Shown: positions 1 through 64,000 of the stretch, one piece after another | Position numbering within the stretch: position 1 is the stretch's first letter | How the letters are laid out: every line of letters begins with the position of its first letter | From: Lachnospiraceae bacterium | Lineage (GTDB): Bacteria; Bacillota; Clostridia; Lachnospirales; Lachnospiraceae | DNA: 64,000 bases | Direction: 5' to 3' | Assembly (NCBI GenBank): GCA_910574195.1 | Contig: CAJTBF010000004.1 | Coordinates: forward strand, 186,001-250,000 | Notes under the pieces: generated by a model | Told to the model about the DNA's origin: nothing | Databases searched by the model: none | Seen by the model: the letters and a program-made list of their open reading frames with translations, nothing else | Program-made: the position numbers and the translations under genes

Positions 1-225
1 CGAATACAACATTTGATTCTGCTCCTGCATCTCTGCAAGGCTCTGCATTCCCCAAGAACCATCCTCTATCTTTTTCCGGATGGTTTCCAATTCCAGCGCA
101 AATACGGTAAGACAATAAAAGTAGGAGCGAAACGGCTCTGCCACCGTTTTCTCCCCTACAATCCGATCCAGACGTGCAACAGACAACAAATGTCTTTCTG
201 CATATTCCTCGACTCTTTCCTTCAT
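1..225 (-). CDS. Partial gene at window edge, possible M29-like aminopeptidase N-terminus
   Basis: The reading frame is open from an ATG at 223-225 to the window edge, giving 75 N-terminal residues and no stop, so the gene continues outside. A strong AGGAGG ribosome site sits just before the ATG and overlaps the stop of the upstream membrane-protein gene, so the two are probably translated together. The segment is charged and helical, with a VAEPFRSYFY stretch near residue 28. From memory this resembles the helical N-terminus of leucyl-aminopeptidase-like proteins of Lachnospiraceae, but no catalytic residue is inside the window, so the assignment is tentative. Confidence 0.5.
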   Translation of the reverse strand, partial: MKERVEEYAERHLLSVARLDRIVGEKTVAEPFRSYFYCLTVFALELETIRKKIEDGSWGMQSLAEMQEQNQMLYS

Positions 226-226
226 A

Positions 227-598
227 TTATGTCAGACCTCCTATAAAAATGGTGAGCAGACAAAGCAGCAGCAATATATTCACCGCAATTCCCAATCTGC
301 AAAGAATGTACTTCTTTTCCCGCTCCTGCAGCCCTTTCACGCCGGCGCGAATTCCAAAAACCGACAGCATCATGGAGCAGATTCCCAATCCCCCAATAAA
401 TCCGGCGGCCTTTCCATGCTCCTGAAACGCGGCCGCCAGCGCCAGGAAAAAGAGAAGCAACGCACCGGCCGCATACTCACAGGAATGCGCGCCCATATGG
501 GAATGCTTCAGCACGGTCTGCCCATACTTCCTGGTTTCCTGCCTGCCGCGCTGCTTTTTACGCCCCTGCTCTTTTGCTCTGTTTCTTTTTCCTGCCAT
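227..598 (-). CDS. Small membrane protein, DUF6142-like
   Basis: This 123-residue protein has a very basic N-terminus (MAGKRNRAKEQGRKKQRG) followed by three hydrophobic segments at about residues 42-60, 66-84 and 100-121. That fits a small inner-membrane protein with the charged tail inside. An AAGGAG site precedes the ATG. The start lies inside the 3' end of the upstream VanZ gene (41-base overlap), and the stop touches the ribosome site of the next gene, so the three form a tight operon. It resembles the DUF6142 family as I recall it. No function is known to me. Confidence 0.6.
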   Translation of the reverse strand: MAGKRNRAKEQGRKKQRGRQETRKYGQTVLKHSHMGAHSCEYAAGALLLFFLALAAAFQEHGKAAGFIGGLGICSMMLSVFGIRAGVKGLQEREKKYILCRLGIAVNILLLLCLLTIFIGGLT

Positions 599-1049
599 CG
601 TGTTTTCTCCTTATGATGTTGCAGATCAAAAATAGTACATATCCGAGAATCCCGCCAACGGTATTCAACAGCAGATCATCCACATCAAAACTGCCTACCC
701 GTGTAAACAATTGAAACGTCTCCACACCAAGACTTAAGCCCGCACTATAAAAAAGTGTCTTGAAAAATCCCCGGAAAGTACTGGCCATAGATATAAAGAA
801 ACCATACGGTACAAAGATCAAAATATTCCCGAATAAATTGGCGAACACCGCAAAAGCCCCCAGTTCTTCCCTGTACACAATAAAACGGTTAATCTCTTTG
901 AAAAGCACCAGATTATACCGATATCCCTGCGGAACCTCCGTTCGGCCATACCACTCCGCAAAGCACAGAAAATAAACCAGGAACGCAATATAAAATACAA
1001 ACATCACTTTCCCGAACGTACGATACTTCTTGATTTGATTCTGACTCAA
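558..1049 (-). CDS. VanZ family membrane protein
   Basis: The 163-residue protein has the VanZ layout: an N-terminal transmembrane helix (about 14-32), then a loop with NLVLFKEINRF, a second helix group with NLFGNILIFVPYGFFI (about 70-85), and a last pair around LSLGVETFQLFTRVGSFDVDDLLLN. The asparagine/glycine-rich GNILIFVPYG and FDVDDLLLN motifs are typical of the family. VanZ proteins are linked to low-level teicoplanin resistance or to lipid/cell-envelope functions, but most have no proven role. The likely start is TTG, with GGAGT seven bases upstream. The gene's end overlaps the DUF6142-like gene. Confidence 0.85.
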   Translation of the reverse strand: MSQNQIKKYRTFGKVMFVFYIAFLVYFLCFAEWYGRTEVPQGYRYNLVLFKEINRFIVYREELGAFAVFANLFGNILIFVPYGFFISMASTFRGFFKTLFYSAGLSLGVETFQLFTRVGSFDVDDLLLNTVGGILGYVLFLICNIIRRKHDGRKKKQSKRAGA

Positions 1050-1088
1050 ATTGCAACTCCTTATTCATCCTTTTGACATCTTTTCTGC

Positions 1089-1238
1089 TTAAAATGTAAT
1101 TTCCTTTCGATGCCTTAAAAGACGCGCCCCATTCACAATCGTAATCACACCGGCTGTAATTCCCGTCACTACCATAATAATCCCCAGTGCAATATTCCCT
1201 CCGCCTGCTGACGTCATGGTCTTATATGCTCTCTCCAT
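1089..1238 (-). CDS. Short single- or double-span membrane peptide (49 aa)
   Basis: The frame is open further upstream, but the ATG at 1236-1238 is preceded by GGAGG at an 8-base spacing, and the codons before it encode a low-complexity Lys/Arg/Glu stretch overlapping the end of pyrE. I therefore place the start here. The product is MERAYKTMTSAGGGNIALG followed by a glycine/isoleucine-rich hydrophobic segment and a basic tail (RLLRHRKE), consistent with one or two membrane passes. Similar tiny proteins occur next to pyrE-type housekeeping genes in related clostridia, with no assigned role. Function unknown. Confidence 0.55.
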   Translation of the reverse strand: MERAYKTMTSAGGGNIALGIIMVVTGITAGVITIVNGARLLRHRKEITF

Positions 1239-1383
1239 AATACATGCCTCCATCCTCTCTGTTTGGTCTTCCGCTTCTTTTCTCTTTTTTCTGCCGGCCC
1301 CGGCTGCTTCTCTTCTGTTCTCTGCTTTCTTTTTCACCGCGCCCGACCGGAACCCGGCTTCCGGATATCTGTCCTGGTTTTCC

Positions 1384-2058
1384 CTATACCCCGTATGTCT
1401 TATAATATGCGTCAATGGCTTCTTTTAATCTGTCGTCAATGACGATTTTCCCATTGCATTCTTTCTGATACAGACGTTCTACTACCTCCGCCATGGTGAC
1501 GATGGCCGCCGTGTCAAATCCATACAGATCACGGATCTCATCCAGGGCACACTTTTCCCCGCCTTTCCCGACTTCCATGCGGTTCAGTGAAACAATCAGT
1601 CCTTTCACTTCCACTTCCGCCTGCTCTTTCAGAATCGGGAAGGTCTCCTCGATGGATTTTCCCGAAGTCGTCACATCCTCAATGATGACGACACGGTCTC
1701 CGTCCCGGAGCTTACTCCCCAAAAGGATTCCGGTATCCCCATGGTCCTTGACTTCCTTCCGGTTGGAACAATAGCGGATGTCTTTTCCGTATAATTCACT
1801 GATCGCCATCGTCGTCGCCACGGTCAGAGGAATCCCTTTGTATGCCGGCCCGAACAATACGTCAAAATCCAGACCATAATGTTCCTGAATCGCTTTTGCA
1901 TAATACTCTCCCAGCTTCCGAAGCTGCGTTCCTGTCACATATGCGCCCGCATTCATGAAAAACGGCGATTTTCTTCCGCTTTTTAACGTAAATTCGCCAA
2001 ATTTGAGTACGTCGCTCTCTACCATAAATTCAATAAATTCCTGTTTGTACTGTTCCAT
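1384..2058 (-). CDS. pyrE: Orotate phosphoribosyltransferase
   Basis: PyrE joins orotate and PRPP to give OMP in pyrimidine synthesis. The 224-residue length is normal. The PRPP-binding motif is VVIIEDVTTSGKS at about residues 122-134. FGPAYKGIPL near residue 70, FTLKSGRKSPFF near 23 and SNRKEVKDHGD near 98 are all characteristic of the family. The start ATG has AGGAGG upstream. No other pyr genes are adjacent. A small hairpin with a U tract lies in the leader (2102-2126) and could act as an attenuator. Confidence 0.97.
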   Translation of the reverse strand: MEQYKQEFIEFMVESDVLKFGEFTLKSGRKSPFFMNAGAYVTGTQLRKLGEYYAKAIQEHYGLDFDVLFGPAYKGIPLTVATTMAISELYGKDIRYCSNRKEVKDHGDTGILLGSKLRDGDRVVIIEDVTTSGKSIEETFPILKEQAEVEVKGLIVSLNRMEVGKGGEKCALDEIRDLYGFDTAAIVTMAEVVERLYQKECNGKIVIDDRLKEAIDAYYKTYGV

Positions 2059-2101
2059 ATGGTCTAAACCTCCTGTATTTATGCGTAACTTTTCAGAAAA
2101 A

Positions 2102-2126
2102 GCACCTGTCCTATATACAGGGCTGC
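2102..2126 (-). terminator. Possible attenuator or terminator hairpin in the pyrE leader
   Basis: Read on the minus strand, GCAGCCCTGT pairs with ACAGGTGC across a short AU-rich loop and is followed by TTTTT, about 45 bases before the pyrE start. The position would suit transcription attenuation. I do not see a clear PyrR-binding sequence, so the role is uncertain. Apart from this, the 2059-2430 gap holds only upstream sequence of the two divergent genes. Confidence 0.3.
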
Positions 2127-2430
2127 CTGATCTGTCCCCTTGATGGGTATTCCGGAAAAAATTACTAAATTTCTTTCAATTCTATCATATCTGTTTCATA
2201 ATTTCAATTGAGGAATTTTGAGGGGCGGGATCCACTGATTATATAGAAAACCTGTTTGCAGGAAATCTATGAATACTCCGTTCTCCTTATGCAGACAGCT
2301 GAACCTGTCATATTGGTTTTCCTGTCTGATTTTATCACTTTCAGACTATTTGCCTCTAATTTCGTCACTGAAAAAATGTGTGAAAATTCTATACTATAGG
2401 AGACTATTTCTTAAGAATGGAGAACACACT

Positions 2431-3135
2431 ATGAAACAACACTATAAGAAAAATATTTTTCAACGTTTCTCTATGCCGTTGGAAGAGCTGGGAATTTATT
2501 ATCGGGAACAACGAAAACTGCATTTTGAACATAAGGAACCCGTTCACGGGATTGTCTGGCGAAAGAGACTCCATCCTGCGTTGAAGGGATTGCTCCGTAT
2601 TCTTCATAAACTCAACAAACAGACCATCCTCATTCTGAAAGACCAGTATATCCCGACAAATCGACCTCTTATCTATGCCTGCACGCACATCGGACATGAC
2701 GATATTGAAGTCATTTCCACTGCCGTGCGAAAGCATTCTTTTCTGTTTTGGGGAGACCCGCGTGAAAACTATCGTAGGCTTCCTGGTTTTTTCCTATATC
2801 TAAAAGGCGTCATTTGCTGTGATACCGCAGTAAAAAGCGACCGGAAAATCGGAAAAGAAACCTGTATCAAACTGCTCCGTCAGGGTGGGAATCTTCAGAT
2901 TTTTCCGGAAGGTGCCTGGAATATTACAGAAAATCTTCCTGTTTTACCCTTATTTCCAGGCACTGCAGAAATGGCGATCCGAACCGGCGCCGAAATTGTT
3001 CCTATTGCCATTGACCAATATGAAAATAACTTCCTGCTTTGCATCGGAAAAAACATTGACGGTTCCCGCTGGGATTTGTCCCGCAAACAGGAATTAACCG
3101 ATCTTCTAAGGGATCAATTGGCCACTTTAAAATGA
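2431..3135 (+). CDS. 1-acyl-glycerol-3-phosphate acyltransferase (PlsC family), with premature stop
   Basis: This is a lysophospholipid acyltransferase-like protein of 234 residues, starting at the ATG with GGAG nine bases upstream; an earlier in-frame ATG at 2269 has no such site. The catalytic HX4D box is visible as THIGHDD near residue 84. The second PlsC motif is FPEGAWN near residue 160, followed by VPIAIDQY. Both are intact, so the catalytic core may still work. The frame ends in TGA at 3133-3135, but the same frame continues directly into a sensible protein tail (see next entry), so the C-terminus is cut short. The family acylates lysophosphatidic acid at the membrane. Confidence 0.8.
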   Translation: MKQHYKKNIFQRFSMPLEELGIYYREQRKLHFEHKEPVHGIVWRKRLHPALKGLLRILHKLNKQTILILKDQYIPTNRPLIYACTHIGHDDIEVISTAVRKHSFLFWGDPRENYRRLPGFFLYLKGVICCDTAVKSDRKIGKETCIKLLRQGGNLQIFPEGAWNITENLPVLPLFPGTAEMAIRTGAEIVPIAIDQYENNFLLCIGKNIDGSRWDLSRKQELTDLLRDQLATLK

Positions 3136-3360
3136 AATATCTGGAAATCTATGCCTGTCACAAAAAGAGAAACAATTCCCGATCATTACAGAGATACTTT
3201 CATAAAGCAGATAGAAGAACAGACAGATGACACTTACACCATACAGGATATTCAAAAAGCCTGCTTTCATCCTAAAAATATAACTGCTCCCTCAGATGCC
3301 TTTGCACATCTTTCTTATCTGATCCCCAGTCGTAAAAATGCTTTTTTACTGCGCAACTAA
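3136..3360 (+). pseudogene. Detached C-terminal tail of the acyltransferase
   Basis: Directly after the TGA, in the same frame, about 74 codons continue with NIWKSMPVTKRETIPDHY and a helical, charged sequence ending in FLLRN. The sentence-like continuity (LK, stop, NIWKSMPV) suggests a single nonsense change, for example TGG to TGA. An independent start at the ATG at 3151 lacks a ribosome site. Selenocysteine insertion was considered because the organism handles selenium, but nothing else points that way. Confidence 0.55.
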
Positions 3361-3410
3361 GAGATCCTTCCCCTTCTCCTTTACGTATTTCTTATCTCAC
3401 TTTCAAACAG

Positions 3411-3446
3411 GAAAGGGCGACATACAAGATGTATGCCGCCCTTTTC
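3411..3446. terminator. Bidirectional terminator hairpin
   Basis: AAAGGGCG-A-CATAC pairs with GTATG-C-CGCCCTTTT around a five-base loop. The A-rich and T-rich flanks let it work in both directions, between the rightward acyltransferase and the leftward isomerase/aldolase genes. Confidence 0.75.
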
Positions 3447-3488
3447 TGGTATAACGTCTCCAAATGAACTGAACTCTGTACCAGATTC

Positions 3489-4055
3489 TTACGGTCTCAA
3501 TTTGAAAGGTCCTTTTACTTCTGCAAGCTTTTTCACAAAGAAAAATTTTCCTGGTTTTATTGGAAGATAAGAATCCGGCATATACGGATTGGGGCCATAA
3601 CGCAGCGCCGTCCAGATCCCGATTCCCTGCCAGTTAAATTTGGGGAAAATATGATCCGCATTGATTCCACCTGTTGTATAATCACTCTTCATCATCAATC
3701 CGATACTGATTGTATTTCCGCGCGTTGTCAATTTCGTGAAATTTCCCTGGTGTACCAGACACGCGTTCTGTTCTATCGTCAGGGGGGATAATTTTGCAGA
3801 AATCAGATATCCTGCATCCAGATATTCCTGGTCGCTGTCAAAAAAATTCCGATAATGGGGATCCCAGAACGCCACATGCTGCGGCCTTCCAATTCCCTGA
3901 ACCAACATCACTTCCCCGCCGTTTTTCTGGATTGCCCCCAGTTTTTCCGGATAGGTTTTTAAATTTTCTGCATATGCAAAATTAAGGTGCTCCCTGGGAA
4001 TCGGATGATCCAGCAGATCATAAAATATTTCTGTCATTTCCGGTCCGATCGGAAG
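3489..4055 (-). pseudogene. NagB-like sugar-phosphate isomerase, N-terminus deleted
   Basis: The frame encodes the middle and C-terminal part of a glucosamine-6-phosphate isomerase/deaminase-like protein. LVQGIGRPQHVAFWDPHY (phosphosugar site), AKLSPLTIEQN and FNWQGIGIWTALRYGPNPYMPDSYLP match the divergent isomerases that sit in fuculose/rhamnose-type operons. Only about 182 residues remain after the first ATG (4037), compared with roughly 300 in the family. The homologous frame actually begins upstream of that ATG at about 4055 (LPIGPEMTE), just after an in-frame TGA. The missing N-terminus and the 20-base overlap with the aldolase gene point to an internal deletion with a junction near 4050-4060. 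It is probably inactive. Confidence 0.6.
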
Positions 4056-4704
4056 AATCGATCAATTCCACCATTTTCAACATAATAAAAACTTTATCCT
4101 CCGGAATCGGCTTTCCACCCTGCGCAATATAGCGGGTGCACAAATAAATCCGGCAAAAGTGTTCCATGGATTCGAAATTAAAAAATGCATGTTGTATGTC
4201 CATCCCCCAGGCAACTGCACCATGATTTGCCAACAACGCACATTGATGAGTCCGACAATATGGTGCGATGGATTCCGGTACTTCTTCGGTACTTGGCAGT
4301 GCAAATTTTGCCACCGGAATTTCTCCCAGCATCATCAAAGGTTCCGCCAGCATATTGGGAATGATCGGCTCTCCGATAATTGCCATACAGGTGGCAGCAA
4401 TGGGATGTGCATGAATTACTGCATTTACTCTTTCATTTTCCTGATAAACCCGAAGATGCATTTTGATTTCCGATGAAGGGCGATATTTTCCCTGGCTCAA
4501 AACCGTTCCGTCCAGATCCAGTTTCACCAGCATGTCTTCCTTCATATATCCTTTGCTTACTCCGGTAGGAGTTGCCAGAATTTCATGATCTGAAATTTTA
4601 ACTGTAATGTTCCCGTCGTTTGCCGCCACATATCCACGCTGATAAACGCGCTTTCCATAATCTATAATAGCCCGTCCGGCCTCCTGTTCTGTCATATAAC
4701 TCAT
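4018..4704 (-). CDS. Class II aldolase (L-fuculose-1-phosphate aldolase-like), C-terminus possibly altered
   Basis: Zinc-dependent class II aldolases of this type cleave fuculose- or rhamnulose-1-phosphate to DHAP and lactaldehyde. The start ATG at 4702-4704 has AAAGGAG upstream; the frame is open farther back but without a ribosome site. Visible motifs are AANDGNITVKI near residue 25 (phosphate site), TPTGVSKGYM, the zinc histidines in VNAVIHAHP near residue 95, and LLANHGAVAWG near residue 155. The last residues (MVELIDSSDRTGNDRNIL) run over the deletion junction with the isomerase fragment, so the natural C-terminus may be lost. Neighbours are a truncated rhamnulokinase upstream and a truncated isomerase downstream. 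Confidence 0.8.
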   Translation of the reverse strand: MSYMTEQEAGRAIIDYGKRVYQRGYVAANDGNITVKISDHEILATPTGVSKGYMKEDMLVKLDLDGTVLSQGKYRPSSEIKMHLRVYQENERVNAVIHAHPIAATCMAIIGEPIIPNMLAEPLMMLGEIPVAKFALPSTEEVPESIAPYCRTHQCALLANHGAVAWGMDIQHAFFNFESMEHFCRIYLCTRYIAQGGKPIPEDKVFIMLKMVELIDSSDRTGNDRNIL

Positions 4705-4782
4705 AATTCCGCTCCTTTCGTGTCCTTCCCGCAAAATATAAAGTTTCCCTGTATGTTTTAGATAAGAGAAGCATTTTCTCAT

Positions 4783-5268
4783 CTAGGCATTATATGTTTG
4801 AAATGCAAAGCTCTCTGAAACCAGCTTCTGTGCCTCTTCGATATTTTTTATTTCACCGACTGCCTGCATCTGACACAGTACATTCCCGATTACTGCCGCT
4901 TCTTTTGGTCCTGCGCTAACCGGAAGTCCGGTTATCTGTGCAGTCAGATCACACAAATATGTATTCTGGCTCCCCCCGCCCACTACATGAATCTTTGTGA
5001 TTTTTCTTTTTAAGATCTGCTGCAATTCTTCGATCGCCGCCTGAAATCCTTTTGCCATGCTGTAAAATACCGTCTGTAAAAGCTGTCCCAGGTTCTGAGG
5101 AACCGCCTGCTCAGACTCCCGGCACTCCGTTTTTATTGCCTCCGCCACATTCGATGCCGTCACCGATGTCAATCTTCCTAAATCCAGGCAGCTTGCAAAA
5201 TCGCGTTCCTTCTTTGCCAGTACAACCAGTTCCTCATAACTGCTCTCCGGCGCCTTTTCCCGTGTCCG
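4783..5268 (-). pseudogene. rhaB: Rhamnulokinase C-terminal fragment
   Basis: This is the C-terminal third of an FGGY-family sugar kinase, closest to rhamnulokinase. The signature KIHVVGGGSQNTYLCDLTA, then GLPVSAGPKEAAVIGNVLCQ, AVGEIKNIEEAQKLV and SFAFQTYNA match the RhaB C-terminal ATPase lobe. The frame is open upstream to about 5268 (REKAPESSYEELVVLAKKE) but then runs into the opposite-strand araC fragment. The whole N-terminal lobe, with its ATP and sugar sites, is absent. It cannot be an active kinase. Confidence 0.75.
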
Positions 5269-5510
5269 AATATTTTCATTACAGTGGAGATCATATTAAT
5301 CGAATTATAAAAAAATACAGTGGGAAGAACTTTGTAGACTTTGTCTGGGATATCAATCTGCAGAAAGCAGAGAACTTATTAAAAAATACAGACACCAGTA
5401 TTTCAGAGATCATAACTGTTCTTGGATTTGAAAACAAATCACGTTTTTACAATATGTTTCGGCGCAGGCACAATTCCACTCCTCTGGAATACAGAGCCAG
5501 ATTCCGCTAA
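5265..5510 (+). pseudogene. AraC-family regulator, C-terminal DNA-binding domain remnant
   Basis: The frame from about SEYFHYSGDHINRIIKKYSG to TPLEYRARFR is the second half of the AraC double helix-turn-helix, including ISEIITVLGFENKSRFYNMFRRRHN. The effector-binding domain and first helices are missing. It faces away from the rhaB fragment, so one deletion (junction about 5262-5268) removed the N-termini of both divergent genes together with the promoter region between them. The frame is open further left, but that part lies antisense to rhaB. Confidence 0.7.
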
Positions 5511-5560
5511 TTTGGATAGTTTGGCGCAGAATATGTCCCAAAAAATAATCTATGACATCA

Positions 5561-5626
5561 AAAAAGCACCTTCCATCGGAACTGTCTGAATTCTATAAAA
5601 TACAGATCTCCGTAAAGATGCTTTTT
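5561..5626. terminator. Weak terminator-like inverted repeat
   Basis: AAAAAGCACCTT and AAGATGCTTTTT form an imperfect stem with a 42-base loop and U-rich ends, between the araC remnant and the leftward RHH gene. The remainder of 5511-5704 shows nothing recognisable. Confidence 0.3.
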
Positions 5627-5704
5627 TATTTCCTTTTTCCTGTTTTGCTTTTGTCTGCTCCTTCTATGCCATATAGCGGTCAGACATAAAGGACGCGAAA
5701 CTTA

Positions 5705-5896
5705 TCAAATATCCAGCTTCGGTGGTTCATCCAGATGTTCCGAAACATATTTTCCGTCTTTCTTTCTCTGCTTCACGCATTCTGTCAGCAGATATTCAAT
5801 CTGTCCATTGACGGAGCGGAAATCATCCTCCGCCCATGCGGCAATGTCATTATATAGTTTTTCAGACAATCTGAGCGGAACCTGCTTTTTCTTCAT
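5705..5896 (-). CDS. Ribbon-helix-helix (Arc-like) DNA-binding protein
   Basis: This small basic protein of about 63 residues starts MKKKQVPLRLSEKLYNDIAAWAEDDFRSVNGQIEYLLTECV. The pattern KKQVPLRL (beta strand), LYNDIAAWAED (helix 1) and SVNGQIEYLLTECV (helix 2) is the Arc/MetJ ribbon-helix-helix fold, which binds DNA as a dimer. The start is either this ATG or a GTG nine bases earlier. It lies 11 bases after the SPFH gene stop. Such RHH-SPFH pairs are common in Lachnospiraceae as I recall; what the regulator controls is unknown. Confidence 0.75.
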   Translation of the reverse strand: MKKKQVPLRLSEKLYNDIAAWAEDDFRSVNGQIEYLLTECVKQRKKDGKYVSEHLDEPPKLDI

Positions 5897-5907
5897 AAGA
5901 TTCACCC

Positions 5908-6936
5908 TTAATATAAACTGCCGGCATTCACAATGGGCTGTGCATCATGGTTGCCGCAAAGTACCACCAGCAGATTAGAAACCATGGCCGCCTTTCTTTC
6001 CTCGTCCAGCTCCACAACCTGCGTCTCGTTCAAACGTTCCAATGCCATCTCTACCATACCCATGGCGCCGTCCACGATCATCTTTCTCGCATCTACCACT
6101 GCGGAAGCCTGCTGTCTTTGCAGCATCACCGCCGCGATCTCCGGTGCGTATGCAAGATAGGTAATTCTGGCCTCGATGACTTCCAGCCCGGCTTCCGCCA
6201 CCTTCTGCTGAATCTCGTCCCGGATCCGGGACGCCACTACTTCACTGGAACCTCGAAGGCTTCCCTCATCCGCCACGCCGTCCCCTGTGGTATCCACATT
6301 GGGAGCCACGTCATAAGGATAGAGCCGGACAATATTGCGAAGGGCGCTGTCGCACTGCAGGGAAAGATATTCTTTGTAATTATCCACATTGAACACCGCC
6401 TTCGCCGTATCCGTCACCCGCCACATGACGGCGATCCCGATCTCCACCGGATTCCCCAGACAGTCGTTGATCTTCTGCCGGCTGTTATTCAGTGTCATAA
6501 TCTTCAGAGAAATCTTCTTGCTTGCCAATTCTGCCGCTTCCAGATTCGCTGTCGCGGAACCTTCCGATATGGAAAACAACTTCCGATGTCCGCTGTCCAC
6601 GTCGCCGCTCTGATTCAACTTGGTTTTCGCCGCCGGATTTACGCTGCTGCAGAATGGATTTACAAAGTAGAATCCTGCTTCCTTCAGCGTTCCCACGTAA
6701 TTTCCGAACAGTGTCAATACCAGCGCTTCCTGCGGTTTCAGAATCCGCAGTCCGCAAAACGGAATCCATCCCAGTCCAAGCCAGACGCAACTGACGATCA
6801 GCAGAACCGGAGCTTCTCCCCGGCTGACCAGAATCCCTCCCGTCACACATCCGGCAATCGCCGTCACATATAGCAACAGAAACAAGAACAGCATCAGCAT
6901 TCCGTTTTTCCTGTTTGTAAGTACCCTCTCCTTCAT
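5908..6936 (-). CDS. SPFH/band-7 domain membrane protein
   Basis: This 342-residue stomatin/flotillin-like protein has two N-terminal hydrophobic segments (about residues 13-33 and 40-58) that anchor it. The SPFH domain follows from LRILKPQEALVLTLFGNYVGTLKEAGFYFVNPF, through PVEIGIAVMWRVTDTAKAVFNVDNY, to the coiled segment EIQQKVAEAGLEVIEARITYLAYAPEIAAVMLQRQQASAVVDAR. SPFH proteins form large membrane-associated rings. AAGGAG precedes the ATG. It is in an operon with the RHH protein. Confidence 0.9.
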   Translation of the reverse strand: MKERVLTNRKNGMLMLFLFLLLYVTAIAGCVTGGILVSRGEAPVLLIVSCVWLGLGWIPFCGLRILKPQEALVLTLFGNYVGTLKEAGFYFVNPFCSSVNPAAKTKLNQSGDVDSGHRKLFSISEGSATANLEAAELASKKISLKIMTLNNSRQKINDCLGNPVEIGIAVMWRVTDTAKAVFNVDNYKEYLSLQCDSALRNIVRLYPYDVAPNVDTTGDGVADEGSLRGSSEVVASRIRDEIQQKVAEAGLEVIEARITYLAYAPEIAAVMLQRQQASAVVDARKMIVDGAMGMVEMALERLNETQVVELDEERKAAMVSNLLVVLCGNHDAQPIVNAGSLY

Positions 6937-7132
6937 CTCTTTATGCTCCTTTCTTATTGATGTTTTTATGATATCATTTTAATATCATTTTGTCAATACT
7001 GTTTGGAAAATTTGTTGCTGACAGATCTTTCACAGTTATTGTTCATACCGCGCCAGACACTGCGCTGCCTGATGACAGGAGATACATGTTCCGTCCGGAT
7101 AGCCGCCAAATATATTTCCGCCCAAAATGCAG

Positions 7133-7156
7133 GAAAACCGGATTTCTCCGGTTTTC
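7133..7156 (-). terminator. Hairpin after xdhC
   Basis: GAAAACCGG and CCGGTTTTC form a perfect 9-bp stem with a six-base loop, 27 bases after the xdhC stop. The following minus-strand sequence is only weakly T-rich. The rest of 6937-7182 shows a second small hairpin (about 7051-7068, CACTGCGCTGCCTG) that recurs at 35461-35478. Confidence 0.55.
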
Positions 7157-7182
7157 TCAGGTATGTGTCCCGCAATCTGCCT

Positions 7183-7689
7183 CTACACTTCCTCCGCCTC
7201 TTTTTCTTTTCCCAGTCTTCGCAGCATCGTCTTTTTTACCGCCCGGAAAATATTTTCATACCCGGTGCACCGGCACAGATGACCGGACATCAGTTTCCGG
7301 ATTTCGTCGTCCGAAAATTCTCTTCCTGCCTCCAATATTTCCGCGGCGCTCATAATAAAACCAGGGCTGCAAAAACCGCACTGTACCGCCGCCTCGTCAA
7401 TAAACGCCTGCTGGATATCGGAAAGTTCTCCGTTTGGTCCGGAAAGCCCCTCCAGTGTAAGAATCTCTTTCCCCTGCGCCCAGACCGCAAGATAAATACA
7501 GGAGTTAAAGCATTCCCCATTGATCAGAACATTACAGGCGCCGCATTCCCCCACCTCGCAGCCTTTTTTTACACTTGTCAGACGATAATCGTCCCGGAGC
7601 ATATCCGTCAGCGACGCCCGGACATCCACCATCTTTTCCACCTGTTTTCCATTGATGGTACAGGAAACCAGTTTATATTGTTTACGCAT
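7183..7689 (-). CDS. xdhC: Xanthine dehydrogenase-type iron-sulfur subunit XdhC
   Basis: This small subunit of a three-part molybdenum hydroxylase carries two [2Fe-2S] clusters that pass electrons from the Mo site to FAD. From the ATG at 7687-7689 (168 residues) the plant-ferredoxin cysteines are visible in KKGCEVGECGACNVL (about 38-52), and the second cluster in VQCGFCSPGF and SGHLCRCTGYENIF (about 100-142). Length matches E. coli XdhC. The start overlaps the xdhB stop by eight bases, so translation is coupled. It is the last gene of the crp-xdhA-xdhB-xdhC operon. Confidence 0.93.
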   Translation of the reverse strand: MRKQYKLVSCTINGKQVEKMVDVRASLTDMLRDDYRLTSVKKGCEVGECGACNVLINGECFNSCIYLAVWAQGKEILTLEGLSGPNGELSDIQQAFIDEAAVQCGFCSPGFIMSAAEILEAGREFSDDEIRKLMSGHLCRCTGYENIFRAVKKTMLRRLGKEKEAEEV

Positions 7690-8569
7690 TGATCTCACCT
7701 CCTGCACGGCGGATGGATTCCTTACAGGCCCGCTCCGCCAATACCACCGCAATATGCTGCCGGAATGCTTTGGACGCTCTCCAGCTGTCCCGGGGACGGA
7801 TATCCTCCAACACGGTTTCTGCAAACTCCTTCACCGCCGCAGGGGATACCGGTTTTCCTCTCAGTGTTTCCTCCGCCAGCGACGCCCGCATGGGAACCGG
7901 ACCGGCTACCCCGTAAGCAATCCGGACATCCTCCACCATCTTCTTATCTTCCGACAGCTTCACATTTACCGAACAGCCCGTCGTGGCAATATCCATGGCC
8001 TCCCGCATGGCATATTTGATATAATGTCCCGCATATCCTTCATAGCACTTTTTCGGAATAAGAATGGCCGTCTGCAGTTCTCCCGGCCGCAAATCCACCA
8101 CGCCTGCTTTGATATAAAATTCCTGAATTGGAAGCCGCCTTACACCTTCCGGTCCGGTCAATTCCACCTGCGCGTCCCATGCAAATAAGGTGGAAGCGGA
8201 GTCCGCCGAAGTCACCCCGTTGCAGGTGTTCCCGCCGATGGTCCCGATGTTGCGAATCTGGGGACCTCCCACCATATCCACCGCTTCTCCCAGCACCCGG
8301 ATATGCTTCTGAATGATTGGATCCTTTGTGATATGGGAAAAACTGGTAAGGGAACCGATCCGGATGGTTTCATCTTCCTCATAGCTTACGCCGCGCATTT
8401 CGTCAATCATATAGATGCTGACCAGTTCCTTTCCCGCCCGTTTTCCTTCCCGCATCTGCACCAGAACGTCACTGCCGCCCGCAATAATCTGCGCTTCCGG
8501 ATGTTCCGTCAGAAGCCGGACGGCATGTTCCACGCTTTCCGCCTCGTAAAGCGCCTTGATATCATACAT
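7682..8569 (-). CDS. xdhB: Xanthine dehydrogenase-type FAD-binding subunit XdhB
   Basis: The 295-residue FAD subunit of the molybdenum hydroxylase takes electrons to NAD+ or another acceptor. The start is the ATG at 8567-8569, preceded by AAGGAGG. The FAD-pyrophosphate motif AQIIAGGSDVLVQMREG is near residue 27 and the second FAD motif GPQIRNIGTIGGNTCNGVTSADS near residue 100. The C-terminal CO-dehydrogenase flavoprotein domain follows. The spacing of 89 bases from xdhA is the longest in the operon. Confidence 0.93.
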   Translation of the reverse strand: MYDIKALYEAESVEHAVRLLTEHPEAQIIAGGSDVLVQMREGKRAGKELVSIYMIDEMRGVSYEEDETIRIGSLTSFSHITKDPIIQKHIRVLGEAVDMVGGPQIRNIGTIGGNTCNGVTSADSASTLFAWDAQVELTGPEGVRRLPIQEFYIKAGVVDLRPGELQTAILIPKKCYEGYAGHYIKYAMREAMDIATTGCSVNVKLSEDKKMVEDVRIAYGVAGPVPMRASLAEETLRGKPVSPAAVKEFAETVLEDIRPRDSWRASKAFRQHIAVVLAERACKESIRRAGGEINA

Positions 8570-8658
8570 AAACCAAACCTCCTTCTTTATCCGATATACT
8601 CCCGGTGTGCTGACATCTGGCAATTGTCAAATGCTCCGCACGCCGGAATCTCTTTTCA

Positions 8659-10944
8659 TTATAATAATCCTTCCTCCGTAAAACGACGGAAGAGCGTATG
8701 TGGATTGACCGGCGCCTCATTGACCGCCACCCCTGTCGCCTGACAGACGGCATTTCGAATGGCAGGCGCCACGGAACAGGCCGGCGGCTCTCCCAATGCC
8801 TTTGTCCCGAACGCGCTGGTGGGTTCCGGATTTTCCACAAACACGGCTTTCAGGCGCGGATGATCCATAAACGTGGACAGTTTATAATCCAGCAGGTTTG
8901 GATTCAACGCCCGCCCGCTCTTTTCATCAAATAGCAGTCGTTCGGACAATCCGAATCCGATTCCCATACTCATCCCGCCGTGTACCTGTGCCTCCGCCAA
9001 CGCCGGATTGATCAGTTTTCCGGCGTCATGTGCATTGACGATATCCAGCAGCTTCACTTTACACATGGGAATATCCACTTCCACTTCCGCAATAGTACAT
9101 CCAAAAGAATAGGCGTTTGACTTGATCTGTGAAGTACTTTCCGCAGACAGATGCTGACTGTGATTCAGACTGTACAACGCTTCCGCCGCCAATTCTCCCA
9201 GCGTCATCAAAATCCTTCCATCTGTGATACGGACAATCTTTCCGTCCACAATGTCCAGATTATAGGGCGGCATCCGCGTCAACTCCTGCGCATATTTTAA
9301 AATCCGTTCTTTCAGAAGCAGCGCCGTCTGCCGAATGGCAAATCCGGCTGTATAAGTCTGTCTGGATGCGTATGCGCCGGTTCCGAAAGGCGTTACATCC
9401 GTATCCTGACAGGAAACCACATGTACATACTCCAACGGAACGCCCAGCACATCCGCCGTCATCTGGGTATAGGCCGTATCCGCCCCCTGCCCGATCTCTG
9501 TCTCCCCCAGCTGCACCTGCAGAGAACCATCCTGATTCAACACCATACGGCAGGAGGACGTCTCCAGGGAAATGGGCCAGACCGCGGTATTATACCAGAA
9601 CATTGCCAGACCGATCCCCCGCCGGATTTCGCCGGTCTGGTTCTGATATTCCCGAAACTTCCGTTTATAATCAATGGCCTCCATGGCCTGATCCAGACAT
9701 TGATTGAACGTATCGTAGTACAGTTCATTCTTCGAAAACGGATCCGTATACCCTACCGGCATCAGATTCTGCCGCCGAAATGCCACCGGATCCATCCCCA
9801 GCGCCGCCGCCACATCCTCGGTATGACACTCCACCGCCCACATGGCCTGCGGAATTCCGTATCCCCGCATGGCGCCAGCCACAGATTTATTTGTGAAAAC
9901 GGTATACGCATCTACTTCTACATTTTCACAGGGATATAGCTGGGGAAATGCTCCCGCCCCTTTCGCCACAATACTGTGCCCGTGAGAAGCATACGCCCCC
10001 TGGTCGGAATAGGCTTCCAGTTTCCGCGCCGCATAAGTCCCATCCGGACGCACCCAGGAAATGATATGGCTGCGGATGGCATGACGCACCCGTGTGGAAG
10101 CAAACGTATCCTCCCTGGGAATATCAATTTTCACCAGATGTCCGCCAAGCTGCATACAAAGCCATGCACAGAGCGGTTCGTACAATACATCCTGCTTATT
10201 CCCAAATCCGCCGCCGATATAGGGCTTGATCACACGAATCCTCCCCCATTCCACCCCCAGCGCCTGCCCGACTACCCTCCGGACAATATGCGGAATCTGG
10301 GTAGAAGACACCACCGTAATCCGATCTCCCTCCATCTCGGCATAACAAATAAAATTCTCAATATGGCAGTGCTGCACCGTAGGCGTCTCGTACCATCCTT
10401 CTACTTTGCGCAGACCCGGTTCTTTGATCGCTTCCTCATAATTTCCTTTTCGGATTGTCGTATGTTTCAGGATGTTATGAGGGTAATCTTTATGTATCTG
10501 CGGCGCGCCCTCCTTCATGGCCTCCTGTACATCCAGCACAAAGGGATACTCCTCGTATTCCACCTGGATTGCGCGCAGCGCCTGTGCCGCCGACACCTCG
10601 TCCTCCGCTACCACCGCCGCGATATCATCCCCATAAAAGCGAACCTCCTCTGTCAGCACCAGACGGTCCGCCACGTCCTGGTGGGACGGATCTGTGGACC
10701 AAGGATGCCCCGCTGTGGGAAAATAGTGCTTTTCCTTTACATCAAAACAGGTGAAAACTCTCACCACACCCGGAATCTTTTCCGCCTCGGATGTATCCAT
10801 GGACACCACCTTGCCATGGGCAATGGCGGAACGCAGGATCTTGACAATATATGCGCTTTTATCGCACAAATCATCGGTATATCTAGTACGTCCGATCACT
10901 TTATCGTAGGCATCCACACGGGTTACCTTTTTTCCTACATACAT
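8659..10944 (-). CDS. xdhA: Xanthine dehydrogenase-type molybdenum subunit XdhA
   Basis: The 761-residue catalytic subunit binds molybdopterin and hydroxylates a purine or other N-heterocycle. An aldehyde oxidase/xanthine dehydrogenase a/b hammerhead domain lies at the N-terminus (KVIGRTRYTDDL). Mo-cofactor motifs are KPYIGGGFGNKQDV near residue 240, VAGAMRGYGIPQAMWAVE near 360, and GETEIGQGADT near 490; FGTKALGEPPACSVAPAIRNAV near the C-terminus carries the catalytic glutamate region (GEPP). The length is close to E. coli XdhA. Purines are the usual substrate of the family, but substrate cannot be read from sequence. It lies 15 bases after the Crp-type regulator. Confidence 0.93.
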   Translation of the reverse strand: MYVGKKVTRVDAYDKVIGRTRYTDDLCDKSAYIVKILRSAIAHGKVVSMDTSEAEKIPGVVRVFTCFDVKEKHYFPTAGHPWSTDPSHQDVADRLVLTEEVRFYGDDIAAVVAEDEVSAAQALRAIQVEYEEYPFVLDVQEAMKEGAPQIHKDYPHNILKHTTIRKGNYEEAIKEPGLRKVEGWYETPTVQHCHIENFICYAEMEGDRITVVSSTQIPHIVRRVVGQALGVEWGRIRVIKPYIGGGFGNKQDVLYEPLCAWLCMQLGGHLVKIDIPREDTFASTRVRHAIRSHIISWVRPDGTYAARKLEAYSDQGAYASHGHSIVAKGAGAFPQLYPCENVEVDAYTVFTNKSVAGAMRGYGIPQAMWAVECHTEDVAAALGMDPVAFRRQNLMPVGYTDPFSKNELYYDTFNQCLDQAMEAIDYKRKFREYQNQTGEIRRGIGLAMFWYNTAVWPISLETSSCRMVLNQDGSLQVQLGETEIGQGADTAYTQMTADVLGVPLEYVHVVSCQDTDVTPFGTGAYASRQTYTAGFAIRQTALLLKERILKYAQELTRMPPYNLDIVDGKIVRITDGRILMTLGELAAEALYSLNHSQHLSAESTSQIKSNAYSFGCTIAEVEVDIPMCKVKLLDIVNAHDAGKLINPALAEAQVHGGMSMGIGFGLSERLLFDEKSGRALNPNLLDYKLSTFMDHPRLKAVFVENPEPTSAFGTKALGEPPACSVAPAIRNAVCQATGVAVNEAPVNPHTLFRRFTEEGLL

Positions 10945-10959
10945 TCTTTTTGGCCTCCT

Positions 10960-11700
10960 TTATCTCTTACTTTTGCTTTTCCTTCCAGTGTTTTTCTTCT
11001 CTTCTTTTCTATACTGTTCCATATGCATCTTCATCTGCATGTAGCCTTCCCCGGACACCAGCATCTTTCCTTTTCGCACCTGAATCAACTGCATTTCCTC
11101 TAATTTCTTAATACTGCGGTTCAAAGTTTTTACCGAAAATCCGATCTCTTCTGAAATCTGATTCCGATTCTGCCGAATCTCCAATTCCTTCCCCGAAAGC
11201 TGCTTCTGCTCATACTTCCGGATCAGGTACATCATCAGACGTTCCCTGCTTTCTATAAACAGATATTTTCGCGCCTCCGCCGTCTGTGTGATCAGTCTGT
11301 GCATATTCTCTTTCGTCCGCAGGTATAATGCCGTCACGTCCTTCTGCAGCCATTCCATATAGTAGACGGCAGGAATAATCAACACACGGCAGGGCGTCAC
11401 TGTCACCACACTGATCCGGTAACTGGCCAGGTCCGCAAAACACTCAATCTCCCCGAAAAAATCGCCTGGTCCGAAATCCTTGAAGGAGTATGCTTTTCCC
11501 TCCATGGGCCATTCGATTCCGGTCACTTTCCCGGACAAAATCATATAAATGCTGGTACATGGCTCTCCTGCTTCAATCAGCGTCCGATCCGCCTCTACTT
11601 CGGCCAGTGCCATATAGAATTGCACTTCTTCCGTACAGTTTTGAAACAGATAATCCATGTACAGCCGCTTTTCTGTCGGCAATTCCTGAAAGATTTCCAC
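10960..11700 (-). CDS. Crp/Fnr-family transcription regulator
   Basis: The 246-residue protein has an N-terminal cyclic-nucleotide-like beta barrel (ADRTLIEAGEPCTSIYMILSGKV ... FGPGDFFGEIECFADLASYRISVVTVTPCRVLIIP) and a C-terminal winged helix with recognition helix NQISEEIGFSVKTLNRSIKKLEEMQLIQVRKGKM. No Fnr-type N-terminal cysteine cluster is present, so oxygen sensing by Fe-S is unlikely. It is cotranscribed with xdhABC and is likely their regulator. A 16-bp palindrome 140 bases upstream (11841-11856) may be its operator. Confidence 0.88.
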   Translation of the reverse strand: MEIFQELPTEKRLYMDYLFQNCTEEVQFYMALAEVEADRTLIEAGEPCTSIYMILSGKVTGIEWPMEGKAYSFKDFGPGDFFGEIECFADLASYRISVVTVTPCRVLIIPAVYYMEWLQKDVTALYLRTKENMHRLITQTAEARKYLFIESRERLMMYLIRKYEQKQLSGKELEIRQNRNQISEEIGFSVKTLNRSIKKLEEMQLIQVRKGKMLVSGEGYMQMKMHMEQYRKEEKKNTGRKSKSKR

Positions 11701-11746
11701 CGGCGCTTCCTCCTTTTCTTATATTATATAAAATGCCATGAAAAAA

Positions 11747-11770
11747 AGAAAAGGACAAATGTCCTTTTCT
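11747..11770 (-). terminator. Terminator upstream of the crp-xdh operon
   Basis: AGAAAAGGACA and TGTCCTTTTCT form a perfect 11-bp stem around two bases. On the minus strand it is followed by a run of seven T. It would stop leftward transcripts of the hydrolase gene before the crp-like gene. Confidence 0.75.
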
Positions 11771-11840
11771 GGGGATTTTCTGAAAATATGGCGGATTAGA
11801 CAATTTTTTCATCTTTTTAGGGGACAAATTTCAGAAAACT

Positions 11841-11856
11841 TGTGCATTTTTGCACA
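11841..11856. promoter_or_regulatory. Palindrome TGTGCA-N4-TGCACA, candidate Crp/Fnr operator
   Basis: TGTGCATTTTTGCACA is a perfect 6-4-6 inverted repeat about 140 bases upstream of the Crp-type gene. Its layout resembles Crp/Fnr-class sites. It is the only such palindrome I noticed in this gap. Binding by the neighbouring regulator is inference. Confidence 0.4.
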
Positions 11857-11935
11857 CCCCTCACAACGATGCGTATGTACCATTATGACGTAAGGGATTC
11901 AGTTTTAATGCTGCCGGCATGTACATTTCGTTCTC

Positions 11936-12622
11936 TTATATTTCATTCTGCAAAAAATTCAAAACTGCCCGATTAAATTCCTCTGGCTGCTTACTTGCAA
12001 TAAAATGATTTCCCCTGATGAATTGGAGGGTAGCATCTGGAATACTTGCCGCAATCAGTCTCGTGTGTTCTTCCTTAATCATGTCCCTCTTTCCGGCAAT
12101 GACCAGTGTTTTCGCCTGTATTCCTGCAAGTTCCTCCGGTGCTACATTCGGTTCGTTGACCATCAGTCCAAGCATCTCTGCATTGAGTCTTGCGGAGTTA
12201 TTTTTATCTGAGAATTTCTTCGCGATTTTATATCCGATTTCGATAGGGATTTGTATGGTTCGTTTTACACCATCCGTATTCAAATTTGCACCATTTAATA
12301 TCAAGCAGTTTACACGGTCCGGAAATTGGATCGCAAAAACCATCGCAATATTTCCACCATCCGAAAAGCCGAGCAGATGCGCTTTTTTAATCTGATGTTC
12401 ATCCATAAATCCCCGCAAGTCATCTGCAAATTGTCGTATTGTAAAAGGCATATTCCCACGTGGAGTCTTCCCATGTCCTCTGGTATCTATCGCATAGACA
12501 TGATAAAACTCTGAGAACGCATCTATCTGCGCTTGAAAATAGCTGCAGTTTTCCCCGTTTCCATGAAGTAGGATAACAGGAATACCTTGACCTTTTTCTA
12601 TGTAAAAATGATGAATATCCAT
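11936..12622 (-). CDS. Alpha/beta hydrolase
   Basis: The 228-residue hydrolase has the oxyanion motif VILLHGNGENCSYF near residue 17, a TRGHGKT loop near 48, the nucleophile elbow GFSDGG (Ser near residue 90), the acid region AGKRDMI near 178 and the catalytic histidine in GNHFIASKQP near 205. The set is complete, so an active esterase or related hydrolase is likely. Substrate unknown. A GAGGTG site lies about 12 bases upstream of the ATG. It sits at the edge of a region rich in broken genes. Confidence 0.85.
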   Translation of the reverse strand: MDIHHFYIEKGQGIPVILLHGNGENCSYFQAQIDAFSEFYHVYAIDTRGHGKTPRGNMPFTIRQFADDLRGFMDEHQIKKAHLLGFSDGGNIAMVFAIQFPDRVNCLILNGANLNTDGVKRTIQIPIEIGYKIAKKFSDKNNSARLNAEMLGLMVNEPNVAPEELAGIQAKTLVIAGKRDMIKEEHTRLIAASIPDATLQFIRGNHFIASKQPEEFNRAVLNFLQNEI

Positions 12623-12791
12623 AAATTATCAGACACCTCAAGTCTTTATTTTATTGGCTTTCAAGCCATTCTTCTTTAGGTCATGGCATCTACATGACCC
12701 GCTCGTTTCTCATGCATCATCTTTTTCGGACATATCGGTATTCTCCTTTCTGCCGTGTGGAGTTTATTCATGTTTTCAATCAGCTCATCTC

Positions 12792-12911
12792 TCATAATTC
12801 ACATATCATAATATATTCTTCGGCATTTTCATCGACTATCTTAAAGCCTGCATCTTTATACATCTTCACAGCGTAGTTTTCTTTCTGTACCGCCAGGGAT
12901 GCCCGTTCGTA
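12792..12911 (-). pseudogene. GNAT acetyltransferase C-terminal remnant
   Basis: The last 39 codons of a longer open frame read ERASLAVQKENYAVKMYKDAGF and end EEYIMICEL. That is the typical last strand-helix-strand of a GNAT N-acetyltransferase (acetyl-CoA site NYAVKMYKDAGF). No N-terminal part of such an enzyme is present; the frame upstream belongs to the AlbA-type gene. It is therefore an illegitimate fusion of two gene remnants. Confidence 0.6.
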
Positions 12912-13895
12912 TCTCTGCCATTTCAACAATTCGAGCATCTTAACCAGAATATCTCTGGCTCTACGCTGTTTCACTCCAAGCAATTCCATTGCCTGTGTCG
13001 TTGTAACTGCACCATTTTCCAACGTAAACCTGTATACTTGTTGTTCCTGTTCATTTAACGGCAGTTTGCCGGCAGTCCTCCCGCACTTTATCGGCAGCAT
13101 TGAGCGCATCCATACGATATCGAACGTCATGATCGAACTCATTCGTACTACCAATTTTTTTCCGATAGATGTTAATGCGCAGATCAACCTCGCCGCCAAT
13201 GAATTCCGGTTCCTGCAATCCGGCAGCTTTTACTTTGCTCATGATCCTCGGAATACCGCTGCCCCAATGCTCAATCAAATTCATATAAGAAAAGGCATAG
13301 GCAAGAGCTTCATTTCGAATCTGTGAATAGCCCTTTTTCATACGCTCCAATGTCTGTCCCATCGGTATCTTCCCCGGAGAAGTGATTTCCAGTCTGTCAT
13401 CGTAAACCGCAACCTGTATGTTACTGTGATCCAGATAACTGCGATGTACCGCTGCATTGATAATTAACTCACGAATCGCATCCGGTGGGATTTCATAAAC
13501 ATCCTGCCCGCAAGGCGAGTCGTTCCGGCAACTCGAACATACACGCCGCCCTCTCTGCCCAATGCTTTGATATAATAAGGACGCTGTCTTCCTCCGGAAA
13601 CTTCTACCACAATGACCGTCTTATCATCTATCGTCTGCAAAGTTATATCCGGAATAATCGCCGGCTCACAACTATCTGATACTGCATTGGCAATCGTATC
13701 CATGGTCCTGAAAACATCTTCCTTGCCGAAACCAACTACTTCTCTTGTCTTATCGGTAATTCCAAAGATAATTTTACCGCCGGTTCCATTGGCAAAAGCA
13801 ACCACAGATTTCATATACTTCATACCCTTTTCCGGCAGTCTTTCCTTAAACTCCACATTTGTGGATTCTCCTTCAAGAATTTCTTCCACGGTCAT
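12912..13895 (-). pseudogene. AlbA_2-domain ATP-binding protein (RecG-like regulator family), frameshifted
   Basis: The 5' part (from the ATG at 13893-13895) encodes the AlbA_2 domain: EGESTNVEFKERLPEKGMKYMKSVVAFANGTGGKIIFGI and VSGGRQRPYYIK. Near 13510 the homologous frame shifts: the first frame falls into a nonsense tail (GRMFMKSHRMRFVS), while another frame continues DVYEIPPDAIRELIINAAVHRSYLDHSNIQVAVYDDRLEITSPGKIPMG and RNEALAYAFSYMNLIEHWGSGIPRIM, the ATPase-C-like part. A second shift near 13070 returns to the first frame for the winged-helix end (LNEQEQQVYRFTLENGAVTTTQAMELLGVKQRRARDIL). Two frameshifts and a foreign C-terminus make it a pseudogene. Confidence 0.8.
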
Positions 13896-13932
13896 GGTAA
13901 CACCTCGCTCTCTATTACAGCTTTCGCTGCGC

Positions 13933-14232
13933 TTACTTTATTTTTGCCAGAGCATCCTGGAAAATTGCATAATTTTTCTTCACACCGTCATCCAGATCAA
14001 TGGAGATCATCTGATCTGCCAGATGATGAATCTTTTCCTCGCAGGTTCTGACTTCTGTATCCTTTGCCTTGAGCATGGTCAATTTTTTGTTCAGCTTCAC
14101 ACGCTCACTGGTAGAAGCACTCGCAATACGCTGTTCCAAATCGGCAAGTGCAGTACGATAACGTGCCTGCTGTTCATACACATAATCGGTACGGATACGT
14201 GCAATGGTGTCCGCAAACATCTTTTGAATACA
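13933..14232 (-). pseudogene. pglX: BREX type 1 methyltransferase PglX, C-terminal fragment
   Basis: About 95 codons encode a charged, coiled-coil-like tail: FADTIARIRTDYVYEQQARYR, LEQRIASASTSERVKLNKKL, EEKIHHLADQMISIDLDDGVKKNYAIFQDAL. The IDLDDGVKxNY ending is what I recall for BREX-1 adenine methyltransferases (PglX/BrxX), which are over 1100 residues. No methyltransferase motif (such as NPPY) remains. The homologous frame starts right after two stops at about 14235, inside the brxB stub, so a large deletion joined the two. Confidence 0.65.
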
Positions 14233-14398
14233 TCATTAAAATCGGAATATCCGAAAAATGCGGCACTACCATTTCATTTTCCGGTTCATAACAAAAGATC
14301 CTGATATTGACCTCGTTGCTAAGTCCTTTTCCTTCCAAAAATTCCGGATCCTGAACCAAAGCACGGACTTTGTCCAGACGCTCTTCAAATTCACTCAT
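14230..14398 (-). pseudogene. brxB: BrxB (DUF1788), N-terminal stub
   Basis: From the ATG at 14396-14398 (GAGGTAAAC upstream) the frame reads SEFEERLDKVRALVQDPEFL, EGKGLSNEVNIRIFCYEPENEMVV. This matches the start of DUF1788/BrxB, the small BREX protein next to brxA. After about 55 residues (PHFSDIPILMMYSK) the sequence turns into out-of-frame pglX sequence. Full-length BrxB is about 190-200 residues, so about three quarters is lost. Confidence 0.65.
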
Positions 14399-14414
14399 CA
14401 GGTTTACCTCTATC

Positions 14415-15038
14415 TTACTTGTACATTTCTACCTGTGAAAAGCAATGAAACGCCGGCAATACCGCCGCATCGCCATTCCTTTTTATGGCATTCTCCAGAA
14501 TCGGATGCAGCCATACCAGATTCAGATGATCCGCCCTGATATTGTCAAGATACTCTGTCTCAACAAGCACTCTGGTAATGATCTGTTTTAACTTTGTGAT
14601 GGTGCTGTCACTCCAGGAAGCTACGGTATCCTCCTGTTCCTGCAGGCGCATAAAAAATGTGTTCAAATCAATCTTTCCAAATGTATAATCCTTCAACCTG
14701 TACTTTTCCCCGATCACCGTCACCATAAATTCCCGCACAAGTCTGCTCCGTCTCATCATTGCATACAGACAAATTTGTTTTGCCACATCCGTTGGCTGGG
14801 AGGCAATACCGTAAACCAACCCTTCATCTTGCAGACCATAAAGCCTTTTTATACAGGCCCTGGCGATTCTGGAAACGGATTTTTCTGTCGGATACTGGAA
14901 AAGGTTCTGCTGCACGATCTGCTTTCTGATTTCATCCTCGTTCAGATCGCTGCACATCAATTTTGCAGTGATACGCATTTCATAGAAAAGAAACGGCTCT
15001 CTGGTTAAAGACGCGATATAAGGACAGGAGTGATCCAT
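14415..15038 (-). CDS. brxA: BREX protein BrxA (DUF1819)
   Basis: The 207-residue protein is full length for DUF1819. The start ATG has AGGAGG upstream. Visible family features are an N-terminal segment with PYIASLTREPFLFYEMRITAKL, then LFQYPTEKSVSRIARACIKRL and VAKQICLYAMMRRSRLVREFMVTVIGEKYRL. In type 1 BREX phage-defence loci the order is brxA-brxB-brxC-pglX-pglZ-brxL. Here only brxA is intact, followed 16 bases on by the brxB stub. BrxA is a small helical DNA-binding protein in characterised systems. Alone it is not expected to give defence. Confidence 0.75.
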   Translation of the reverse strand: MDHSCPYIASLTREPFLFYEMRITAKLMCSDLNEDEIRKQIVQQNLFQYPTEKSVSRIARACIKRLYGLQDEGLVYGIASQPTDVAKQICLYAMMRRSRLVREFMVTVIGEKYRLKDYTFGKIDLNTFFMRLQEQEDTVASWSDSTITKLKQIITRVLVETEYLDNIRADHLNLVWLHPILENAIKRNGDAAVLPAFHCFSQVEMYK

Positions 15039-15074
15039 ATTGCACCTCCTACTTTTCTTCTTTACTTCCAGGAA

Positions 15075-15521
15075 TTATTCTCCCCTACTTATTTTATCAT
15101 AAAACGATACAGCACCATAGATCTCTTCTTCGGTCGGATGCCCTTTGGCAATACCTCCAACAAGTTTGAACGGGCCATAGGTATCATAACCTCTGCAGCC
15201 ATAAGTTCCCATTACCTTTACGTCATTTGACTCAAGCGTCCTGGTAATGCTCTTTACATACCCACCGCTTGGATTCCCGCAGGTATAGAGAAGGAACACC
15301 CGGCTTCCTGACGGAATTTTTGCGGCAAACTCCTCCATACGTTTGTAGAACTTTCCAAAAGCAATCCCAGCAGCAAGACCTATTGTATCATATCCTGGCA
15401 GGTCTATGGACTCTGCGTTTTCAATACTGGCAGTTTCCACATTATGCTTTTTGACAATCGCATCCACAAGCTTTTTTGTATTCTCATGGTGGGTAGATTC
15501 ATAAATAATAATAGATTTCAT
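15075..15521 (-). CDS. Flavodoxin-family protein
   Basis: The 148-residue protein opens with MKSIIIYESTHHENTKKLVDAI, the phosphate-binding loop of flavodoxins that holds FMN. The central part DTIGLAAGIAFGKFYKRMEEFA and VFLLYTCGNPSGGYVKSI continue the flavodoxin fold. It likely works as an FMN electron carrier or small oxidoreductase in the cytoplasm. The last segment GPFKLVGGIAKGHPTEEEIYGA is seen in clostridial flavodoxin-like proteins. It lies between the BREX remnants and the GIY-YIG gene and looks intact. Confidence 0.85.
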   Translation of the reverse strand: MKSIIIYESTHHENTKKLVDAIVKKHNVETASIENAESIDLPGYDTIGLAAGIAFGKFYKRMEEFAAKIPSGSRVFLLYTCGNPSGGYVKSITRTLESNDVKVMGTYGCRGYDTYGPFKLVGGIAKGHPTEEEIYGAVSFYDKISRGE

Positions 15522-15539
15522 AAAAACATCCCTCCCGCC

Positions 15540-16805
15540 TTATAGGCCAAATTGTTTCAACTCTTTTATCGTTTTTCCATCAGGGCTTATCCACATAATA
15601 TTCCCATTTGCACTCCCGCCAATGATGCAGGCGGCCGCAGTCGACGTGCTGTTAAAATAGACATCTTCCACAAATACACCATCTTTGACCTTGCCTTCTG
15701 CTATAAGGCGCATCCGCATAGTTTTGATATATTTATCGCAGGACTTGGTTTCAACCGGACAAAACCCGGAACCTTTGCAAACAGTAAATCCATTACCTGA
15801 TATCCTGCCTGCGGCGGCAACTTTTTTCCCTGCAATATGAAATACCTCACCATCGGATGTCTGCGGCGATATTGAAACCGTTTCACTGTTTTTTTCATCT
15901 GATGAGTCAGGGGATGCCTGCTGTGACACATCTATGTCTTTCAGTGGAATACCATTTTTGTCCTTCCATTCTGCAAGGCCATTCGAATTTTTACCGCAAA
16001 CAAAAGTGGCCGCATAAGAAGGACTGCCAAACAGCACATCTTCCTGTAAAATTCCATCTGGATCAATAGATGCGGCGTACTGATCTCTTAATTTTTTAAT
16101 CCGCTGTGGGGCGTAATCCGCAACTTTTGGATAAATAAAGCTGCCTTTCAGCACCCAAAAACCATCAGAGCCCAGCTTCCCTGTTGCATTTCCACCCTTG
16201 CCATGACTTCGGGAAAAATACAACAGTCCATCCCCTTCATCGCTTTTTTCGGATTCAGAAGGCTTCAACGGCTCAAATGCCATATATCCAAGCGCCGGAA
16301 CCACAAGCATGGCATTGATGATAAACTCCTCCAGCAAGTCCCGTATCTGCTTTGGCATTGGCGATTGCGGAGGGGTATTCCCATTTTTGACAAGGTATCT
16401 GTCCGCACTTTTTGCTATGGTATAAAAGCGGTTTTCCAGATACTTAATCCGCCCTTTTTCTAACGTGCCGTCAGGCGTAATAAAAATAATTGCTTCTGTC
16501 CAATAACTGCCGTCCTTTTCAAACGTGTGCGGCTGGGTAAGGCGTTTTAGGACATCGTCACCTTCGCCGATATAGATGAACTGCCGCCAGGTGGAATCAT
16601 CCCTCCCAAAGAGAAAATAAACCCCCGGCGTGTTAAGTTCTGCCAGGTCGGCAAAACATTCTTTCAGCATCCCTCTCGGAATCTTATAGGCAATGCCATT
16701 CCAGTTTGAAAGCGCAGCCTGCCATCGGCCTGCAGCAGTACCATCCATAAGATATAAATGAATGCTTTTTCCAAGTAATGGCATTGCCGTTTCCTCCTCT
16801 GTCAA
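15540..16805 (-). CDS. GIY-YIG nuclease-like protein with two DUF4357 repeats
   Basis: The 421-residue protein has a GIY-YIG-type fold near the N-terminus: GVYFLFGRDDSTWRQFIYIGEGDDVLKRL (about 61-90), with the R and E of the family following in the helix and strand (YWTEAIIFI, YLENRFYTIA). Two DUF4357 modules follow: FWVLKGSFIYPKVA ... GILQEDVLFGSPSYAATFVCG (about 210-280) and FTVCKGSGFCPVETKSC ... FVEDVYFNSTSTAAACIIGG (about 345-410). The canonical GIY and YIG are GVY and YIG here. Such proteins occur beside restriction-type genes in genomic islands. The ATG overlaps the stop of the XRE gene by four bases. Confidence 0.8.
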   Translation of the reverse strand: MTEEETAMPLLGKSIHLYLMDGTAAGRWQAALSNWNGIAYKIPRGMLKECFADLAELNTPGVYFLFGRDDSTWRQFIYIGEGDDVLKRLTQPHTFEKDGSYWTEAIIFITPDGTLEKGRIKYLENRFYTIAKSADRYLVKNGNTPPQSPMPKQIRDLLEEFIINAMLVVPALGYMAFEPLKPSESEKSDEGDGLLYFSRSHGKGGNATGKLGSDGFWVLKGSFIYPKVADYAPQRIKKLRDQYAASIDPDGILQEDVLFGSPSYAATFVCGKNSNGLAEWKDKNGIPLKDIDVSQQASPDSSDEKNSETVSISPQTSDGEVFHIAGKKVAAAGRISGNGFTVCKGSGFCPVETKSCDKYIKTMRMRLIAEGKVKDGVFVEDVYFNSTSTAAACIIGGSANGNIMWISPDGKTIKELKQFGL

Positions 16806-17047
16806 ATCGTAAGATTTTTCTGCTTCATGCTTTTTATTTCAATTTTTTCATCATTGTCCAAAACAAAAGCCTGCTCATAGGTGACTCCAACAGCTTTTGC
16901 AATTTCTATCATCTCATCCAGCGTGACAGTATCCCTTCTCAGCTTTTTCCCAAAATTTTGAGGTGACTGGCCAATGCGCCGAGCCAGTTCTGACGCGCTT
17001 ATCCCTTTTCTGTTACACAATTCCCATATCATATCAGACGTTTTCAT
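16802..17047 (-). CDS. XRE-family helix-turn-helix repressor-like protein
   Basis: The 81-residue protein is almost entirely an XRE helix-turn-helix: MIWELCNRKGISASELARRIGQSPQNFGKKLRRDTVTLDEMIEIAKAVGVTYEQAFVL. The start chosen is the ATG at 17045-17047 with GGAG at a seven-base spacing. The stop overlaps the start of the GIY-YIG gene (ATGA), so the two are translationally coupled, and the protein probably regulates this pair. It has no sensor domain. Confidence 0.85.
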   Translation of the reverse strand: MKTSDMIWELCNRKGISASELARRIGQSPQNFGKKLRRDTVTLDEMIEIAKAVGVTYEQAFVLDNDEKIEIKSMKQKNLTI

Positions 17048-17181
17048 CTCTTCGCTCCGTTCTGAAAGCATACTTCGTTATAAATAATATAAACCGTTTG
17101 GTTTCAAAACACAATACCTTAACGCCCAAGATTTCATACATCAAAAACACCCCGCCGAAGCGAGATGTTTTGGATGTAACT

Positions 17182-17436
17182 CTATGCTGTTATCTCCGTA
17201 CCGTCCCCGAAAGTCACCGCTATTTCCTTATTCCTACCAACCGTCACGAAATCCACCATGCCACTCCAAAGCCTTTCGTCAAATTCAGTAATAATGCCAT
17301 CCTGCGCTTTCAAAATTTTGATGAAGCCTACCAGCCGCTTATTTTTTGCTTCCTTTTCCGTATTGGCTCTGGCAACCTCATCGTACTGTGCTTTAGCCGT
17401 ATCGTACACAAACCTCCTTACGCAATTTTCAAACAC
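17182..17436 (-). pseudogene. Serine recombinase C-terminal remnant
   Basis: The 84-codon frame holds KNKRLVGFIKILKAQDGIITEFDERLWSGMVDFVTVGRNKEIAVTFGDGTEI. This is the typical last part of large serine recombinases of transposons and conjugative elements (the segment with FDExLWxxMxDxVTV and FxDGxEI). The resolvase catalytic domain, recombinase domain and zinc ribbon are all missing, and the upstream sequence is not coding. It is a footprint of a lost mobile element. Confidence 0.65.
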
Positions 17437-17506
17437 GCTCTAGGATGTGGAGTTCTAAGCACAGGCTGTGGCTTATTAGGGATATGCGTCTGTTGGAATT
17501 TATTTC

Positions 17507-17983
17507 TTATTCAAAATTACCAACAATACTGCCTTTTTGTATGATATGCTTTTCGGCCTTTTTCAGAAAACTTCCTTTCATGGAATCAGCACTTATGTTC
17601 ATTTCACAGTCTAAGGAATAGACTGTGAAACGGTAAGTATGCTTTTTCCCTTTTGGTGGCTTCGGACCCGCATAACGATGAACCCCGTACCCCATGCCTT
17701 GACAGGCATTCCCCAACGCTGGCACAATCCTGCCGGCCGGAATGTTTCCCTTTATTCTGTCAGCGGCGGGAATATTCCAGATAATCCAATGCGTAAAATC
17801 CTTAATCGGATGTGATAAATCTTCCAATGTGACAGCCAGGGTCTTTGCGTTTGGTGATAGATTCTTAATCACAAATTCCGGCGATATATCCTGTCCCCGC
17901 CCAGTATATTCGATGGGAAATTTACTTCCATTGTCCATGCCAATGCACTCAAATTCCAAAACAGCATTATTCATTATCTCCAT
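17507..17983 (-). CDS. YbhB/YbcL (PEBP/Raf kinase inhibitor-like) protein
   Basis: From the ATG at 17981-17983, with GGAGG at a short spacing, the 158-residue product has the PEBP family motifs: SPEFVIKNLSPNAKTLAVTLEDLSHP near residue 33, FTHWIIWNIPA near 62, and YGVHRYAGPKPPKGKKHTYRFTVYSLD near 106. The ligand-site residues of the family (D, H, GP.PP.G.H.Y) are present. Bacterial members have no firmly known role. The frame is open upstream into a TetR C-terminal remnant without a stop, so a fused longer product is possible, but the ribosome site favours this start. Confidence 0.8.
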   Translation of the reverse strand: MEIMNNAVLEFECIGMDNGSKFPIEYTGRGQDISPEFVIKNLSPNAKTLAVTLEDLSHPIKDFTHWIIWNIPAADRIKGNIPAGRIVPALGNACQGMGYGVHRYAGPKPPKGKKHTYRFTVYSLDCEMNISADSMKGSFLKKAEKHIIQKGSIVGNFE

Positions 17984-18229
17984 CACTTCTCCTCCCCCAT
18001 CTCCAGATTTTATCCTCAATGACTGGATCAATGCTTTTACCATGTAGGAACAACTTTCGTCAGCATCTACCACAGTTCCAAAAAATCCCGCCTCCTCCAA
18101 CGTAACAAATCCGTGCATGGCACTGCGTATTGTCCTGCTAAAATGAATGATGTCCTTTTCTAACAAACCGCAGGTTTCCAATACAGGATATAAGCTGTGT
18201 ACAATAGCTACTGAGTTTTCCGATCTACC
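17984..18229 (-). pseudogene. TetR-family regulator C-terminal remnant
   Basis: About 80 codons, open from just after a TAA at 18230-18232, read ENSVAIVHSLYPVLETCGLLEKDIIHFSRTIRSAMHGFVTLEEAGFF and ADESCSYMVKALIQSL. This is the helical ligand-binding end (WHG-type) of a TetR repressor. The DNA-binding helix-turn-helix is missing. It runs in frame into the PEBP gene, which suggests the two were originally neighbours and the stop was lost or lies in the PEBP start region. Confidence 0.55.
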
Positions 18230-18436
18230 TTATGTTGATGAGGGGACCTTGATGTATCCGCACAAAATATATCACGACACATAGCCAATACAATGAAACG
18301 GGAACCCGTGAGGATTATCTGATAAAAAGAAACAGTTTTACGTAATAATATAAAACACGACCAGTCGTCCCTTATAAACGGCATCAAAACCTAAAAAAAG
18401 GGATCCATCACCCACCGCAATGACCCCTATCAAACC

Positions 18437-18859
18437 TCAAAATCCCTTAATTTTAAGCCATTCTTCAATACTTTCACCTGCAAATGCCAAAAATCCTACG
18501 ACTTTACCCCACTGCCATAAACATACTTTTAATCCACTCAATTATACTTTGGTTGTTATTCGCCAATACTGCACTTAAAATCGTTGTAATAAGCCACGCC
18601 AAAAAAGCAATTACTTTCTTTCCATTACTTTTCAATTTAATCCGTTGTACATCAACCAGATGCTCTTGTATGTATCCATCCAATTTGCTATAAGCGGCAC
18701 AAGCTTCTTCAAATTTGAGATAAATAATTCTTGCTTATTCGTTTTTTCAGGATATGAAAATCTATGGTGTGCCGCAATCATAGAACCTCTTGGCAAAATT
18801 TCAGAAAATTTAGCCGTTCTCCTCTTAGGCAAACGAATTTTCCAAATTTTATAAAACAT
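18437..18859 (-). pseudogene. Small membrane protein, frameshifted twice; family not recognised
   Basis: Three consecutive reading frames on the minus strand form one protein-like sequence. It starts MFYKIWKIRLPKRRTAKFSEIL and SMIAAHHRFSYPEKTNK, continues after a shift near 18725 with YLKFEEACAAYSKLDGYIQEHLVDVQRIKL and a hydrophobic stretch VIAFLAWLITTILSAVLANNN, and after a second shift in a G run near 18507 ends GKVVGFLAFAGESIEEWLKIKGF. I do not recognise the family. One or two membrane spans are likely. The region is AT-rich compared with its surroundings. The sequence from 18230 to 18436 shows nothing else. Confidence 0.45.
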
Positions 18860-19068
18860 CCTATTTCTCTTCCTCATTGTAACAGTATGTCTATAAAACT
18901 TTTCTTTCTACACCATATAAATCTTCAATAAAATACTCACCTTTTCGGTAACCTAAAATTGATTCTATTTTAGTTCAATATACCGTATATGTCAAGAAAA
19001 TTTACCCACAAGCCCACTACAAACGCATGAATGTGTTTCACAACCAAGCCCGTACAATTAGTAAATTT

Positions 19069-19245
19069 TTATAAATTTATAATCTGCTCCAGATGCTTTT
19101 CTGGATTCGTGCCGATTGCATAACGCTTCTTTTTCAGGCTTAAAGGCTTGCTTCCTTCTTCTATCAGCTTTAATATATTCAACGATAGTTTCCTTATGAT
19201 ATTCAAATTATACGCTGCTTGTTTCTTCCTTTTTTCTTTGATTAT
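19069..19245 (-). pseudogene. ISAs1-type transposase C-terminal remnant
   Basis: About 50 codons ending in TAA at 19069-19071 read AAYNLNIIRKLSLNILKLIEEG and KPLSLKKKRYAIGTNPEKHLEQIINL. The NLNIIRKLxLNILK and KKRYxxxxNPEKYLxxIL pattern is the end of ISAs1/H-repeat transposases as I remember them. Upstream the frame shifts within about 60 bases, and no DDE motif or terminal repeats are found. It marks a dead insertion sequence. Confidence 0.5.
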
Positions 19246-19404
19246 ACCAAAAAATGGATGCCTTGTTCATAATTTATTCATTCATGCGTTTGCCGTGCCC
19301 ACAAGCCTCAAGCTGTTTCTATTTATCTTTACTCATATGTACAACGTTATTCTGGTAACTTTTTCATCCTCAAAACAGCATATTTTGTACCCTAACAGAT
19401 TAAC

Positions 19405-19560
19405 ACCGCAATAGATTTCTTCAAGATCACGGGGGACTATCACCCGGCTGACGGCCGCAAAATCAGCATTAGCCGAAAGTTTGATAAAACCGGAAGAATT
19501 TATGAGAAGTACAGAAGCAACGCATGCAATCGCCGGAGACTCGCGAACGAGAACTCCGGC
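19405..19560 (+). other. Short coding-like remnant of unknown origin
   Basis: On the plus strand, about 45 codons read AIDFFKITGDYHPADGRKI and KFDKTGRIYEKYRSNA, a natural-looking protein composition with no start or upstream part. At its 3' end GCCGGAG/CTCCGGC and TCG/CGA make a hairpin (19532-19560) located 16 bases after the stop of the leftward reductase gene, which could serve as its terminator although no U run follows. I do not recognise the protein. The rest of 19246-19404 is AT-rich without features. Confidence 0.25.
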
Positions 19561-19575
19561 TCTGGTATATCTCCA

Positions 19576-20727
19576 TCAAAGCATTTCAATAAACGCTGCG
19601 ATTCTCGTATTCAACTGCCCGATATCCTGCTGGGAATAATCGGTCTCTACGCTGATATAGGGAATCTTCTTTTTCCCGTTCACAAACCTGCGGATAGACA
19701 AAGACTCCACATTGTAGGTATGACAAGCCTGCAATGTCATCTCAACTACCCCGTCCGCCTGGTATTCTTCCAAAAGCCTTCCCAGAAGTTCCAGGCGGCT
19801 TGCATCCGGCGTCATAACCGAACAACCGATCTGCAGATATCTCCTTGCAATGGCATCATAGAGATCCGCCGCCTCTTCTTCCACCAGCCGGTCAATGGAT
19901 TTTGCTCCCGTACAATTCTCAAAAGCCACCACGATCCCACCGTTCTCTTCCACGGCACGGATGACCTTCTCCGTTGCGCCGCCTACCGGACATCCTGTGA
20001 GAAGAATCCTGGGCTTTTTCTCCTGCATCTTTCCCTGCGCATACTCTTTTTTGATCTTTTCAACCAATGCGTCTATCTCTCCGGGAATTGCCCCTTTGTC
20101 AAACTTGAACGTACTGCCGTACAGAACTTTAAACAGATCATATCCGGTAATCGGAGCCGGATCATGTTTCATCACTTCATACAGGCCTTTTAGGGAAGTC
20201 CGGTATGCGTTCTGCAATTTTACCGCTTCCTTCAGTTTTTCATCTGTAATCTCCACCTGGAATTTTTCTTCCAGATATTCCTTGAACCGGAGGATCTCGC
20301 TCTTCCAGAGTTTCAACGCCTCTTCGCTCTGCGTATTGGGCAGTTCCATAATAAATACGTCCTTGAACTCCGCCATATATTCATACATCTTTTTCTTACC
20401 GTCACAGGTTGTCTCGCCCACTACCACGTCTGAAAAATAGAAAAACGGGCACTTATCTGTCTTTGCAAATCCATAACTGGACTTGATCAGCGGACAGAGA
20501 TTCTTGGGCAGATCCTTCTCTGCCACCGGGATCGTCTCATCCGAAGTGGAACAAAGGCCCACCGTTGCCGCGCCTGCCGCCATGGCGATCTCCTGCGGAA
20601 AGTAGGTACAGTAAGCGCCTACGACCGGAACCCCCTGATCCTTTAACTTCTTCACCGCCAAAAAAGAATTTTTCCTCTGCTCCGCAAATTCTTCGAATAC
20701 TTCCGGTAATTCCTTAATAATCTCCAT
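19576..20727 (-). CDS. Double-cubane-type reductase (2-hydroxyacyl-CoA dehydratase D/BzdN-like subunit)
   Basis: The 383-residue protein belongs to the HgdB/FldC-like family whose single-subunit members carry a [Fe8S9] double-cubane cluster and reduce small molecules at low potential. Cysteines fit this: VGAYCTYFPQEI near 38, KTDKCPFFYFSDVVVGETTCDGKKKMYEY near 92-112, LLTGCPVGGATEKV near 245, AFENCTGAKSIDRLV near 270, and LQACHTYNVESL near 330. Its ATP-dependent activator is encoded directly upstream, nine bases away. It sits in the selenium-molybdenum hydroxylase module, where related genomes also carry it, but its substrate there is unknown. The ATG is preceded by GGGGAAAG. Confidence 0.85.
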   Translation of the reverse strand: MEIIKELPEVFEEFAEQRKNSFLAVKKLKDQGVPVVGAYCTYFPQEIAMAAGAATVGLCSTSDETIPVAEKDLPKNLCPLIKSSYGFAKTDKCPFFYFSDVVVGETTCDGKKKMYEYMAEFKDVFIMELPNTQSEEALKLWKSEILRFKEYLEEKFQVEITDEKLKEAVKLQNAYRTSLKGLYEVMKHDPAPITGYDLFKVLYGSTFKFDKGAIPGEIDALVEKIKKEYAQGKMQEKKPRILLTGCPVGGATEKVIRAVEENGGIVVAFENCTGAKSIDRLVEEEAADLYDAIARRYLQIGCSVMTPDASRLELLGRLLEEYQADGVVEMTLQACHTYNVESLSIRRFVNGKKKIPYISVETDYSQQDIGQLNTRIAAFIEML

Positions 20728-20736
20728 TTCTTTCCC

Positions 20737-21504
20737 CTATCTTCCTTTCATTCCCATCAACGCCGCCCCGATTGCTCCGGCAAATCTGCCGTTTGAATCG
20801 GCTTTTACCTGACAGCGCAGTTTTTTCGATAACGTCTCTTTTAAATAAGCGCACTCGCACAGGCCGCCCGTCAGACAGACTTCCTCGTCTTCTACATGTA
20901 GTCTGCTGCTCTGGGAAACTACCTTATCTACAATGGATTCTACCACGGCAAAGGCGATATTTTCTTTTTTCTCCCCACGGCCAATCAGACTGATCACCTC
21001 GGACTCCGCAAACACAGTACACATGGAACTGATCGTTGTATCTCCCCCCTGCCGCGCCAGCTCGCAGATTTCGTCCGGCCCAAGCCCCATCGTCGCCGCC
21101 ATGACTTCCAGAAAACGGCCGGTTCCGGCGGAACACTTATCATTCATCAGAAAATCTTTTACCCTGCCATCCTCCAGCCGGATAATTTTGGTATCCTGCC
21201 CGCCGATATCAATAACAGCGCCGTCTCTCATCTCATGAATCCAGACGGCCCCGCGGGCATGACAGGTAATTTCCGTAACTGTTTTTTCCGCGTAGGGAAC
21301 GGAAATCCGGCCGTATCCGGTGGCAACACAACGAGATTTTTCTATACAGATCCCGGCAGAAAGTAGTTTCTCTTTTATGGACTTTGCCACATCCACACTG
21401 CTCCATCCCGTCGGTTGCACCGATTGCAAAACCGTACGTCCCTCCTCATCCAATACCGCCAGTTTCGCGCAGGTAGAGCCGATATCAATTCCAATATAGT
21501 TCAT
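20737..21504 (-). CDS. Acyl-CoA dehydratase activase-type ATPase (archerase)
   Basis: This ATP-hydrolysing [4Fe-4S] activator drives electrons into the partner reductase. From the ATG at 21502-21504 (GGGAG upstream) the 255-residue product shows the ASKHA phosphate motif YIGIDIGSTCAKLAVLDEEG, the second motif VIDIGGQDTKIIRLEDG near 95, and the bridging cluster cysteines in NDKCSAGTGRFLE near 118 and ISSMCTVFAESEVISLI near 157. All are in the expected places. An alternative start eight codons earlier has no ribosome site. Confidence 0.92.
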   Translation of the reverse strand: MNYIGIDIGSTCAKLAVLDEEGRTVLQSVQPTGWSSVDVAKSIKEKLLSAGICIEKSRCVATGYGRISVPYAEKTVTEITCHARGAVWIHEMRDGAVIDIGGQDTKIIRLEDGRVKDFLMNDKCSAGTGRFLEVMAATMGLGPDEICELARQGGDTTISSMCTVFAESEVISLIGRGEKKENIAFAVVESIVDKVVSQSSRLHVEDEEVCLTGGLCECAYLKETLSKKLRCQVKADSNGRFAGAIGAALMGMKGR

Positions 21505-21602
21505 TTTGTTTCTCCCTGTTTCTGTCACATTTTCAATCGTCCGCCTTGTTACAGATCTTTTATTTCCGCATTTTTTGTCTCTTTTCCACTCTCATACAAA
21601 CA

Positions 21603-22265
21603 TCATGGCCGTACAATTATCTTTGCCCGCTCCATCGTTTCTACGATCTCGTACATGTTCGTAACACTGCCTACCGCCAGTTTCTCTTTGATTTCATAAA
21701 AATCAAGGCAGGTTCCGCAGGTCAGAATCTGCACTCCTTCGGCCTCCAATGCCTTGAAGTCTTCTAAAGATCCGGAACCCTCACAAGTCAGATATGCCCC
21801 GGAATTATAGCACATTACAGTTTCCGGCAAAACATCCTGTTTCGTCAGTGCAAACACAAAGGCTTTCATCAGGGCTTTCCCCAGTTTTTCTTCTCCGTAT
21901 CCCATCGTATTCGCGGAAAGAACAACCACCATCCCTTTCTTTCTGGAGTCCGGACTACATGAGATTGCTTCCTCCGCGTCGTCTTTCACTTCTCCGCCTA
22001 CCTGTGCTTCTTCCTTCTTTTGCGAAGCTGAAGCTTTTCCCGGAACCACCTGAATCTTCACCTCATACTCTTTGTCGGCTTTCTTTTCTCCTGCCGCCGA
22101 CAAGCCTCTTTGTGCTGCAAATTTCTGCAGATTCTGCACGGCGATTTCATTATCCACCAATACGGTCAATACGCCATCCTCCTGAAATTCTCCGACTGCC
22201 TTTTTCGCGTTTACTACCGGAAGAGGACAGGCCAGTCCTCTTGCATCTACGATCTTTGTCTCCAT
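21603..22265 (-). CDS. yedF: Selenium metabolism sulfurtransferase-like protein YedF
   Basis: The 220-residue protein has two parts. The N-terminal TusA-like fold starts DARGLACPLPVVNAKKAV with the key cysteine in the CPLP motif (residue 13). The C-terminal DsrE-like domain begins near residue 110 (KKGMVVVLSANTMGYGEEKLGKALMKAFVFALT) and contains CYNSGAYLTCEGSGSLEDFKALEAEGVQILTCGTCLDFY. This is the YedF found in selenium-utilising bacteria, proposed as a carrier or regulator of reactive selenium. It lies between the activator and the cysteine-desulfurase-like gene, each separated by a short gap. Confidence 0.9.
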   Translation of the reverse strand: METKIVDARGLACPLPVVNAKKAVGEFQEDGVLTVLVDNEIAVQNLQKFAAQRGLSAAGEKKADKEYEVKIQVVPGKASASQKKEEAQVGGEVKDDAEEAISCSPDSRKKGMVVVLSANTMGYGEEKLGKALMKAFVFALTKQDVLPETVMCYNSGAYLTCEGSGSLEDFKALEAEGVQILTCGTCLDFYEIKEKLAVGSVTNMYEIVETMERAKIIVRP

Positions 22266-22294
22266 ATTCGTCTCCTCCTCTTTTCGTTTTTGTA

Positions 22295-23434
22295 TTACAT
22301 TTCCGCCGCCAGTTCTTTTAATGCCGCCACTGCCGTATCCACTTCTTCTTCCGTAGTATAATGAGAAAAACTAAATCGTACCGCTCCCTGCTCCACCGTT
22401 CCCAATGCCTGATGCATCAGCGGCGCGCAGTGCGCCCCCGGCCGGGTGGCGATCCCATACTCCTGATACAGAAGATCACTCACCTCCGAAGAGTCCTCTG
22501 TTCCCAGATTCAATGAAACAATCGGACAGCGTTCCTCAGGCTCAAAGTCCCCATAAATCCGGATACCGGGAATGTCACAGACTCCCGCGTAAAACCGTCT
22601 CATCAGGAACTGCTCTCTTTTTCTGATCTCATCTATTCCGGTCTCCAAAAGATAGGATACCGCCGCATGCAGCCCGGCCAGTCCATGTCCGTTCAGCGTG
22701 CCGGCTTCCAACGCCGTGGGCATCTGAGGCGGATGTTCCCTGCTGTACGTCAGTACACCGCTTCCCCCGGTTTTCAAAGGCCGTACCACAACACCTTCCC
22801 TGACATAAAGCCCTCCGGTTCCCTGCGGGCCAAGCAGGCTTTTATGCCCGGTAAAGCAAAGCAGGTCAATTTGCATCGCCTGTACATCTATGGGAAATAC
22901 CCCCGCTGTCTGCGATGCATCCACACAGAACAGAATCTGATGCCGTGCGGCGATTTCTCCCACCTCTGCAATATCCATCAGATTTCCGGTCAGGTTGGAA
23001 CCATGGGTACAGACGATCAATTTGGTATTTCCACGGATTTCCCGTTCAAAATCCTGTAAAACAATCCGCCCTTTTTGGTCACTTTTGAGGATGGTAAGTT
23101 CCACACCCTGCTTTTCCATTTCATAAAGCGGCCGGAGTACAGAATTATGTTCCAGCTCCGTTGTAATTACATGATCCCCGGTTCTTAATACACCCTTGAT
23201 CGCAAGATTCAGACTTTCCGTTGAATTCGCGGTAAATGCAATCTGCCGGGGATTTTTTACATGGAATAACTCCGCCAGCTTTTTTCTCGTATCGAAAATG
23301 ATCCGGGAAGCGTCCAGGGTAGCCTCATGTGTTCCCCGCCCTGCATTTCCCATGGAACACAATGCTTTCGCCACGGCTTCTGCCACCTGCGGAGGCTTTT
23401 GCATCGTGGTTGCCGCATGATCCAGATAAATCAT
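22295..23434 (-). CDS. Class V aminotransferase: cysteine desulfurase/selenocysteine lyase-like
   Basis: This PLP enzyme likely releases sulfur or selenium from cysteine or selenocysteine for selenophosphate synthesis. The 379-residue product starts MIYLDHAATTMQKPPQV at an ATG with AAAGGAA upstream. The PLP lysine is in DLLCFTGHKSLLGPQGTGG near residue 200. The active-site cysteine loop is RPGAHCAPLMHQALGT near residue 340. Substrate-binding TANSTESLNLAI and THGSNLTGN are typical of the SufS/CsdB branch. The neighbours YedF, DUF3343 and SelD argue for a selenium role. Confidence 0.9.
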   Translation of the reverse strand: MIYLDHAATTMQKPPQVAEAVAKALCSMGNAGRGTHEATLDASRIIFDTRKKLAELFHVKNPRQIAFTANSTESLNLAIKGVLRTGDHVITTELEHNSVLRPLYEMEKQGVELTILKSDQKGRIVLQDFEREIRGNTKLIVCTHGSNLTGNLMDIAEVGEIAARHQILFCVDASQTAGVFPIDVQAMQIDLLCFTGHKSLLGPQGTGGLYVREGVVVRPLKTGGSGVLTYSREHPPQMPTALEAGTLNGHGLAGLHAAVSYLLETGIDEIRKREQFLMRRFYAGVCDIPGIRIYGDFEPEERCPIVSLNLGTEDSSEVSDLLYQEYGIATRPGAHCAPLMHQALGTVEQGAVRFSFSHYTTEEEVDTAVAALKELAAEM

Positions 23435-23490
23435 GTTTTTTCCATTCCTTTCCAAAGCACAAATAAGTTATGAAAATATTGTCAAATCTC

Positions 23491-23727
23491 TCAGACCATG
23501 CATTCCTGCATCGCCTGTTCCTTAACCCCCGCACATTCCAGCGCCTTTTTCAATACCGCCTCACATGTCAGATCCGTGCACCAGGCAAGCCCGCACCCGG
23601 CGGAGATTGCCCGCGGCACCGGAATCAATCGGCCCGGTACATTCTGTTCCTGGCAAACCTGCTCCATGGCCATGGCATCCGCCGTCGTGTGAAAGGTTAC
23701 CACCAGTTTTTTTTCTTTTTTTCTCAT
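23491..23727 (-). CDS. DUF3343 putative Se/S carrier protein
   Basis: The 78-residue protein starts MRKKEKKLVVTFHTTADAMAMEQVC at an ATG with GGAG at an eight-base spacing. The following PGRLIPVPRAISAGCGLAWCTDLT contains the conserved cysteines of DUF3343, a family tied to selenium/sulfur carrier proteins. The domain resembles a small thiol carrier that could hand the chalcogen from the desulfurase to SelD or the SDMH. Function is inferred from context; the family has little direct biochemistry. Confidence 0.85.
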   Translation of the reverse strand: MRKKEKKLVVTFHTTADAMAMEQVCQEQNVPGRLIPVPRAISAGCGLAWCTDLTCEAVLKKALECAGVKEQAMQECMV

Positions 23728-23764
23728 CCTGCACACTCCTGCATTTCCCTGCCTGAAAAAGCAG

Positions 23765-24790
23765 TTACCCTACCTGAATCTCCGCCTCTTCTTTTTCGGT
23801 GATACGGCCCACAATCTTTGCCGGAAGTCCCTCGGCCTGCAGTTCCTTCTGCAGGTTTTCGACATCATCCGGGTGTACGGCAAAAAGAAGTCCCCCGGAA
23901 GTCTGCGGATCAAACAAGACTTCTTCCATCGCAAAGGATACTTCTTTGAACCGTACAAAGTCTTTCAGATGATTTCGATTCTTCTGCCCGGCCGCGGTAA
24001 GGAAAAATTCATCTGCATAATGCAGCGCTTCTTTCATAACAGGAACCTCCCTGGCCTCAATCCGACAGGAACACCTGCCTCCCATCATTTCATGAAGATG
24101 TCCCAGAAAACCAAAACCAGTCACATCGGTACAGGCATGCACTCTATAACTTCTGCTGATCTCGGAAGCCCGTTTATTTAAAGTTGTCATGGAAGCAATA
24201 GCCTCCTGCAGTGCTTCCTTTGACGCCTCCTGAATCCGGGCCGCCGTGCAGATAATTCCCACGCCCAACTTTTTGGTCAGAATCAGTACATCCCCCGGAG
24301 TTCCCTGATTATTGGGATACATCTTCTTCGGATGCACCACCCCTGTCACAGACAGACCATACTTCACACTATTATCCGCAATGGAATGTCCTCCGGCCAG
24401 AATCCCGCCTGCCGCCTGCACCATCTCCGAACCGCCCCGCATAATCTCTCCCAGTATATTCAAATCCATATCTTCGGGAAAACAGACAATATTCAACGCC
24501 GTCTTTACTTCCCCACCCATGGCATAGACGTCGCTTAACGCATTGGCCGCCGCAATCTTTCCGAACAGATAGGGATCTTCCACCATCGGCGGGAAAAAAT
24601 CCAACGTCTGTACAATCGCCAGATCTTCCGCCACCTGGTACACCGCCGCATCGTCTTTACTGTCATATCCAATCAAAAGCTTTTCATCCGGCGGCCCTTT
24701 CGGAAGCCGCTCCAAAATGTGGCTCAATACACCCGCGCCCAATTTTGCCGTACAACCCCCGCCCTTGCAAAATACAATCTTCTCACTCAT
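23765..24790 (-). CDS. selD: Selenide, water dikinase
   Basis: SelD makes selenophosphate from selenide and ATP. The 341-residue protein begins [22 protein letters not shown]; the catalytic cysteine and lysine of GGGCTAK are both present, with the cysteine encoded by TGT rather than a selenocysteine codon. Further family motifs are SKDDAAVYQ near 48, [33 protein letters not shown] near 65, LAGGHSI near 138 and [12 protein letters not shown] near 220. The start ATG overlaps the stop of the mocA-yqeC gene by eight bases. In this context selenophosphate probably feeds the labile selenium of the molybdenum hydroxylases; no selenocysteine machinery genes (selA, selB) are in the window. Confidence 0.96.
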
Positions 24791-26216
24791 CTTTCTCACA
24801 CTTTCTCCACTTGCTCAACGAGATACACTCTGCCTGTTCGAATCCCGCCTGCCGAAGCAATCCGCGGATCCTGCCGCCCTGCTGCCTGTACCCCGCGGTA
24901 TCACACTGGCTCAAAGCAATATAATACCGACGTTTTCCTACATCTTTTCGGGTTCCTTGCTCCGACAATAGAATTTGCACCAGATCCCGCTCCGTCATAA
25001 GATGCTTTCCATCCACATGCAGCAGCTCTTCCGCTTTCTCTTTACGAAAACACACCTCTTCCAAAGGGCGCCCCAATGCATGCAGCCCCATCACGCCAAT
25101 CACAATTTCACTTTCTTCGGGCAGGACCGGTTCCCACTCCTTTGGTACTTTACAGGGAAGCCGTTTCGCGCCGTCTGCCTCCACCAGTACCACATCCGCC
25201 AGACTTTGATACCGGGAAACCGTCATTTTCTCCGATGCTGTAAGCTTCTCTTCCGGCGCGTCCCTGCCTGCCGCCGCCACCCCATGTTCTCTCAAAAGTT
25301 CCCGTAGCTCTGCTTCGTCTCCCGCCACCGGCAGTTCCTGCGGCCGCCGTATATGTGTGGTAGTGGTGACAATCACCTTTTTCCCCTGCGCCCCATAGTA
25401 TGCCGCCAATGCATACAGCAGTGTCGTCTTCCCGCCTGCGCCGACCAGAGAAATCACAAGGCCGCTCTCCTTCAGAAAAGACCAGGGCAACGCCTCTACC
25501 TGTGTGATGACACCTGTGTTCTCTACACCCGGCTTAGAGCATCCGACGCACATTGTCTTCATATCCTCTCTGGTATCCATATCTTTCAGTTCCCACGCCG
25601 GCAATCCACAGCATCCTACATCCTCCCGGTGTCTGTACAGAACCTGTTTTCCCCCCTGATCTCCCGTTAGATTTTTCAATTCGCCATAATAGCGCGAAGA
25701 AAAAATCACCGGATTTCCAAGAGGCTGATTTTTCTCTCCGGAATAGCACAATGCTCTTCCCACCTGCTCCCCTTCGTTTACACCCCGCTCCTTTTCTACA
25801 TGACTCCCCACTCCGGACGCCGCCACAATCCCAAATTTCTCTTCCTGCCAGGATCGAATCAGACGCTCCAACGACTTTTCCGACAGACACGGTTGATCCG
25901 CCACGGTAAACAGACAGGCTTCCGATGCGGCATCCAATGTCTCCAACCGCAAAAGCCCACGCCGGATAGAACCAGAGATTCCTTCCTCCGGATGCGGATT
26001 ACAGACTACTTCCACTTCCGGGAAATCCGTCTCGATCTGCCGGAACATTTCTTCATACTGGCTGACTACAAGCAGATGAGAAAACAGTCCTTCTTTCTTT
26101 TTCCGGTACAGTCGTTCCAGAATGTATCGGTATACCGGTTTTCCCTTCCAGCGGTATAATAATTTATTTTCCCCAAATCTCACACTGTTTCCTGCCGCAA
26201 GCAGAATCGCATCCAT
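24783..26216 (-). CDS. Fusion of MocA-like molybdenum cofactor nucleotidyltransferase and YqeC
   Basis: This is one 477-residue protein with two parts. Residues 1 to about 215 form a MobA/MocA-type nucleotidyltransferase: [56 protein letters not shown] and [18 protein letters not shown]. It probably transfers CMP (or GMP) to molybdopterin. Residues about 235-470 form YqeC, the putative selenium cofactor synthesis ATPase, with Walker [16 protein letters not shown] near 258, [31 protein letters not shown] and [14 protein letters not shown]. In many genomes these are separate genes. The fusion suggests cofactor nucleotide addition and selenium insertion are coupled. Start ATG after AGGGGAAAAG. 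Confidence 0.9.
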
Positions 26217-26307
26217 ACTCTCTCTTTTCCCCTGTCTGCTACAATCTGTTTATGATTCCTGTCTTTCTCTCAACGAACTTCTCTTTTTGTATCCCCTTCC
26301 GGGAACC

Positions 26308-26366
26308 CCGTATTTCATGTGCTTGGCACGAGCGGACGATTGCTTTTTGTCCAACAAAGTATACGG
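26308..26366. repeat. Interspersed repeat copy A (GTGCTT-GCACGAGCGGACG ... AAGTATAC)
   Basis: This stretch in the gap between the mocA-yqeC fusion and yqeB shares CATGTGCTTNGCACGAGCGGACG closely with 46011-46062, and its TTTTGTCCAACAAAGTATAC end with 39266-39291. Small stems (GTGCTTGGCAC) are visible. It is probably one member of a short intergenic repeat family. Confidence 0.55.
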
Positions 26367-26378
26367 TATACGACAGTA

Positions 26379-27173
26379 TCAACCTCTCCGGCCCACATTA
26401 CACCGTACCAGAATTTCCAGCACGCCGCCGGCAATACAGCGCGCCTTGTCTGAAATCGTATCGCAGTTTTTCTTCTGCTCAGTCCGGGGATCAATATCCG
26501 CGATCTTGAGTCCTTTCAAGACCGGAAATCCATCCCGGATCATCCCCCGGAGAACCCCGCTTAAGGTCGCTGTCACTTCCGCTTCCCCGATTTTTGCCAG
26601 AGCCTGTCCTTTTTCCACGATATCCCCGATCTGCACAAAAACCTGGATCCGGCCGTCGGCCGGCGCATGAATCACCCGCTCCGCCCCATATCCCTCAATC
26701 ACTCCCGGTATTCCGGTATTGGGAAGCGCACAGCCTTGCTCCAGAATCCGCCCCAATCGATGTCCCCGCTTGGTTTCCACCACATAATCCACATCTGTTC
26801 CGGCACAAAATCCGGGGCCAAGCGCGATCGTGAGCGGAGCCATTCCCCGATGTGTTCCCAGATTCTTTTTGGCAAGAATGGCATCAATGACCGCATCCGG
26901 GCGCCACTTTTCAATCCACTCCCCGGCAGGATCCACCATCAGCGGAATCTCCCCTTTTTTCCACGCCGCCCGGCACTGTTCCATGGTATCCACTCTACGG
27001 CAGACCACATCCTCCACCGCGGCGGCGCTGTCATACACCGCTTCACAGAACGCCACTTTTCTGCGGATTGCCGTAGGGCGGTCCGTCTCCAGAATCAGCA
27101 CGTCATATCCGCACTGATGCAGTTTATAAATCGTCCCTGTTGCAAGATCCCCGCCCCCACGTACAATAATCAT
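26379..27173 (-). CDS. yqeB: Selenium-dependent molybdenum hydroxylase system protein YqeB
   Basis: The 264-residue product starts MIIVRGGGDLATGTIYKLHQ, a glycine-rich nucleotide-like motif typical of YqeB/EF2563. It continues VLILETDRPTAIRRKVAFCEAVYDS and VDAILAKKNLGTHRGMAPLTIALGPGFCAGTDVDYVVET. The C-terminal lipoyl-like segment ADGRIQVFVQIGDIVEKGQALAKIGEAEVTATLSGVLRG is also a family feature. YqeB is found only in genomes with selenium-dependent molybdenum hydroxylases and is thought to act in loading the labile selenium. The start overlaps the ferredoxin stop (ATGA); an apparent longer frame upstream is inside the ferredoxin gene. Confidence 0.93.
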   Translation of the reverse strand: MIIVRGGGDLATGTIYKLHQCGYDVLILETDRPTAIRRKVAFCEAVYDSAAAVEDVVCRRVDTMEQCRAAWKKGEIPLMVDPAGEWIEKWRPDAVIDAILAKKNLGTHRGMAPLTIALGPGFCAGTDVDYVVETKRGHRLGRILEQGCALPNTGIPGVIEGYGAERVIHAPADGRIQVFVQIGDIVEKGQALAKIGEAEVTATLSGVLRGMIRDGFPVLKGLKIADIDPRTEQKKNCDTISDKARCIAGGVLEILVRCNVGRRG

Positions 27174-27652
27174 CGCGTCTCCTTCCGAATGATTCCCCGT
27201 GCGTCGTAAATGACGCCCCGCGGACAACTTACCACACAGTTTCCGCAGGAGAGACAGGTCTCTTCCCAAATCCGGGCACATCCGTCTTCCACCCGCGCCG
27301 CCTCACTGGGGCAGTTTTTTTCGCACAATCCACAGGCGATACAACTTGCTTCACAGGCTTTCCTCGCCTCTGCACCCTTTTCCCGGTTGGAACAGCGCAC
27401 AAAAAAGACTTCCGCCGCTGACCGCATATGAATGATTCCCTGCGGGCAGGCTTTTTCGCACAAACGACAGCCCACACATTTCCCCGGATCTACTTCGGCC
27501 ACACCGTATGTATTGATCTTTATGGCCTGCTTTTTACATACCTCCACACAGGATGCACACCCGGTACATCCATACCGGCAGGTATGATCCCTCTCTCCGC
27601 CGGCACAGGCAACATAGGCGCATTGTTTTCTTTGATTATTTTGCTTTCCCAT
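27170..27652 (-). CDS. Ferredoxin-like protein with multiple [4Fe-4S] motifs
   Basis: The 160-residue protein is cysteine-rich: CRYGCTGCASCVEVCKKQAI (about 25-44), CVGCRLCEKACPQGI (about 59-73), CIACGLCEKNCPSEA (about 104-118) and CLSCGNCVVSCPRGV (about 133-147). It can hold up to four [4Fe-4S] clusters, in an RnfB-like arrangement. It lies directly after the selenium-dependent xanthine dehydrogenase and is coupled to yqeB by an ATGA overlap, so it probably carries electrons to or from the hydroxylase, which has no FAD subunit in this operon. Confidence 0.9.
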   Translation of the reverse strand: MGKQNNQRKQCAYVACAGGERDHTCRYGCTGCASCVEVCKKQAIKINTYGVAEVDPGKCVGCRLCEKACPQGIIHMRSAAEVFFVRCSNREKGAEARKACEASCIACGLCEKNCPSEAARVEDGCARIWEETCLSCGNCVVSCPRGVIYDARGIIRKETR

Positions 27653-27654
27653 TC

Positions 27655-30219
27655 TTACGCCTCCCTTTTCTTTCTGGAATACGGGGTATCTGCAAGCGGC
27701 AGACTGGTGCGGTATTTCCCGTCATAACGATAATACGCTCCCGCAATGGCCGGTGCCGTCGGAATGGACGTGATCTCCCCGATTCCAATGGCGCCGCCCG
27801 CCACAGACAGCCCGGGCTTCTCCACAATGATACTTTCCACATCCGGTACCTGATGGGCCCGGAACAGTCCCAATGTACCGAATTTTGACAGCGGTTTGCA
27901 GTCCTTCAATGCATATTCCTCCGTCAGCGCGTACCCCATAGACATCACAACGCCGCCCTCAATCTGTCCTTCCACGGATAACGGATTCACAGCCCGGCCC
28001 ACGTCGTGAGCCGCCACGATTTTCTCGATCCTCCCCTCTTCATCCAGAATACAGACTTGTGTGGCATATCCATACGCCACATGGGACACCGGATTGGGCA
28101 CATCCGCCCCCAACGGATCCGTCTTCGCCAGATATTCCCCGTAGTATTCCTTTCCTTCCAGTTCTTCCAGTGTATGCTGTGCTCTGTCCTGATTGAAAAG
28201 CATGCCGGCACGCCGTACCGCCTCTCCGGTAATCAAAGTCTGCCGGGAACCGGAAGTCGTACCGGAATCCGGCGCGTTGATTGTATTGGCTCCCTCATAG
28301 ACGATCTGCTCCCTTTTTAATCCGGTGGTCTCCACCACCATCTGCACCAGTACGGTTCCCAGTCCCTGACCGATACAGGACGCGCCGGAACGAATGTGGA
28401 GTTTTCCGTCCACCACGGCCAGAATCGCTCTTCCGAAATCGGGAATTCCCACGCCCACACCTGCATTCTTCATGGCACAGGCAATCCCCGCATAGGGATG
28501 ACGCTCAAAGATCTCTTTTACTGCTTCCAATGTCTCCGCCAGACCGGTGGACGCATCTACAATCTGTCCGTTGGGCAGTTCCTGACCGGGACGGATGGCG
28601 TTGCGGTAGCGGATCTCCCAGGGGCTGATCCCCACCATCTCCGCCAGTTTCGTCAACATCATCTCCATACAGAAACAGGTCTGTGTCACGCCAAACCCCC
28701 GGAACGCTCCCGCCGGAGGATTGTTGGTATAATATGCCTTTCCGTCGATCTCAAAATTCTGATAGTTGTAGGGGCCGGCCGCATGGGTACAGGCACGTTC
28801 CAACACTGGCCCGCCCAGAGAAGCATAGGCCCCCGTATCTGCAATGACGGTTGCCATAACCCCCTGAATCCGCCCGTCTTTATCGCATCCCACGGTAAAT
28901 TCCATATCCATGGGATGGCGTTTGGGATGTACCAGAATACTTTCCTGTCTGGACAACTTCACCTTTACAGGTTTTTTACTCAGCCATGCCACCAGCGCCG
29001 CCTGGTGCTGCACCGTCACATCTTCTTTGCCGCCGAAACCGCCGCCCACCAGCTTATTCACCACACGTACCTTCTCTTTTGGCAGGCCCAGCATCATGGC
29101 ACATTCTTTCTGAGTATCATAGGTCCCCTGATCTGTGGAGTATACCAGCACACCATCCTCATAAGGCATACCAATGGCGCACTCCGGCTCCAGAAACGCA
29201 TGTTCCGTATAAGGGGTATGGAACTTTTCCGTGTATACATACTCCGCATTGGCAATGGCTTCTTTGGCATTCCCTCTTGCCACGTGCTTATGTGCCAGCA
29301 GATTCCCCTTTTCATGCACCAGAGGAGCGTCTTCCTTCATAGCCTCGTAGGGACTGCTGACGAAAGGCAGTTCTTCATAGGAGACGCGCACCAGTTTTTT
29401 TGCCTTTTCCAAAATCTCCGGCGTCTCGGCAGCCACAATTGCAATGGCGTCTCCCAGATAGCGGGTACATTCTCCTTCCGGAATCATGGTATCCCAATCG
29501 TGCACCAGATGTCCCACTTTCACACTGCCCGGAATATCTTTCGCTGTGTAGACAGCAATGACTCCCGCTAGATTTTTCGCCGCCTCCGTGTCAATGGAGA
29601 GTACTCTGGCCCTGGGATATTGGGAGCGGACCGCGCCGGCATAAATCATACCGTCCGCTTCCATATCGTCCACATACTCGCCGTATCCAAGTGTTTTTTC
29701 CCGGGCATCCACCCGATGCACCCGCTCCCCCAGACGCCAGGTAAATTCTTTCTGTGGGATTTTGCCTCCTTCCCGCTTCAGCATTGCCGCCAGCTCTACC
29801 GCGTCAATGATCTTTTTATAACCGGTACAACGACAAATATTATTGCGCAGCGCATAGGCGATCTCTTCCCGGGTTGGATTCCCATTGACATCCAGCAGCC
29901 CTTTTGCACAGATCACCATTCCCGGAATACAAAATCCACACTGCACCGCCCCTGCCTCCGCAAATGCGTACGCATACAACTCCCGATCTTCCTTCGAAAA
30001 TCCTTCTATGGTCAGAATTCTCCGCCCATCCATCATGGACAATGTGGGGATACATGCCTTTACGGCCGTTTTGTCCACCAACACATGACAGGTACCGCAG
30101 GCGCCCTCGCTGCAGCCGTCCTTTACGGATTTACATTTGCACACATCCCGCAAAAAAGGGAGTAACTTCCCGTTCCCTTCCACCTGATAGAACTGATCGT
30201 TCACATAGAACTTATACAT
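27655..30219 (-). CDS. Selenium-dependent xanthine dehydrogenase (fused Fe-S and Mo domains)
   Basis: This 854-residue fusion starts MYKFYVNDQFYQVEGNGKLLPFL; a longer frame without a ribosome site was rejected. The [2Fe-2S] domains are visible in SVKDGCSEGACGTCHVLV near 38 and VQCGFCIPGMVICAKG ... NNICRCTGYKKIIDA near 95-140. The molybdenum part begins near 160 (GERVHRVDAREKTLGYGEYVDDM). Key motifs are GGGFGGKEDVTVQ near 393, PPAGAFRGFGVTQ near 505 and SGASCIGQGLGTVL near 625. AGGAIGIGEITSIPTAPAIAGAYY replaces the usual C-terminal GEPP/GE motif and holds the catalytic glutamate. Together with SelD, YedF, YqeB and YqeC this marks a purine or related hydroxylase with labile selenium; the exact substrate is not readable. 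Confidence 0.93.
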   Translation of the reverse strand: MYKFYVNDQFYQVEGNGKLLPFLRDVCKCKSVKDGCSEGACGTCHVLVDKTAVKACIPTLSMMDGRRILTIEGFSKEDRELYAYAFAEAGAVQCGFCIPGMVICAKGLLDVNGNPTREEIAYALRNNICRCTGYKKIIDAVELAAMLKREGGKIPQKEFTWRLGERVHRVDAREKTLGYGEYVDDMEADGMIYAGAVRSQYPRARVLSIDTEAAKNLAGVIAVYTAKDIPGSVKVGHLVHDWDTMIPEGECTRYLGDAIAIVAAETPEILEKAKKLVRVSYEELPFVSSPYEAMKEDAPLVHEKGNLLAHKHVARGNAKEAIANAEYVYTEKFHTPYTEHAFLEPECAIGMPYEDGVLVYSTDQGTYDTQKECAMMLGLPKEKVRVVNKLVGGGFGGKEDVTVQHQAALVAWLSKKPVKVKLSRQESILVHPKRHPMDMEFTVGCDKDGRIQGVMATVIADTGAYASLGGPVLERACTHAAGPYNYQNFEIDGKAYYTNNPPAGAFRGFGVTQTCFCMEMMLTKLAEMVGISPWEIRYRNAIRPGQELPNGQIVDASTGLAETLEAVKEIFERHPYAGIACAMKNAGVGVGIPDFGRAILAVVDGKLHIRSGASCIGQGLGTVLVQMVVETTGLKREQIVYEGANTINAPDSGTTSGSRQTLITGEAVRRAGMLFNQDRAQHTLEELEGKEYYGEYLAKTDPLGADVPNPVSHVAYGYATQVCILDEEGRIEKIVAAHDVGRAVNPLSVEGQIEGGVVMSMGYALTEEYALKDCKPLSKFGTLGLFRAHQVPDVESIIVEKPGLSVAGGAIGIGEITSIPTAPAIAGAYYRYDGKYRTSLPLADTPYSRKKREA

Positions 30220-30348
30220 AAACCTATCCTCCTGTTTTCTCTGTACTTCCAGAATCTTTTTACTTCCACGCTGTAATCTCACACGCTGCGAATATGTTCG
30301 ATCATAACATCCTGTCAGGTTTCCGCTTTTCCTGGCAAAATATCAATT

Positions 30349-30378
30349 CTGTTTTGATTGATTAATCAATCAAAACAG
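30349..30378. promoter_or_regulatory. Perfect 30-bp palindrome upstream of the selenium-dependent xanthine dehydrogenase
   Basis: Fifteen bases (CTGTTTTGATTGATT) are followed by their exact reverse complement with no spacer. It lies 130-160 bases upstream of the hydroxylase start and 45 bases after the tetR stop. The core TGATTGATTAATCAATCA has the look of a TetR-family operator. It may also fold as a hairpin at the tetR 3' end, but no U tract follows. Confidence 0.6.
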
Positions 30379-30422
30379 TGCATTTACACTTCTTTTCATA
30401 ATTCATTTGAAAGATTCTGTTG

Positions 30423-31037
30423 TTACGTCATTTTACTTTTTTCCGCTTTGCGGATCTGCTGCAAAATCATCTCTTCCGCCGCTGTAAAATACCTGTCCGC
30501 GTCAAACTCTCTGCCCTCCACAAGAAATTGTATCGACGCGCCTTCCAGCAAAGATACAGTCAGATAGGGAATCTGTTCTTTCTCCCCTCTGTCCATGTCC
30601 GGACAAAATCTGGAAAGAACCTCCCGGATATCCTCCCGCCATTCTGCATAGGACTGCCGGAAACGTTCCCGGATCTTTTCATCCATCTTAGAGTGTACCA
30701 GAAAATTCAATTCTGCAAAATCATATGCTTCTTTTTCCAGAATCATATGCTTCTTCTGCCGAAAGAAAATATGGATCTGTTCCTCCAGCGTATCCCCGCT
30801 TCTCTGTCTGTCCATACGCCGAATACTATAAAACTCTTCCAGTACCCGCTCCTGTAACCCCAACAGCAATTCCTGCTTTGTCTTATAGTAATAATGTACA
30901 TTGGACTGCACCATTCCCGCATGCTCCGCAATCAAATGCATCCGGGTGCCGCTGATTGTCTTTTCAGAAACCACCTGTAAGGCTGCCTGCAAAATCTTCT
31001 CTTCCGACTCTGTAAAATGAAACGATTCTTCCCTCAA
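30423..31037 (-). CDS. TetR-family transcription regulator
   Basis: The frame is open to 31145, but a consensus promoter (31117-31145) lies over that region, so the true start must be inside. TTG at 31035-31037, with GGGGG seven bases upstream, gives a 204-residue protein. The N-terminal helix-turn-helix is FTESEEKILQAALQVVSEKTISGTRMHLIAEHAGMVQSNVHYYYKTKQELLLGL, a standard TetR domain. The rest is the helical ligand pocket. It lies between the selenium hydroxylase operon and a divergent MATE pump; palindromes upstream of both are possible targets. Confidence 0.85.
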   Translation of the reverse strand: MREESFHFTESEEKILQAALQVVSEKTISGTRMHLIAEHAGMVQSNVHYYYKTKQELLLGLQERVLEEFYSIRRMDRQRSGDTLEEQIHIFFRQKKHMILEKEAYDFAELNFLVHSKMDEKIRERFRQSYAEWREDIREVLSRFCPDMDRGEKEQIPYLTVSLLEGASIQFLVEGREFDADRYFTAAEEMILQQIRKAEKSKMT

Positions 31038-31116
31038 AAAACTGCCCCCTGCTGCAAAAACATTCGTGTAACTCCTTGTGCAAACTGTATACTTTTTTTC
31101 AAAATATCTATATTTC

Positions 31117-31145
31117 ATTATATAATATGTACTCCATATCGTCAA
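31117..31145 (-). promoter_or_regulatory. Promoter of the TetR gene
   Basis: TTGACG (31140-31145) and TATAAT (31117-31122) on the minus strand are separated by exactly 17 bases. Transcription would start near 31110. This rules out the long form of the TetR protein. Confidence 0.75.
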
Positions 31146-31254
31146 GATGCTGACAGATGATATCTTTCTTTTCTTTTTGTTCGTGAAAATATTCCATTTT
31201 CTCTACAACCCGATTCGATTTATACTAAATATAATGAATCACAATTATTCGTTA

Positions 31255-31278
31255 TATTAATACATCATTGTATTAATA
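31255..31278. promoter_or_regulatory. Palindrome upstream of the MATE gene, candidate operator
   Basis: TATTAATACA-TCAT-TGTATTAATA is a perfect inverted repeat with imperfect outer arms (TTCGTTA/AAGCGAA). It lies in the divergent region between tetR and the MATE gene, about 90 bases before the MATE start. The rest of 31038-31365 is AT-rich promoter DNA. Confidence 0.5.
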
Positions 31279-31365
31279 AGCGAACAATGATCAAACGCAC
31301 TCTAAACAGGATTCTATGCAGTTTATTTGGATTTTACAGTTATTCATGATAAGGGGGGGAATCAG

Positions 31366-32712
31366 ATGAATAAAGATCTGACAACAGGAAAGCCGGAACG
31401 CGTCTTATGGAGTTTTTGCCTTCCTTTATTCGGCAGTATTATTTTTCAGCAGCTTTATAATATTGCCGACAGCTTTGTTGCAGGGAAATTTATCGGGGAA
31501 AATGCTTTGGCCGCTGTGGGAAACAGCTATGAAGTAACCTTGATCTTTCTCGCATTTGCCTTTGGGTGCAATATGGGATGTTCCGTCATTGTTTCCCAGT
31601 TATTCGGGGCACGAAAATACACACAGATGAAAACCGCCGTCACTACATCCTGTATCTTCAGTGGAATTCTCTGTGTGCTTCTGATGGGAATCGGCATTTT
31701 GGGATGCAGGGAACTCCTGCTGCTGATCAAAACACCGGCGGAAGTTTTTGCGGATTCCGGACTCTATCTGGACATCTATGTTCTGGGACTCCCTTTCGTA
31801 TTTTTCTATAATATTGCCACTGGAATCTTTTCCGCGCTGGGAGATTCCAAGACTCCTTTCTATTTTCTTGCCGTATCTTCCACCTCCAACATTGCCGTCG
31901 ATATCTGGTTCGTTACGACATTCGACATGGGGGTGGCAGGCGTGGCCTGGGCCACCTTCCTTTGTCAGGGCGTAAGCTGTATTCTTGCTTTCTCCGTCGT
32001 ATGGCGACGGCTGAAAAAAATACCGACGGAGGGAAAAGCGCCGCTTTTTGACTGGATGCTGCTGAAAAAAATTATGATCATCGCCATTCCCAGTACGTTA
32101 CAGCAGAGTTTTATCTCCATCGGAAATATTGTGATCCAAAGTGTCATCAATGGATTTGGTCCCGCTGTTATGGCCGGATATTCCGCTGCAGTGAAGCTGA
32201 ATAATCTGGTGATCACCTCTTTCACCACACTGGGAAATGGTATCTCCAATTATACGGCGCAGAATATCGGGGCTAACAAACTTTCCCGCGTCAGGGCGGG
32301 CTTCCGTGCCGGCGTCAAACTTGTCTGGATGCTGAGTCTGCCCTTTTTCCTGCTGTATTTTTTCGCCGGAAAATTGGTTTTACATCTGTTTATGGACCAA
32401 CCTTCCGCTTCTGCCATACAGACCGGAATCCTTTATCTGCGTATTCTGTCCCCCTTCTATTTTATCGTATCCATGAAGCTGACCGCCGATGGAATCTTAA
32501 GGGGCGCCGGGCTGATGAAGCAGTTTATGATTGCAACTTTTGTAGATTTGATTCTCCGTGTCGTACTGGCTGTGATTCTGGCACGAACACCCCTGGAATC
32601 TACCGGAATCTGGTGCGCATGGCCCGTGGGCTGGTCCATTGCCACGGTATTGTCCCTTCTCTTTTACCGCTCAGGGCCATGGAGGGACCGTTCTGATGCA
32701 AAAGCGTCATAA
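31366..32712 (+). CDS. MATE-family multidrug efflux protein
   Basis: The 448-residue membrane protein starts at an ATG after a run of Gs (AAGGGGGGG). It has about 12 hydrophobic segments in the two-half MATE arrangement. The first half opens PERVLWSFCLPLFGSIIFQQLYNIADSFVAGKFIGENALAAVGNSYEV, and the second half restarts with the related KKIMIIAIPSTLQQSFISIGNIVIQSVINGFGPAVMAGYSAAVKLNNL. MATE proteins export drugs or metabolites in exchange for Na+ or H+. The divergent TetR gene is the likely regulator. Confidence 0.93.
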   Translation: MNKDLTTGKPERVLWSFCLPLFGSIIFQQLYNIADSFVAGKFIGENALAAVGNSYEVTLIFLAFAFGCNMGCSVIVSQLFGARKYTQMKTAVTTSCIFSGILCVLLMGIGILGCRELLLLIKTPAEVFADSGLYLDIYVLGLPFVFFYNIATGIFSALGDSKTPFYFLAVSSTSNIAVDIWFVTTFDMGVAGVAWATFLCQGVSCILAFSVVWRRLKKIPTEGKAPLFDWMLLKKIMIIAIPSTLQQSFISIGNIVIQSVINGFGPAVMAGYSAAVKLNNLVITSFTTLGNGISNYTAQNIGANKLSRVRAGFRAGVKLVWMLSLPFFLLYFFAGKLVLHLFMDQPSASAIQTGILYLRILSPFYFIVSMKLTADGILRGAGLMKQFMIATFVDLILRVVLAVILARTPLESTGIWCAWPVGWSIATVLSLLFYRSGPWRDRSDAKAS

Positions 32713-32888
32713 CGATCCGGGCAGCCTCGTATAAATATTCTTCAGCCAGGGCTGTTGCAAAATAACGAATGTGCACAATGTATCATTTAATTATAAGGAA
32801 TCTTACGTTATCAGAAAATCATACAGCACATAATCCCTCCTTGTCGCTTTTTATGTTTTTTCGCTTTTTGTTATTATATACAAATAAA

Positions 32889-32925
32889 GAAAGAGATTCT
32901 GCATTACGCCCGCGGAATCTCTTTC
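32889..32925. terminator. Bidirectional terminator between MATE and PEP-binding genes
   Basis: GAAAGAGATTC and GAATCTCTTTC form a perfect 11-bp stem with a 15-base loop. The plus strand continues CTTTTTT and the minus strand is T-rich, suiting the two convergent genes. Confidence 0.8.
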
Positions 32926-32943
32926 CTTTTTTGACCTATTGCA

Positions 32944-34809
32944 TTACATCCGCAGCCAGCAGACCGCCCTTCCGTCTTTTGCATCCAGTAAAAGCTGCGC
33001 GTCGTACTCCGACAGATCATACACTTTGACAATTTCTCCCTGATCCGGATACGCCTGACAGATCTTTGAAAAAATCTCCGGCAGCTTCTTCAGAAGTTCC
33101 GGCTGATACAATCTCGTTTTACTGTTCTCATTGATGGCGCCATAGTAGACGTCCGCCTCCACCAGATCCTGAAACATATGACTTCCATAGGAGAGATCAG
33201 GCCGATACCCGGCTTCACTGTAAGCCACCTCGCAAATCGAGGAAAACTGACTGATGTCCGCGTAAGAAACCGGAACCCCCAACTCTGGGGAAGACGTGCC
33301 GACCCGTCCAGGGACAAGCAGCATCAGTTTTTTATCCTGTTCCTCATAATATTGATTGATCTGCCCGATTACCCGTCCCACTTCCGCTTTTCTGGCATAA
33401 GGACAATCATAATAGTTCTGGGGATCCACCCAGACAATCACATCTACCCGCTCTTTCTTGGAACGCCGCATGGAAGTACACCGGATATCAAACAACAACT
33501 CCTGATCCACCCCTTCCGGAATCTGGATCTGCTCGGAAATCCCGGCCTGAAGCGGACGGCATTGATAGAGATTTATCCGCACCCGCTGCTCCTCATCCAA
33601 CCGGATGGCAAATTCAATATCTACCGGACGTTCATACTCTTTTTCCAGCATCTTTAAGATATTTCTCATCATCTGCATGAATTCGGTCCGTCCCACCAGA
33701 CCGCCGCAGTCCGCAAAAAAGACCCTTTGATACTTTCCCCGCTGATAGAGCATGGATTCCGCATCGCTGTCCCGGCTCAATACCAGCCGCTTTTGTTCCT
33801 CCGACAGAAGCGGAATCAACTGATCCAGCCGCCGGGGTTTTACACCGCCCTCAGAAAGATCCAGCACGTCAATCTGCCGCTGGGAGTATTTGTGCCGTTC
33901 GGCGATTGTCGTATGTATATTGGCCTGCGCATGATCCAAAGAGACCAGCTTCGGATAATCCCCGGGAGTGCGTTCCACCGCACGGGTACCAAGCCCTACC
34001 ACCAGACGCAGCATACCGGCATCCGGATTCATATGCTCCATCCATTTGTACGGATTATAGGAACAGCCCATCCCGGAGGCAACCGGAAAATAACAAGTGC
34101 CCAGGTGTTCCCCTTCCACCTGTTGAATCAGCAGCGCCATCTGCTCGTCTGCATCCAACAGATTCCATTTCCTGCGGTATTTTAAGGCGGACTCATCCAT
34201 CGTACTTGCATAGACTCGGCGGACTGCTTCTTTTAATTCTTCCAGCCGTTCCTCCGGCGTCCCTTGATTCATGCAGAACACCGATTCGTATTTTCCGGAA
34301 AACGCTTTTCCGAACCCATCTTCCAGAAAACTGCTGGACCTTACGATCATCGGACTGCCCTCATAATATGGAAGCATCTGACGCAGGGAATTTTCCAGTT
34401 CCTCCGAAAAATGTCCGGTACGCAGGCGTTCTTTCAGAATCTCCGTGTCCCTGAACTTTTCTTTTTCCTGACGGTGCCGTTCCCGCAGCCCCAGACAATC
34501 ATTCTCCTGTAAATATTGGTAAAACACATCGGAGCCGATAAACCAAGAATGATGATCCAACAATACCGGCACATATTCCGGCAGCTTTTCCGCAATCATT
34601 TTTCTCGCCACCAGAACGCCGCATGCCTTTCCCCCGATCAGTCCGGTTCCGATTCTTCTTTGAAATACCTCCCGGAAGTCTTCCTCCGTAAAATACTTCA
34701 GAATCAATGCTTCCATTCTGGCTTCTGTCGTCATCAGGCCATTACAGACTGCTTTTCTTTCCCCGGCATCCAAAACTTCTTTTTTTTGCAGCTTTTCCCA
34801 GATATCCAT
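32944..34809 (-). CDS. PEP/pyruvate-binding domain protein (PPDK N-terminal-like)
   Basis: The 621-residue protein resembles the ATP-grasp N-terminal domain of pyruvate phosphate dikinase/PEP synthase. The family motif GTGLIGGKACGVLVARKMI is near residue 55, MIVRSSSFLEDGFGKAFSGKYESVF near 155, and VVGLGTRAVERTPGDYPKLVSLD near 273; QCRPLQ near 425 closes the ATP-grasp part. No phosphohistidine domain (TGGxxSHAAI-type) or PEP barrel is present, so it is not a full dikinase. The C-terminal 180 residues (IVWVDPQNYYDCPYARKAEVGRVIGQINQYYEEQDKKLMLLVPGRVGTSSPELGVPVSYADIS) are a domain of their own. Role unknown; it may be a phosphotransferase-related regulator. Confidence 0.8.
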   Translation of the reverse strand: MDIWEKLQKKEVLDAGERKAVCNGLMTTEARMEALILKYFTEEDFREVFQRRIGTGLIGGKACGVLVARKMIAEKLPEYVPVLLDHHSWFIGSDVFYQYLQENDCLGLRERHRQEKEKFRDTEILKERLRTGHFSEELENSLRQMLPYYEGSPMIVRSSSFLEDGFGKAFSGKYESVFCMNQGTPEERLEELKEAVRRVYASTMDESALKYRRKWNLLDADEQMALLIQQVEGEHLGTCYFPVASGMGCSYNPYKWMEHMNPDAGMLRLVVGLGTRAVERTPGDYPKLVSLDHAQANIHTTIAERHKYSQRQIDVLDLSEGGVKPRRLDQLIPLLSEEQKRLVLSRDSDAESMLYQRGKYQRVFFADCGGLVGRTEFMQMMRNILKMLEKEYERPVDIEFAIRLDEEQRVRINLYQCRPLQAGISEQIQIPEGVDQELLFDIRCTSMRRSKKERVDVIVWVDPQNYYDCPYARKAEVGRVIGQINQYYEEQDKKLMLLVPGRVGTSSPELGVPVSYADISQFSSICEVAYSEAGYRPDLSYGSHMFQDLVEADVYYGAINENSKTRLYQPELLKKLPEIFSKICQAYPDQGEIVKVYDLSEYDAQLLLDAKDGRAVCWLRM

Positions 34810-34872
34810 TGTCCCTCTCCTTGTTTTTCCTTCTATATTTTACCTTTTACATTTTTCTTTTTATGATGTTTT

Positions 34873-35385
34873 TTATATTTCCTCTTTCAGCAAGGAATAC
34901 ATTTTCATATCAACGATTTTCCCATTTTTTACCGCGTTGCTTCTTAATGTCCCTTCGTATTGAAATCCCGCTTTTTCCAGTACACGGCAGGATGCCTTAT
35001 TATACGCAAACGGTTCTGCGTAAATACGGATCATATCGCTTGTATCAAATACAAATTCGCAAGTCTGTCTTACCGCCTCGGTCATGATTCCTTTTCCCCA
35101 GTATTCTTCCGCAATATAATATCCAAGCTCGGCCGTCCGTCGATGGATATTTCCCTGACGGAAAACGCCGATACTCCCGACCACCCGGCCATTTACCGTT
35201 ATGGCAAAAGCAAACGTTTCCTTTTCATCCGCAGACAGCATGGCAGAAATATAGTCAGCTCCGTCCTGTTCCGTATAAGGATACGGCAGTCCGTCCCTGA
35301 GATTATCCTGCACCTTTTTATTGGAAAGGGCCGCTGCCAAATCTGCCGCATCTGACAACTCCCATTTTCTTATTTTACAGATCAT
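34873..35385 (-). CDS. GNAT N-acetyltransferase (RimJ/RimL type)
   Basis: From the ATG at 35383-35385 (GGAGG, seven bases) the 170-residue protein has the RimJ/RimL layout: ICKIRKWELSDAADLAAAL, FAITVNGRVVGSIGVFRQ near 68, AELGYYIAEEYWGKGIMTEAVRQTCEFVF near 85-112 (the Q/RxxGxG acetyl-CoA loop appears as YWGKGIMTEA), and YNKASCRVLEKAGFQYEGTLR near 132. It probably acetylates an amine of a protein or small molecule. Confidence 0.9.
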   Translation of the reverse strand: MICKIRKWELSDAADLAAALSNKKVQDNLRDGLPYPYTEQDGADYISAMLSADEKETFAFAITVNGRVVGSIGVFRQGNIHRRTAELGYYIAEEYWGKGIMTEAVRQTCEFVFDTSDMIRIYAEPFAYNKASCRVLEKAGFQYEGTLRSNAVKNGKIVDMKMYSLLKEEI

Positions 35386-35460
35386 TGTTCCGCCTCCCTT
35401 CATTGATCTGCTTCATTAATACAGCATATCAAAATTTACGAACATGAAATTTTCACGCAT

Positions 35461-35478
35461 CAGGCACTGCGCTGCCTG
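35461..35478. repeat. Small hairpin CAGGCA-CTGCGC-TGCCTG
   Basis: The perfect 6-bp stem with the same loop and right arm occurs also near 7051-7068 (CACTGCGCTGCCTG shared). It may be a minor repeat or a terminator for the GNAT or phosphatase transcripts. Confidence 0.35.
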
Positions 35479-35516
35479 GTACAGCGAATATGGAGTAATT
35501 GGCAGTTTGCCTTCTG

Positions 35517-36239
35517 TCACTTTCGATTATTCGCCGTAGAATAGAATTCTTCTCCGGTATCCAGACAGATTGCTGCAAGTCTTCCCCCCGGAAAGCAAGC
35601 GCCGCAGTCAATTGCTATGTGGAGATTTTTTCGATAAATATATCCCGGCTTCGGATTTCCTGTGATTGCCCGTGTCGGAGTATGTCCTGTCACAACAAAT
35701 ACATCTTCAAAATATTGTGTTTCATAATCCGCTCTGTTCCAGACCAATTCTCTTAGTGAGTAGTCCCCAATCTCTTTTTCCGGAGCATAATTCCCCAGGC
35801 CTGCGTGCACCAGCAAAAATGATTTTCCACTCACAGTCAGTTCCTCATATAATAGAAATTCTTTGACATATTCCAGCACTTCCTGCTGCATTTCCCGATC
35901 CAACTTACGAAATTCCTCTATCGTTGTTCTGCTTCCGTTTCTCTGCCAGCTAAACAAATTTCCTGCCATCCGGGAATCCATTTCTGCAATGGACTGCTCC
36001 GTAATCTCTTTACAGAGAAATTCCAGACATTCCAACGCCATAAGTTCATGATTGCCCACCAAAGGAATTGCATTCGGCATTTCCATAAGTTTTAATAATA
36101 CTTGTATAGGATGCGGTCCTCTGTCAAGAATATCTCCCAGAATATACAATGTATCGGTTTCCTTTAATCTGATTTTAGCAAGCAATTCCAGGAACATATC
36201 GTATTCACCATGAATATCTGAAATAACATATGTTGCCAT
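35517..36239 (-). CDS. Calcineurin-like metallophosphoesterase (serine/threonine phosphatase type)
   Basis: The 240-residue enzyme starts MATYVISDIHGEYDMFLELL after GGAGG. The metal-binding motifs of PP2A-like phosphatases are all seen: DIHG (residues 8-11), LGDILDRGPHP near 36, GNHE near 65, LLVHAGL near 145 and VVTGHTPT near 187. It may act as a protein phosphatase or on diadenosine polyphosphates. Confidence 0.92.
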   Translation of the reverse strand: MATYVISDIHGEYDMFLELLAKIRLKETDTLYILGDILDRGPHPIQVLLKLMEMPNAIPLVGNHELMALECLEFLCKEITEQSIAEMDSRMAGNLFSWQRNGSRTTIEEFRKLDREMQQEVLEYVKEFLLYEELTVSGKSFLLVHAGLGNYAPEKEIGDYSLRELVWNRADYETQYFEDVFVVTGHTPTRAITGNPKPGYIYRKNLHIAIDCGACFPGGRLAAICLDTGEEFYSTANNRK

Positions 36240-36439
36240 ACAGACCACCTCCATTTCATCCCTGTCTTTCTATTCTCTACTCCCCCAACATCTCTCCGGT
36301 TCCACATTTCCACTTTACTCCCTGTCCCCAATCGGAACCGTATCACATCCGCACTTCATTTTTCATAGTCTGCTTTTTCAAAGCCATTGTTCGGCAAGCA
36401 TTTTAATTATACCATATCTCTGCCACATTTCACCTAAAA

Positions 36440-36468
36440 TTGATAAATAATAGACTTTATGGTATAAT
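36440..36468 (+). promoter_or_regulatory. Promoter upstream of the acyltransferase-3 pseudogene
   Basis: TTGATA (36440-36445) and TATAAT (36463-36468) are 17 bases apart, about 50 bases before the ATG at 36516. Shortly after it comes CTATCCGATAAGGTATT, similar to the end of the interspersed repeat family. Confidence 0.65.
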
Positions 36469-36515
36469 TACGCTATCCGATAAGGTATTCTCTAAATTAT
36501 TGGAGATAGAATTTT

Positions 36516-37480
36516 ATGACAAAAGACGAACGAATCGCCTCCTTAGACGGTTTACGTGCAATTTTCGGCATCGGAATTGTGATTTATCACGTAAATTCTT
36601 TATTTGATTCCGCATTTTCCCTATTTCTCTCAGCCATATATGAATATGGCGGATATTTTGGAAATTATATATTTTTTATGATAAGCGGTTTGCTGATCTC
36701 CCTGCGATATAAGAATCGTCTGCTTGATGGAACCTGTCCGTTCCACCTTTTTATTTGGAAACGTCTCGGCAGGCTATACTCCATTTATGCGCTCTCTAAC
36801 TTTGCCATGATACTCTCAGGAAGTGTTCTTGTTACATGCAAACGAACCTGTACCACCTTCCTGATGATCGCAAGCGGCTGGTTTTATGGCGGAGATACTC
36901 CTTACAATTTCCCTGCCTGGTTCCTCTGCATCCTGATGATTTGTTATATTCTTTACTATCTGGTTGGAAAAATCTCATCGAAATTTCCTGCCGCTTATCC
37001 GTTTTTATGTCTCGCACTTTGTCTTTGGGGTGTTGTTTTGGAAGTGATGAATTGGAATATTCCATTTCAGTACCGGATCTGCGGAGAAGGTTATCTGAAC
37101 TTTTTCCTCGGTATCTTACTTGCGGAACGTTTTGAATTTACAAAAAATAAAGCGATAGAATTACAGAGAAAATCATATGTTATGTTTCCCTTTTGCCGGC
37201 CATTCCTATATATCACTTTCGCATTGGCATTCCTGATAGGTCTCTCTGACCTGCCAGGAGATCTGCGCTGGTGGATTACACTGATTTGTGCCGGTCTCAT
37301 CATGGTTTCTTTGTCCGACGGAATGTTTGCACAATTTCTATCTATTCGAATATTTCAGATATTAGACAAATCCAGTTTATTCTATATCTGATACTTACCA
37401 TATTTTTATCACTTTTATCACATCCTTATCTGGAAAGAAGCCTGCCGCCAAAGAAGCCATCCTCAATTCTGCAGAAATAA
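36516..37480 (+). pseudogene. Acyltransferase-3 family membrane protein, frameshifted near the end
   Basis: The protein starts MTKDERIASLDGLRAIFGIGIVIYHVNSLF, the typical acyltransferase-3 opening with the conserved histidine (YHV), then has about eight hydrophobic segments and KRLGRLYSIYALS (the R/K-rich loop). After 291 residues the frame ends at SLFYI, while another frame directly continues YLILTIFLSLLSHPYLERSLPPKKP, the usual C-terminal helix and ExSL tail of this family. The segment normally between them is also shortened. I conclude that a deletion with frameshift broke the gene; the family O-acetylates cell-surface sugars. Confidence 0.7.
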
Positions 37481-37520
37481 GTAAGAAACAACGAAAAGAT
37501 CTTTTTAAGAAATAAAAACA

Positions 37521-37656
37521 AGGGTGCTGCAAAATGCAATTCTTCCGTCATATATGGCCACAATCAGTATAATACGATACTATATATTACAGAAATCTGT
37601 CATTTTGCGTAACGATTCAGCCTGCAGCCGAATCATTACCATTTTGCAGCACCCCT
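37521..37656. repeat. 136-bp element with terminal inverted repeats, MITE-like
   Basis: GGGTGCTGCAAAATG near 37522-37536 is repeated inverted as CATTTTGCAGCACCC at 37640-37654. The inside contains no gene and is AT-rich. It may be a miniature transposable element, or a long hairpin acting as a terminator between the acyltransferase remnant and the larA-like gene. It is the same length as the element at 39117-39252 on the other side of that gene, but the sequence differs. Confidence 0.5.
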
Positions 37657-37671
37657 TCTATCATACTTTCC

Positions 37672-38961
37672 TTACCGAACAATCGGAAGTCCGGTCTGAG
37701 GACGGGGATAGAACAAAATCTCTGCATCTTTCTTCCCGCACGCCTGTATTGCCTGCTCTATCGCCTCCTGCGGAGTATGAGCCGGATACATGAACATACC
37801 GGTGATCTCCTGATCTGAGATATTTGGACAATGTACGATAATCTTCACATGCTTTTTCAATATTTTGGACAATAACAGTACATGATCCATCTGAATCTTA
37901 TAGTTCTCTGTTGTATAAGAAACCACTTCTTCCAAATCTCTGCTGCTTTGGAATGCCCGCAGCATATCGGGAGAGTTCACGCCTTCCGGACATCCGCAGT
38001 ACAATACCACAACAGTATTCTCGTTTACCACCTCCGTCAACGCAATCAACGCTTTTACCGTCTGATAAAAGTCAATATCCAGCGGATTCCCCGGAGTCGT
38101 TACGATGACGTCCGGTCTCTGTAAGGAAACACCCAAGCTCTCTTTTACCCAGGAAATGGCTGCCTGATGACTTTTTTTCATTTCTCCTGCGAACACGGCG
38201 GACAATTCCAACTGATTATTCAGAATACAGTTTACTCCGAAATCCATTCGGAATTTTTCTGCCGCTTCCTCCATATCCTCATGCACCGGATTACCTTCCA
38301 GCACTCCGATCGTCGCTTTCTCCTGGAGAATCATTTCCGGACGATGGTTGATGACAATAGTATCCTCCGCCGAAATTCCGGGAAGTACGGATTTTCTTCC
38401 TCCGGAAAATCCGGCAAACTCATGGGGTTCTACTTTTCCGATCTGAATGTGGACGTCACACTCATAGGCCTTTTTGTTCACCCATACCGGGGTATGCCGG
38501 GAAGTCTCTCCCAGATAGACTAACTTCTCCTTATCATAGGGCATATGGTTTTCAATCTGAATCTTCCCGTAGAACTCTCCCAGGAAATCCTGCATCTCTT
38601 TTTCTGTGGCGTCCCGGTGCACCCCAATCGCTACGAATGCATGGATATTCTCATAAGATATCCCGGCCTCCGCCAGTTCCTGAATCACATACTTTACAAG
38701 ACGTGCTGTGGGAACTGCGCGCGTCGCATCCGAAACCAGAATACAGGCGGTTTTCGCCTGCTTTTCCTCCACGATTTTTTTCAGCGGCTCTCCATACTGC
38801 GGATGTTTCACCGCATCCTCTACGTCCGCTTCCGACCGAATTGCCTCCACATCCGGCGTAAATAACAAATCCGCCTTACATTCCGCCGGAACAGGGAATG
38901 TCATTCCCAGGTTTTGATCCTGATATTCTAAATGCCCGTTTTTTTCTCTTAGTTGATACAT
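37672..38961 (-). CDS. LarA-type nickel-dependent racemase (lactate racemase family)
   Basis: The 429-residue protein starts MYQLREKNGHLEYQDQNLGM at an ATG with GAGGAG upstream. LarA-family features are SDATRAVPTARLVKYVI near 77, FVAIGVHRDATEKEM near 109 (active-site histidine), YECDVHIQIGKVEPHEFAGFSGGRKSVLPGI near 172 (the Ni-pincer lysine and histidine region), and VTTPGNPLDIDFYQTVKA near 287. LarA homologues interconvert enantiomers of various 2-hydroxy acids. No larB/larC/larE cofactor genes are in the window, so the nickel-pincer cofactor must come from elsewhere. The neighbouring TRAP transporter and hydroxyacid enzymes fit a hydroxy-acid substrate. Confidence 0.88.
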   Translation of the reverse strand: MYQLREKNGHLEYQDQNLGMTFPVPAECKADLLFTPDVEAIRSEADVEDAVKHPQYGEPLKKIVEEKQAKTACILVSDATRAVPTARLVKYVIQELAEAGISYENIHAFVAIGVHRDATEKEMQDFLGEFYGKIQIENHMPYDKEKLVYLGETSRHTPVWVNKKAYECDVHIQIGKVEPHEFAGFSGGRKSVLPGISAEDTIVINHRPEMILQEKATIGVLEGNPVHEDMEEAAEKFRMDFGVNCILNNQLELSAVFAGEMKKSHQAAISWVKESLGVSLQRPDVIVTTPGNPLDIDFYQTVKALIALTEVVNENTVVVLYCGCPEGVNSPDMLRAFQSSRDLEEVVSYTTENYKIQMDHVLLLSKILKKHVKIIVHCPNISDQEITGMFMYPAHTPQEAIEQAIQACGKKDAEILFYPRPQTGLPIVR

Positions 38962-39042
38962 TATTTCTCCTCTCTTCCCGCGCATTCTGTTTACGCAAGC
39001 ATCTTATAATTCCTTCAAAACATCCTGTGATCTATATTCCCA

Positions 39043-39080
39043 CCGGAGCGGGCGAACACTTACATCCGATAAGGTATAGT
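39043..39080. repeat. Interspersed repeat copy B (ACATCCGATAAGGTATAG end)
   Basis: GAGCGGGCGAACACTTACATCCGATAAGGTATAG parallels GAGCGGACGCTTCGCATCCGACAAGGTATA at 46034-46062. A further related piece (GCTTTCTGTCCAATTAGGTATAC) is at about 39266-39291. Confidence 0.5.
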
Positions 39081-39116
39081 CTACTGGAACACGCCTTACA
39101 TTTTTGCAGAAAAGCA

Positions 39117-39252
39117 GTCAGGACAAAAATACTTGTCCTAAAGAACCTCTCAAAAAACGTCAGCGCTTAACGAGGTTTTTTCGAGTTTAGCGTCTGTTAC
39201 GTTTTTTGCGAAGCGAAAGCGGGGTGATGTGGACAAGTATTTTTGTCCTGAC
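39117..39252. repeat. 136-bp element with 22-bp perfect terminal inverted repeats
   Basis: The left end GTCAGGACAAAAATACTTGT (39117-39138 in full) is matched by its exact reverse complement at 39231-39252. Each end is also a small hairpin itself (GGACAA/TTGTCC). The inside has further short stems and no gene. It looks like a MITE or a folded repeat between the larA-like gene and the TRAP operon. The rest of 38962-39368 holds copy B of the interspersed repeat and a terminator. Confidence 0.6.
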
Positions 39253-39305
39253 GGATGACCGCTTTCTGTCCAATTAGGTATACCCCTCCGGCTAACCCCT
39301 GATAC

Positions 39306-39342
39306 AAAAAGACCACCGGTGCATACACCCCGGTGATCTTTT
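39306..39342 (-). terminator. Terminator of the TRAP operon
   Basis: AAAAGACCACCGG pairs with CCGGTGATCTTTT (one mismatch) around a ten-base loop; the minus strand then runs into TTTTTG. It is 27 bases after the dctQ stop. Confidence 0.8.
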
Positions 39343-39368
39343 ACATGCCTCGTCAGGCAAATCCATTG

Positions 39369-39911
39369 TTAATCCAATTCCAGCGTCTTTCCACCGGTCA
39401 GATCTTCTTCCGGCTTCTCGATCAACGCCGGATTTCCTTTTCCTGTGAGTTCCACTAACAGGTTCCGGAATTCATAAAGTGTTACAAATACGAAGGATAC
39501 CGGAACTGCCGCATAGGCATAGCCATAAGGAAGACGCAGCGCCGGTGTCGGACGGAAACCGGCAGACAGAACATACTGTATTCCTACGATTACAACAACC
39601 ACACAAACCACTACCGTAAGAATCTGCGTTACCTTTGTCAACGTGCTTGCCGCTTTCTTAAATACGCGCTCTTTAAAAATGACAATTGCCACATGCTCCC
39701 TGCGAGCCGCCAGTACGGATACACTCAGCATACCAAACCATACCAGCAGAATCTTCAATAATTCTTCTGACCAGGATAAGGAATTGTTCAATACATAGCG
39801 GAAAATGACATGCGCCATCAGGATCGCAACCATCCCTATTAGTATTGCACACAGAACAGCCTTCAGCACTTTAAATGAAACTGTTAAAAGTTTATCTAAT
39901 GCTTCAATCAT
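39369..39911 (-). CDS. dctQ: TRAP transporter small permease DctQ
   Basis: The 180-residue protein has four hydrophobic segments (about 15-37, 50-70, 92-113, 133-152), the DctQ pattern. MAHVIFRYVLNNSLSWSEELLKILLVWFGMLSVSVLAARREHVAI is the family hallmark (SWxEExxR/K). It forms the membrane part of a TRAP uptake system together with DctM. A GGAGG site precedes the ATG, 16 bases after dctP. Confidence 0.93.
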   Translation of the reverse strand: MIEALDKLLTVSFKVLKAVLCAILIGMVAILMAHVIFRYVLNNSLSWSEELLKILLVWFGMLSVSVLAARREHVAIVIFKERVFKKAASTLTKVTQILTVVVCVVVVIVGIQYVLSAGFRPTPALRLPYGYAYAAVPVSFVFVTLYEFRNLLVELTGKGNPALIEKPEEDLTGGKTLELD

Positions 39912-39926
39912 ATTCCTTCCTCCAAA

Positions 39927-41012
39927 TTAATAGTCACTGATCTCTCCCAGTACTTTTTCTACATCTGCAAGATATGCGTCCACTTTATCCTGTCCGATAT
40001 CTTCACTTACCATCTTGATAACTGCAGGCTGTGCCACATTCTTCATCTCTTCATGTGCTTCTTCGGATACTTCGTTGATCTCCATTCCATAGCCTTTCAG
40101 TTCTTCCAGAATCAATGCTTCACGTTCTGCGTTACAGAAGCGGCTGTATTCCATACCAAGCGTAGCGCCTGTTTTTACGATGCCCTGATATTTTCCAGGA
40201 AGACTCTCAAAGAAATCCAGGTTACATACCAACGGCATTGCGTCATAGATGTGATTGCTCAGAGAAAGATACTTCTGTACTTCGTAGAGCTTCTTATCGG
40301 TTACATTTGCAATCGGATTCTCCTGTGCGTCTACTGTATTCTGAGAAAGAGCCATGTAGAGTTCTGAGAATGCAACCGGCGTCGGATTTGCGCCCAATGC
40401 GGAGAAAGATTCCATATGGTTGTTATTCTGCATGGTACGGATCTTTACCTTGGAAAGGTCTGCCATACTCTGCACCGGCGCCGCATTACTGGTAATTTGA
40501 CGGAATCCATTCTCCATGAATGCCATACCGATCATACCGTAATCTTTCAGGGAATTCAACATATCTGTTCCCACAGCGCTGTCCAATACCATCCATGCTT
40601 CCTGATACGTATTGTATACGAACGGAATATCCATTACTTCAAATTCATTGTCATAGGATACAACCGGTGCGAAAGAAGCCACTGCCATCTCCAGAGATCC
40701 CTGAGATACCTGCTCCAATGTCTCTTCCTCGCCGCCAAGCTGTCCGCTTGCATAAATCTCAACCTTTACATTACCGTCTGTCTCTTTTTCCACATAATCC
40801 TTCATAACTTTTAATCCCAGCGTAGCCGGATAAGTCTCGGAATTCTCCAATGCAATACGAATGGTGTAGCTTCCGCTTACCTCTTCGTCTCCTGCATCGC
40901 CGCCGGCATTTCCACCGCCGCCGCTGTTGCTTCTTGCGCAGCCTACGGAAGCGCCGATCATGCAAAGTGTCAAAAGTCCTGCCACCAACAGTTTCATTTT
41001 CTTCATTTTCAT
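39927..41012 (-). CDS. dctP: TRAP transporter substrate-binding lipoprotein DctP
   Basis: The 361-residue extracytoplasmic protein has a lipoprotein signal (KKMKLLVAGLLTLCMIGASVGC; lipobox ASVGC, mature Cys at about residue 25) followed by a Gly/Asn-rich linker. The DctP fold begins YTIRIALENSETYPATLGLKVMKDYVEKETDGNVKVEIYASGQLGGEEETLEQV. The conserved binding arginine is in LSKVKIRTMQNNNHMESFSALGANPTPVAFSELYMALSQNTVDAQENP. TRAP systems take up organic acids and related anions with Na+. The substrate cannot be named from sequence. Confidence 0.95.
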   Translation of the reverse strand: MKMKKMKLLVAGLLTLCMIGASVGCARSNSGGGGNAGGDAGDEEVSGSYTIRIALENSETYPATLGLKVMKDYVEKETDGNVKVEIYASGQLGGEEETLEQVSQGSLEMAVASFAPVVSYDNEFEVMDIPFVYNTYQEAWMVLDSAVGTDMLNSLKDYGMIGMAFMENGFRQITSNAAPVQSMADLSKVKIRTMQNNNHMESFSALGANPTPVAFSELYMALSQNTVDAQENPIANVTDKKLYEVQKYLSLSNHIYDAMPLVCNLDFFESLPGKYQGIVKTGATLGMEYSRFCNAEREALILEELKGYGMEINEVSEEAHEEMKNVAQPAVIKMVSEDIGQDKVDAYLADVEKVLGEISDY

Positions 41013-41063
41013 ACCTTTTTCTCCTTTTTCTTTTTTATATGGTTCCTAATTTCCATTCACTTT

Positions 41064-42347
41064 TTATGCGTAACCCATCAGCGTCGGGAGCCACATACAT
41101 ACCTGGGGGACAAAAGTGATCAACAACAATACGCCGATCGTTACAACCAAGAACGGCAATGCCTCCCTGGCGGTCTCTTCAATGCGGACACCGGCCACCG
41201 GACTGGTAACGAACAGTGTTACGCCAAACGGCGGTGTTGCAAGACCAACTACCAGGTTGATACAGAATACCGCGCCGATATGCAGCGGGTTGATTCCCAG
41301 CGCCCATGCGATCGGGGCAATGATCGGAGCCAGAATAACCGTCGATGCATAGTCATCCATGAACATACCGCAGATCAGCATCACGATATTCACGATCAGC
41401 AGGAATACCCAGGGCGGAAGGGAAGACATCGGCCGGATCAGCATATCCATCACTCGCTCGTTGGCGATCCCCCATGCCATCGCGGTACCTGCGCCTGCAA
41501 GAATCAAAACCAGACCGGATGTGGATGCCGCCTCAATGATCATATCCGGAATATCTTTCAGCTTCACGCTTCTATTTACCACAAATGCAAGGAACGCACT
41601 GTACACAACCGCAACACCGGATGCCTCTGTGATAGAGAAAATACCGCTGAAAATACCGCCCAGAATAATTACCGGCAGTAACATCGCAGGGATGGCATGT
41701 ACGGTCGCGGAAATTTTCTCAGACCAGGATGCCTTTCCGTAAGACGGATAATCCCGCTTTGCGGAAATCCGATGTGCAACAAGACACTGCAGAAGCGCAA
41801 TCAGGATGGCCGGCGTAACTGCCGCCATAAAGATTCCACTGATGGAAGTCTTTCCTACTGCCGTACAATAAAGGATCATCAACACACTGGGGGGCATGAT
41901 CGGCCCCAGCAGGGAAGCCGACGACATGACGGCTGCCGCAAACGGTGCGGAATATCCTTCCTTCTTCATCATCGGGATCAAAAATACGCCGAGGGAAGCA
42001 GCGGAAGCTACCGCAAGTCCTACGATGGATCCCATCAGCAGAGACGCGCCGATGGTTACGATGGCGATGGCGCCTTTAAATCTTCCGAACCAAACATTCA
42101 CAAACTTGATCAGAGATTCCAGAAGTCCTCCCCGCAGCATCAACTGACCGGTCATTACGAAAAACGGTACCGCCAGGAAAGAAAAACTGTTCATTCCACC
42201 ATACATCTTGATTACCATCTGGACCGGATCAAATCCGGCAACCAGTACATACACCAGTGTCGTAACAATCAGGTTGTATGCGATCGGCAGACCGATTACC
42301 ATCAGTATGATAAAGCATAATATCATTGCACCTAAAGATAGTGACAC
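41064..42347 (-). CDS. dctM: TRAP transporter large permease DctM
   Basis: The 427-residue protein has about 12 transmembrane segments, typical of DctM. Motifs include FFVMTGQLMLRGGLLESLIKFVNVWFGRFKGAIAIVTIGASLLMGSIVGLAVASAASLG and SSASLLGPIMPPSVLMILYC, and further on GMFMDDYASTVILAPIIAPIAWALGINPLHIGAVFCINLVVGLATPPFGVTLF. It is the ion-coupled channel part. The likely start codon is GTG with GGAGG nine bases upstream. It follows the ornithine-cyclodeaminase-like gene after 87 bases containing a CCCCCGG/CCGGGG hairpin. Confidence 0.95.
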   Translation of the reverse strand: MSLSLGAMILCFIILMVIGLPIAYNLIVTTLVYVLVAGFDPVQMVIKMYGGMNSFSFLAVPFFVMTGQLMLRGGLLESLIKFVNVWFGRFKGAIAIVTIGASLLMGSIVGLAVASAASLGVFLIPMMKKEGYSAPFAAAVMSSASLLGPIMPPSVLMILYCTAVGKTSISGIFMAAVTPAILIALLQCLVAHRISAKRDYPSYGKASWSEKISATVHAIPAMLLPVIILGGIFSGIFSITEASGVAVVYSAFLAFVVNRSVKLKDIPDMIIEAASTSGLVLILAGAGTAMAWGIANERVMDMLIRPMSSLPPWVFLLIVNIVMLICGMFMDDYASTVILAPIIAPIAWALGINPLHIGAVFCINLVVGLATPPFGVTLFVTSPVAGVRIEETAREALPFLVVTIGVLLLITFVPQVCMWLPTLMGYA

Positions 42348-42434
42348 TCTCTTTCACCTCCTGTTTTATTCAGGGTATCCCCCGGAATGTCTCCCGGGGT
42401 GCCCCTGTATTCTTTCCCTTTTCTTTCATTCCTG

Positions 42435-43556
42435 TTATTTCTGATACGGATCATCCCACAGAACCAGTTTCTGTCCGATTCCTTCTTTCAATGCGGTCTG
42501 ATACAGATCATATCCCAGGCCTACGTCGAATGTTGCCATTCCACATGCCACGAAACTTACTCTGTCCTTATCGCTGGTACGTCCCGGCTTCTTGCCAAGA
42601 ATCACGTCTCCGATGCTGGTAGAGTCTTCCAGTTTCGGCATCTTTCCTTCATCAATCAGGGTGTAAATCGGGCCGCCGATTACGCCTCTGTAATATTCTG
42701 CTTTGTCTCCGGACTCAATGGCATCCTGTACGTATGCCTGATGCAGTCCCACATTATCATATACCAGGTTCGTGCTCATCCAGAAAGAATCATCTGTCTG
42801 CATCGGACCGGTAATCAGAAGGGTTACACCCTCTTTCAGCCACTCATCTTTTATGTACAACGGTTTTAATCTGGATGCCGCTACGGTGATCACATCGCCT
42901 GCTTTTACGGCTGCTTCCAGGTCGGTCGTTGCCTCTCCGTCAATCTTCAATTCCTCTTTTGCCCAGCTTAAGAACTTCGCAGATGCTTCTTCGAAAATAT
43001 CGTAGCACATGATCTTCTTCGCATTCGGAAGCTGTGTCAGGATAGAACGCAGACAGGAACGGTTAATCTGACCACATCCCAGAACCGTAACCACTTCGGA
43101 ATCTTTTCTTGCAAGATGTCTTGCCGCCACACCAGGTACCGCACCGGTTCTTGCCGCACTCAGCAGGTTCGCTGACATAAATGCAAGCGGTTCTCCGGTA
43201 TCCTTATCGTTCAGAGTAACGGTGAGGACAGATCTGGGAAGTCCCTTCTTCGGATTCGCCGCATTGGAGCCGTACCATTTATTCCCGCATACGTCAAATC
43301 TTCCGCCCAGGTAAGCCGGCATCGCTACAAAACGTCTGTCCGGTCCTGCCACCGGCATGTTCGGGAACGGTGTCTCCTTCGGGAATACCAGTCCAAGTCC
43401 ATGGCTGTTGTGATTGCTTCCTCCCATCAGATAATCACCCTTACTCAACAGGGTAAATACTTCTTCTGCATTGTCAATACACTTCTCCGCATCCAATACG
43501 CCTGCTTTGATTGTATCCTGCTCTGATAAATACAAAAATTCTGTTTTGTGTGCCAT
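42435..43556 (-). CDS. Ornithine cyclodeaminase/mu-crystallin-like dehydrogenase
   Basis: The 373-residue protein starts MAHKTEFLYLSEQDTIKAGVLDAEKCIDN at an ATG with AAAGGAG upstream. The substrate motif LTVTLNDKDTGEPLAFMSANLLSAARTGAVPGVAARHLARKDSEVVTVLGCGQINRSCLRSIL contains the LxxxRTG loop and the Rossmann glycines (GCGQ). The family includes ornithine cyclodeaminase, alanine dehydrogenase and imine reductases; some databases label close relatives tyramine oxidase subunit B. It heads the TRAP operon and so probably acts on the imported compound, likely oxidising an amino or imino acid. Its promoter carries an operator-like palindrome. Confidence 0.85.
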   Translation of the reverse strand: MAHKTEFLYLSEQDTIKAGVLDAEKCIDNAEEVFTLLSKGDYLMGGSNHNSHGLGLVFPKETPFPNMPVAGPDRRFVAMPAYLGGRFDVCGNKWYGSNAANPKKGLPRSVLTVTLNDKDTGEPLAFMSANLLSAARTGAVPGVAARHLARKDSEVVTVLGCGQINRSCLRSILTQLPNAKKIMCYDIFEEASAKFLSWAKEELKIDGEATTDLEAAVKAGDVITVAASRLKPLYIKDEWLKEGVTLLITGPMQTDDSFWMSTNLVYDNVGLHQAYVQDAIESGDKAEYYRGVIGGPIYTLIDEGKMPKLEDSTSIGDVILGKKPGRTSDKDRVSFVACGMATFDVGLGYDLYQTALKEGIGQKLVLWDDPYQK

Positions 43557-43640
43557 TTTCTTTTCTCCTTTCAGGTTCAAAACTTTTTCACACTTTTTAC
43601 ATTTTCCCTTTTCTTTCAGAATGTTTCGTTTGATACATTT

Positions 43641-43669
43641 ATTCTACACTAATATATTGCAAGTGTCAA
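43641..43669 (-). promoter_or_regulatory. Promoter of the TRAP operon with palindromic operator in the spacer
   Basis: On the minus strand TTGACA (43664-43669) and TAGAAT (43641-43646) are exactly 17 bases apart, and the spacer is CTTGCAATATATTAGTG. The half TTGCAATA of the palindrome TTGCAATATATTGCAA is exact here. Transcription should start near 43634, about 80 bases before the start codon. The same arrangement is found at 55341-55369. Confidence 0.8.
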
Positions 43670-43754
43670 CAAGTATTTAACACTTTGTATATTATCTATA
43701 TGTGTGAACCCTATTTTTTGTATGTTTTTGCCTATATCGCATTTTCATTCCATG

Positions 43755-43770
43755 TTGCAATATATTTCAT
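43755..43770. promoter_or_regulatory. Second copy of the palindrome, upstream of the TRAP operon
   Basis: TTGCAATATATTTCAT matches 13 of 16 positions of TTGCAATATATTGCAA. Its centre is 108 bp upstream of the operator inside the promoter, which suits looping on the same face of the helix. Confidence 0.5.
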
Positions 43771-43821
43771 TCTCTGCTTTTCACTTATTTTCGATCCTTT
43801 TTTCCGACTAATCCACGTTTT

Positions 43822-44931
43822 TTATCGCCGAACCGTGCATTCTTTTTCCTGCCGAAAAACTTCCCAAATATGTTCCGCAAATCGTGCCGCCTTTTGTGCA
43901 ATCTGTTCCACCTGTAAAATGCTGCCCGGATCATTTGCCGTTTCAATCAGTGCAAAATTCCCCGGAAGAATAAACGTCTTATTCATATTCAGGCCGCTGA
44001 TTAACTGACGGGCCACAAGATCACCGCCGCTATATCCCGAGACAATGATGGAAAACAAATATTTTTCATAGAACTGCCGTTTTCGGAACAGCGCCGTCAA
44101 CCGGTTGATAAACGCGGTCAGATTGGCCCCCAAAGCATCATTATAATTGGGACAGAGCAAAAGCAGTGCGTCACAGGTTTCTACGGCAGGATACACTTCT
44201 TCGACGATCACCCCGCCATAGTAGCATTCCGATCTCTGGCCGTAATGAAAACACATCTGGTACGGACACCCCTGACAGTCATAAATCTTTCCGTTGTGCA
44301 GCGCGATCTCCTGAATCCGGCAGACATTCTCCAGGTGCATCCGAACCATCCGCCACAAAGAAAGGGTATTGGACGTCTCATAATTACTGGCATGAAGACA
44401 CAACAGCCGCGGATTTTTTTTATACGGTTTCTGAAATGCCAGCAGCCTTTGCAGCATCCGCCTTGCGGATTCCAGATAAGCTCCCGGCAGATCCAGATGC
44501 AGATTTGCCGCCGTAATCCGAAAATTCTGAAGACTTTTTGTCCCTTCCACCAAAGGCTGTCCGATAAAAAGACATCCGGACATATTGGCGGAAAACACCA
44601 CCTCTCTGGCTACGGACTTGGTATCCAGTTCCGAGTCTCCATCTATCAGGAGTCCTGCCGTACTACCTTCCATACCATGCGGATTCCTGCGGATACATTG
44701 CAGCATAGCATACAGTTCCAGATTGATTCCGGTACTTCCAATTGCAACGGCAAACAGAATGCTTTTTCCTTGTAGCTGTCCCGGAAGCAGCATGCTTTGT
44801 TCCAGTTCCGATGCCCGGCGAATCCAGAAAACTTCCGATTCCTTTTTTTTCAGACATTCTGCCAGAAGATCGTCCAACCTTTGGGCGACCGATTCCGTTT
44901 CACATTCCGGTTTCAAAACGACCAACTTCAT
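43822..44931 (-). CDS. Flavodoxin-like (NADPH-dependent FMN reductase-type) protein
   Basis: The 369-residue protein starts MKLVVLKPECETESVAQRL, overlapping the LDH-like gene stop by four bases. The first half (to about 160) is a domain of unknown kind with LPGQLQGKSILFAVAIGSTGINLELYAMLQCIRRNP. The second half is flavodoxin-like: RLLCLHASNYETSNTLSLWRMVRMHL, IYDCQGCPYQMCFHYGQRSECYYGG (cysteines that may bind a cluster) and DALLLLCPNYNDALGANLTAFINRLTALF. It looks like an FMN-dependent reductase, as in the iron-sulfur flavoprotein group. It is coexpressed with the LDH-like protein. The specific reaction is not known. Confidence 0.65.
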   Translation of the reverse strand: MKLVVLKPECETESVAQRLDDLLAECLKKKESEVFWIRRASELEQSMLLPGQLQGKSILFAVAIGSTGINLELYAMLQCIRRNPHGMEGSTAGLLIDGDSELDTKSVAREVVFSANMSGCLFIGQPLVEGTKSLQNFRITAANLHLDLPGAYLESARRMLQRLLAFQKPYKKNPRLLCLHASNYETSNTLSLWRMVRMHLENVCRIQEIALHNGKIYDCQGCPYQMCFHYGQRSECYYGGVIVEEVYPAVETCDALLLLCPNYNDALGANLTAFINRLTALFRKRQFYEKYLFSIIVSGYSGGDLVARQLISGLNMNKTFILPGNFALIETANDPGSILQVEQIAQKAARFAEHIWEVFRQEKECTVRR

Positions 44932-45932
44932 AGCAGATTCTCCAGTTTCCGGTAGGACTCCTGCAGTCTGTGAAACAAAGCCGGAGGAAGCGGAAACTCC
45001 TCCCATTCCACTCCGCATTCCGTGGTCCGATTTTTGCCGCCAAAATAGATCCCACCCAGATAATTGGAACTGTAATTCCACTCTCCCTTCAGCACTCGCA
45101 GAATCGTCAACGCCCCGGAGGAAACAGCAGGCGCAATATAAGGTTTAAAACCAACGTCACGCACCAGCAGATTCGCCCGGATCACCTGTTCTGTGAGAGA
45201 AACCGAACGTTCTTCGTCGTAATGCTCTGTTAAAATACTGTTTGCCACTACCAGTTCCCTGCCATGGGAACCAAACACTCTTCCTTCCGTCAGAAAATCC
45301 TGAAACCGCTCTTCCCTGCGTGCGAAATAAACCGCCCTCGCATTCATCACACCCAGTCCGCACCCCTGAACCTGCTCCGGCATCAATCCATTCCTCCCCC
45401 GCCGGGAAGACAAAAGCACTTCCTTACACAATAATTCTACGGGATCCGACATCACCAGGAATAGGCCCTGATACCCCGCTTCACCGGCTTTCTGTGCATA
45501 CCAGGAGACAATCTTTCTGTTCGCCTCAAATTGCGCCATCCGGACGTCCTCCTGCTCTTTTCCAATGGCGGGAACCTGTTTTGCCACACAAAATACGAAC
45601 ACATCACAGTCAAATAGATCCTCTTCTTTCACACCGTACACCGGCGGGATCCGTCTTCCCCCAAAGGGATCATAGATCTGATTCAGTTCCAGTTCCAGCC
45701 GCCGTACCTGCGCTTCCTGCAGATCATAGATTCCCAGCGCATCAATCACATCGCCTCCCAACATCGCCAGTCCCGTCAAGGTGGTTCTTCCCACATCGCC
45801 AAGACCTGCCAGATGTATTTTCTTCCGCTCCTCTGGCATCCTGCACAGCCAGGAAGGACAAAATCTCCTCCCCGCCTCCCGCTGCCGTTTCAAATTCTGC
45901 AGAGATAACACCGCTTCTGTTCTGTTACACAT
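44928..45932 (-). CDS. Lactate/malate dehydrogenase-like NAD-binding protein
   Basis: The 334-residue protein carries an LDH/MDH-type Rossmann start, KIHLAGLGDVGRTTLTGLAMLGGDVIDALGIYDLQEAQVRRLELELNQI, after a 35-residue N-terminal extension. CDVFVFCVAKQVPAIGKEQEDVRMAQFEANRKIVSWYAQKAGEAGYQGLFLVMSDPVELLCKEVLL follows the expected layout (substrate loop, NPVD-like SDPVE). The catalytic His region is VFGSHGRELVV. The replacements (SDPVE for NPVD) make it a divergent member whose substrate may not be lactate or malate. A GGAGG site precedes the ATG. It forms an operon with the flavodoxin-like gene. Confidence 0.7.
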   Translation of the reverse strand: MCNRTEAVLSLQNLKRQREAGRRFCPSWLCRMPEERKKIHLAGLGDVGRTTLTGLAMLGGDVIDALGIYDLQEAQVRRLELELNQIYDPFGGRRIPPVYGVKEEDLFDCDVFVFCVAKQVPAIGKEQEDVRMAQFEANRKIVSWYAQKAGEAGYQGLFLVMSDPVELLCKEVLLSSRRGRNGLMPEQVQGCGLGVMNARAVYFARREERFQDFLTEGRVFGSHGRELVVANSILTEHYDEERSVSLTEQVIRANLLVRDVGFKPYIAPAVSSGALTILRVLKGEWNYSSNYLGGIYFGGKNRTTECGVEWEEFPLPPALFHRLQESYRKLENLL

Positions 45933-46010
45933 AGCTTCTTCCTCCTACGACAGTTCTATCCGCATCTTTTACAATCTCTTCCTCCCCGTTTCTTATAAAA
46001 AGAGGTATCC

Positions 46011-46062
46011 CGCATTTTATGTGCTTCGCACGAGCGGACGCTTCGCATCCGACAAGGTATAT
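46011..46062. repeat. Interspersed repeat copy C, overlapping a gene end
   Basis: CCCGCATTTTATGTGCTTCGCACGAGCGGACG (46012-46043) matches copy A (26308-26340) almost throughout, then ATCCGACAAGGTATATAG matches copy B. Two small hairpins are visible (GTGCTTCGCAC; CGGACGCTTCGCATCCG). The last about 15 codons of the 1607-residue protein (LYTLSDAKRPLVRST) are encoded by this repeat. Confidence 0.65.
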
Positions 46063-49000
46063 AGGCAGGAAATATTGCGGAGTCTCTTTAATCTCTTTTT
46101 TTCATATTCCAGATAAGAGGATGGAGTTTCATAGGATGTTTCCAATACCTCCATGCCAAGATCCGGGCACCGGGGTTCCGCCATAACCTCTCCCAGACGG
46201 CGTACCGTTAATTTCCGCCCGGTCAGTTTCTGATATTCTTTTTCCAGAAGCGACAGAAGGGCCTGCGCATTTTCCAGACAGAGTTCCGACAACTGGTAGT
46301 ACCCCTCCGCGGAAATCCCTGCCAGATAATGCGGCACCTGGTAAGGCAGGATCGAATTGACCGAGGGAAGGATCATTGTCTGTATTTTTCCCTGATTTTC
46401 CTTCATGATACTATCCCCGCCGATAAAAGGATACATGCCGGATTCCATAAACCACGCCCGCATACTGGGCAGAAAATACACACTGTCAATCTTTTTTCCC
46501 TGTTGATCGGCCAGGTCTTTCCCTCTTCCGGACAGAACGCCCACAATAATTTTACTTACTTCAATTCCCTCTTTTTCCAGCAGCGGATCAATTCCTTTCA
46601 TTCGATATCCTTTGTGGTACAGGTCATCCACAAGAATCACCGGCCTTTGAAATGACTTCACGGTGCGGATCTGAATGGCAAGATTGGCCCCGTTCGGATA
46701 TCCTTTGATCTCAAATCGTTCCATATCCGGAAAATAGATTTTCTCCGCATCCAGTTCCTTTGTCACACAATTGGGCACCAGCATTCCCCTTAGGATTCTC
46801 CCAAAAGGTACGCACATCTTTTTTCCCAGAACCCTCTTCACAGCCTGCACCATCGGCACCTGGTTCTCCTGGGTAATCTTTTGAATCAGACGATGATTCA
46901 GAACCCCCGCGTCGATACACAAGACCAGATTTCCCGGATACAGCCGTGTAAATGCCTGCTGCAGCCGCCGCCTCTGCTCCCATATTTTCTCTTTCATAAT
47001 CCGGCTGCTGCGAAACGGTTCTTTCAATGACATACAGGCATCCCCAAACAATACGATGGGATTGCGCAGATCTACGAGATAACACTCTTCTTCCAGAGGA
47101 AGACGTACAAATCCCTGTGTCAGAAGAAGCTCCCTGTTCTCTGTACCGCCTCTGCAAAACGCATAGGTATATTCTAATTCCGCACAGCGAAGCAGCATTT
47201 CCGTCAAAACAGCCTGCCGGCTGTCCGCCACATCTTCGGCTTTTTTTCCAAAAATACCGGATATCACAGCAATTTTTCCCGAAGCATGTTTCCGTAAATA
47301 CTCTGCCGTCTCCAAATCCCGAAATTCTTCATAAAGATGACGAAGCGACAGGCGGTGAAACAATACGATCCCTATAATCTGCCGATATTGCTGTCCGTCC
47401 CGGATCAGAACTGCTTCTTCCTTCTCCAGATGTGCGGCAGCAGGATTCCGTCCATAATCCCAGTATGTTTTCAGAATCCCCATCATCAGCTCTTTTTTCA
47501 TTCCTGCATCGATCTGTTCTTCATAGTAGACATCCACCGGCACGCTTGCCGTCATAAACTTGAACATAGGTTCCCTGGTATACAGCCCCATATCGTAAAT
47601 ATAATTCTGCACATTCTGATCTACCAGATTGGAAATATCCCGGTTTCGGTCAATATGCTCCCGAATCTTTGTGGAACTGATCTCCTCATATGCCTTCGGC
47701 AGAGTCAAAATGAAAACATCTCCACGAATCGTCTGCCTGTTCTCCACATAGAATTCCTTTTGCTCCCGATCCTCTTCCGAAATATCCTTCCAGGAAGAAG
47801 TCGTTCCCTTCCATGGATTCTTCCGCATGAAAATGATATGTGGAAACTGATGCACCGAGGATTCTTCCACAGGATTTTTATATGCGGAAGCATGTTCCAC
47901 CACATCACTTCCCACCACCAGATATACTTCTCTTTGCGGAAAACATTCCCGCAAGCATTTCAAATCCGATGGATTTGCAATATTCACCGGAATCTCCTCC
48001 GGGAAAAGATACACGTCCGGCAGATCCGCCACCGACATCTTTACAATCTTTTTCCGAATCTGAAAGGGTTGCGTCTTTTTCGACCAGGAAAATTCATCCA
48101 ATGCAAGGTACACCCGAAATCCTCGTTTCTGAATTTCCCTTACAATCTCTTTATGCCCCAGAGAAAACGGATCGAATGTCCCAGGAAAAAACGCGATCTT
48201 TTCGGCATGTACGGAACTAATTTTTTCGTACAGGAACAGGTAATCCGACAAAAACCGATAAATATGATTCAACGCGGCCGCATTGTGATATAAATGCACA
48301 TTGTTCTGTTCCTTGCCCAGTAAGGTCAAAATTTTCCGCCCGGTGGACCGAAAGTAACTGCACTTTTGCTCCAGATCCAGCCGATCACTTCCAAAAATAT
48401 TATGCCCGATAATATAGAATGCTTCCCGGCTGACTTCTCCCCGGTAATGCGCCATCCCCCGGAAAAGCAGACCTTCGGAAATCTCCCGGCACCACGCATA
48501 GAACCGTTTTCTTTCAGGGGAGCGATGCCCGTAGGCAAAGAAATGCTGCAGAAGCATCCCGATGGTCTCCAACGTCACGATCGCCGATTTGGGATTGGTA
48601 CTGTCAATCATTTTGCGGAACAGCTCCAGCAGTTCCCGCTGCGCATCGCCGGAAAGGCAGAAAAAAATCTTCCCTAAATATTCCGGAATGTATTTTGAGA
48701 TAGAATATTCCCCGATTTCCAATCCCCGTACCAGCTCCATTGCAATCTCATATTTTTCCGTATCGGACAGATACTGAATCAGATAAGTCAATTCATTCCC
48801 CGCATGATGTTTAATTACGATACGATCGCTGTTCTGAAGCATATTCACCAGATGCGCGCATAACTGAAAAATTTCTTTCTTATCCCTCAGACAATATTCT
48901 TTTAAAATTTCCAGATTCACCAACTTAAAAATCCAGGGGGCGTCAATCTGCTGATTCTCCAAAAACAACCTGGATACCGTCTGTTTTTTCATCTGAAAGA

Positions 49001-50840
49001 ACAGAGCCGTTTTCTTTGTCTCCCCCAGATTCCGGTTGATTTTTCCGATCAGATACTGGCAGCACACCGGCAGCTCCTCCGCCGGAATCCTGCATGTTTC
49101 CAGCATGTTCCTTTCATCCTCATCCGGTCTCCAGCCCTGTTCCGTCCATAATTTCAAAAATCGAAGCGCTGTTGTATACAATTCCGGATTGTTACGCTCC
49201 AACGCCGTCCTTGCAAAAGAAAAAAGTACCTTCCTCTGTTCCTTTCCAAACATGCAGAAAGAAAAATCACCGGCACAGTCCATCAGAACAAATATCACCA
49301 GGTCGTCCCAGTCCTTTTTCGTATAATATTTCAAAAATCCTTTCAGGATATCCGGCTTCTTCTCCTCGGGCACCCGCTGGATTACCGTCGAAAACACCGT
49401 CTTCATGGCATAGCCAAGCCACCGTTTATGTTGTTCTGAAATCTTATGATCCGGAATCAGGACAAGCCGGAGTACTTCTTCCCATTTATCCGTCACGGAC
49501 GCGCCGCGGTCCAGCTCCAGAAAACCTTCCGGCACTTCCTTCTGGTAGTGAATCTCATAATCCGACACAAATTTCCCGATAATCCGCGCCGCCTGCCTGC
49601 GGATATCTCCGTCGCGGTGCATCATCATTTCGTAGAGAAATTTCATGGAAGCATCCTTCTGGGAATAGGTCATATACGTAGAATATTCCTCCAGAATATT
49701 CAAATAGGAGCGCACATTTCTCCAGTCCTTTTCACTCTTTGCCTCTTCCAGAAGACTTACAAACCGGCTTTCCTGTATCATATTGTGCATCACCACAATA
49801 TTGGACTGTATGGCCTTGTATTTCATGCGGTCCACAATTCCCTGCTGTTCTAGAAGAGAGGCACTTTTCTGTTTGGGCGCACCCTGGAAACCTTTCTCCA
49901 AATCCGGCGATACCCCGAAACTTTTCAGAAATTCTTCAAAATCTTTCAGCTTCTGAAACACCTTCCGGTAACGGTTTCGCTTTTTCTCATCCACATTGTC
50001 AAGCTTACTTAAGATTACGTCATAAGACTCATCCAGAGTCCAGAACCGAATGATCTCGCCGCCTTTTTTGTCCGGCACGCTTTTTACACGGAAATCGGCA
50101 TAGATCAATAACAGACTTTCAATTGAAAGATTTTCCAGTTCCAGATCCCATGTGGAATGATTGGCCGCAATATGCCCGATCGTTTCAAAATGAAACCGTT
50201 TGGAAAACTGCGCCGTATAATAATAATGTAGATACGGAACTCTCCGCGCTTCCCTGGAACGGCATCCAAACTTCCCGATATCATGAATCATAGCCGCCGA
50301 AGAGATCAGCGCCATATCAATCTGCACCGGCGTCTCTTTCAATTGACGTGCAATATGCATCGCAACAAAATGTACCCCGGCAATATGGCCCAATGTATTG
50401 AAGGGCGTCGCCTCCCTGGCGATTCGCAGAAACGCGTACACTTCCAATTCCCGGAAGGTTTGCAGATACTGCAGATATTCCTCTTTGACCCCGCTCTCCT
50501 CTACTTCTTCCTCCGACACGTCGGCAAAATCCCGGCAGCGGTCGAATGCCATCTGCTGTTTCTCCTGTTCCAGTAATGTTTCCAGAACTTCCAGATAAAA
50601 TTTTCTTGCAGGTTCCAATCCTTCCCGCGGCGTCCATTCGCCATACCCCGGAAAATAAATCTCGATAAACGACTGATATAAATCCCGCATCCAAACCGCA
50701 GTATCTTCAGAGTCCCGACAGAAATGATTCATAATCGGAAGACACTTTTCCAGCACCTCCCGGCAGCTCACTTCCCGAAACGGCACCGAACACTCTGCAA
50801 TGATCCTTTCTTTTTCTTTTTCCATGAAATACGTTTCCAT
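46017..50840 (-). CDS. 1607-residue multidomain protein: HD domain, helical repeats, NMNAT-like and phosphoribosyltransferase domains
   Basis: Domains read by eye, in order: (1) an HD-type domain at about 150-250 with GHIAGVHFVAMHIA, AAMIHDIGKFGCRSRE and HIAANHSTWDLE; (2) a long helical region about 340-860 with HEAT-like repeats (REMMMHRDGDIRRQAARIIGKFV type); (3) a nicotinate/nicotinamide-mononucleotide adenylyltransferase-like domain about 880-1090 with FFPGTFDPFSLGHKEIV, YLVVGSDVVEHASAYKN and the ISSTKIREHI motif; (4) an intermediate domain about 1100-1260; (5) a phosphoribosyltransferase domain about 1390-1480 with the PRPP motif VILVDDLYHKGYRM. A metal-dependent phosphohydrolase, an adenylyltransferase and a PRTase in one chain suggests a nucleotide/NAD-related enzyme or sensor. 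Function unproven. The start ATG has no strong ribosome site. The upstream region carries five 23-bp direct repeats. Confidence 0.75.
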   Translation of the reverse strand: METYFMEKEKERIIAECSVPFREVSCREVLEKCLPIMNHFCRDSEDTAVWMRDLYQSFIEIYFPGYGEWTPREGLEPARKFYLEVLETLLEQEKQQMAFDRCRDFADVSEEEVEESGVKEEYLQYLQTFRELEVYAFLRIAREATPFNTLGHIAGVHFVAMHIARQLKETPVQIDMALISSAAMIHDIGKFGCRSREARRVPYLHYYYTAQFSKRFHFETIGHIAANHSTWDLELENLSIESLLLIYADFRVKSVPDKKGGEIIRFWTLDESYDVILSKLDNVDEKKRNRYRKVFQKLKDFEEFLKSFGVSPDLEKGFQGAPKQKSASLLEQQGIVDRMKYKAIQSNIVVMHNMIQESRFVSLLEEAKSEKDWRNVRSYLNILEEYSTYMTYSQKDASMKFLYEMMMHRDGDIRRQAARIIGKFVSDYEIHYQKEVPEGFLELDRGASVTDKWEEVLRLVLIPDHKISEQHKRWLGYAMKTVFSTVIQRVPEEKKPDILKGFLKYYTKKDWDDLVIFVLMDCAGDFSFCMFGKEQRKVLFSFARTALERNNPELYTTALRFLKLWTEQGWRPDEDERNMLETCRIPAEELPVCCQYLIGKINRNLGETKKTALFFQMKKQTVSRLFLENQQIDAPWIFKLVNLEILKEYCLRDKKEIFQLCAHLVNMLQNSDRIVIKHHAGNELTYLIQYLSDTEKYEIAMELVRGLEIGEYSISKYIPEYLGKIFFCLSGDAQRELLELFRKMIDSTNPKSAIVTLETIGMLLQHFFAYGHRSPERKRFYAWCREISEGLLFRGMAHYRGEVSREAFYIIGHNIFGSDRLDLEQKCSYFRSTGRKILTLLGKEQNNVHLYHNAAALNHIYRFLSDYLFLYEKISSVHAEKIAFFPGTFDPFSLGHKEIVREIQKRGFRVYLALDEFSWSKKTQPFQIRKKIVKMSVADLPDVYLFPEEIPVNIANPSDLKCLRECFPQREVYLVVGSDVVEHASAYKNPVEESSVHQFPHIIFMRKNPWKGTTSSWKDISEEDREQKEFYVENRQTIRGDVFILTLPKAYEEISSTKIREHIDRNRDISNLVDQNVQNYIYDMGLYTREPMFKFMTASVPVDVYYEEQIDAGMKKELMMGILKTYWDYGRNPAAAHLEKEEAVLIRDGQQYRQIIGIVLFHRLSLRHLYEEFRDLETAEYLRKHASGKIAVISGIFGKKAEDVADSRQAVLTEMLLRCAELEYTYAFCRGGTENRELLLTQGFVRLPLEEECYLVDLRNPIVLFGDACMSLKEPFRSSRIMKEKIWEQRRRLQQAFTRLYPGNLVLCIDAGVLNHRLIQKITQENQVPMVQAVKRVLGKKMCVPFGRILRGMLVPNCVTKELDAEKIYFPDMERFEIKGYPNGANLAIQIRTVKSFQRPVILVDDLYHKGYRMKGIDPLLEKEGIEVSKIIVGVLSGRGKDLADQQGKKIDSVYFLPSMRAWFMESGMYPFIGGDSIMKENQGKIQTMILPSVNSILPYQVPHYLAGISAEGYYQLSELCLENAQALLSLLEKEYQKLTGRKLTVRRLGEVMAEPRCPDLGMEVLETSYETPSSYLEYEKKRLKRLRNISCLYTLSDAKRPLVRST

Positions 50841-50909
50841 CTGTCGCCTCCTCCCCGGTCTCCCATCCCATGAAAGACATCTGAAACTCTATCTGTGCAC
50901 AGCCTCTTC

Positions 50910-51024
50910 GCATATTGGTCCGCACCCTTTTTGGATATTAGTCCATAATCTTTTTGCATATTGGTCTACAACCTTTTTGGATATTGGTCCACAGCCCTTT
51001 TGGATATTGGTCCACAGCCCTTTT
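50910..51024. repeat. Five tandem 23-bp direct repeats upstream of the 1607-residue protein
   Basis: Units start at 50910, 50933, 50956, 50979 and 51002, with consensus GGATATTGGTCCACAGCCCTTTT. The last two are identical; the first three differ at two to five positions. Degenerate partial units flank both ends. The period is exactly 23 bp with no spacers, so it is not a CRISPR array. It lies between the gdhA end and the large gene, 70-185 bases upstream of the latter, so it may be a cluster of protein-binding sites (about two helical turns apart) in the leader or promoter. Confidence 0.85.
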
Positions 51025-51046
51025 GGATATTGGGATATATACAAAA

Positions 51047-51106
51047 GGGAAAAGCCGGAATCCTCCCCTGCAAAAAAATCACAGACAGGCCTTTTCCGGC
51101 TTTTCC
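51047..51106 (-). terminator. Terminator of gdhA
   Basis: GGAAAAGCCGGAA (51048-51060) pairs perfectly with TTCCGGCTTTTCC (51094-51106); the 33-base loop is long, and TTTTG follows on the minus strand. It is about 25 bases after the gdhA stop and next to the direct repeats. Confidence 0.65.
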
Positions 51107-51130
51107 TTTGATAAACAGTGCAACTTGTTA

Positions 51131-52477
51131 TCAGCAAACACCTTGTGCAAGCATCGCTTCCGCAACCTTCCGGAAACCGGCAAGATTCGCTCCCACTACA
51201 TAATTTCCAGAACATCCATAGCTTTCCGCCGCATTATGGATACTTTGGAAGATATCCTTCATAATTCTTCTCAACTGCTCATCCACCTCTTCTGCTGTCC
51301 AGGAAAGGTGTTCTGCATTCTGGGACATCTCCAGAGACGATACCGCCACGCCTCCTGCATTCACCGCCTTCGACGGAAGAACCGCAATGCCGTTTCGCAT
51401 CAGCAGATCCATTGCCTCCTGAGTAGTCGGCATATTGGATACTTCAATCAGGATCTTGCTTGCTCCTTCTTCTAAAATTCTACGCGCATCTTCTTCGTGA
51501 ATTTCGTTCTGCGTTGCGCATGGCATATAAATATCCGCATTTACTCTTCCCCACGGTTTTTCTCCCGCATGGTATTCCACGTGGAATTTATCCGCATAAT
51601 CTTTTACCATATCCCGGCAGGAAGCCCGCATCTCCAACAGATACTCTACCTTTTCTCCGGTTACGCCGTCTTTGTCATAAATATAACCGTCCGGGCCGGA
51701 AAGGCTCACCACTTTTCCGCCAAGTTCATTGATCTTCTTACATACGCCCCAGGAAACATTTCCGAATCCGGAAAGTGCAAAGGTCGTACCTGCGATCTCT
51801 TTTCCAATGCTCTTAAAATATTCTTCCGTAAAATATACCGCTCCATAGCCTGTTGCTTCCGTACGTCCCAGAGATCCGCCGTAAGCCAGGCCTTTTCCGG
51901 AAAGTGCTCCTGCTTTATAGGAACCGCAGATTCTCTTATATTGTCCGTACAGATAACCGATCTCTCTTGCACCCACTCCGATGTCTCCCGCCGGACAGTC
52001 TGTATCCGGCCCGATGTAACGGTACAGCTCCGTCATAAAGGACTGGCAGAACCGCATCACTTCTCCGTCGGATTTCCCTTTCGGATCAAAATCGGAACCG
52101 CCTTTTCCTCCGCCGATGGGCAAACCGGTCAAAGAGTTCTTAAAAATCTGCTCAAATCCCAGAAACTTGACTACACTCATATTCACGGAAGGCTGAAAAC
52201 GAAGTCCTCCTTTATAGGGCCCGATACTGCTGGAAAACTGTACACGGAATCCCCGGTTCACCTGTACTTTTCCCTGATCGTCCACCCAGGGAACCCGGAA
52301 GATTACCGCTTTTTCCGGTTCCACCAGACGTTCCAGAATCCCCGCTTTTTCATATCTGTCATCCTCATCCACAATCGGACGCAAAGAATTTAAAACCTCT
52401 CTTACCGTCTGCAGAAACTCCGGCTGATCCGGATTCTTCGCTTCTGTTTCTGCAATCACTCTATCTACATATGACAT
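51131..52477 (-). CDS. gdhA: NADP-type glutamate dehydrogenase
   Basis: GdhA interconverts 2-oxoglutarate plus ammonia and glutamate. The 448-residue protein starts MSYVDRVIAETEAKNPDQPEF; a TTG three codons earlier is less likely. Hallmarks: IGPYKGGLRFQPSVNMSVVKFLGFEQIFKNSLTGLPIGGGKGGSDFDPKGKSD near 90 (with the catalytic lysine in GGGKGGSDF), TDCPAGDIGVGAREIGYLYGQYKR near 162, and the NADP-binding FALSGFGNVSWGV near 240. In this neighbourhood it could recycle ammonia released from amino-compound catabolism. A perfect 11-bp stem hairpin lies just before it (52511-52539). Confidence 0.96.
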   Translation of the reverse strand: MSYVDRVIAETEAKNPDQPEFLQTVREVLNSLRPIVDEDDRYEKAGILERLVEPEKAVIFRVPWVDDQGKVQVNRGFRVQFSSSIGPYKGGLRFQPSVNMSVVKFLGFEQIFKNSLTGLPIGGGKGGSDFDPKGKSDGEVMRFCQSFMTELYRYIGPDTDCPAGDIGVGAREIGYLYGQYKRICGSYKAGALSGKGLAYGGSLGRTEATGYGAVYFTEEYFKSIGKEIAGTTFALSGFGNVSWGVCKKINELGGKVVSLSGPDGYIYDKDGVTGEKVEYLLEMRASCRDMVKDYADKFHVEYHAGEKPWGRVNADIYMPCATQNEIHEEDARRILEEGASKILIEVSNMPTTQEAMDLLMRNGIAVLPSKAVNAGGVAVSSLEMSQNAEHLSWTAEEVDEQLRRIMKDIFQSIHNAAESYGCSGNYVVGANLAGFRKVAEAMLAQGVC

Positions 52478-52510
52478 TTTCCCCAAACTCCATTTCTTGT
52501 GTTTTTTCTA

Positions 52511-52539
52511 TCCTGCCGGACCCCCAACGTCCGGCAGGA
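52511..52539. other. Perfect 11-bp stem hairpin between enolase-like and gdhA genes
   Basis: TCCTGCCGGAC and GTCCGGCAGGA frame a seven-base loop in the 83-base gap between the enolase-like stop and the gdhA start. It is not followed by a U tract on either strand, so it is more likely an RNA stabiliser or processing site than a terminator. Confidence 0.45.
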
Positions 52540-52560
52540 CGCTACCGATAAGACGACAAA

Positions 52561-53835
52561 TCAAAATTTCAAAATCGAGCTAATATCCGCCAGTTTACAC
52601 CCTGGAGCCAGATCGCAGGCACGCATCAGGAAATTCAATTTATCAATTCGTTCTCCTGAACGCGGCGCTCCGTTTTTGATAAATCCAACCTGGAGTCCCA
52701 CTGCCAGATCCATTACCACATCTCCGATTACACCGCCGGCCCGACCGGAAGTAATTGCCAGCATATCGTGTGCCTGTGCATATTCATAAGTCTCCAGCGC
52801 TTCGGTAATCGTTCCTACCTGATTTGGTTTCAGAATGAAACCGTCCAGCGCGTTCAACTCATAAGCACGCTCCAGACGCGCCCGGTTCGTCACAATAAAA
52901 TCATCCCCGATGATATTGGTTCTCGTAATTTCTTTATTCGCCTTCGGGTAATTCTCCCAGTCTTCTTCATCCAGAAGGTCTTCAATAAATACAAAGTTGA
53001 ATTTCTCGGTCAGCATCTTCGTATATGCGATCAATTCCTCCGCCGAAACACGCTTTCCTTTCAGCAGATACGTGCTGCTCTCCCGATCATACATCTCGCT
53101 GGATGCACAGTCAAATGCAAAACCGATCTTTCCGGTATATCCACAGTTCTCAATGGCCTCGGAGATCAGATTCAGAATCACTTCCGGATCTTCGGACGGA
53201 GCGGCATATCCGTAGGAAGGCGCCACTTCCGGTTTTCTTCCCAGATATTTTGTAATCACCTTTTCCAGTTCCTGGAATGTATTGATGCCCATCTCCACGG
53301 AATCATAAATAGAATCTGCTCCGTAAGGCATGATGATAAACTCGTTAAACGGCTGCGTCAACGTCGCGTAATGCCCGCCGTTTACCACGTTGAAACTGGG
53401 AACCGGAACCGTTTTGATCGAGCCGCCCGCGATATAGTCATACAAAGTCTGATGCGCTGCTTCCGCCGCCGCGCGGAATGTTGCAATAGATACGGAGTAA
53501 ATCGCATTGCCGCCCAGCACCTTCTTCTCCGGTGTCCCGTCCAATTCAATCATTTTCCGGTCAATGGCTTTCTGATCTGCCACATCCATCCCGATCAGCG
53601 CCGGCGCAATGATGTTGTTCACATTGTCCACTGCCTTATGTACGCTCAGGCCATGATACTCGGAAGGGTCATTGTCACGTAGCACGCAGGACTCAAACTT
53701 TCCGACAGAAGAGCCGGTGGGCGCACAGCCTCTTCCCAGATATCCGTCCTCTGTAACCACATCTACTTCTACCATGGGTCTGCATTTGCAATCCACAATC
53801 TGTCGTGCATGAACTGATTTAATCTTAGAACTCAT
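52561..53835 (-). CDS. Divergent enolase paralogue with altered active site
   Basis: The 424-residue protein is an enolase-superfamily member closest to phosphopyruvate hydratase: IVDCKCRPMVEVDVVTEDGYLGRGCAPTGSSVGKFES, LDGTPEKKVLGGNAIYSVSIA. By hand alignment to E. coli enolase the metal ligands are kept (FDCASSEMY, VFIEDLLDE, IIGDDFIVTN), as are both lysines (ILKPNQVGT and FIKNGAPRSGER). However GGEHADN becomes GGHYATL, the GDEGGYAPN loop (catalytic Glu) becomes APSYGYAAP, and SHRSGET becomes SGRAGGV. It is therefore unlikely to be the housekeeping enolase and may dehydrate another phospho-hydroxy acid. The gene lies directly after the glycerate 2-kinase and shares its promoter. Confidence 0.85.
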   Translation of the reverse strand: MSSKIKSVHARQIVDCKCRPMVEVDVVTEDGYLGRGCAPTGSSVGKFESCVLRDNDPSEYHGLSVHKAVDNVNNIIAPALIGMDVADQKAIDRKMIELDGTPEKKVLGGNAIYSVSIATFRAAAEAAHQTLYDYIAGGSIKTVPVPSFNVVNGGHYATLTQPFNEFIIMPYGADSIYDSVEMGINTFQELEKVITKYLGRKPEVAPSYGYAAPSEDPEVILNLISEAIENCGYTGKIGFAFDCASSEMYDRESSTYLLKGKRVSAEELIAYTKMLTEKFNFVFIEDLLDEEDWENYPKANKEITRTNIIGDDFIVTNRARLERAYELNALDGFILKPNQVGTITEALETYEYAQAHDMLAITSGRAGGVIGDVVMDLAVGLQVGFIKNGAPRSGERIDKLNFLMRACDLAPGCKLADISSILKF

Positions 53836-53837
53836 TC

Positions 53838-55244
53838 TTATTTGCCCTCCACTTCCGGAATATACAACACATTAAAGTCACACAAATTCGTACCTGTATT
53901 TCCTGTGAAAACTGCATCCTCCATTGCATCCAATGCTTCATAACACGCATGGCCGCGGAGAGAGCCGAATACATCTACCCCTTTTCCCAGCGCGGTTTTG
54001 TAACTTGTGGAATCACAGATTCCGCCTGCCACCGGTGTCGTGCCGTCCGTTCCCTCTGAATCAATGGAAAGCATGCAGGCACCTTTTGTCTTTGCTGCAA
54101 GAATTGAAAAGCTCAATGTCAGTTCCTGTCCCGGTCCGCCATGTCCCGTAATCAGGCTGTTGTCCAGAATCTGCGTCGTTGTCTCTCCGGAACTTAAGAT
54201 CACACATGGCGGCTTGATCGGATTGCCGTATGCCTGTACTTCTCTTGCAATCGAAGCAAAGAAGGAACCTGCGTCCTTACTTTCCCCTTCCAGGAAGGAA
54301 GAAAGAATAATTGCCGGAATTCCCATCTCTTCTGCAATCTCTTTTGCATAGATGCAGGAATCCGGAAGCGTGTTCAGCAAGAAGTAGGTATTATCCGGAA
54401 ATGCCTTCGGCGTCTCGCCTTCCGGCCCTACATTCATCAAATAATCTACCACGCTCTTCGGAAGACGGTCCGCCACATTGTAATCTTTGATGACTCTGCG
54501 TGCATCTTCCAATGTGGTCTTGTCCGGCCCCATCGGCGTGCTGGCATATTTTGCATAAGGGATCCCGATATCACCCGTTGCCGGATTACCTACCGCGTCA
54601 CTGATTCCAAATCCGATCAGCTCCGCACCGACAGACTGAATCCGCTTCGCCAGCATTCCGCCGTTCATGGCAGAAATATGCCGCCGGATTGCATTCACTT
54701 CATAAATGCCTGCACCGGATTTCAGCATAACATCCGTGGTTTTAATCTCATCTTCCAGTGTAATCCCTTCAATCGGGCAGCTCATAAGCGCGGAACTTCC
54801 GCCGCTGATTACCACAATGAAAAGATCGTCCGGTCCGGCCTGGTCCACCAGGTCCAGAATTTTCAGACATGCCTCATAGCCCGCCTGATTGGGGAGCGGA
54901 TGCCCTCCCACATAAACGTCTGTATTTTGAAAATGATCCGATTCCTCTGAAATCTTTACAATTGCAATTCCTTTTGTCAGTTTGTCGCCGAGAACCTCGT
55001 CCACCGCCATTGCCATATGATTGCAGGCTTTCCCGGCACCCAGCAGATATACATGTTTTTTCTTTGACAAATCCCATGTCTTCGTTCCGATATGCAGGAT
55101 GTCTCCCTCAAGATGCATGATGCTTTTGATACGTTCGTAGGCATCCAATCGCTGCAGCGTCTTCTCTGTAATATCCAGCACGATCTTTCTGGATTTTACA
55201 TCACCATGAGACGTCAGAGCATCATAATTTTTGATTTTTTTCAT
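53838..55244 (-). CDS. Glycerate 2-kinase (MOFRL/DUF4147 family)
   Basis: The 468-residue protein starts MKKIKNYDALTSHGDVKSRKIVLDI after GGAGG at a five-base spacing. Family features: HVYLLGAGKACNHMAMAVDEVL near 64 (kinase N-domain), GGHPLPNQAGYEACLKILDLVD and VVISGGSSALMSCP near 110-145, GAGIYEVNAIRRHISAMNGGMLAKRI near 175, and the MOFRL C-terminus VILSSGETTTQILDN ... GHGGPGQELTLSFSILAAKTKGACMLSIDSEGTDGTTPVAGGICDSTSY near 340-410. These enzymes phosphorylate D-glycerate at position 2, giving 2-phosphoglycerate. With an enolase-like enzyme downstream, a glycerate-like acid would be directed toward a PEP-type product. Confidence 0.93.
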   Translation of the reverse strand: MKKIKNYDALTSHGDVKSRKIVLDITEKTLQRLDAYERIKSIMHLEGDILHIGTKTWDLSKKKHVYLLGAGKACNHMAMAVDEVLGDKLTKGIAIVKISEESDHFQNTDVYVGGHPLPNQAGYEACLKILDLVDQAGPDDLFIVVISGGSSALMSCPIEGITLEDEIKTTDVMLKSGAGIYEVNAIRRHISAMNGGMLAKRIQSVGAELIGFGISDAVGNPATGDIGIPYAKYASTPMGPDKTTLEDARRVIKDYNVADRLPKSVVDYLMNVGPEGETPKAFPDNTYFLLNTLPDSCIYAKEIAEEMGIPAIILSSFLEGESKDAGSFFASIAREVQAYGNPIKPPCVILSSGETTTQILDNSLITGHGGPGQELTLSFSILAAKTKGACMLSIDSEGTDGTTPVAGGICDSTSYKTALGKGVDVFGSLRGHACYEALDAMEDAVFTGNTGTNLCDFNVLYIPEVEGK

Positions 55245-55340
55245 ATAATCCTCCAATCTTAATAATGCCTTGCAGAAGATGTCCGTTCGGACATCTGATT
55301 TTGAAACATAATGAAAGAAAATGTATTAAAAGATACTTTT

Positions 55341-55369
55341 ATTGTATTGCAATATATTGCAAATGTCAA
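55341..55369 (-). promoter_or_regulatory. Promoter of the kinase/enolase operon with perfect palindrome in the spacer
   Basis: On the minus strand TTGACA (55364-55369) and TACAAT (55341-55346) are exactly 17 bases apart, and the spacer is T plus the perfect palindrome TTGCAATATATTGCAA (55347-55362). A repressor bound there would cover both boxes. The start of transcription should be near 55334, about 90 bases before the kinase start. The gap 55245-55558 holds this promoter and a weaker palindrome copy at 55454-55469. Confidence 0.85.
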
Positions 55370-55453
55370 TTGGAACTTCCATTTTCATCATTATAGCTAT
55401 TTTTATCCATTTTCTCCGCAATTTTAGTTCCTGTTTTCGGCATTTTTACCAAT

Positions 55454-55469
55454 ACGCAATATATAACCT
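55454..55469. promoter_or_regulatory. Weak second copy of the palindrome upstream of the kinase operon
   Basis: ACGCAATATATAACCT keeps the core GCAATATAT of TTGCAATATATTGCAA. Its centre is 107 bp from the promoter operator, nearly the same distance as the pair at the TRAP operon (108 bp). Confidence 0.4.
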
Positions 55470-55558
55470 TTCTTAATCATGCCCCTCTCCCGCCCAAATA
55501 CATTTGCACCGAAATAGGAAACCGCGCATTGGATATCTCTTCTTCAGGAATTTTTCGT

Positions 55559-56506
55559 TCACTGACATGCCAGCGACGCATAGAATTCCCGGATCTGTCC
55601 GGCTACCATATGGATCAGATCCGTCCTGGTCTCCACACTGGCCCATGCAATATGCGGGGTAATCAAAAGTCTGTTCTTATCTTTTACACCGAGCAGAGGA
55701 CTAAAAGCGGACATAGGTTCCTCCACGATGACATCCAGCCCTGCAGCGGCAATCCTGCCGGTATTCAACGCATCCACCAGCGCTTCTTCCACCACCACAG
55801 CCCCGCGGCTGAGATTTAAAAATACCGCCCCCGGTTTCATTCGTCCGAATGCTTCTGCATTCAGCAGCCCGGCAGAGTATGTATTCAGCGGAACATGGAC
55901 CGAGATAATATCCGACTCCTCCAGCAAGGCAGCAAAATCCACCTGCCGATATCCTTCCTGGGGAGCAGCGCCGGACACGGAACAATAGATCACGTCTGCC
56001 CCAAATGCACGCGCAATGTCCGCCACCCTTCTTCCGATGGCGCCCAGTCCGATAATTCCCCAGGTTGCGCCCGCAATCCTGTGAAATCCTGTGGACATAT
56101 GATCAAACGTGTAGTCTCCGATATAATGCCCTTCTCTTACATAATCATCATAAAAGCGTAAATGTTCCATCAGATACAGCAGCATAGCGAATGTATGCTG
56201 CGCCACAGAATCCGAAGAATATCCGGCCACATTCCGCCAGGCAATTTTCTTCCGTTCCAGATACTCCTTATCCAGATTGTCGGTTCCCGTTGCCGCAACG
56301 CAGACCAGTTTCAAATTTTTCGCCGTATGAATCGTGTACTCGTTGACCGGAACCATATTGATCACAATCACATCCGCATCTTTCACCCGCTCCGGAATTT
56401 CTTCCGGCATACTGAAATCATAGGATTCTACCTCCCCCATTTCAGAAAACAAAGAATAATCCAGATCGTCCCCGATGGTTTTTCTGTCAAGAAATACAAT
56501 TTTCAT
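55559..56506 (-). CDS. D-2-hydroxyacid dehydrogenase (NAD)
   Basis: The 315-residue enzyme is of the D-lactate/glycerate dehydrogenase family. The NAD-binding motif GIIGLGAIGRRVADIARAFGADVIYCS is near residue 145. The catalytic Arg, Glu and His are in FLNLSRGAVVVEEALVDAL near 235, AAGLDVIVEEPM near 253 and LITPHIAWASVETRTDL near 280. It could interconvert hydroxypyruvate and D-glycerate or another 2-keto/hydroxy acid pair. A palindrome copy (56616-56629) lies about 110 bases upstream. Confidence 0.92.
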   Translation of the reverse strand: MKIVFLDRKTIGDDLDYSLFSEMGEVESYDFSMPEEIPERVKDADVIVINMVPVNEYTIHTAKNLKLVCVAATGTDNLDKEYLERKKIAWRNVAGYSSDSVAQHTFAMLLYLMEHLRFYDDYVREGHYIGDYTFDHMSTGFHRIAGATWGIIGLGAIGRRVADIARAFGADVIYCSVSGAAPQEGYRQVDFAALLEESDIISVHVPLNTYSAGLLNAEAFGRMKPGAVFLNLSRGAVVVEEALVDALNTGRIAAAGLDVIVEEPMSAFSPLLGVKDKNRLLITPHIAWASVETRTDLIHMVAGQIREFYASLACQ

Positions 56507-56615
56507 AATGATTCCCTCCTTTTTTACTTTCCTGCACTTTTGCAGGCGCTCCTACCTTATTATAAATGTTTTTCCGGTTCGCTCAGATCTTTCCCATATG
56601 CAACATATCAGCATC

Positions 56616-56629
56616 TGCAATATATTACA
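56616..56629. promoter_or_regulatory. Palindrome copy upstream of the D-2-hydroxyacid dehydrogenase
   Basis: TGCAATATATTACA matches 13 of the 14 core positions of TTGCAATATATTGCAA. A weak -35 (TTGAAG) lies before it on the minus strand, but no good -10 at the right distance was found, so the promoter geometry differs from the other two. Confidence 0.5.
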
Positions 56630-56925
56630 CCACTTCAAAATCCTCCGCTATTCTGAAATCTTCCATCCGATTTCGTAGAGATTGTTCACAAATGTTCTAT
56701 TTAATACATTCATATTACTATACTGTATTCTCATCGTCAATACGTATCGTCCCTCATCTCAGGCGCCATGCCGTTATCGGGTGCACCCTTATAATTTTTT
56801 TAGAAAAAGGAGAATTCTGTGACTCTGTCTTGCTTTCCTGACAAAAGGGATGTAAAATAAGTCTATATGTAAAAAAGACTTTCAGGAAATCTCCGTATTC
56901 TGACTGAGACTTTCTTACAAGTCAA

Positions 56926-56983
56926 ATACCCCGCAGCAAGCTGACGGGACATCAAAATTCCAGCGCAGTAGGCCGCGGGGTAT
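56926..56983. repeat. Structured leader element before the GntR gene
   Basis: ATACCCCGC and GCGGGGTAT are a perfect inverted repeat with 40 bases between, followed by G/C-rich sequence (GCGGGCATAGCTACTTGGC, GCTTCGCGGG) up to the ribosome site of the GntR gene. It is much more GC-rich than the surrounding intergenic DNA. It may be an interspersed Lachnospiraceae repeat or a folded 5' leader. Confidence 0.4.
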
Positions 56984-57066
56984 CTGACCCTTGCGGCAGT
57001 CGCCAAATATCTATGCGGGCATAGCTACTTGGCTCGTTGCTTCGCGGGAATGAAGGAGGGAAAGCC

Positions 57067-57774
57067 ATGCCAATTATGCTGGAGGAAATTACAGAGGAAC
57101 ATTTAAAAGAAAAAGATTGTATATATAATCTGTTAAAACAATGGATCGTAGAAGGAAAGTTGGAACCCGCAGAAAAAATCTCGGATCTTGAAATCGCAAA
57201 AGTATTCCACGTAAGCCGTACTCCGGTGCGGGAAGCGCTCAAGCGTCTCGAGGCCCAGAAGCTAATTGTAATGAAGCCCGGAAAATCAACCATTGTTTCA
57301 GAGATCGAGACAAATAATATCGAACAGTGGTATCAGCCGATGTCCGTACTTCAGCAGCTGGCCACCAAGATCGCCGCATCCAGAATGACGCCGGAGCACA
57401 TCCTGCATCTGAATGAAATCAATGAAAACTTTCGTATCGCGCTGGAAAAAAACCGACATCTGGACAGTTTTGAATATGACAAAGAATTTCATGAATATAT
57501 CCTGAAAGTGGCAGGTAACGAATACATCATTGATTTTTGCAATACGCTGATGATTCATATTCAACGTCTGGAATATAAACATTTCAAAACCGGTGGAAAA
57601 ATCATACAGTCAGTCATGGACCATCAAAAGATCATCCAGGCTTTCGAAGTAAAAGATGAATTTATGGCACAGCAAATGATGCTCAATAACTGGCAGATGA
57701 CAGTGTTAAATCTGCGGGCTATATTAAACATTCCCCCGGAAGAATCAAGTTCTTCCCCGCAGTCCAATCCGTAA
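57067..57774 (+). CDS. GntR-family (FadR-type) transcription regulator
   Basis: From the ATG at 57067 (GGAGG, seven bases upstream) the protein has 235 residues. The winged helix is CIYNLLKQWIVEGKLEPAEKISDLEIAKVFHVSRTPVREALKRLEAQKLIVMKPGKSTIVSEI. The C-terminal part is an all-helical FCD-like ligand domain (LQQLATKIAASRMTPEHILHLNEINENFRIALEKN; EYDKEFHEYILKVAGNEYIIDFCNTLMIHIQRLEY). FCD domains bind small organic acids with a metal. It is the natural candidate for the factor that binds the TTGCAATATATTGCAA sites. Confidence 0.92.
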   Translation: MPIMLEEITEEHLKEKDCIYNLLKQWIVEGKLEPAEKISDLEIAKVFHVSRTPVREALKRLEAQKLIVMKPGKSTIVSEIETNNIEQWYQPMSVLQQLATKIAASRMTPEHILHLNEINENFRIALEKNRHLDSFEYDKEFHEYILKVAGNEYIIDFCNTLMIHIQRLEYKHFKTGGKIIQSVMDHQKIIQAFEVKDEFMAQQMMLNNWQMTVLNLRAILNIPPEESSSSPQSNP

Positions 57775-57880
57775 TCCTTTGCACGGACACCATCATTCTC
57801 CCGTATCCAATCAATCTGACGCTGAAGATTTCCTTCCGGAATACTCTGCCGGAAATGATAGCATGTATAAAAAACAAAAG

Positions 57881-57928
57881 AATCCAGCCTCCACCGAAAA
57901 CATCTTTCGAGCAGACTGGATTTTTTTC
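57881..57928. terminator. Terminator between the GntR and RpiR genes
   Basis: AATCCAGCCT and AGACTGGATT form a stem with one mismatch and a 22-base loop, followed by TTTTTTT on the plus strand. It fits two convergent genes. Confidence 0.7.
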
Positions 57929-57981
57929 GTGCATGCTTTCGTAAAGGGTAGCCACATTTGCTGTACGATTCCAACAGACAA

Positions 57982-58827
57982 TCACAGGCCGAGATAATAT
58001 CCCTGGCTTAAAATTTCCTCTGTACGCTGCAGAGTCTCTTTGGTTTTTCCATAATTGCAGGATGCCAATGCGGCAGCAATGTAATTCGTAAGGCAAAGAG
58101 GCGCGGCAAAAGAATTCTTATAAGAGATTCCCAACACACTGCAGGGCAGCAAAATATCCCCGTACATACTGACCGGTGTATGATTGATACTGGTAAAAAG
58201 GATAATCTTTATTCCATATTTTCGAAACCAGGAAATGACATTTGTCGTCGTTTTTGAATATCTGGGAAACAGATATGCAATACAAACATCGCCCGCTTTT
58301 GCACTGCTCATTTCTTCCGGGAAAAACATACCCGTAGACTGAAGCAGATGTACATTTTTCCGGATCTGAGCGATCCGTGAAAACATATAATGGGCAAGCG
58401 CAAAAGAACTCCGCATTCCAAGCACATACACTGTATCAGCCTCTGAGATTGTCCGAACCGTTTCCTGCAGCGCCTCTTCCGATATATTGGAAAACGTCTC
58501 CTCAATATTGTGAATATCATTCGTAAGAGAACGTTTCAACAATTCATCGTCCGGAATCTGCCCTTCCGTTTCAAAGCGTTCCGGTAAAGACACCTTATTC
58601 CTTATATTTTCCTGTACCGCCTTCTGCATCTCCGAATATCCGTCATACCCCAGCGCTCTTGCAAACCGTATGATGGTCGTCGTACTGAACCCCACTTTCT
58701 GCGCCAGATCTTCCAGAGTTGCAAATGCAATATAATCCAGATTATCCTGCATATAAGCTGCTATGGTTTTCTGCGAATTTGTAAAACTGTCATATAATCG
58801 GGACATGTTATTCATAAAATCTATCAT
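57982..58827 (-). CDS. MurR/RpiR-family transcription regulator
   Basis: The 281-residue protein starts MIDFMNNMSRLYDSFTNSQKTIAAYMQDNL at an ATG with GGAGG six bases upstream. The N-terminal HTH is FATLEDLAQKVGFSTTTIIRFARALGYDGYSEMQKAVQENI. A SIS sugar-phosphate domain follows (DTVYVLGMRSSFALAHYMFSRIAQI ... GDVCIAYLFPRYSKTTTNVISWFRKYGIKIILFTSINHTPVSMYGDILLPC). RpiR proteins sense phosphosugars. Its targets are not clear from context. Confidence 0.92.
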   Translation of the reverse strand: MIDFMNNMSRLYDSFTNSQKTIAAYMQDNLDYIAFATLEDLAQKVGFSTTTIIRFARALGYDGYSEMQKAVQENIRNKVSLPERFETEGQIPDDELLKRSLTNDIHNIEETFSNISEEALQETVRTISEADTVYVLGMRSSFALAHYMFSRIAQIRKNVHLLQSTGMFFPEEMSSAKAGDVCIAYLFPRYSKTTTNVISWFRKYGIKIILFTSINHTPVSMYGDILLPCSVLGISYKNSFAAPLCLTNYIAAALASCNYGKTKETLQRTEEILSQGYYLGL

Positions 58828-58872
58828 CAAGAGCCTCCTTGTTTTCTTTTGTCCGCCAAACGATCCTATTTT

Positions 58873-59652
58873 TCACAAAACCGACCTTTCCCGCATGATT
58901 TTATATGCCGTATATACATGGTCAAAATGATAGCCCAGCCCTTCCGCTAAGGCAACGGACCATGTATTCTCCGCATCCCAGCTCGGATACCATCCACGTT
59001 CCAGACATTCCAAAATCAGCTCTGCACCGCATATACGTGCAAATCCTCTCCTTCGGAAGTCCTCTCTGGTATCAATCTCAATCTCGATACCACCGCGATA
59101 ACCGGAATAGGAAGAAGCCCCCGAAACCGGCTCCCCCTCTTTTAACATCACCATTCCCAGGCCGTACTTTTGATATGCGGCATAATCGTCATACTGCCGC
59201 ACCCAGTCCCTGCACCATGCTATTTTCCTACAGCGCCAAAATAATATTTCATCCATTCTCTGCAGACAATATCCATCCGGAACCCTGTCTGCAATCGTTC
59301 GCAGTTCCTTCCGGTCGAAGACATCCGCCTCTTTTTTCATAGCATACCGAACAACTTTTTCCGCTTTTTTCCCATAGCATGCTTCTATGAGTTCCTCCCA
59401 CCCCCTGCTCCTGGGAACCAGAATTCTGAAATTCTCCCGATCCGGTCCCGGCTCATATACCGCAAGCTCCCGGTCCGGCTTTCCGGCCAAAAAACAGAAA
59501 TCCCCCAATAAAGCCATAGCAGAGGACGGGTTTTTCAGAGAATTCACGTAGATCCTTCCCATCACCCCCTGCAGGCAGGACCAGATCATCGTCTCCTGCC
59601 ATCCCGCAAACAGAGGCGTCGCTTCTTCTGTCTGTTGTAATTCAAAAATCAT
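58873..59652 (-). CDS. GNAT acetyltransferase (PF12746-like)
   Basis: The 259-residue protein begins MIFELQQTEEATPLFAGWQETMIWSCLQGVMGRIYV at an ATG with GGAGAAGGAA upstream. The middle has NPSSAMALLGDFCFLAGKPDREL. The C-terminal acetyl-CoA part reads VSGASSYSGYRGGIEIEIDTREDFRRRGFARICGAELILECLERGWYPSWDAENTWSVALAEGLGYHF, with the RRRGFA motif. This two-part layout resembles a clostridial GNAT subfamily; target unknown. Confidence 0.85.
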   Translation of the reverse strand: MIFELQQTEEATPLFAGWQETMIWSCLQGVMGRIYVNSLKNPSSAMALLGDFCFLAGKPDRELAVYEPGPDRENFRILVPRSRGWEELIEACYGKKAEKVVRYAMKKEADVFDRKELRTIADRVPDGYCLQRMDEILFWRCRKIAWCRDWVRQYDDYAAYQKYGLGMVMLKEGEPVSGASSYSGYRGGIEIEIDTREDFRRRGFARICGAELILECLERGWYPSWDAENTWSVALAEGLGYHFDHVYTAYKIMRERSVL

Positions 59653-59791
59653 TTCCTTCTCCCTGGAGTATCGCTGAAAACAGATTCTGACAAACAGAAA
59701 TCGCATCTGACAAAAAGCAATTCTCAAAACATACTCTGGTGTCTCTATACATTGTACCATTATAACCTTTACAGTGCAAATAGAAATCCTC

Positions 59792-61351
59792 TTACTGCCT
59801 GTAATACGAAAGAAAGTCCCCCAGATGATTTACCGCATCCTTCAGCACCTCGATACGCGGCAGATATACGATCCGGAAATGATCCGGCTGATGCCAGTTA
59901 AATCCTCCTCCATGGACCACCAGAATCCTCTTCTCTCTTAACAAATCCAGTGCAAATTTCTCATCGTTCAGAATCGGAATTTTCTTTGTATCCAGTTTGG
60001 GGAAAATATAAAACGCCGATTTCGGTTTCACCGCACTGATTCCCGGAATGTCATTTAAGGCTTTATAAATAAATTCTCTCTGCTCATAAATTCTTCCGCC
60101 GGGGACAATATAGCTTTTTACACTTTGGTGGCCGCCCAGCGCGGTCTGCACAATAGACTGTGCCGGTACATTGGAACACAACCGCATATTGGACAGCATA
60201 TTCAATCCCTCGATGTAATCTCTGGCAATCCGCTTATTCCCGCTTAATATCATCCAGCCAATCCGGTAGCCGGCAATCATATGAGATTTGGACAGCCCGC
60301 TGAATGTCACACAAAACAAATCCGGCGCCAAAGAAGCGATCGACACATGCTCTTCCCCATCCATAACCAGACGATCATAGATTTCATCGGAGAAAATCAT
60401 CAATTGATGCTCTCTGGCCATTTTCACAATCTCTTCCAATACTTCCCGCGAATATACCGCTCCGGTCGGATTATTGGGATTGATGATCACTACGGCTTTG
60501 GTCCGCTCTGTAATCTTTTTTTTCATATCGTCCAGATCCGGGTACCACTCCGCCTGTTCGTCGCAAAGATAATGCACCGCCTTCCCTCCGGCCAGAGTCA
60601 CACAGGCCGTCCATAACGGGTAGTCCGGCGCGGGAACCAATACCTCGTCCCCGTTATCCAGCAAAGCAGACATGCTCAGATTAATCAACTCACTTACTCC
60701 GTTTCCCGTATAGATATCCTCGATGGAGAGATGCGGAATCTGCTTGATCTGTGCATACTGCATAATCGCCTTTCGGGCGGAAAACAGTCCTTTCGCAGCC
60801 GAATACCCCTCACACTCCGTCAATTGCCGCTGCATATCGTATACCACCTCATCCGGAGTACGAAAACCAAACGGCGCCGGATTTCCAATATTCAGTTTCA
60901 GAACATGGGTACCGTTTTCCTCCATTCTCGTCGCCTCTTCTACAACCGGCCCCCGGACATCATATAATACGTTTTCCAACTTTGATGATTTTTTAAATTC
61001 TCTCATATGCTTCTCTCCTTCTCCCTGTACATTCCTGTCTGCCTGTTCTATTCCTCCTGTGTGCTCCATTGGTCCCGCCTGTTTTGTTCCTCCTGCCCGC
61101 TCCATCGCTCCTGCCTGTTCGTTCTCCAAAGGCCCTTCCTCAAAAAACCATTCCGGACTGACCTGCAAAGCCTCCGCCAGAAATGCCGCTATATTTTTTC
61201 TGGGTACTGCTTTTCCGCTGACATATTGACTCACCTGACTTTTTCCCAGCTTCACTCCGGCTTTCTCTGCCGCCCGAAGCAGATCGACCTGTTTCACATT
61301 CTGTTCCCGCATTGCCATATGCAATCGTTCCGCAAATATTCGATGATCCAT
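59792..61351 (-). CDS. XRE helix-turn-helix fused to an alanine-type aminotransferase
   Basis: The 519-residue protein has an unusual layout. Residues 1-75 are an XRE-type HTH (FAERLHMAMREQNVKQVDLLRAAEKAGVKLGKSQVSQYVSGKAVPRKNIAAFLAEALQVSPEWF). Residues 76-115 are a Glu/Gly/Gln-rich linker with repeated EQAGAMERAGG-like units. From about 116 (MREFKKSSKLENVLYDVRGPVVEEA) it is a complete class I aminotransferase: KLNIGNPAPFGFRTPDEV, GNGVSELINLSMSALLDNGDEVLVPAPDYPLW, IINPNNPTGAVYS, the PLP lysine in VTFSGLSKSHMIAGYRIGW, and FRIVYLP. It looks like a PLP-sensing regulator of the MocR idea but with a different DNA-binding module. A fused bifunctional enzyme is the alternative. TGAACTT repeats upstream suggest self-regulation. 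Confidence 0.88.
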   Translation of the reverse strand: MDHRIFAERLHMAMREQNVKQVDLLRAAEKAGVKLGKSQVSQYVSGKAVPRKNIAAFLAEALQVSPEWFFEEGPLENEQAGAMERAGGTKQAGPMEHTGGIEQADRNVQGEGEKHMREFKKSSKLENVLYDVRGPVVEEATRMEENGTHVLKLNIGNPAPFGFRTPDEVVYDMQRQLTECEGYSAAKGLFSARKAIMQYAQIKQIPHLSIEDIYTGNGVSELINLSMSALLDNGDEVLVPAPDYPLWTACVTLAGGKAVHYLCDEQAEWYPDLDDMKKKITERTKAVVIINPNNPTGAVYSREVLEEIVKMAREHQLMIFSDEIYDRLVMDGEEHVSIASLAPDLFCVTFSGLSKSHMIAGYRIGWMILSGNKRIARDYIEGLNMLSNMRLCSNVPAQSIVQTALGGHQSVKSYIVPGGRIYEQREFIYKALNDIPGISAVKPKSAFYIFPKLDTKKIPILNDEKFALDLLREKRILVVHGGGFNWHQPDHFRIVYLPRIEVLKDAVNHLGDFLSYYRQ

Positions 61352-61372
61352 ATCCGATTCTCCCTTACTTTC

Positions 61373-61482
61373 CACAAGTTCATTTTATGATATCACAGTC
61401 TGCCAGAAAGTTCAATACATTTTTCACAAGTTCATTTTATTGCGTTTGTTTACTTTTAAAGTTCATTTTATAATTGAACTTT
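61373..61482. promoter_or_regulatory. Cluster of AAGTTCATTTTAT direct and inverted repeats
   Basis: CACAAGTTCATTTTAT occurs at 61373-61388 and again at 61425-61440; AAAGTTCATTTTATAA occurs at 61458-61473. AAAGTTCA-N9-TGAACTTT (61458-61482) is a perfect inverted repeat. Another AAAGTTCAA is at 61408-61416. The spacing is about 52 and 35 bp. The sites fill the space between the HTH-aminotransferase gene and the divergent DUF134 gene, so they are likely operators for one or both. Confidence 0.65.
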
Positions 61483-61620
61483 CTATTTCTCTTCTTATTT
61501 AGTATTGTTCATCCCCTATGGGCACGCCAGTACAGCCCCCTCAAACTTCTTTCTTGTTTTTCATCTTTATTTATGTTACAATATATCCGTCATATGTCGG
61601 AAAAGAATAGGAGCCTTTTT

Positions 61621-62403
61621 ATGCCAAGACCACGTCGATGCAGACGCATCTGCACAGAACCTGATTACATTCATTTTTACCCGGAAGGAAGTTCCAACCG
61701 GGCAGAAGTCACTCTGACTGTGGATGAGTACGAAGTAATTCGTCTCATTGATCTGGAAAAATTTTCACACGAACAATGTGCCAGACAAATGGATATCTCC
61801 AGGACTACCGTAACGGAAATCTATGAAACGGCAAGACAAAAACTTGCGGACAGCCTTGTACATGGAAAACCATTACGGATTTCAGGCGGCCATTATCGGT
61901 TTTGTGACGGTTCCGCCGTTTGTTACTGTCAAAAAAACTGTAAAAAAGCAAACGGAAAAATTCTAAAACAGACAATACAGACGGAAGGAGCGAATCATGA
62001 TATGAGAATTGCAGTTACTTTTGAAAATGGAAATGTATTCCAACACTTTGGGCATACGGAACAATTTAAACTGTATGACATTACAGACAAACAAATCGTA
62101 AAAGAACAGATCATTGATACCAATGGCAGCGGACACGGTGCTCTTGCCGGATTTTTAACCGATATGAACGTGGATACTCTGCTCTGCGGCGGCATCGGCA
62201 GCGGTGCACAAACCGCACTGGCAGAGGCCGGAATTCAACTTTACGGAGGCGTGAGCGGAAATGCCGATGAAGCCGTAAAAGCCTTTTTGGACGGACGGCT
62301 TTCCTACAATCCGAATGTCCATTGTGACCACCACGGACATGCACACCAGGAAGGGCATTGCCACGCTGAAAAACACGGATGCAGTGGACATGGAAGCCAC
62401 TAA
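61621..62403 (+). CDS. DUF134 HTH protein fused to a NifX/NifB-like (dinitrogenase cofactor) domain
   Basis: The ATG at 61621 has AGGAG eight bases upstream. The 260-residue protein has a DUF134 N-terminal part (MPRPRRCRRICTEPDYIHFYPEGSSNRAEVTLTVDEYEVIRLIDLEKFSHEQCARQMDISRTTVTEIYETARQKLADSLVHGKPLRI), a sigma-factor-like HTH. After a short cysteine patch (VCYCQKNCKK) a NifX-like metal-cofactor domain follows (AVTFENGNVFQHFGHTEQFKLYDI ... DTLLCGGIGSGAQTALAEAGIQLYGGV). The tail is rich in His and Cys (CDHHGHAHQEGHCHAEKHGC) and probably binds metal. It may sense metal-sulfur cofactors, and it faces a hydrogenase gene across a terminator. Confidence 0.85.
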   Translation: MPRPRRCRRICTEPDYIHFYPEGSSNRAEVTLTVDEYEVIRLIDLEKFSHEQCARQMDISRTTVTEIYETARQKLADSLVHGKPLRISGGHYRFCDGSAVCYCQKNCKKANGKILKQTIQTEGANHDMRIAVTFENGNVFQHFGHTEQFKLYDITDKQIVKEQIIDTNGSGHGALAGFLTDMNVDTLLCGGIGSGAQTALAEAGIQLYGGVSGNADEAVKAFLDGRLSYNPNVHCDHHGHAHQEGHCHAEKHGCSGHGSH

Positions 62404-62439
62404 ATATCATATCCCCTGCGAGATACCTGCAAAGGATAC

Positions 62440-62487
62440 GCAGGATAGAAAAAAGAGGACCATACGGTCCTCTTTTTTCTATCCTGC
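62440..62487. terminator. Very strong bidirectional terminator
   Basis: A 22-bp perfect stem (GCAGGATAGAAAAAAGAGGACC on one arm, written here in two parts: GCAGGATAGAA and AAAAGAGGACC) closes on a four-base loop. It separates the convergent DUF134-NifX and hydrogenase genes and has A and T runs for both directions. Confidence 0.9.
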
Positions 62488-62492
62488 ACACT

Positions 62493-63968
62493 TTATTCTG
62501 TTCCACTGCGGCGATGCATGGAAAAATCATATGTACTGTAAGATGCCACAGTATCTGTAACCAGACGATCATCCGCCCGCCTTAACTGCTTCTCCCGCTC
62601 TCTCTTAAATGCACGTTCCTCCTGAATATTACCAGGTCCGGCCACACATCCGCCCTCGCAGGCCATCCCTTCAATGAAATCTTCCGGAAGCTTTCCGGCT
62701 TTCAGCAACATCAATGCCTTCCGGCACTCTGCGGCCCCATTACACTGCCGCACATTGACTCCCGCATTCACGCCCTGTTCCATCAGAGCCTGTTTCACCG
62801 CCCTGGTAACACCGCCGGAATTGGAAAAACCTTTTGCATGGATACTGCCGTTTTGATCTTCCTCCAGCACACAGGGTTCCAATCGGATGCCCTTTGCACG
62901 CAGCATGGCCTGAAATTCTTCAAAGGTGAGTACCAGATCTGCATTCTCTCCGGAACGGTCCTGATCCTGTCCCGCCTCGCTCTTCTTCGCAATACACGGT
63001 CCGATAAAGATACATACCGCGTCCGGATGCATTGCCTTCACAAGCCTTGCCGTTGCCGCCATCGGAGAAACCGTCGTAGAAATATGTTCTGTCAATGCCG
63101 GAAAATGCCGACGAATCAGATGTACAAAAGCCGGGCAGCAGGAAGTGGTCATCTTCTTCCCCTCCTGATAAGCTTCCGTCCATTCTTTTGCCTCGGAATC
63201 CGATACAAAATCCGCTCCGACAGCCACGTCAACCATATCTTTAAAGCCCATCTTTTTTGCGCCGTTACGGATGGATTCCATGGTAATATCCACTCCAAAC
63301 TGCCCCTCTGCCGCCGGAGCCACCAAAGCATAAACCGGACGGTCACTCTTTAAATAATCAATCACTTCCAACATACGGGAACTATCAGAAATCGCACCGA
63401 ACGGACATCCTCTGATACAGGAACCACAACGGATGCACTTCTCATCGTCAATCCGGACTCTTCCGTCCTCCCCCGCCTGAATGGCATCCACCGGGCAGGC
63501 ACGGCGGCATGGACGCATAATATCCACAATCGCATTATAGGGGCAGGCATCATAACATTGTCCGCACTCTTTACACTTTTCCGGATTGATATAGGCTTTA
63601 TCACGAGCCATGGAAATCGCGCCGAAATGACATGCCTGCATACATTTCTTACTCATACACTTCTGGCAGTTATCTGTCACCGTGAAACGAGTAATCGGAC
63701 AGTTCTCGCAGGCAGCCGGAATAATCTTTACTGTATTATGACAGGGTTCCCCGTTCGCCGGGTTGATATTCTTGGCAAGCATAATCCTTTCCCGGACAAT
63801 CTCACGTTCTTTATACACACAGCACCGGAATTTCGGTCTGCTTCCAGGCAAAATCTCATAAGGCAGAGTCGCCTCAATCTTATCCAGATTCCCCTCAAAG
63901 GCCGCCTTTGCAACCTGATAGAGCACTTCATCTTTTACTTCTCCAATGGTATTATTCTCATGTAACAT
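62493..63968 (-). CDS. Monomeric [FeFe] hydrogenase with ferredoxin domains
   Basis: The 491-residue enzyme has an N-terminal part with several [4Fe-4S] motifs (NCQKCMSKKCMQACHFGAI, CKECGQCYDACPYNAI, CIRCGSCIRGCPFGAI at about 98-195). The H-cluster motifs follow: L1 TSCCPAFVHLI near 275, L2 VSPMAATARLV near 298 and the related FIGPCIAKKSEA near 318, and L3 EGMACEGGCVAGPGN near 433. L1 has CCPAF instead of the common CCPAW. The H-cluster cysteines are all in place. No maturases (hydE, hydF, hydG) are in the window. It probably makes or senses H2 with ferredoxin. GAAAGGAAG precedes the ATG. Confidence 0.93.
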   Translation of the reverse strand: MLHENNTIGEVKDEVLYQVAKAAFEGNLDKIEATLPYEILPGSRPKFRCCVYKEREIVRERIMLAKNINPANGEPCHNTVKIIPAACENCPITRFTVTDNCQKCMSKKCMQACHFGAISMARDKAYINPEKCKECGQCYDACPYNAIVDIMRPCRRACPVDAIQAGEDGRVRIDDEKCIRCGSCIRGCPFGAISDSSRMLEVIDYLKSDRPVYALVAPAAEGQFGVDITMESIRNGAKKMGFKDMVDVAVGADFVSDSEAKEWTEAYQEGKKMTTSCCPAFVHLIRRHFPALTEHISTTVSPMAATARLVKAMHPDAVCIFIGPCIAKKSEAGQDQDRSGENADLVLTFEEFQAMLRAKGIRLEPCVLEEDQNGSIHAKGFSNSGGVTRAVKQALMEQGVNAGVNVRQCNGAAECRKALMLLKAGKLPEDFIEGMACEGGCVAGPGNIQEERAFKREREKQLRRADDRLVTDTVASYSTYDFSMHRRSGTE

Positions 63969-64000
63969 ACGACACTTCCTTTCTTCTGTAATATGCAGGA

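Follow-up and report, generated by a model that had tools for sequence, protein, structure and literature searches.

Three adjacent gene clusters in a 13-kb catabolic locus of a Lachnospiraceae bacterium (3.96-Mb genome) most likely form a small regulon in which two regulators, one of the GntR/FCD type and the other of the RpiR/SIS type, act at the same promoters. The locus lies in a 64,000-nucleotide stretch of DNA, hereafter the window. The label "hydroxy-acid/amino-acid" for its substrates is a guess at class level.

Gene content of the locus

The genes considered are as follows:

37672..38985, minus strand: LarA-like hydroxyacid racemase (313-321 bits with the two best-scoring models, whose cut-offs of 460-500 it does not reach)
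39369..39911, minus strand: presumed TRAP small permease DctQ (from its position next to DctP/DctM alone)
39927..41012, minus strand: TRAP solute-binding protein DctP (family scan)
41064..42347, minus strand: TRAP large permease DctM (family scan)
42435..43580, minus strand: ornithine cyclodeaminase/mu-crystallin family dehydrogenase, OCD (domain and NCBIfam scans)
51131..52486, minus strand: glutamate dehydrogenase, NADP type by NCBIfam (domain and NCBIfam scans)
52561..53835, minus strand: enolase paralogue with altered active-site motifs (profile and motif check)
53838..55256, minus strand: glycerate 2-kinase-like protein, DUF4147-MOFRL (domain scan)
55559..56506, minus strand: D-2-hydroxyacid dehydrogenase (domain and NCBIfam scans)
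57067..57774, plus strand: GntR-family regulator with an FCD domain (PF00392, PF07729), candidate binder of TTGCRATATATYGCAA
57982..58830, minus strand: RpiR-family regulator with HTH_6 and SIS domains (PF01418, PF01380), candidate binder of AATGTATTAAATNNNACATT

The OCD protein scores above the cut-off of the NCBIfam subfamily NF004848, whose library name is tyramine oxidase subunit B, and the LarA-like gene adjoins the TRAP genes in genomes G003 and G249 too. The kinase-like product carries both domains of the glycerate 2-kinase family, DUF4147 and MOFRL, and stays far under the cut-offs of two NCBIfam glycerate 2-kinase models (172 bits against 550, and 152 against 670). With regard to the regulators, the GntR protein combines an N-terminal GntR winged helix (PF00392, 68.9 bits, cut-off 27) with a C-terminal FCD domain (PF07729, 68.6 bits, cut-off 24.3). 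Its residues D138, H142, H164 and H186, invariant across 8 homologues, may be those that bind metal or ligand. Both domains of the RpiR protein score above cut-off. The HTH-aminotransferase gene at 59792-61375 was dropped as a candidate regulator, its product having no match in 40 kb of G003.

Composite promoters and the GntR-type motif

The GntR site lies in the spacer and the RpiR-tied dyad begins one base past the -10 element; the two main promoters are therefore rigid composites, in the order -35, GntR site, -10, RpiR site. The initial annotation had described at both a perfect TTGACA, a good -10 element, a 17-bp separation and a motif within the spacer, and these sequences and coordinates proved correct. 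The promoter features are:

43620..43669, minus strand: composite promoter of the OCD-TRAP operon, layout common to G003, G249 and G374
43669-43664 and 43646-43641, minus strand: its -35 (TTGACA) and -10 (TAGAAT) elements, 17-bp spacer
43662-43647, minus strand: its GntR-type site with one good half, TTGCAATATATTAGTG, filling the spacer
43639-43620, minus strand: its RpiR-type dyad, downstream of -10
43755..43770, plus strand: upstream GntR-type site of the OCD-TRAP promoter, 2 mismatches, 108 bp from the promoter site
55320..55369, minus strand: composite promoter of the glycerate-kinase-like/enolase-like operon, layout common to G003, G249 and G374
55369-55364 and 55346-55341, minus strand: its -35 (TTGACA) and -10 (TACAAT) elements, 17-bp spacer
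55362-55347, minus strand: its GntR-type site, a perfect dyad, filling the spacer
55339-55320, minus strand: its RpiR-type site, downstream of -10
55454..55469, no strand assigned: weak upstream GntR-type copy of the kinase promoter, 10 of 16 letters, noise-level score, 107 bp from the promoter site
56615..56630, plus strand: GntR-type site in the dehydrogenase leader, 3 mismatches, about 100 bp downstream of the likely promoter
56691..56740, minus strand: D-2-hydroxyacid dehydrogenase promoter, TTGACG (56740-56735), 17-bp spacer, -10 TAATAT (56717-56712)
56710-56691, minus strand: RpiR-type dyad of the dehydrogenase promoter; promoter and dyad also in G003

The same arrangement recurs in all eight OCD and kinase promoters of four genomes, each with TTGAC(A/T), a 17-bp spacer holding the GntR site at positions 2-17, the -10 element, one base and then the second dyad. 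In the four OCD promoters, the spacer sites match the consensus poorly, with 3-5 mismatches against 0-2 in the kinase promoters; that of G003 reads GAGCGATATATTAAAG.

The good GntR-motif sites of the genome are local. The 11-mer core TGCAATATATT has 10 sites (11 strand matches, about 2.9 expected) genome-wide, four of them inside the 13-kb locus. At up to three mismatches, the window holds 4 motif sites (one of them, at 58477, within the RpiR gene) against 0.60 expected, a number reached in none of 100 shuffles; the genome scan at this stringency, put forward in the initial annotation as a check, turned out to be uninformative (47 sites versus about 36 expected). At up to two mismatches, 5 sites were found in the genome versus about 2.5 expected, two in the OCD and kinase promoter regions and three within ORFs of 241-483 codons.

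When window sites were scored with a held-out matrix trained on other genomes, 55347 ranked first, 43755 second, 58477 third and 56615 fourth, followed by 55454 (sixth) and the promoter site 43647 (ninth), with scores like those of shuffles; as candidate sites, the last two rest on position and conservation in G003, not on score. The site at 58477-58492 is treated as a chance match because it falls inside the RpiR coding sequence and has no counterpart in the G003 RpiR gene, which lacks any motif site within 4 mismatches. As for the copy noted before the dehydrogenase gene, it does precede the gene, but outside the promoter, which sits about 100 bp upstream, and the spacer of that promoter in the window has no clear GntR site.

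The weaker upstream copies described earlier, 108 and 107 bp from the two promoter sites, were recovered as well. In G003, TTGCGATATATTACAA lies upstream of the OCD promoter, 120 bp from the promoter site, and a better copy than 55454 is found upstream of the kinase gene. Such pairs would be expected if, as first proposed, GntR alone governed all units and looped the DNA over about ten helical turns; paired copies indeed recur in six genomes, and the 107-bp kinase-promoter spacing is exactly kept in G003. However, the eight pairs are 108, 107, 120, 107, 131, 112, 134 and 139 bp apart, and constant-phase looping is not supported because this spacing varies without constant phase. Moreover, the RpiR-tied second dyad is equally strongly conserved, and the dehydrogenase promoter of the window carries it without a clear GntR site. 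DNA looping between paired GntR sites is thus weakly supported, and the reading based on GntR alone is unlikely.

Probable assignment of the two motifs to the two regulators

Direct observation covers the sites, the fixed geometry in which they lie, how they are conserved and the regulator with which each motif co-occurs. In a table of 16 loci, scored with matrices from which the genome under test had been left out, the GntR motif is present at 8 of the 9 loci with a GntR homologue (p<=0.0175 each) and at none of the 7 without (p>=0.1575; Fisher p 0.0014), while the second dyad is present at 9 of 9 loci with an RpiR homologue (p<=0.01) and at none of the 7 without (p>=0.0875; Fisher p 0.00009). 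Relatedness among the loci and the choice of training sites and intergenic regions by eye make these p-values optimistic. Left out of the table were G024a (short contig, unclear operon start) and G273b and G273c (OCD homologue only). The ninth GntR locus, G171, lacks a full GntR site, as its contig begins inside the promoter.

The association of the first motif with GntR extends beyond this gene context. In G252, G288, G198 and G448, a divergent region is common to the GntR homologue (36-42% identity to the protein of the window or to sister proteins) and a diaminopropionate ammonia-lyase (DAL, ygeX) gene or gene run, and the motif stands beside the GntR gene; no match to the other 20 window proteins tested was found in these 17-20 kb stretches, and none of the Pfam-scanned window proteins belongs to the PALP family, that of DAL. 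WTGCRATATATYGCAW has 17 exact sites, spread over 16 of 397 genomes, namely in 5 of the 7 having a GntR homologue (E<=1e-35) against 11 of the 390 others (p=1e-6), and all 6 sites in the former lie less than 2 kb from that homologue. Among control loci of other FCD GntR proteins, one of 56 (two sets of 28, with at least one gene, from G019, in both) has a motif site at up to two mismatches. The GntR profile matched 45 of 392 genomes of the order, with 358 bits for the window, 225 for G448 and 152 for the next; as only the first two stand out, the next 28 loci, the best of 43 further matches, were treated as paralogues. A GntR search of genome contigs gave one locus, on the G003 contig.

Because the motif accompanies the GntR/FCD protein from genome to genome and from one gene context to another, this neighbouring protein, to which the motif had been assigned at the outset, is very probably its binder. 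The similarity of the two main promoters over 50 bp could also arise if they were duplicates of one AT-rich promoter, alike by shared descent and carrying no operator. This is very unlikely in view of the dyad at the four DAL loci, which are spread over other genera and one further family, its position in G288 and G448, where it is not within a TTGAC-type spacer (judged by eye), and a core that is kept between the window and G003 while the flanks diverge. GntR self-control does not seem general, since the GntR-RpiR intergenic regions of G249, G374 and G171 and the likely GntR promoter of the window (56830-56858) are devoid of GntR sites.

The second dyad (AATGTATTAAAT..AACATT), found one base past the -10 element in all three window promoters, appears to be a putative operator of the adjacent RpiR/SIS protein. 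The earlier claim of a GntR-only regulon is supported for the tie between motif and GntR, but is incomplete, as this second putative operator is present at all three promoters. RpiR homologues beyond G003 share 36-58% identity; those of G240, G024b, G070 and G273a (36-47%) are accompanied by the second dyad alone of the two motifs, and no GntR match was found in the stretches retrieved. Genome-wide, the second motif shows a modest excess at 3 mismatches (40+52 versus 24+30 for a reversed-pattern control).

The converse assignment, with RpiR or another regulator on the TTGCAATATATTGCAA dyad and GntR on the +1 dyad, could be entertained for the four loci where both proteins and both motifs occur together, and for a fifth (G171) where the first motif is cut. 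It is nevertheless very improbable: the single-regulator loci sort cleanly in the opposite sense, and the +1 dyad resembles TGTAATTAAATTACA, a motif predicted for the RpiR-family HexR (PMC11906056). Like HexR and RccR, the window RpiR has HTH_6 and SIS domains and a pseudo-palindromic putative operator with TGT/ACA arms (PMC11906056, PMC5489143); unlike them, it is associated with OCD, kinase-like, enolase-like and dehydrogenase genes, and it matches the HexR model remotely (31 bits, cut-off 296). The GntR protein resembles FadR-subfamily regulators in its wHTH and FCD domains, a predicted short dyad operator over promoter elements and local targets, although its nearest solved relative is remote (7xp0, E 1.4e-17). 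The exact GntR operator string was not found in the open-licence papers searched, nor, by title among the papers listed, were a DAL/ygeX regulator like this GntR or a system matching the two-regulator locus.

Predicted regulation and metabolic role

The mechanism that we infer comprises binding, repression, ligands and AND logic. GntR/FCD (57067-57774) would occupy the 16-bp dyad TTGCRATATATYGCAA in the OCD-TRAP and kinase/enolase-like spacers and block RNA polymerase, with additional nearby copies raising its occupancy, and RpiR/SIS (57982-58830) would bind AATGTATTAAAT(N3)ACATT, from about -5 to +15 at all three promoters, and block initiation or escape; both would have to release for full expression. 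Some regulators activate by binding promoter spacers, and GntR might likewise be an activator or set the basal level, leaving RpiR as sole repressor. We consider this quite unlikely, as a consensus -35 followed by a 17-bp spacer would point to a strong promoter, one that requires repression and no help. Dual repression is not certain, since RpiR proteins may also activate.

The habits of the two families suggest that GntR/FCD would respond to the acid or amino acid taken up, and RpiR to a phosphorylated intermediate. The RpiR ligand could here be the kinase product, and the link between GntR and DAL genes elsewhere hints that the GntR ligand is diaminopropionate or another C3 amino acid like it.

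Glycerate catabolism uses a hydroxyacid dehydrogenase, glycerate 2-kinase and enolase, and these families adjoin in the window too. In contrast, the window enolase paralogue is without the active-site motifs GDEGG and SHRSGE, which a canonical enolase encoded elsewhere in the genome does have. Both motifs are missing from 12 of 12 paralogue sequences, and because of this absence, 2-phosphoglycerate is probably not the substrate. In every one of the 11 loci examined, the altered enolase has the kinase-like gene nearby, and in 9 of them an OCD gene as well.

A wider reading, speculative and rather doubtful, joins an AND gate at the rigid two-input promoter (GntR/FCD operator in the -35/-10 spacer, RpiR operator from one base past -10) to an undescribed C3-acid pathway ending at phosphoenolpyruvate. 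A C3 hydroxy or amino acid imported by the TRAP system would pass through the OCD-family enzyme, the LarA-like racemase and the glycerate-kinase-like enzyme, before a new enolase-superfamily enzyme expels a non-hydroxyl leaving group, such as an amine, and so forms phosphoenolpyruvate; in this scheme the substrate would be the signal for GntR and the phosphorylated intermediate that for RpiR.

The analysis provides candidate operators for two regulators and a fixed-geometry two-operator promoter in four genomes, and marks genes that probably belong to one pathway. Among their products is an altered enolase that passes the standard glycolytic enolase model (TIGR01060, 381 bits for the window copy, cut-off 300), yet is probably no glycolytic enolase.

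Promoter organisation and a second conserved dyad

All of the sequence features reported in the initial annotation were located in the window (C4:186001-250000 of a 3.96 Mb genome). Chance occurrence of the 16-bp motif placed in the -35/-10 spacer is rare in the window, and four of the ten genomic sites of its 11-mer core fall inside the 13 kb locus, the other six lying within ORFs (four) or outside them (two). At up to two mismatches, three further sites were found off the locus, each within an ORF of 241-483 codons. Since the core is clustered at the locus and these off-locus sites are all within ORFs, good promoter-linked sites are, as judged from sequence, local.

The comparison genome G003, from the same genus, harbours a nearly identical locus, with 81% identity for the GntR/FCD regulator, 84% for the RpiR/SIS regulator, and 93% for both the glycerate-2-kinase-like protein (kinase) and the ornithine cyclodeaminase/mu-crystallin family dehydrogenase (OCD). 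Alignment of the intergenic regions revealed that the spacer motif is kept in the promoters of OCD and the kinase. It also brought out, unexpectedly, a further dyad conserved directly past the -10.

Second dyad in the three window promoters
43639-43620, minus strand, OCD-TRAP promoter, AATGTATCAAACGAAACATT
56710-56691, minus strand, D-2-hydroxyacid dehydrogenase promoter, AATGTATTAAATAGAACATT
55320-55339, promoter on the minus strand, kinase promoter, form with two mismatches

The pattern AATGTATNAAANNRAACATT, derived from these sites themselves, has perfect matches in the genome only at the first two; at three mismatches it gave 92 strand matches vs 54 for the reversed control. When a matrix built from other genomes was used, the three promoter dyads ranked as the top three of the 64 kb window (25.2, 21.0 and 17.6 bits), the fourth match scoring 12.8. 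Four copies of AATGTTTCACGTGAAACATT at C24:6261-7667 of the same genome, which resemble parS partition sites, came up only through their likeness to the search pattern.

Eight OCD and kinase promoters from four genomes share one layout, namely, TTGAC(A/T), a 17-bp spacer, the -10 hexamer, one base and the 20-bp RpiR-type dyad, with the GntR-type site at spacer positions 2-17. Kinase sites carry 0-2 mismatches to the GntR consensus, and OCD sites 3-5. With regard to the dehydrogenase promoter, its -35/-10 spacing and RpiR-type dyad match the others and its spacer holds no GntR site in the window; the G003 spacer has five mismatches, equal to the number at the G003 and G374 OCD sites. The GntR copy noted initially before the dehydrogenase gene lies outside this promoter. 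In both genomes, a GntR-type site is situated further downstream, its distance to the centre of the spacer being about 103 bp (window) and 238 bp (G003); in G003, read by eye, it lies within the spacer of a promoter-like TTGACT-17-TATAAT aimed at the GntR gene. In G374, an extra perfect-consensus site is present upstream of a glutamate-dehydrogenase-like gene. The probable GntR promoter (56830-56858, TTGCTT-17-TAAAAT) is, by eye, partly conserved in G003; as no GntR-type site was found at it, the regulator may lack self-control in the window genome.

Proposed assignment of the two motifs to the two regulators

The kinase was searched in 250 genomes of the family and 12 of the genus, GntR in 397 genomes and 392 of the order, and OCD in 397, and the matches were fetched.

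Regulators present at the loci (fetched stretches)
Both: G000 (window genome), G003, G249, G374, G171
GntR only: G252, G288, G198, G448 (another family)
RpiR only: G240, G024b, G070, G273a
Neither: G260 (17 kb contig), G200, G330

Chosen upstream regions were scored using matrices from which the genome under test had been left out. The first motif was found at 8 of 9 GntR loci vs 0 of 7 lacking GntR, and the second dyad at 9 of 9 RpiR loci vs 0 of 7 lacking RpiR; these counts are strong, but scored regions and training sites were author-chosen and the loci are related, so that the trials are not independent. The sole GntR locus missing the first motif is that of G171, where the OCD promoter is truncated by the contig end, the remaining piece being GCGATATATCG, adjoining an intact second dyad. 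At its start, this contig (L131) has a C run and sequence resembling a sequencing-library adapter, probably an assembly artefact, which truncates the promoter.

The cross-genome comparison thus gives good support to GntR as the predicted binder of the first motif. The proposal of a GntR-controlled regulon stands in that respect, and the predicted RpiR operator, which it lacked, is a major addition to it. A protein bound between -35 and -10 would block polymerase binding, and one over the start region would block initiation or escape; the two tandem predicted operators suggest a need for two agreeing signals, and we infer an AND logic in which transcription would proceed only once both concur. 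Small acids or amino acids are the usual ligands of FCD domains, as are phosphorylated sugars or acids of SIS domains. For RccR and HexR, a response to KDPG, a phosphorylated keto acid, is described (PMC5489143). By analogy, an acid or amino acid for GntR and a phosphorylated compound for RpiR may be the respective ligands.

Looping between paired GntR-type sites, also proposed initially, is not supported in a form with fixed helical phase by their spacings, which range over 107-139 bp (108 and 107 in the window, 120 and 107 in G003, 131 in G249, 112 in G374, 134 in G288, 139 in G448). In G249 and G374, the pair consists of the sites of the two divergent promoters. Cooperative or local-concentration effects between paired sites could still operate.

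Loci with GntR only and diaminopropionate ammonia-lyase

Of the four classes, that with GntR alone is the most informative. Divergent from GntR in both G288 and G198 is a gene whose product exceeds the curated cut-off for diaminopropionate ammonia-lyase (DAL). In G252, a protein of this kind is third of the divergent run, preceded by a YgeY-type hydrolase and a DcuC-type carrier; the DAL proteins of these three genomes score 607-643 bits against a cut-off of 532. The divergent protein of G448 scores 519 bits on this model, just under the cut-off, and 509 on a second DAL model (cut-off 276). The other tested window proteins gave no match in the fetched stretches of these four loci. In all four, the GntR motif adjoins the GntR gene, with two or three mismatches in G448. 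A scan of the 397 genomes for exact WTGCRATATATYGCAW returned 17 sites: six of them belong to genomes that encode a close homologue of GntR and all lie less than 2 kb from it, and the remaining 11, showing no close homologue inside 1.5 kb flanks, compare with about nine expected by chance (a hand estimate from base composition). The reversed-pattern control gave one site in one genome, as read from the table, its dinucleotides differing from those of the pattern. Because GntR is linked to DAL, a 3-amino C3 acid is a reasonable first substrate candidate, and no more.

Enzymes of the locus

The locus encodes OCD, a TRAP importer, a LarA-like racemase, the kinase-like protein, an enolase paralogue, a glutamate dehydrogenase and the D-2-hydroxyacid dehydrogenase. 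The LarA-like hydroxyacid racemase (37672-38985) scores under curated cut-offs and adjoins the TRAP genes, as in G003 and G249. Also present is a 1607-residue protein (46017-50840) with an HD domain and a nicotinate-nucleotide adenylyltransferase-like nucleotidyltransferase domain, after which come LDH-like and FMN-reductase-like genes; these are 66-73% identical in G003 and unmatched in the other loci searched. A 621-residue protein (32944-34809), whose only Pfam match is the pyruvate phosphate dikinase ATP-binding domain, has an 83% identical copy in G003, close to the same locus.

The enolase paralogue (52561-53835) has homologues in G003, G249, G260, G024, G070, G200, G240, G374 and G330, and the clade lies close to the glycerate-kinase-like gene and usually to an OCD gene as well. 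The window protein scores above the standard enolase model cut-off. GDEGG and SHRSGE, two motifs found in true enolase, are absent from 12 of 12 sequences from these loci, all of which keep the acidic residues that bind metal in enolase as well as the KPNQ-segment lysine. Given the absence of both motifs and the presence of a canonical enolase, 40% identical to the paralogue, on another contig of the genome, the paralogue probably acts on another substrate or removes another leaving group. Phosphopyruvate hydratase, the name assigned automatically, is thus probably wrong in this case, and the window copy is likely misnamed in databases.
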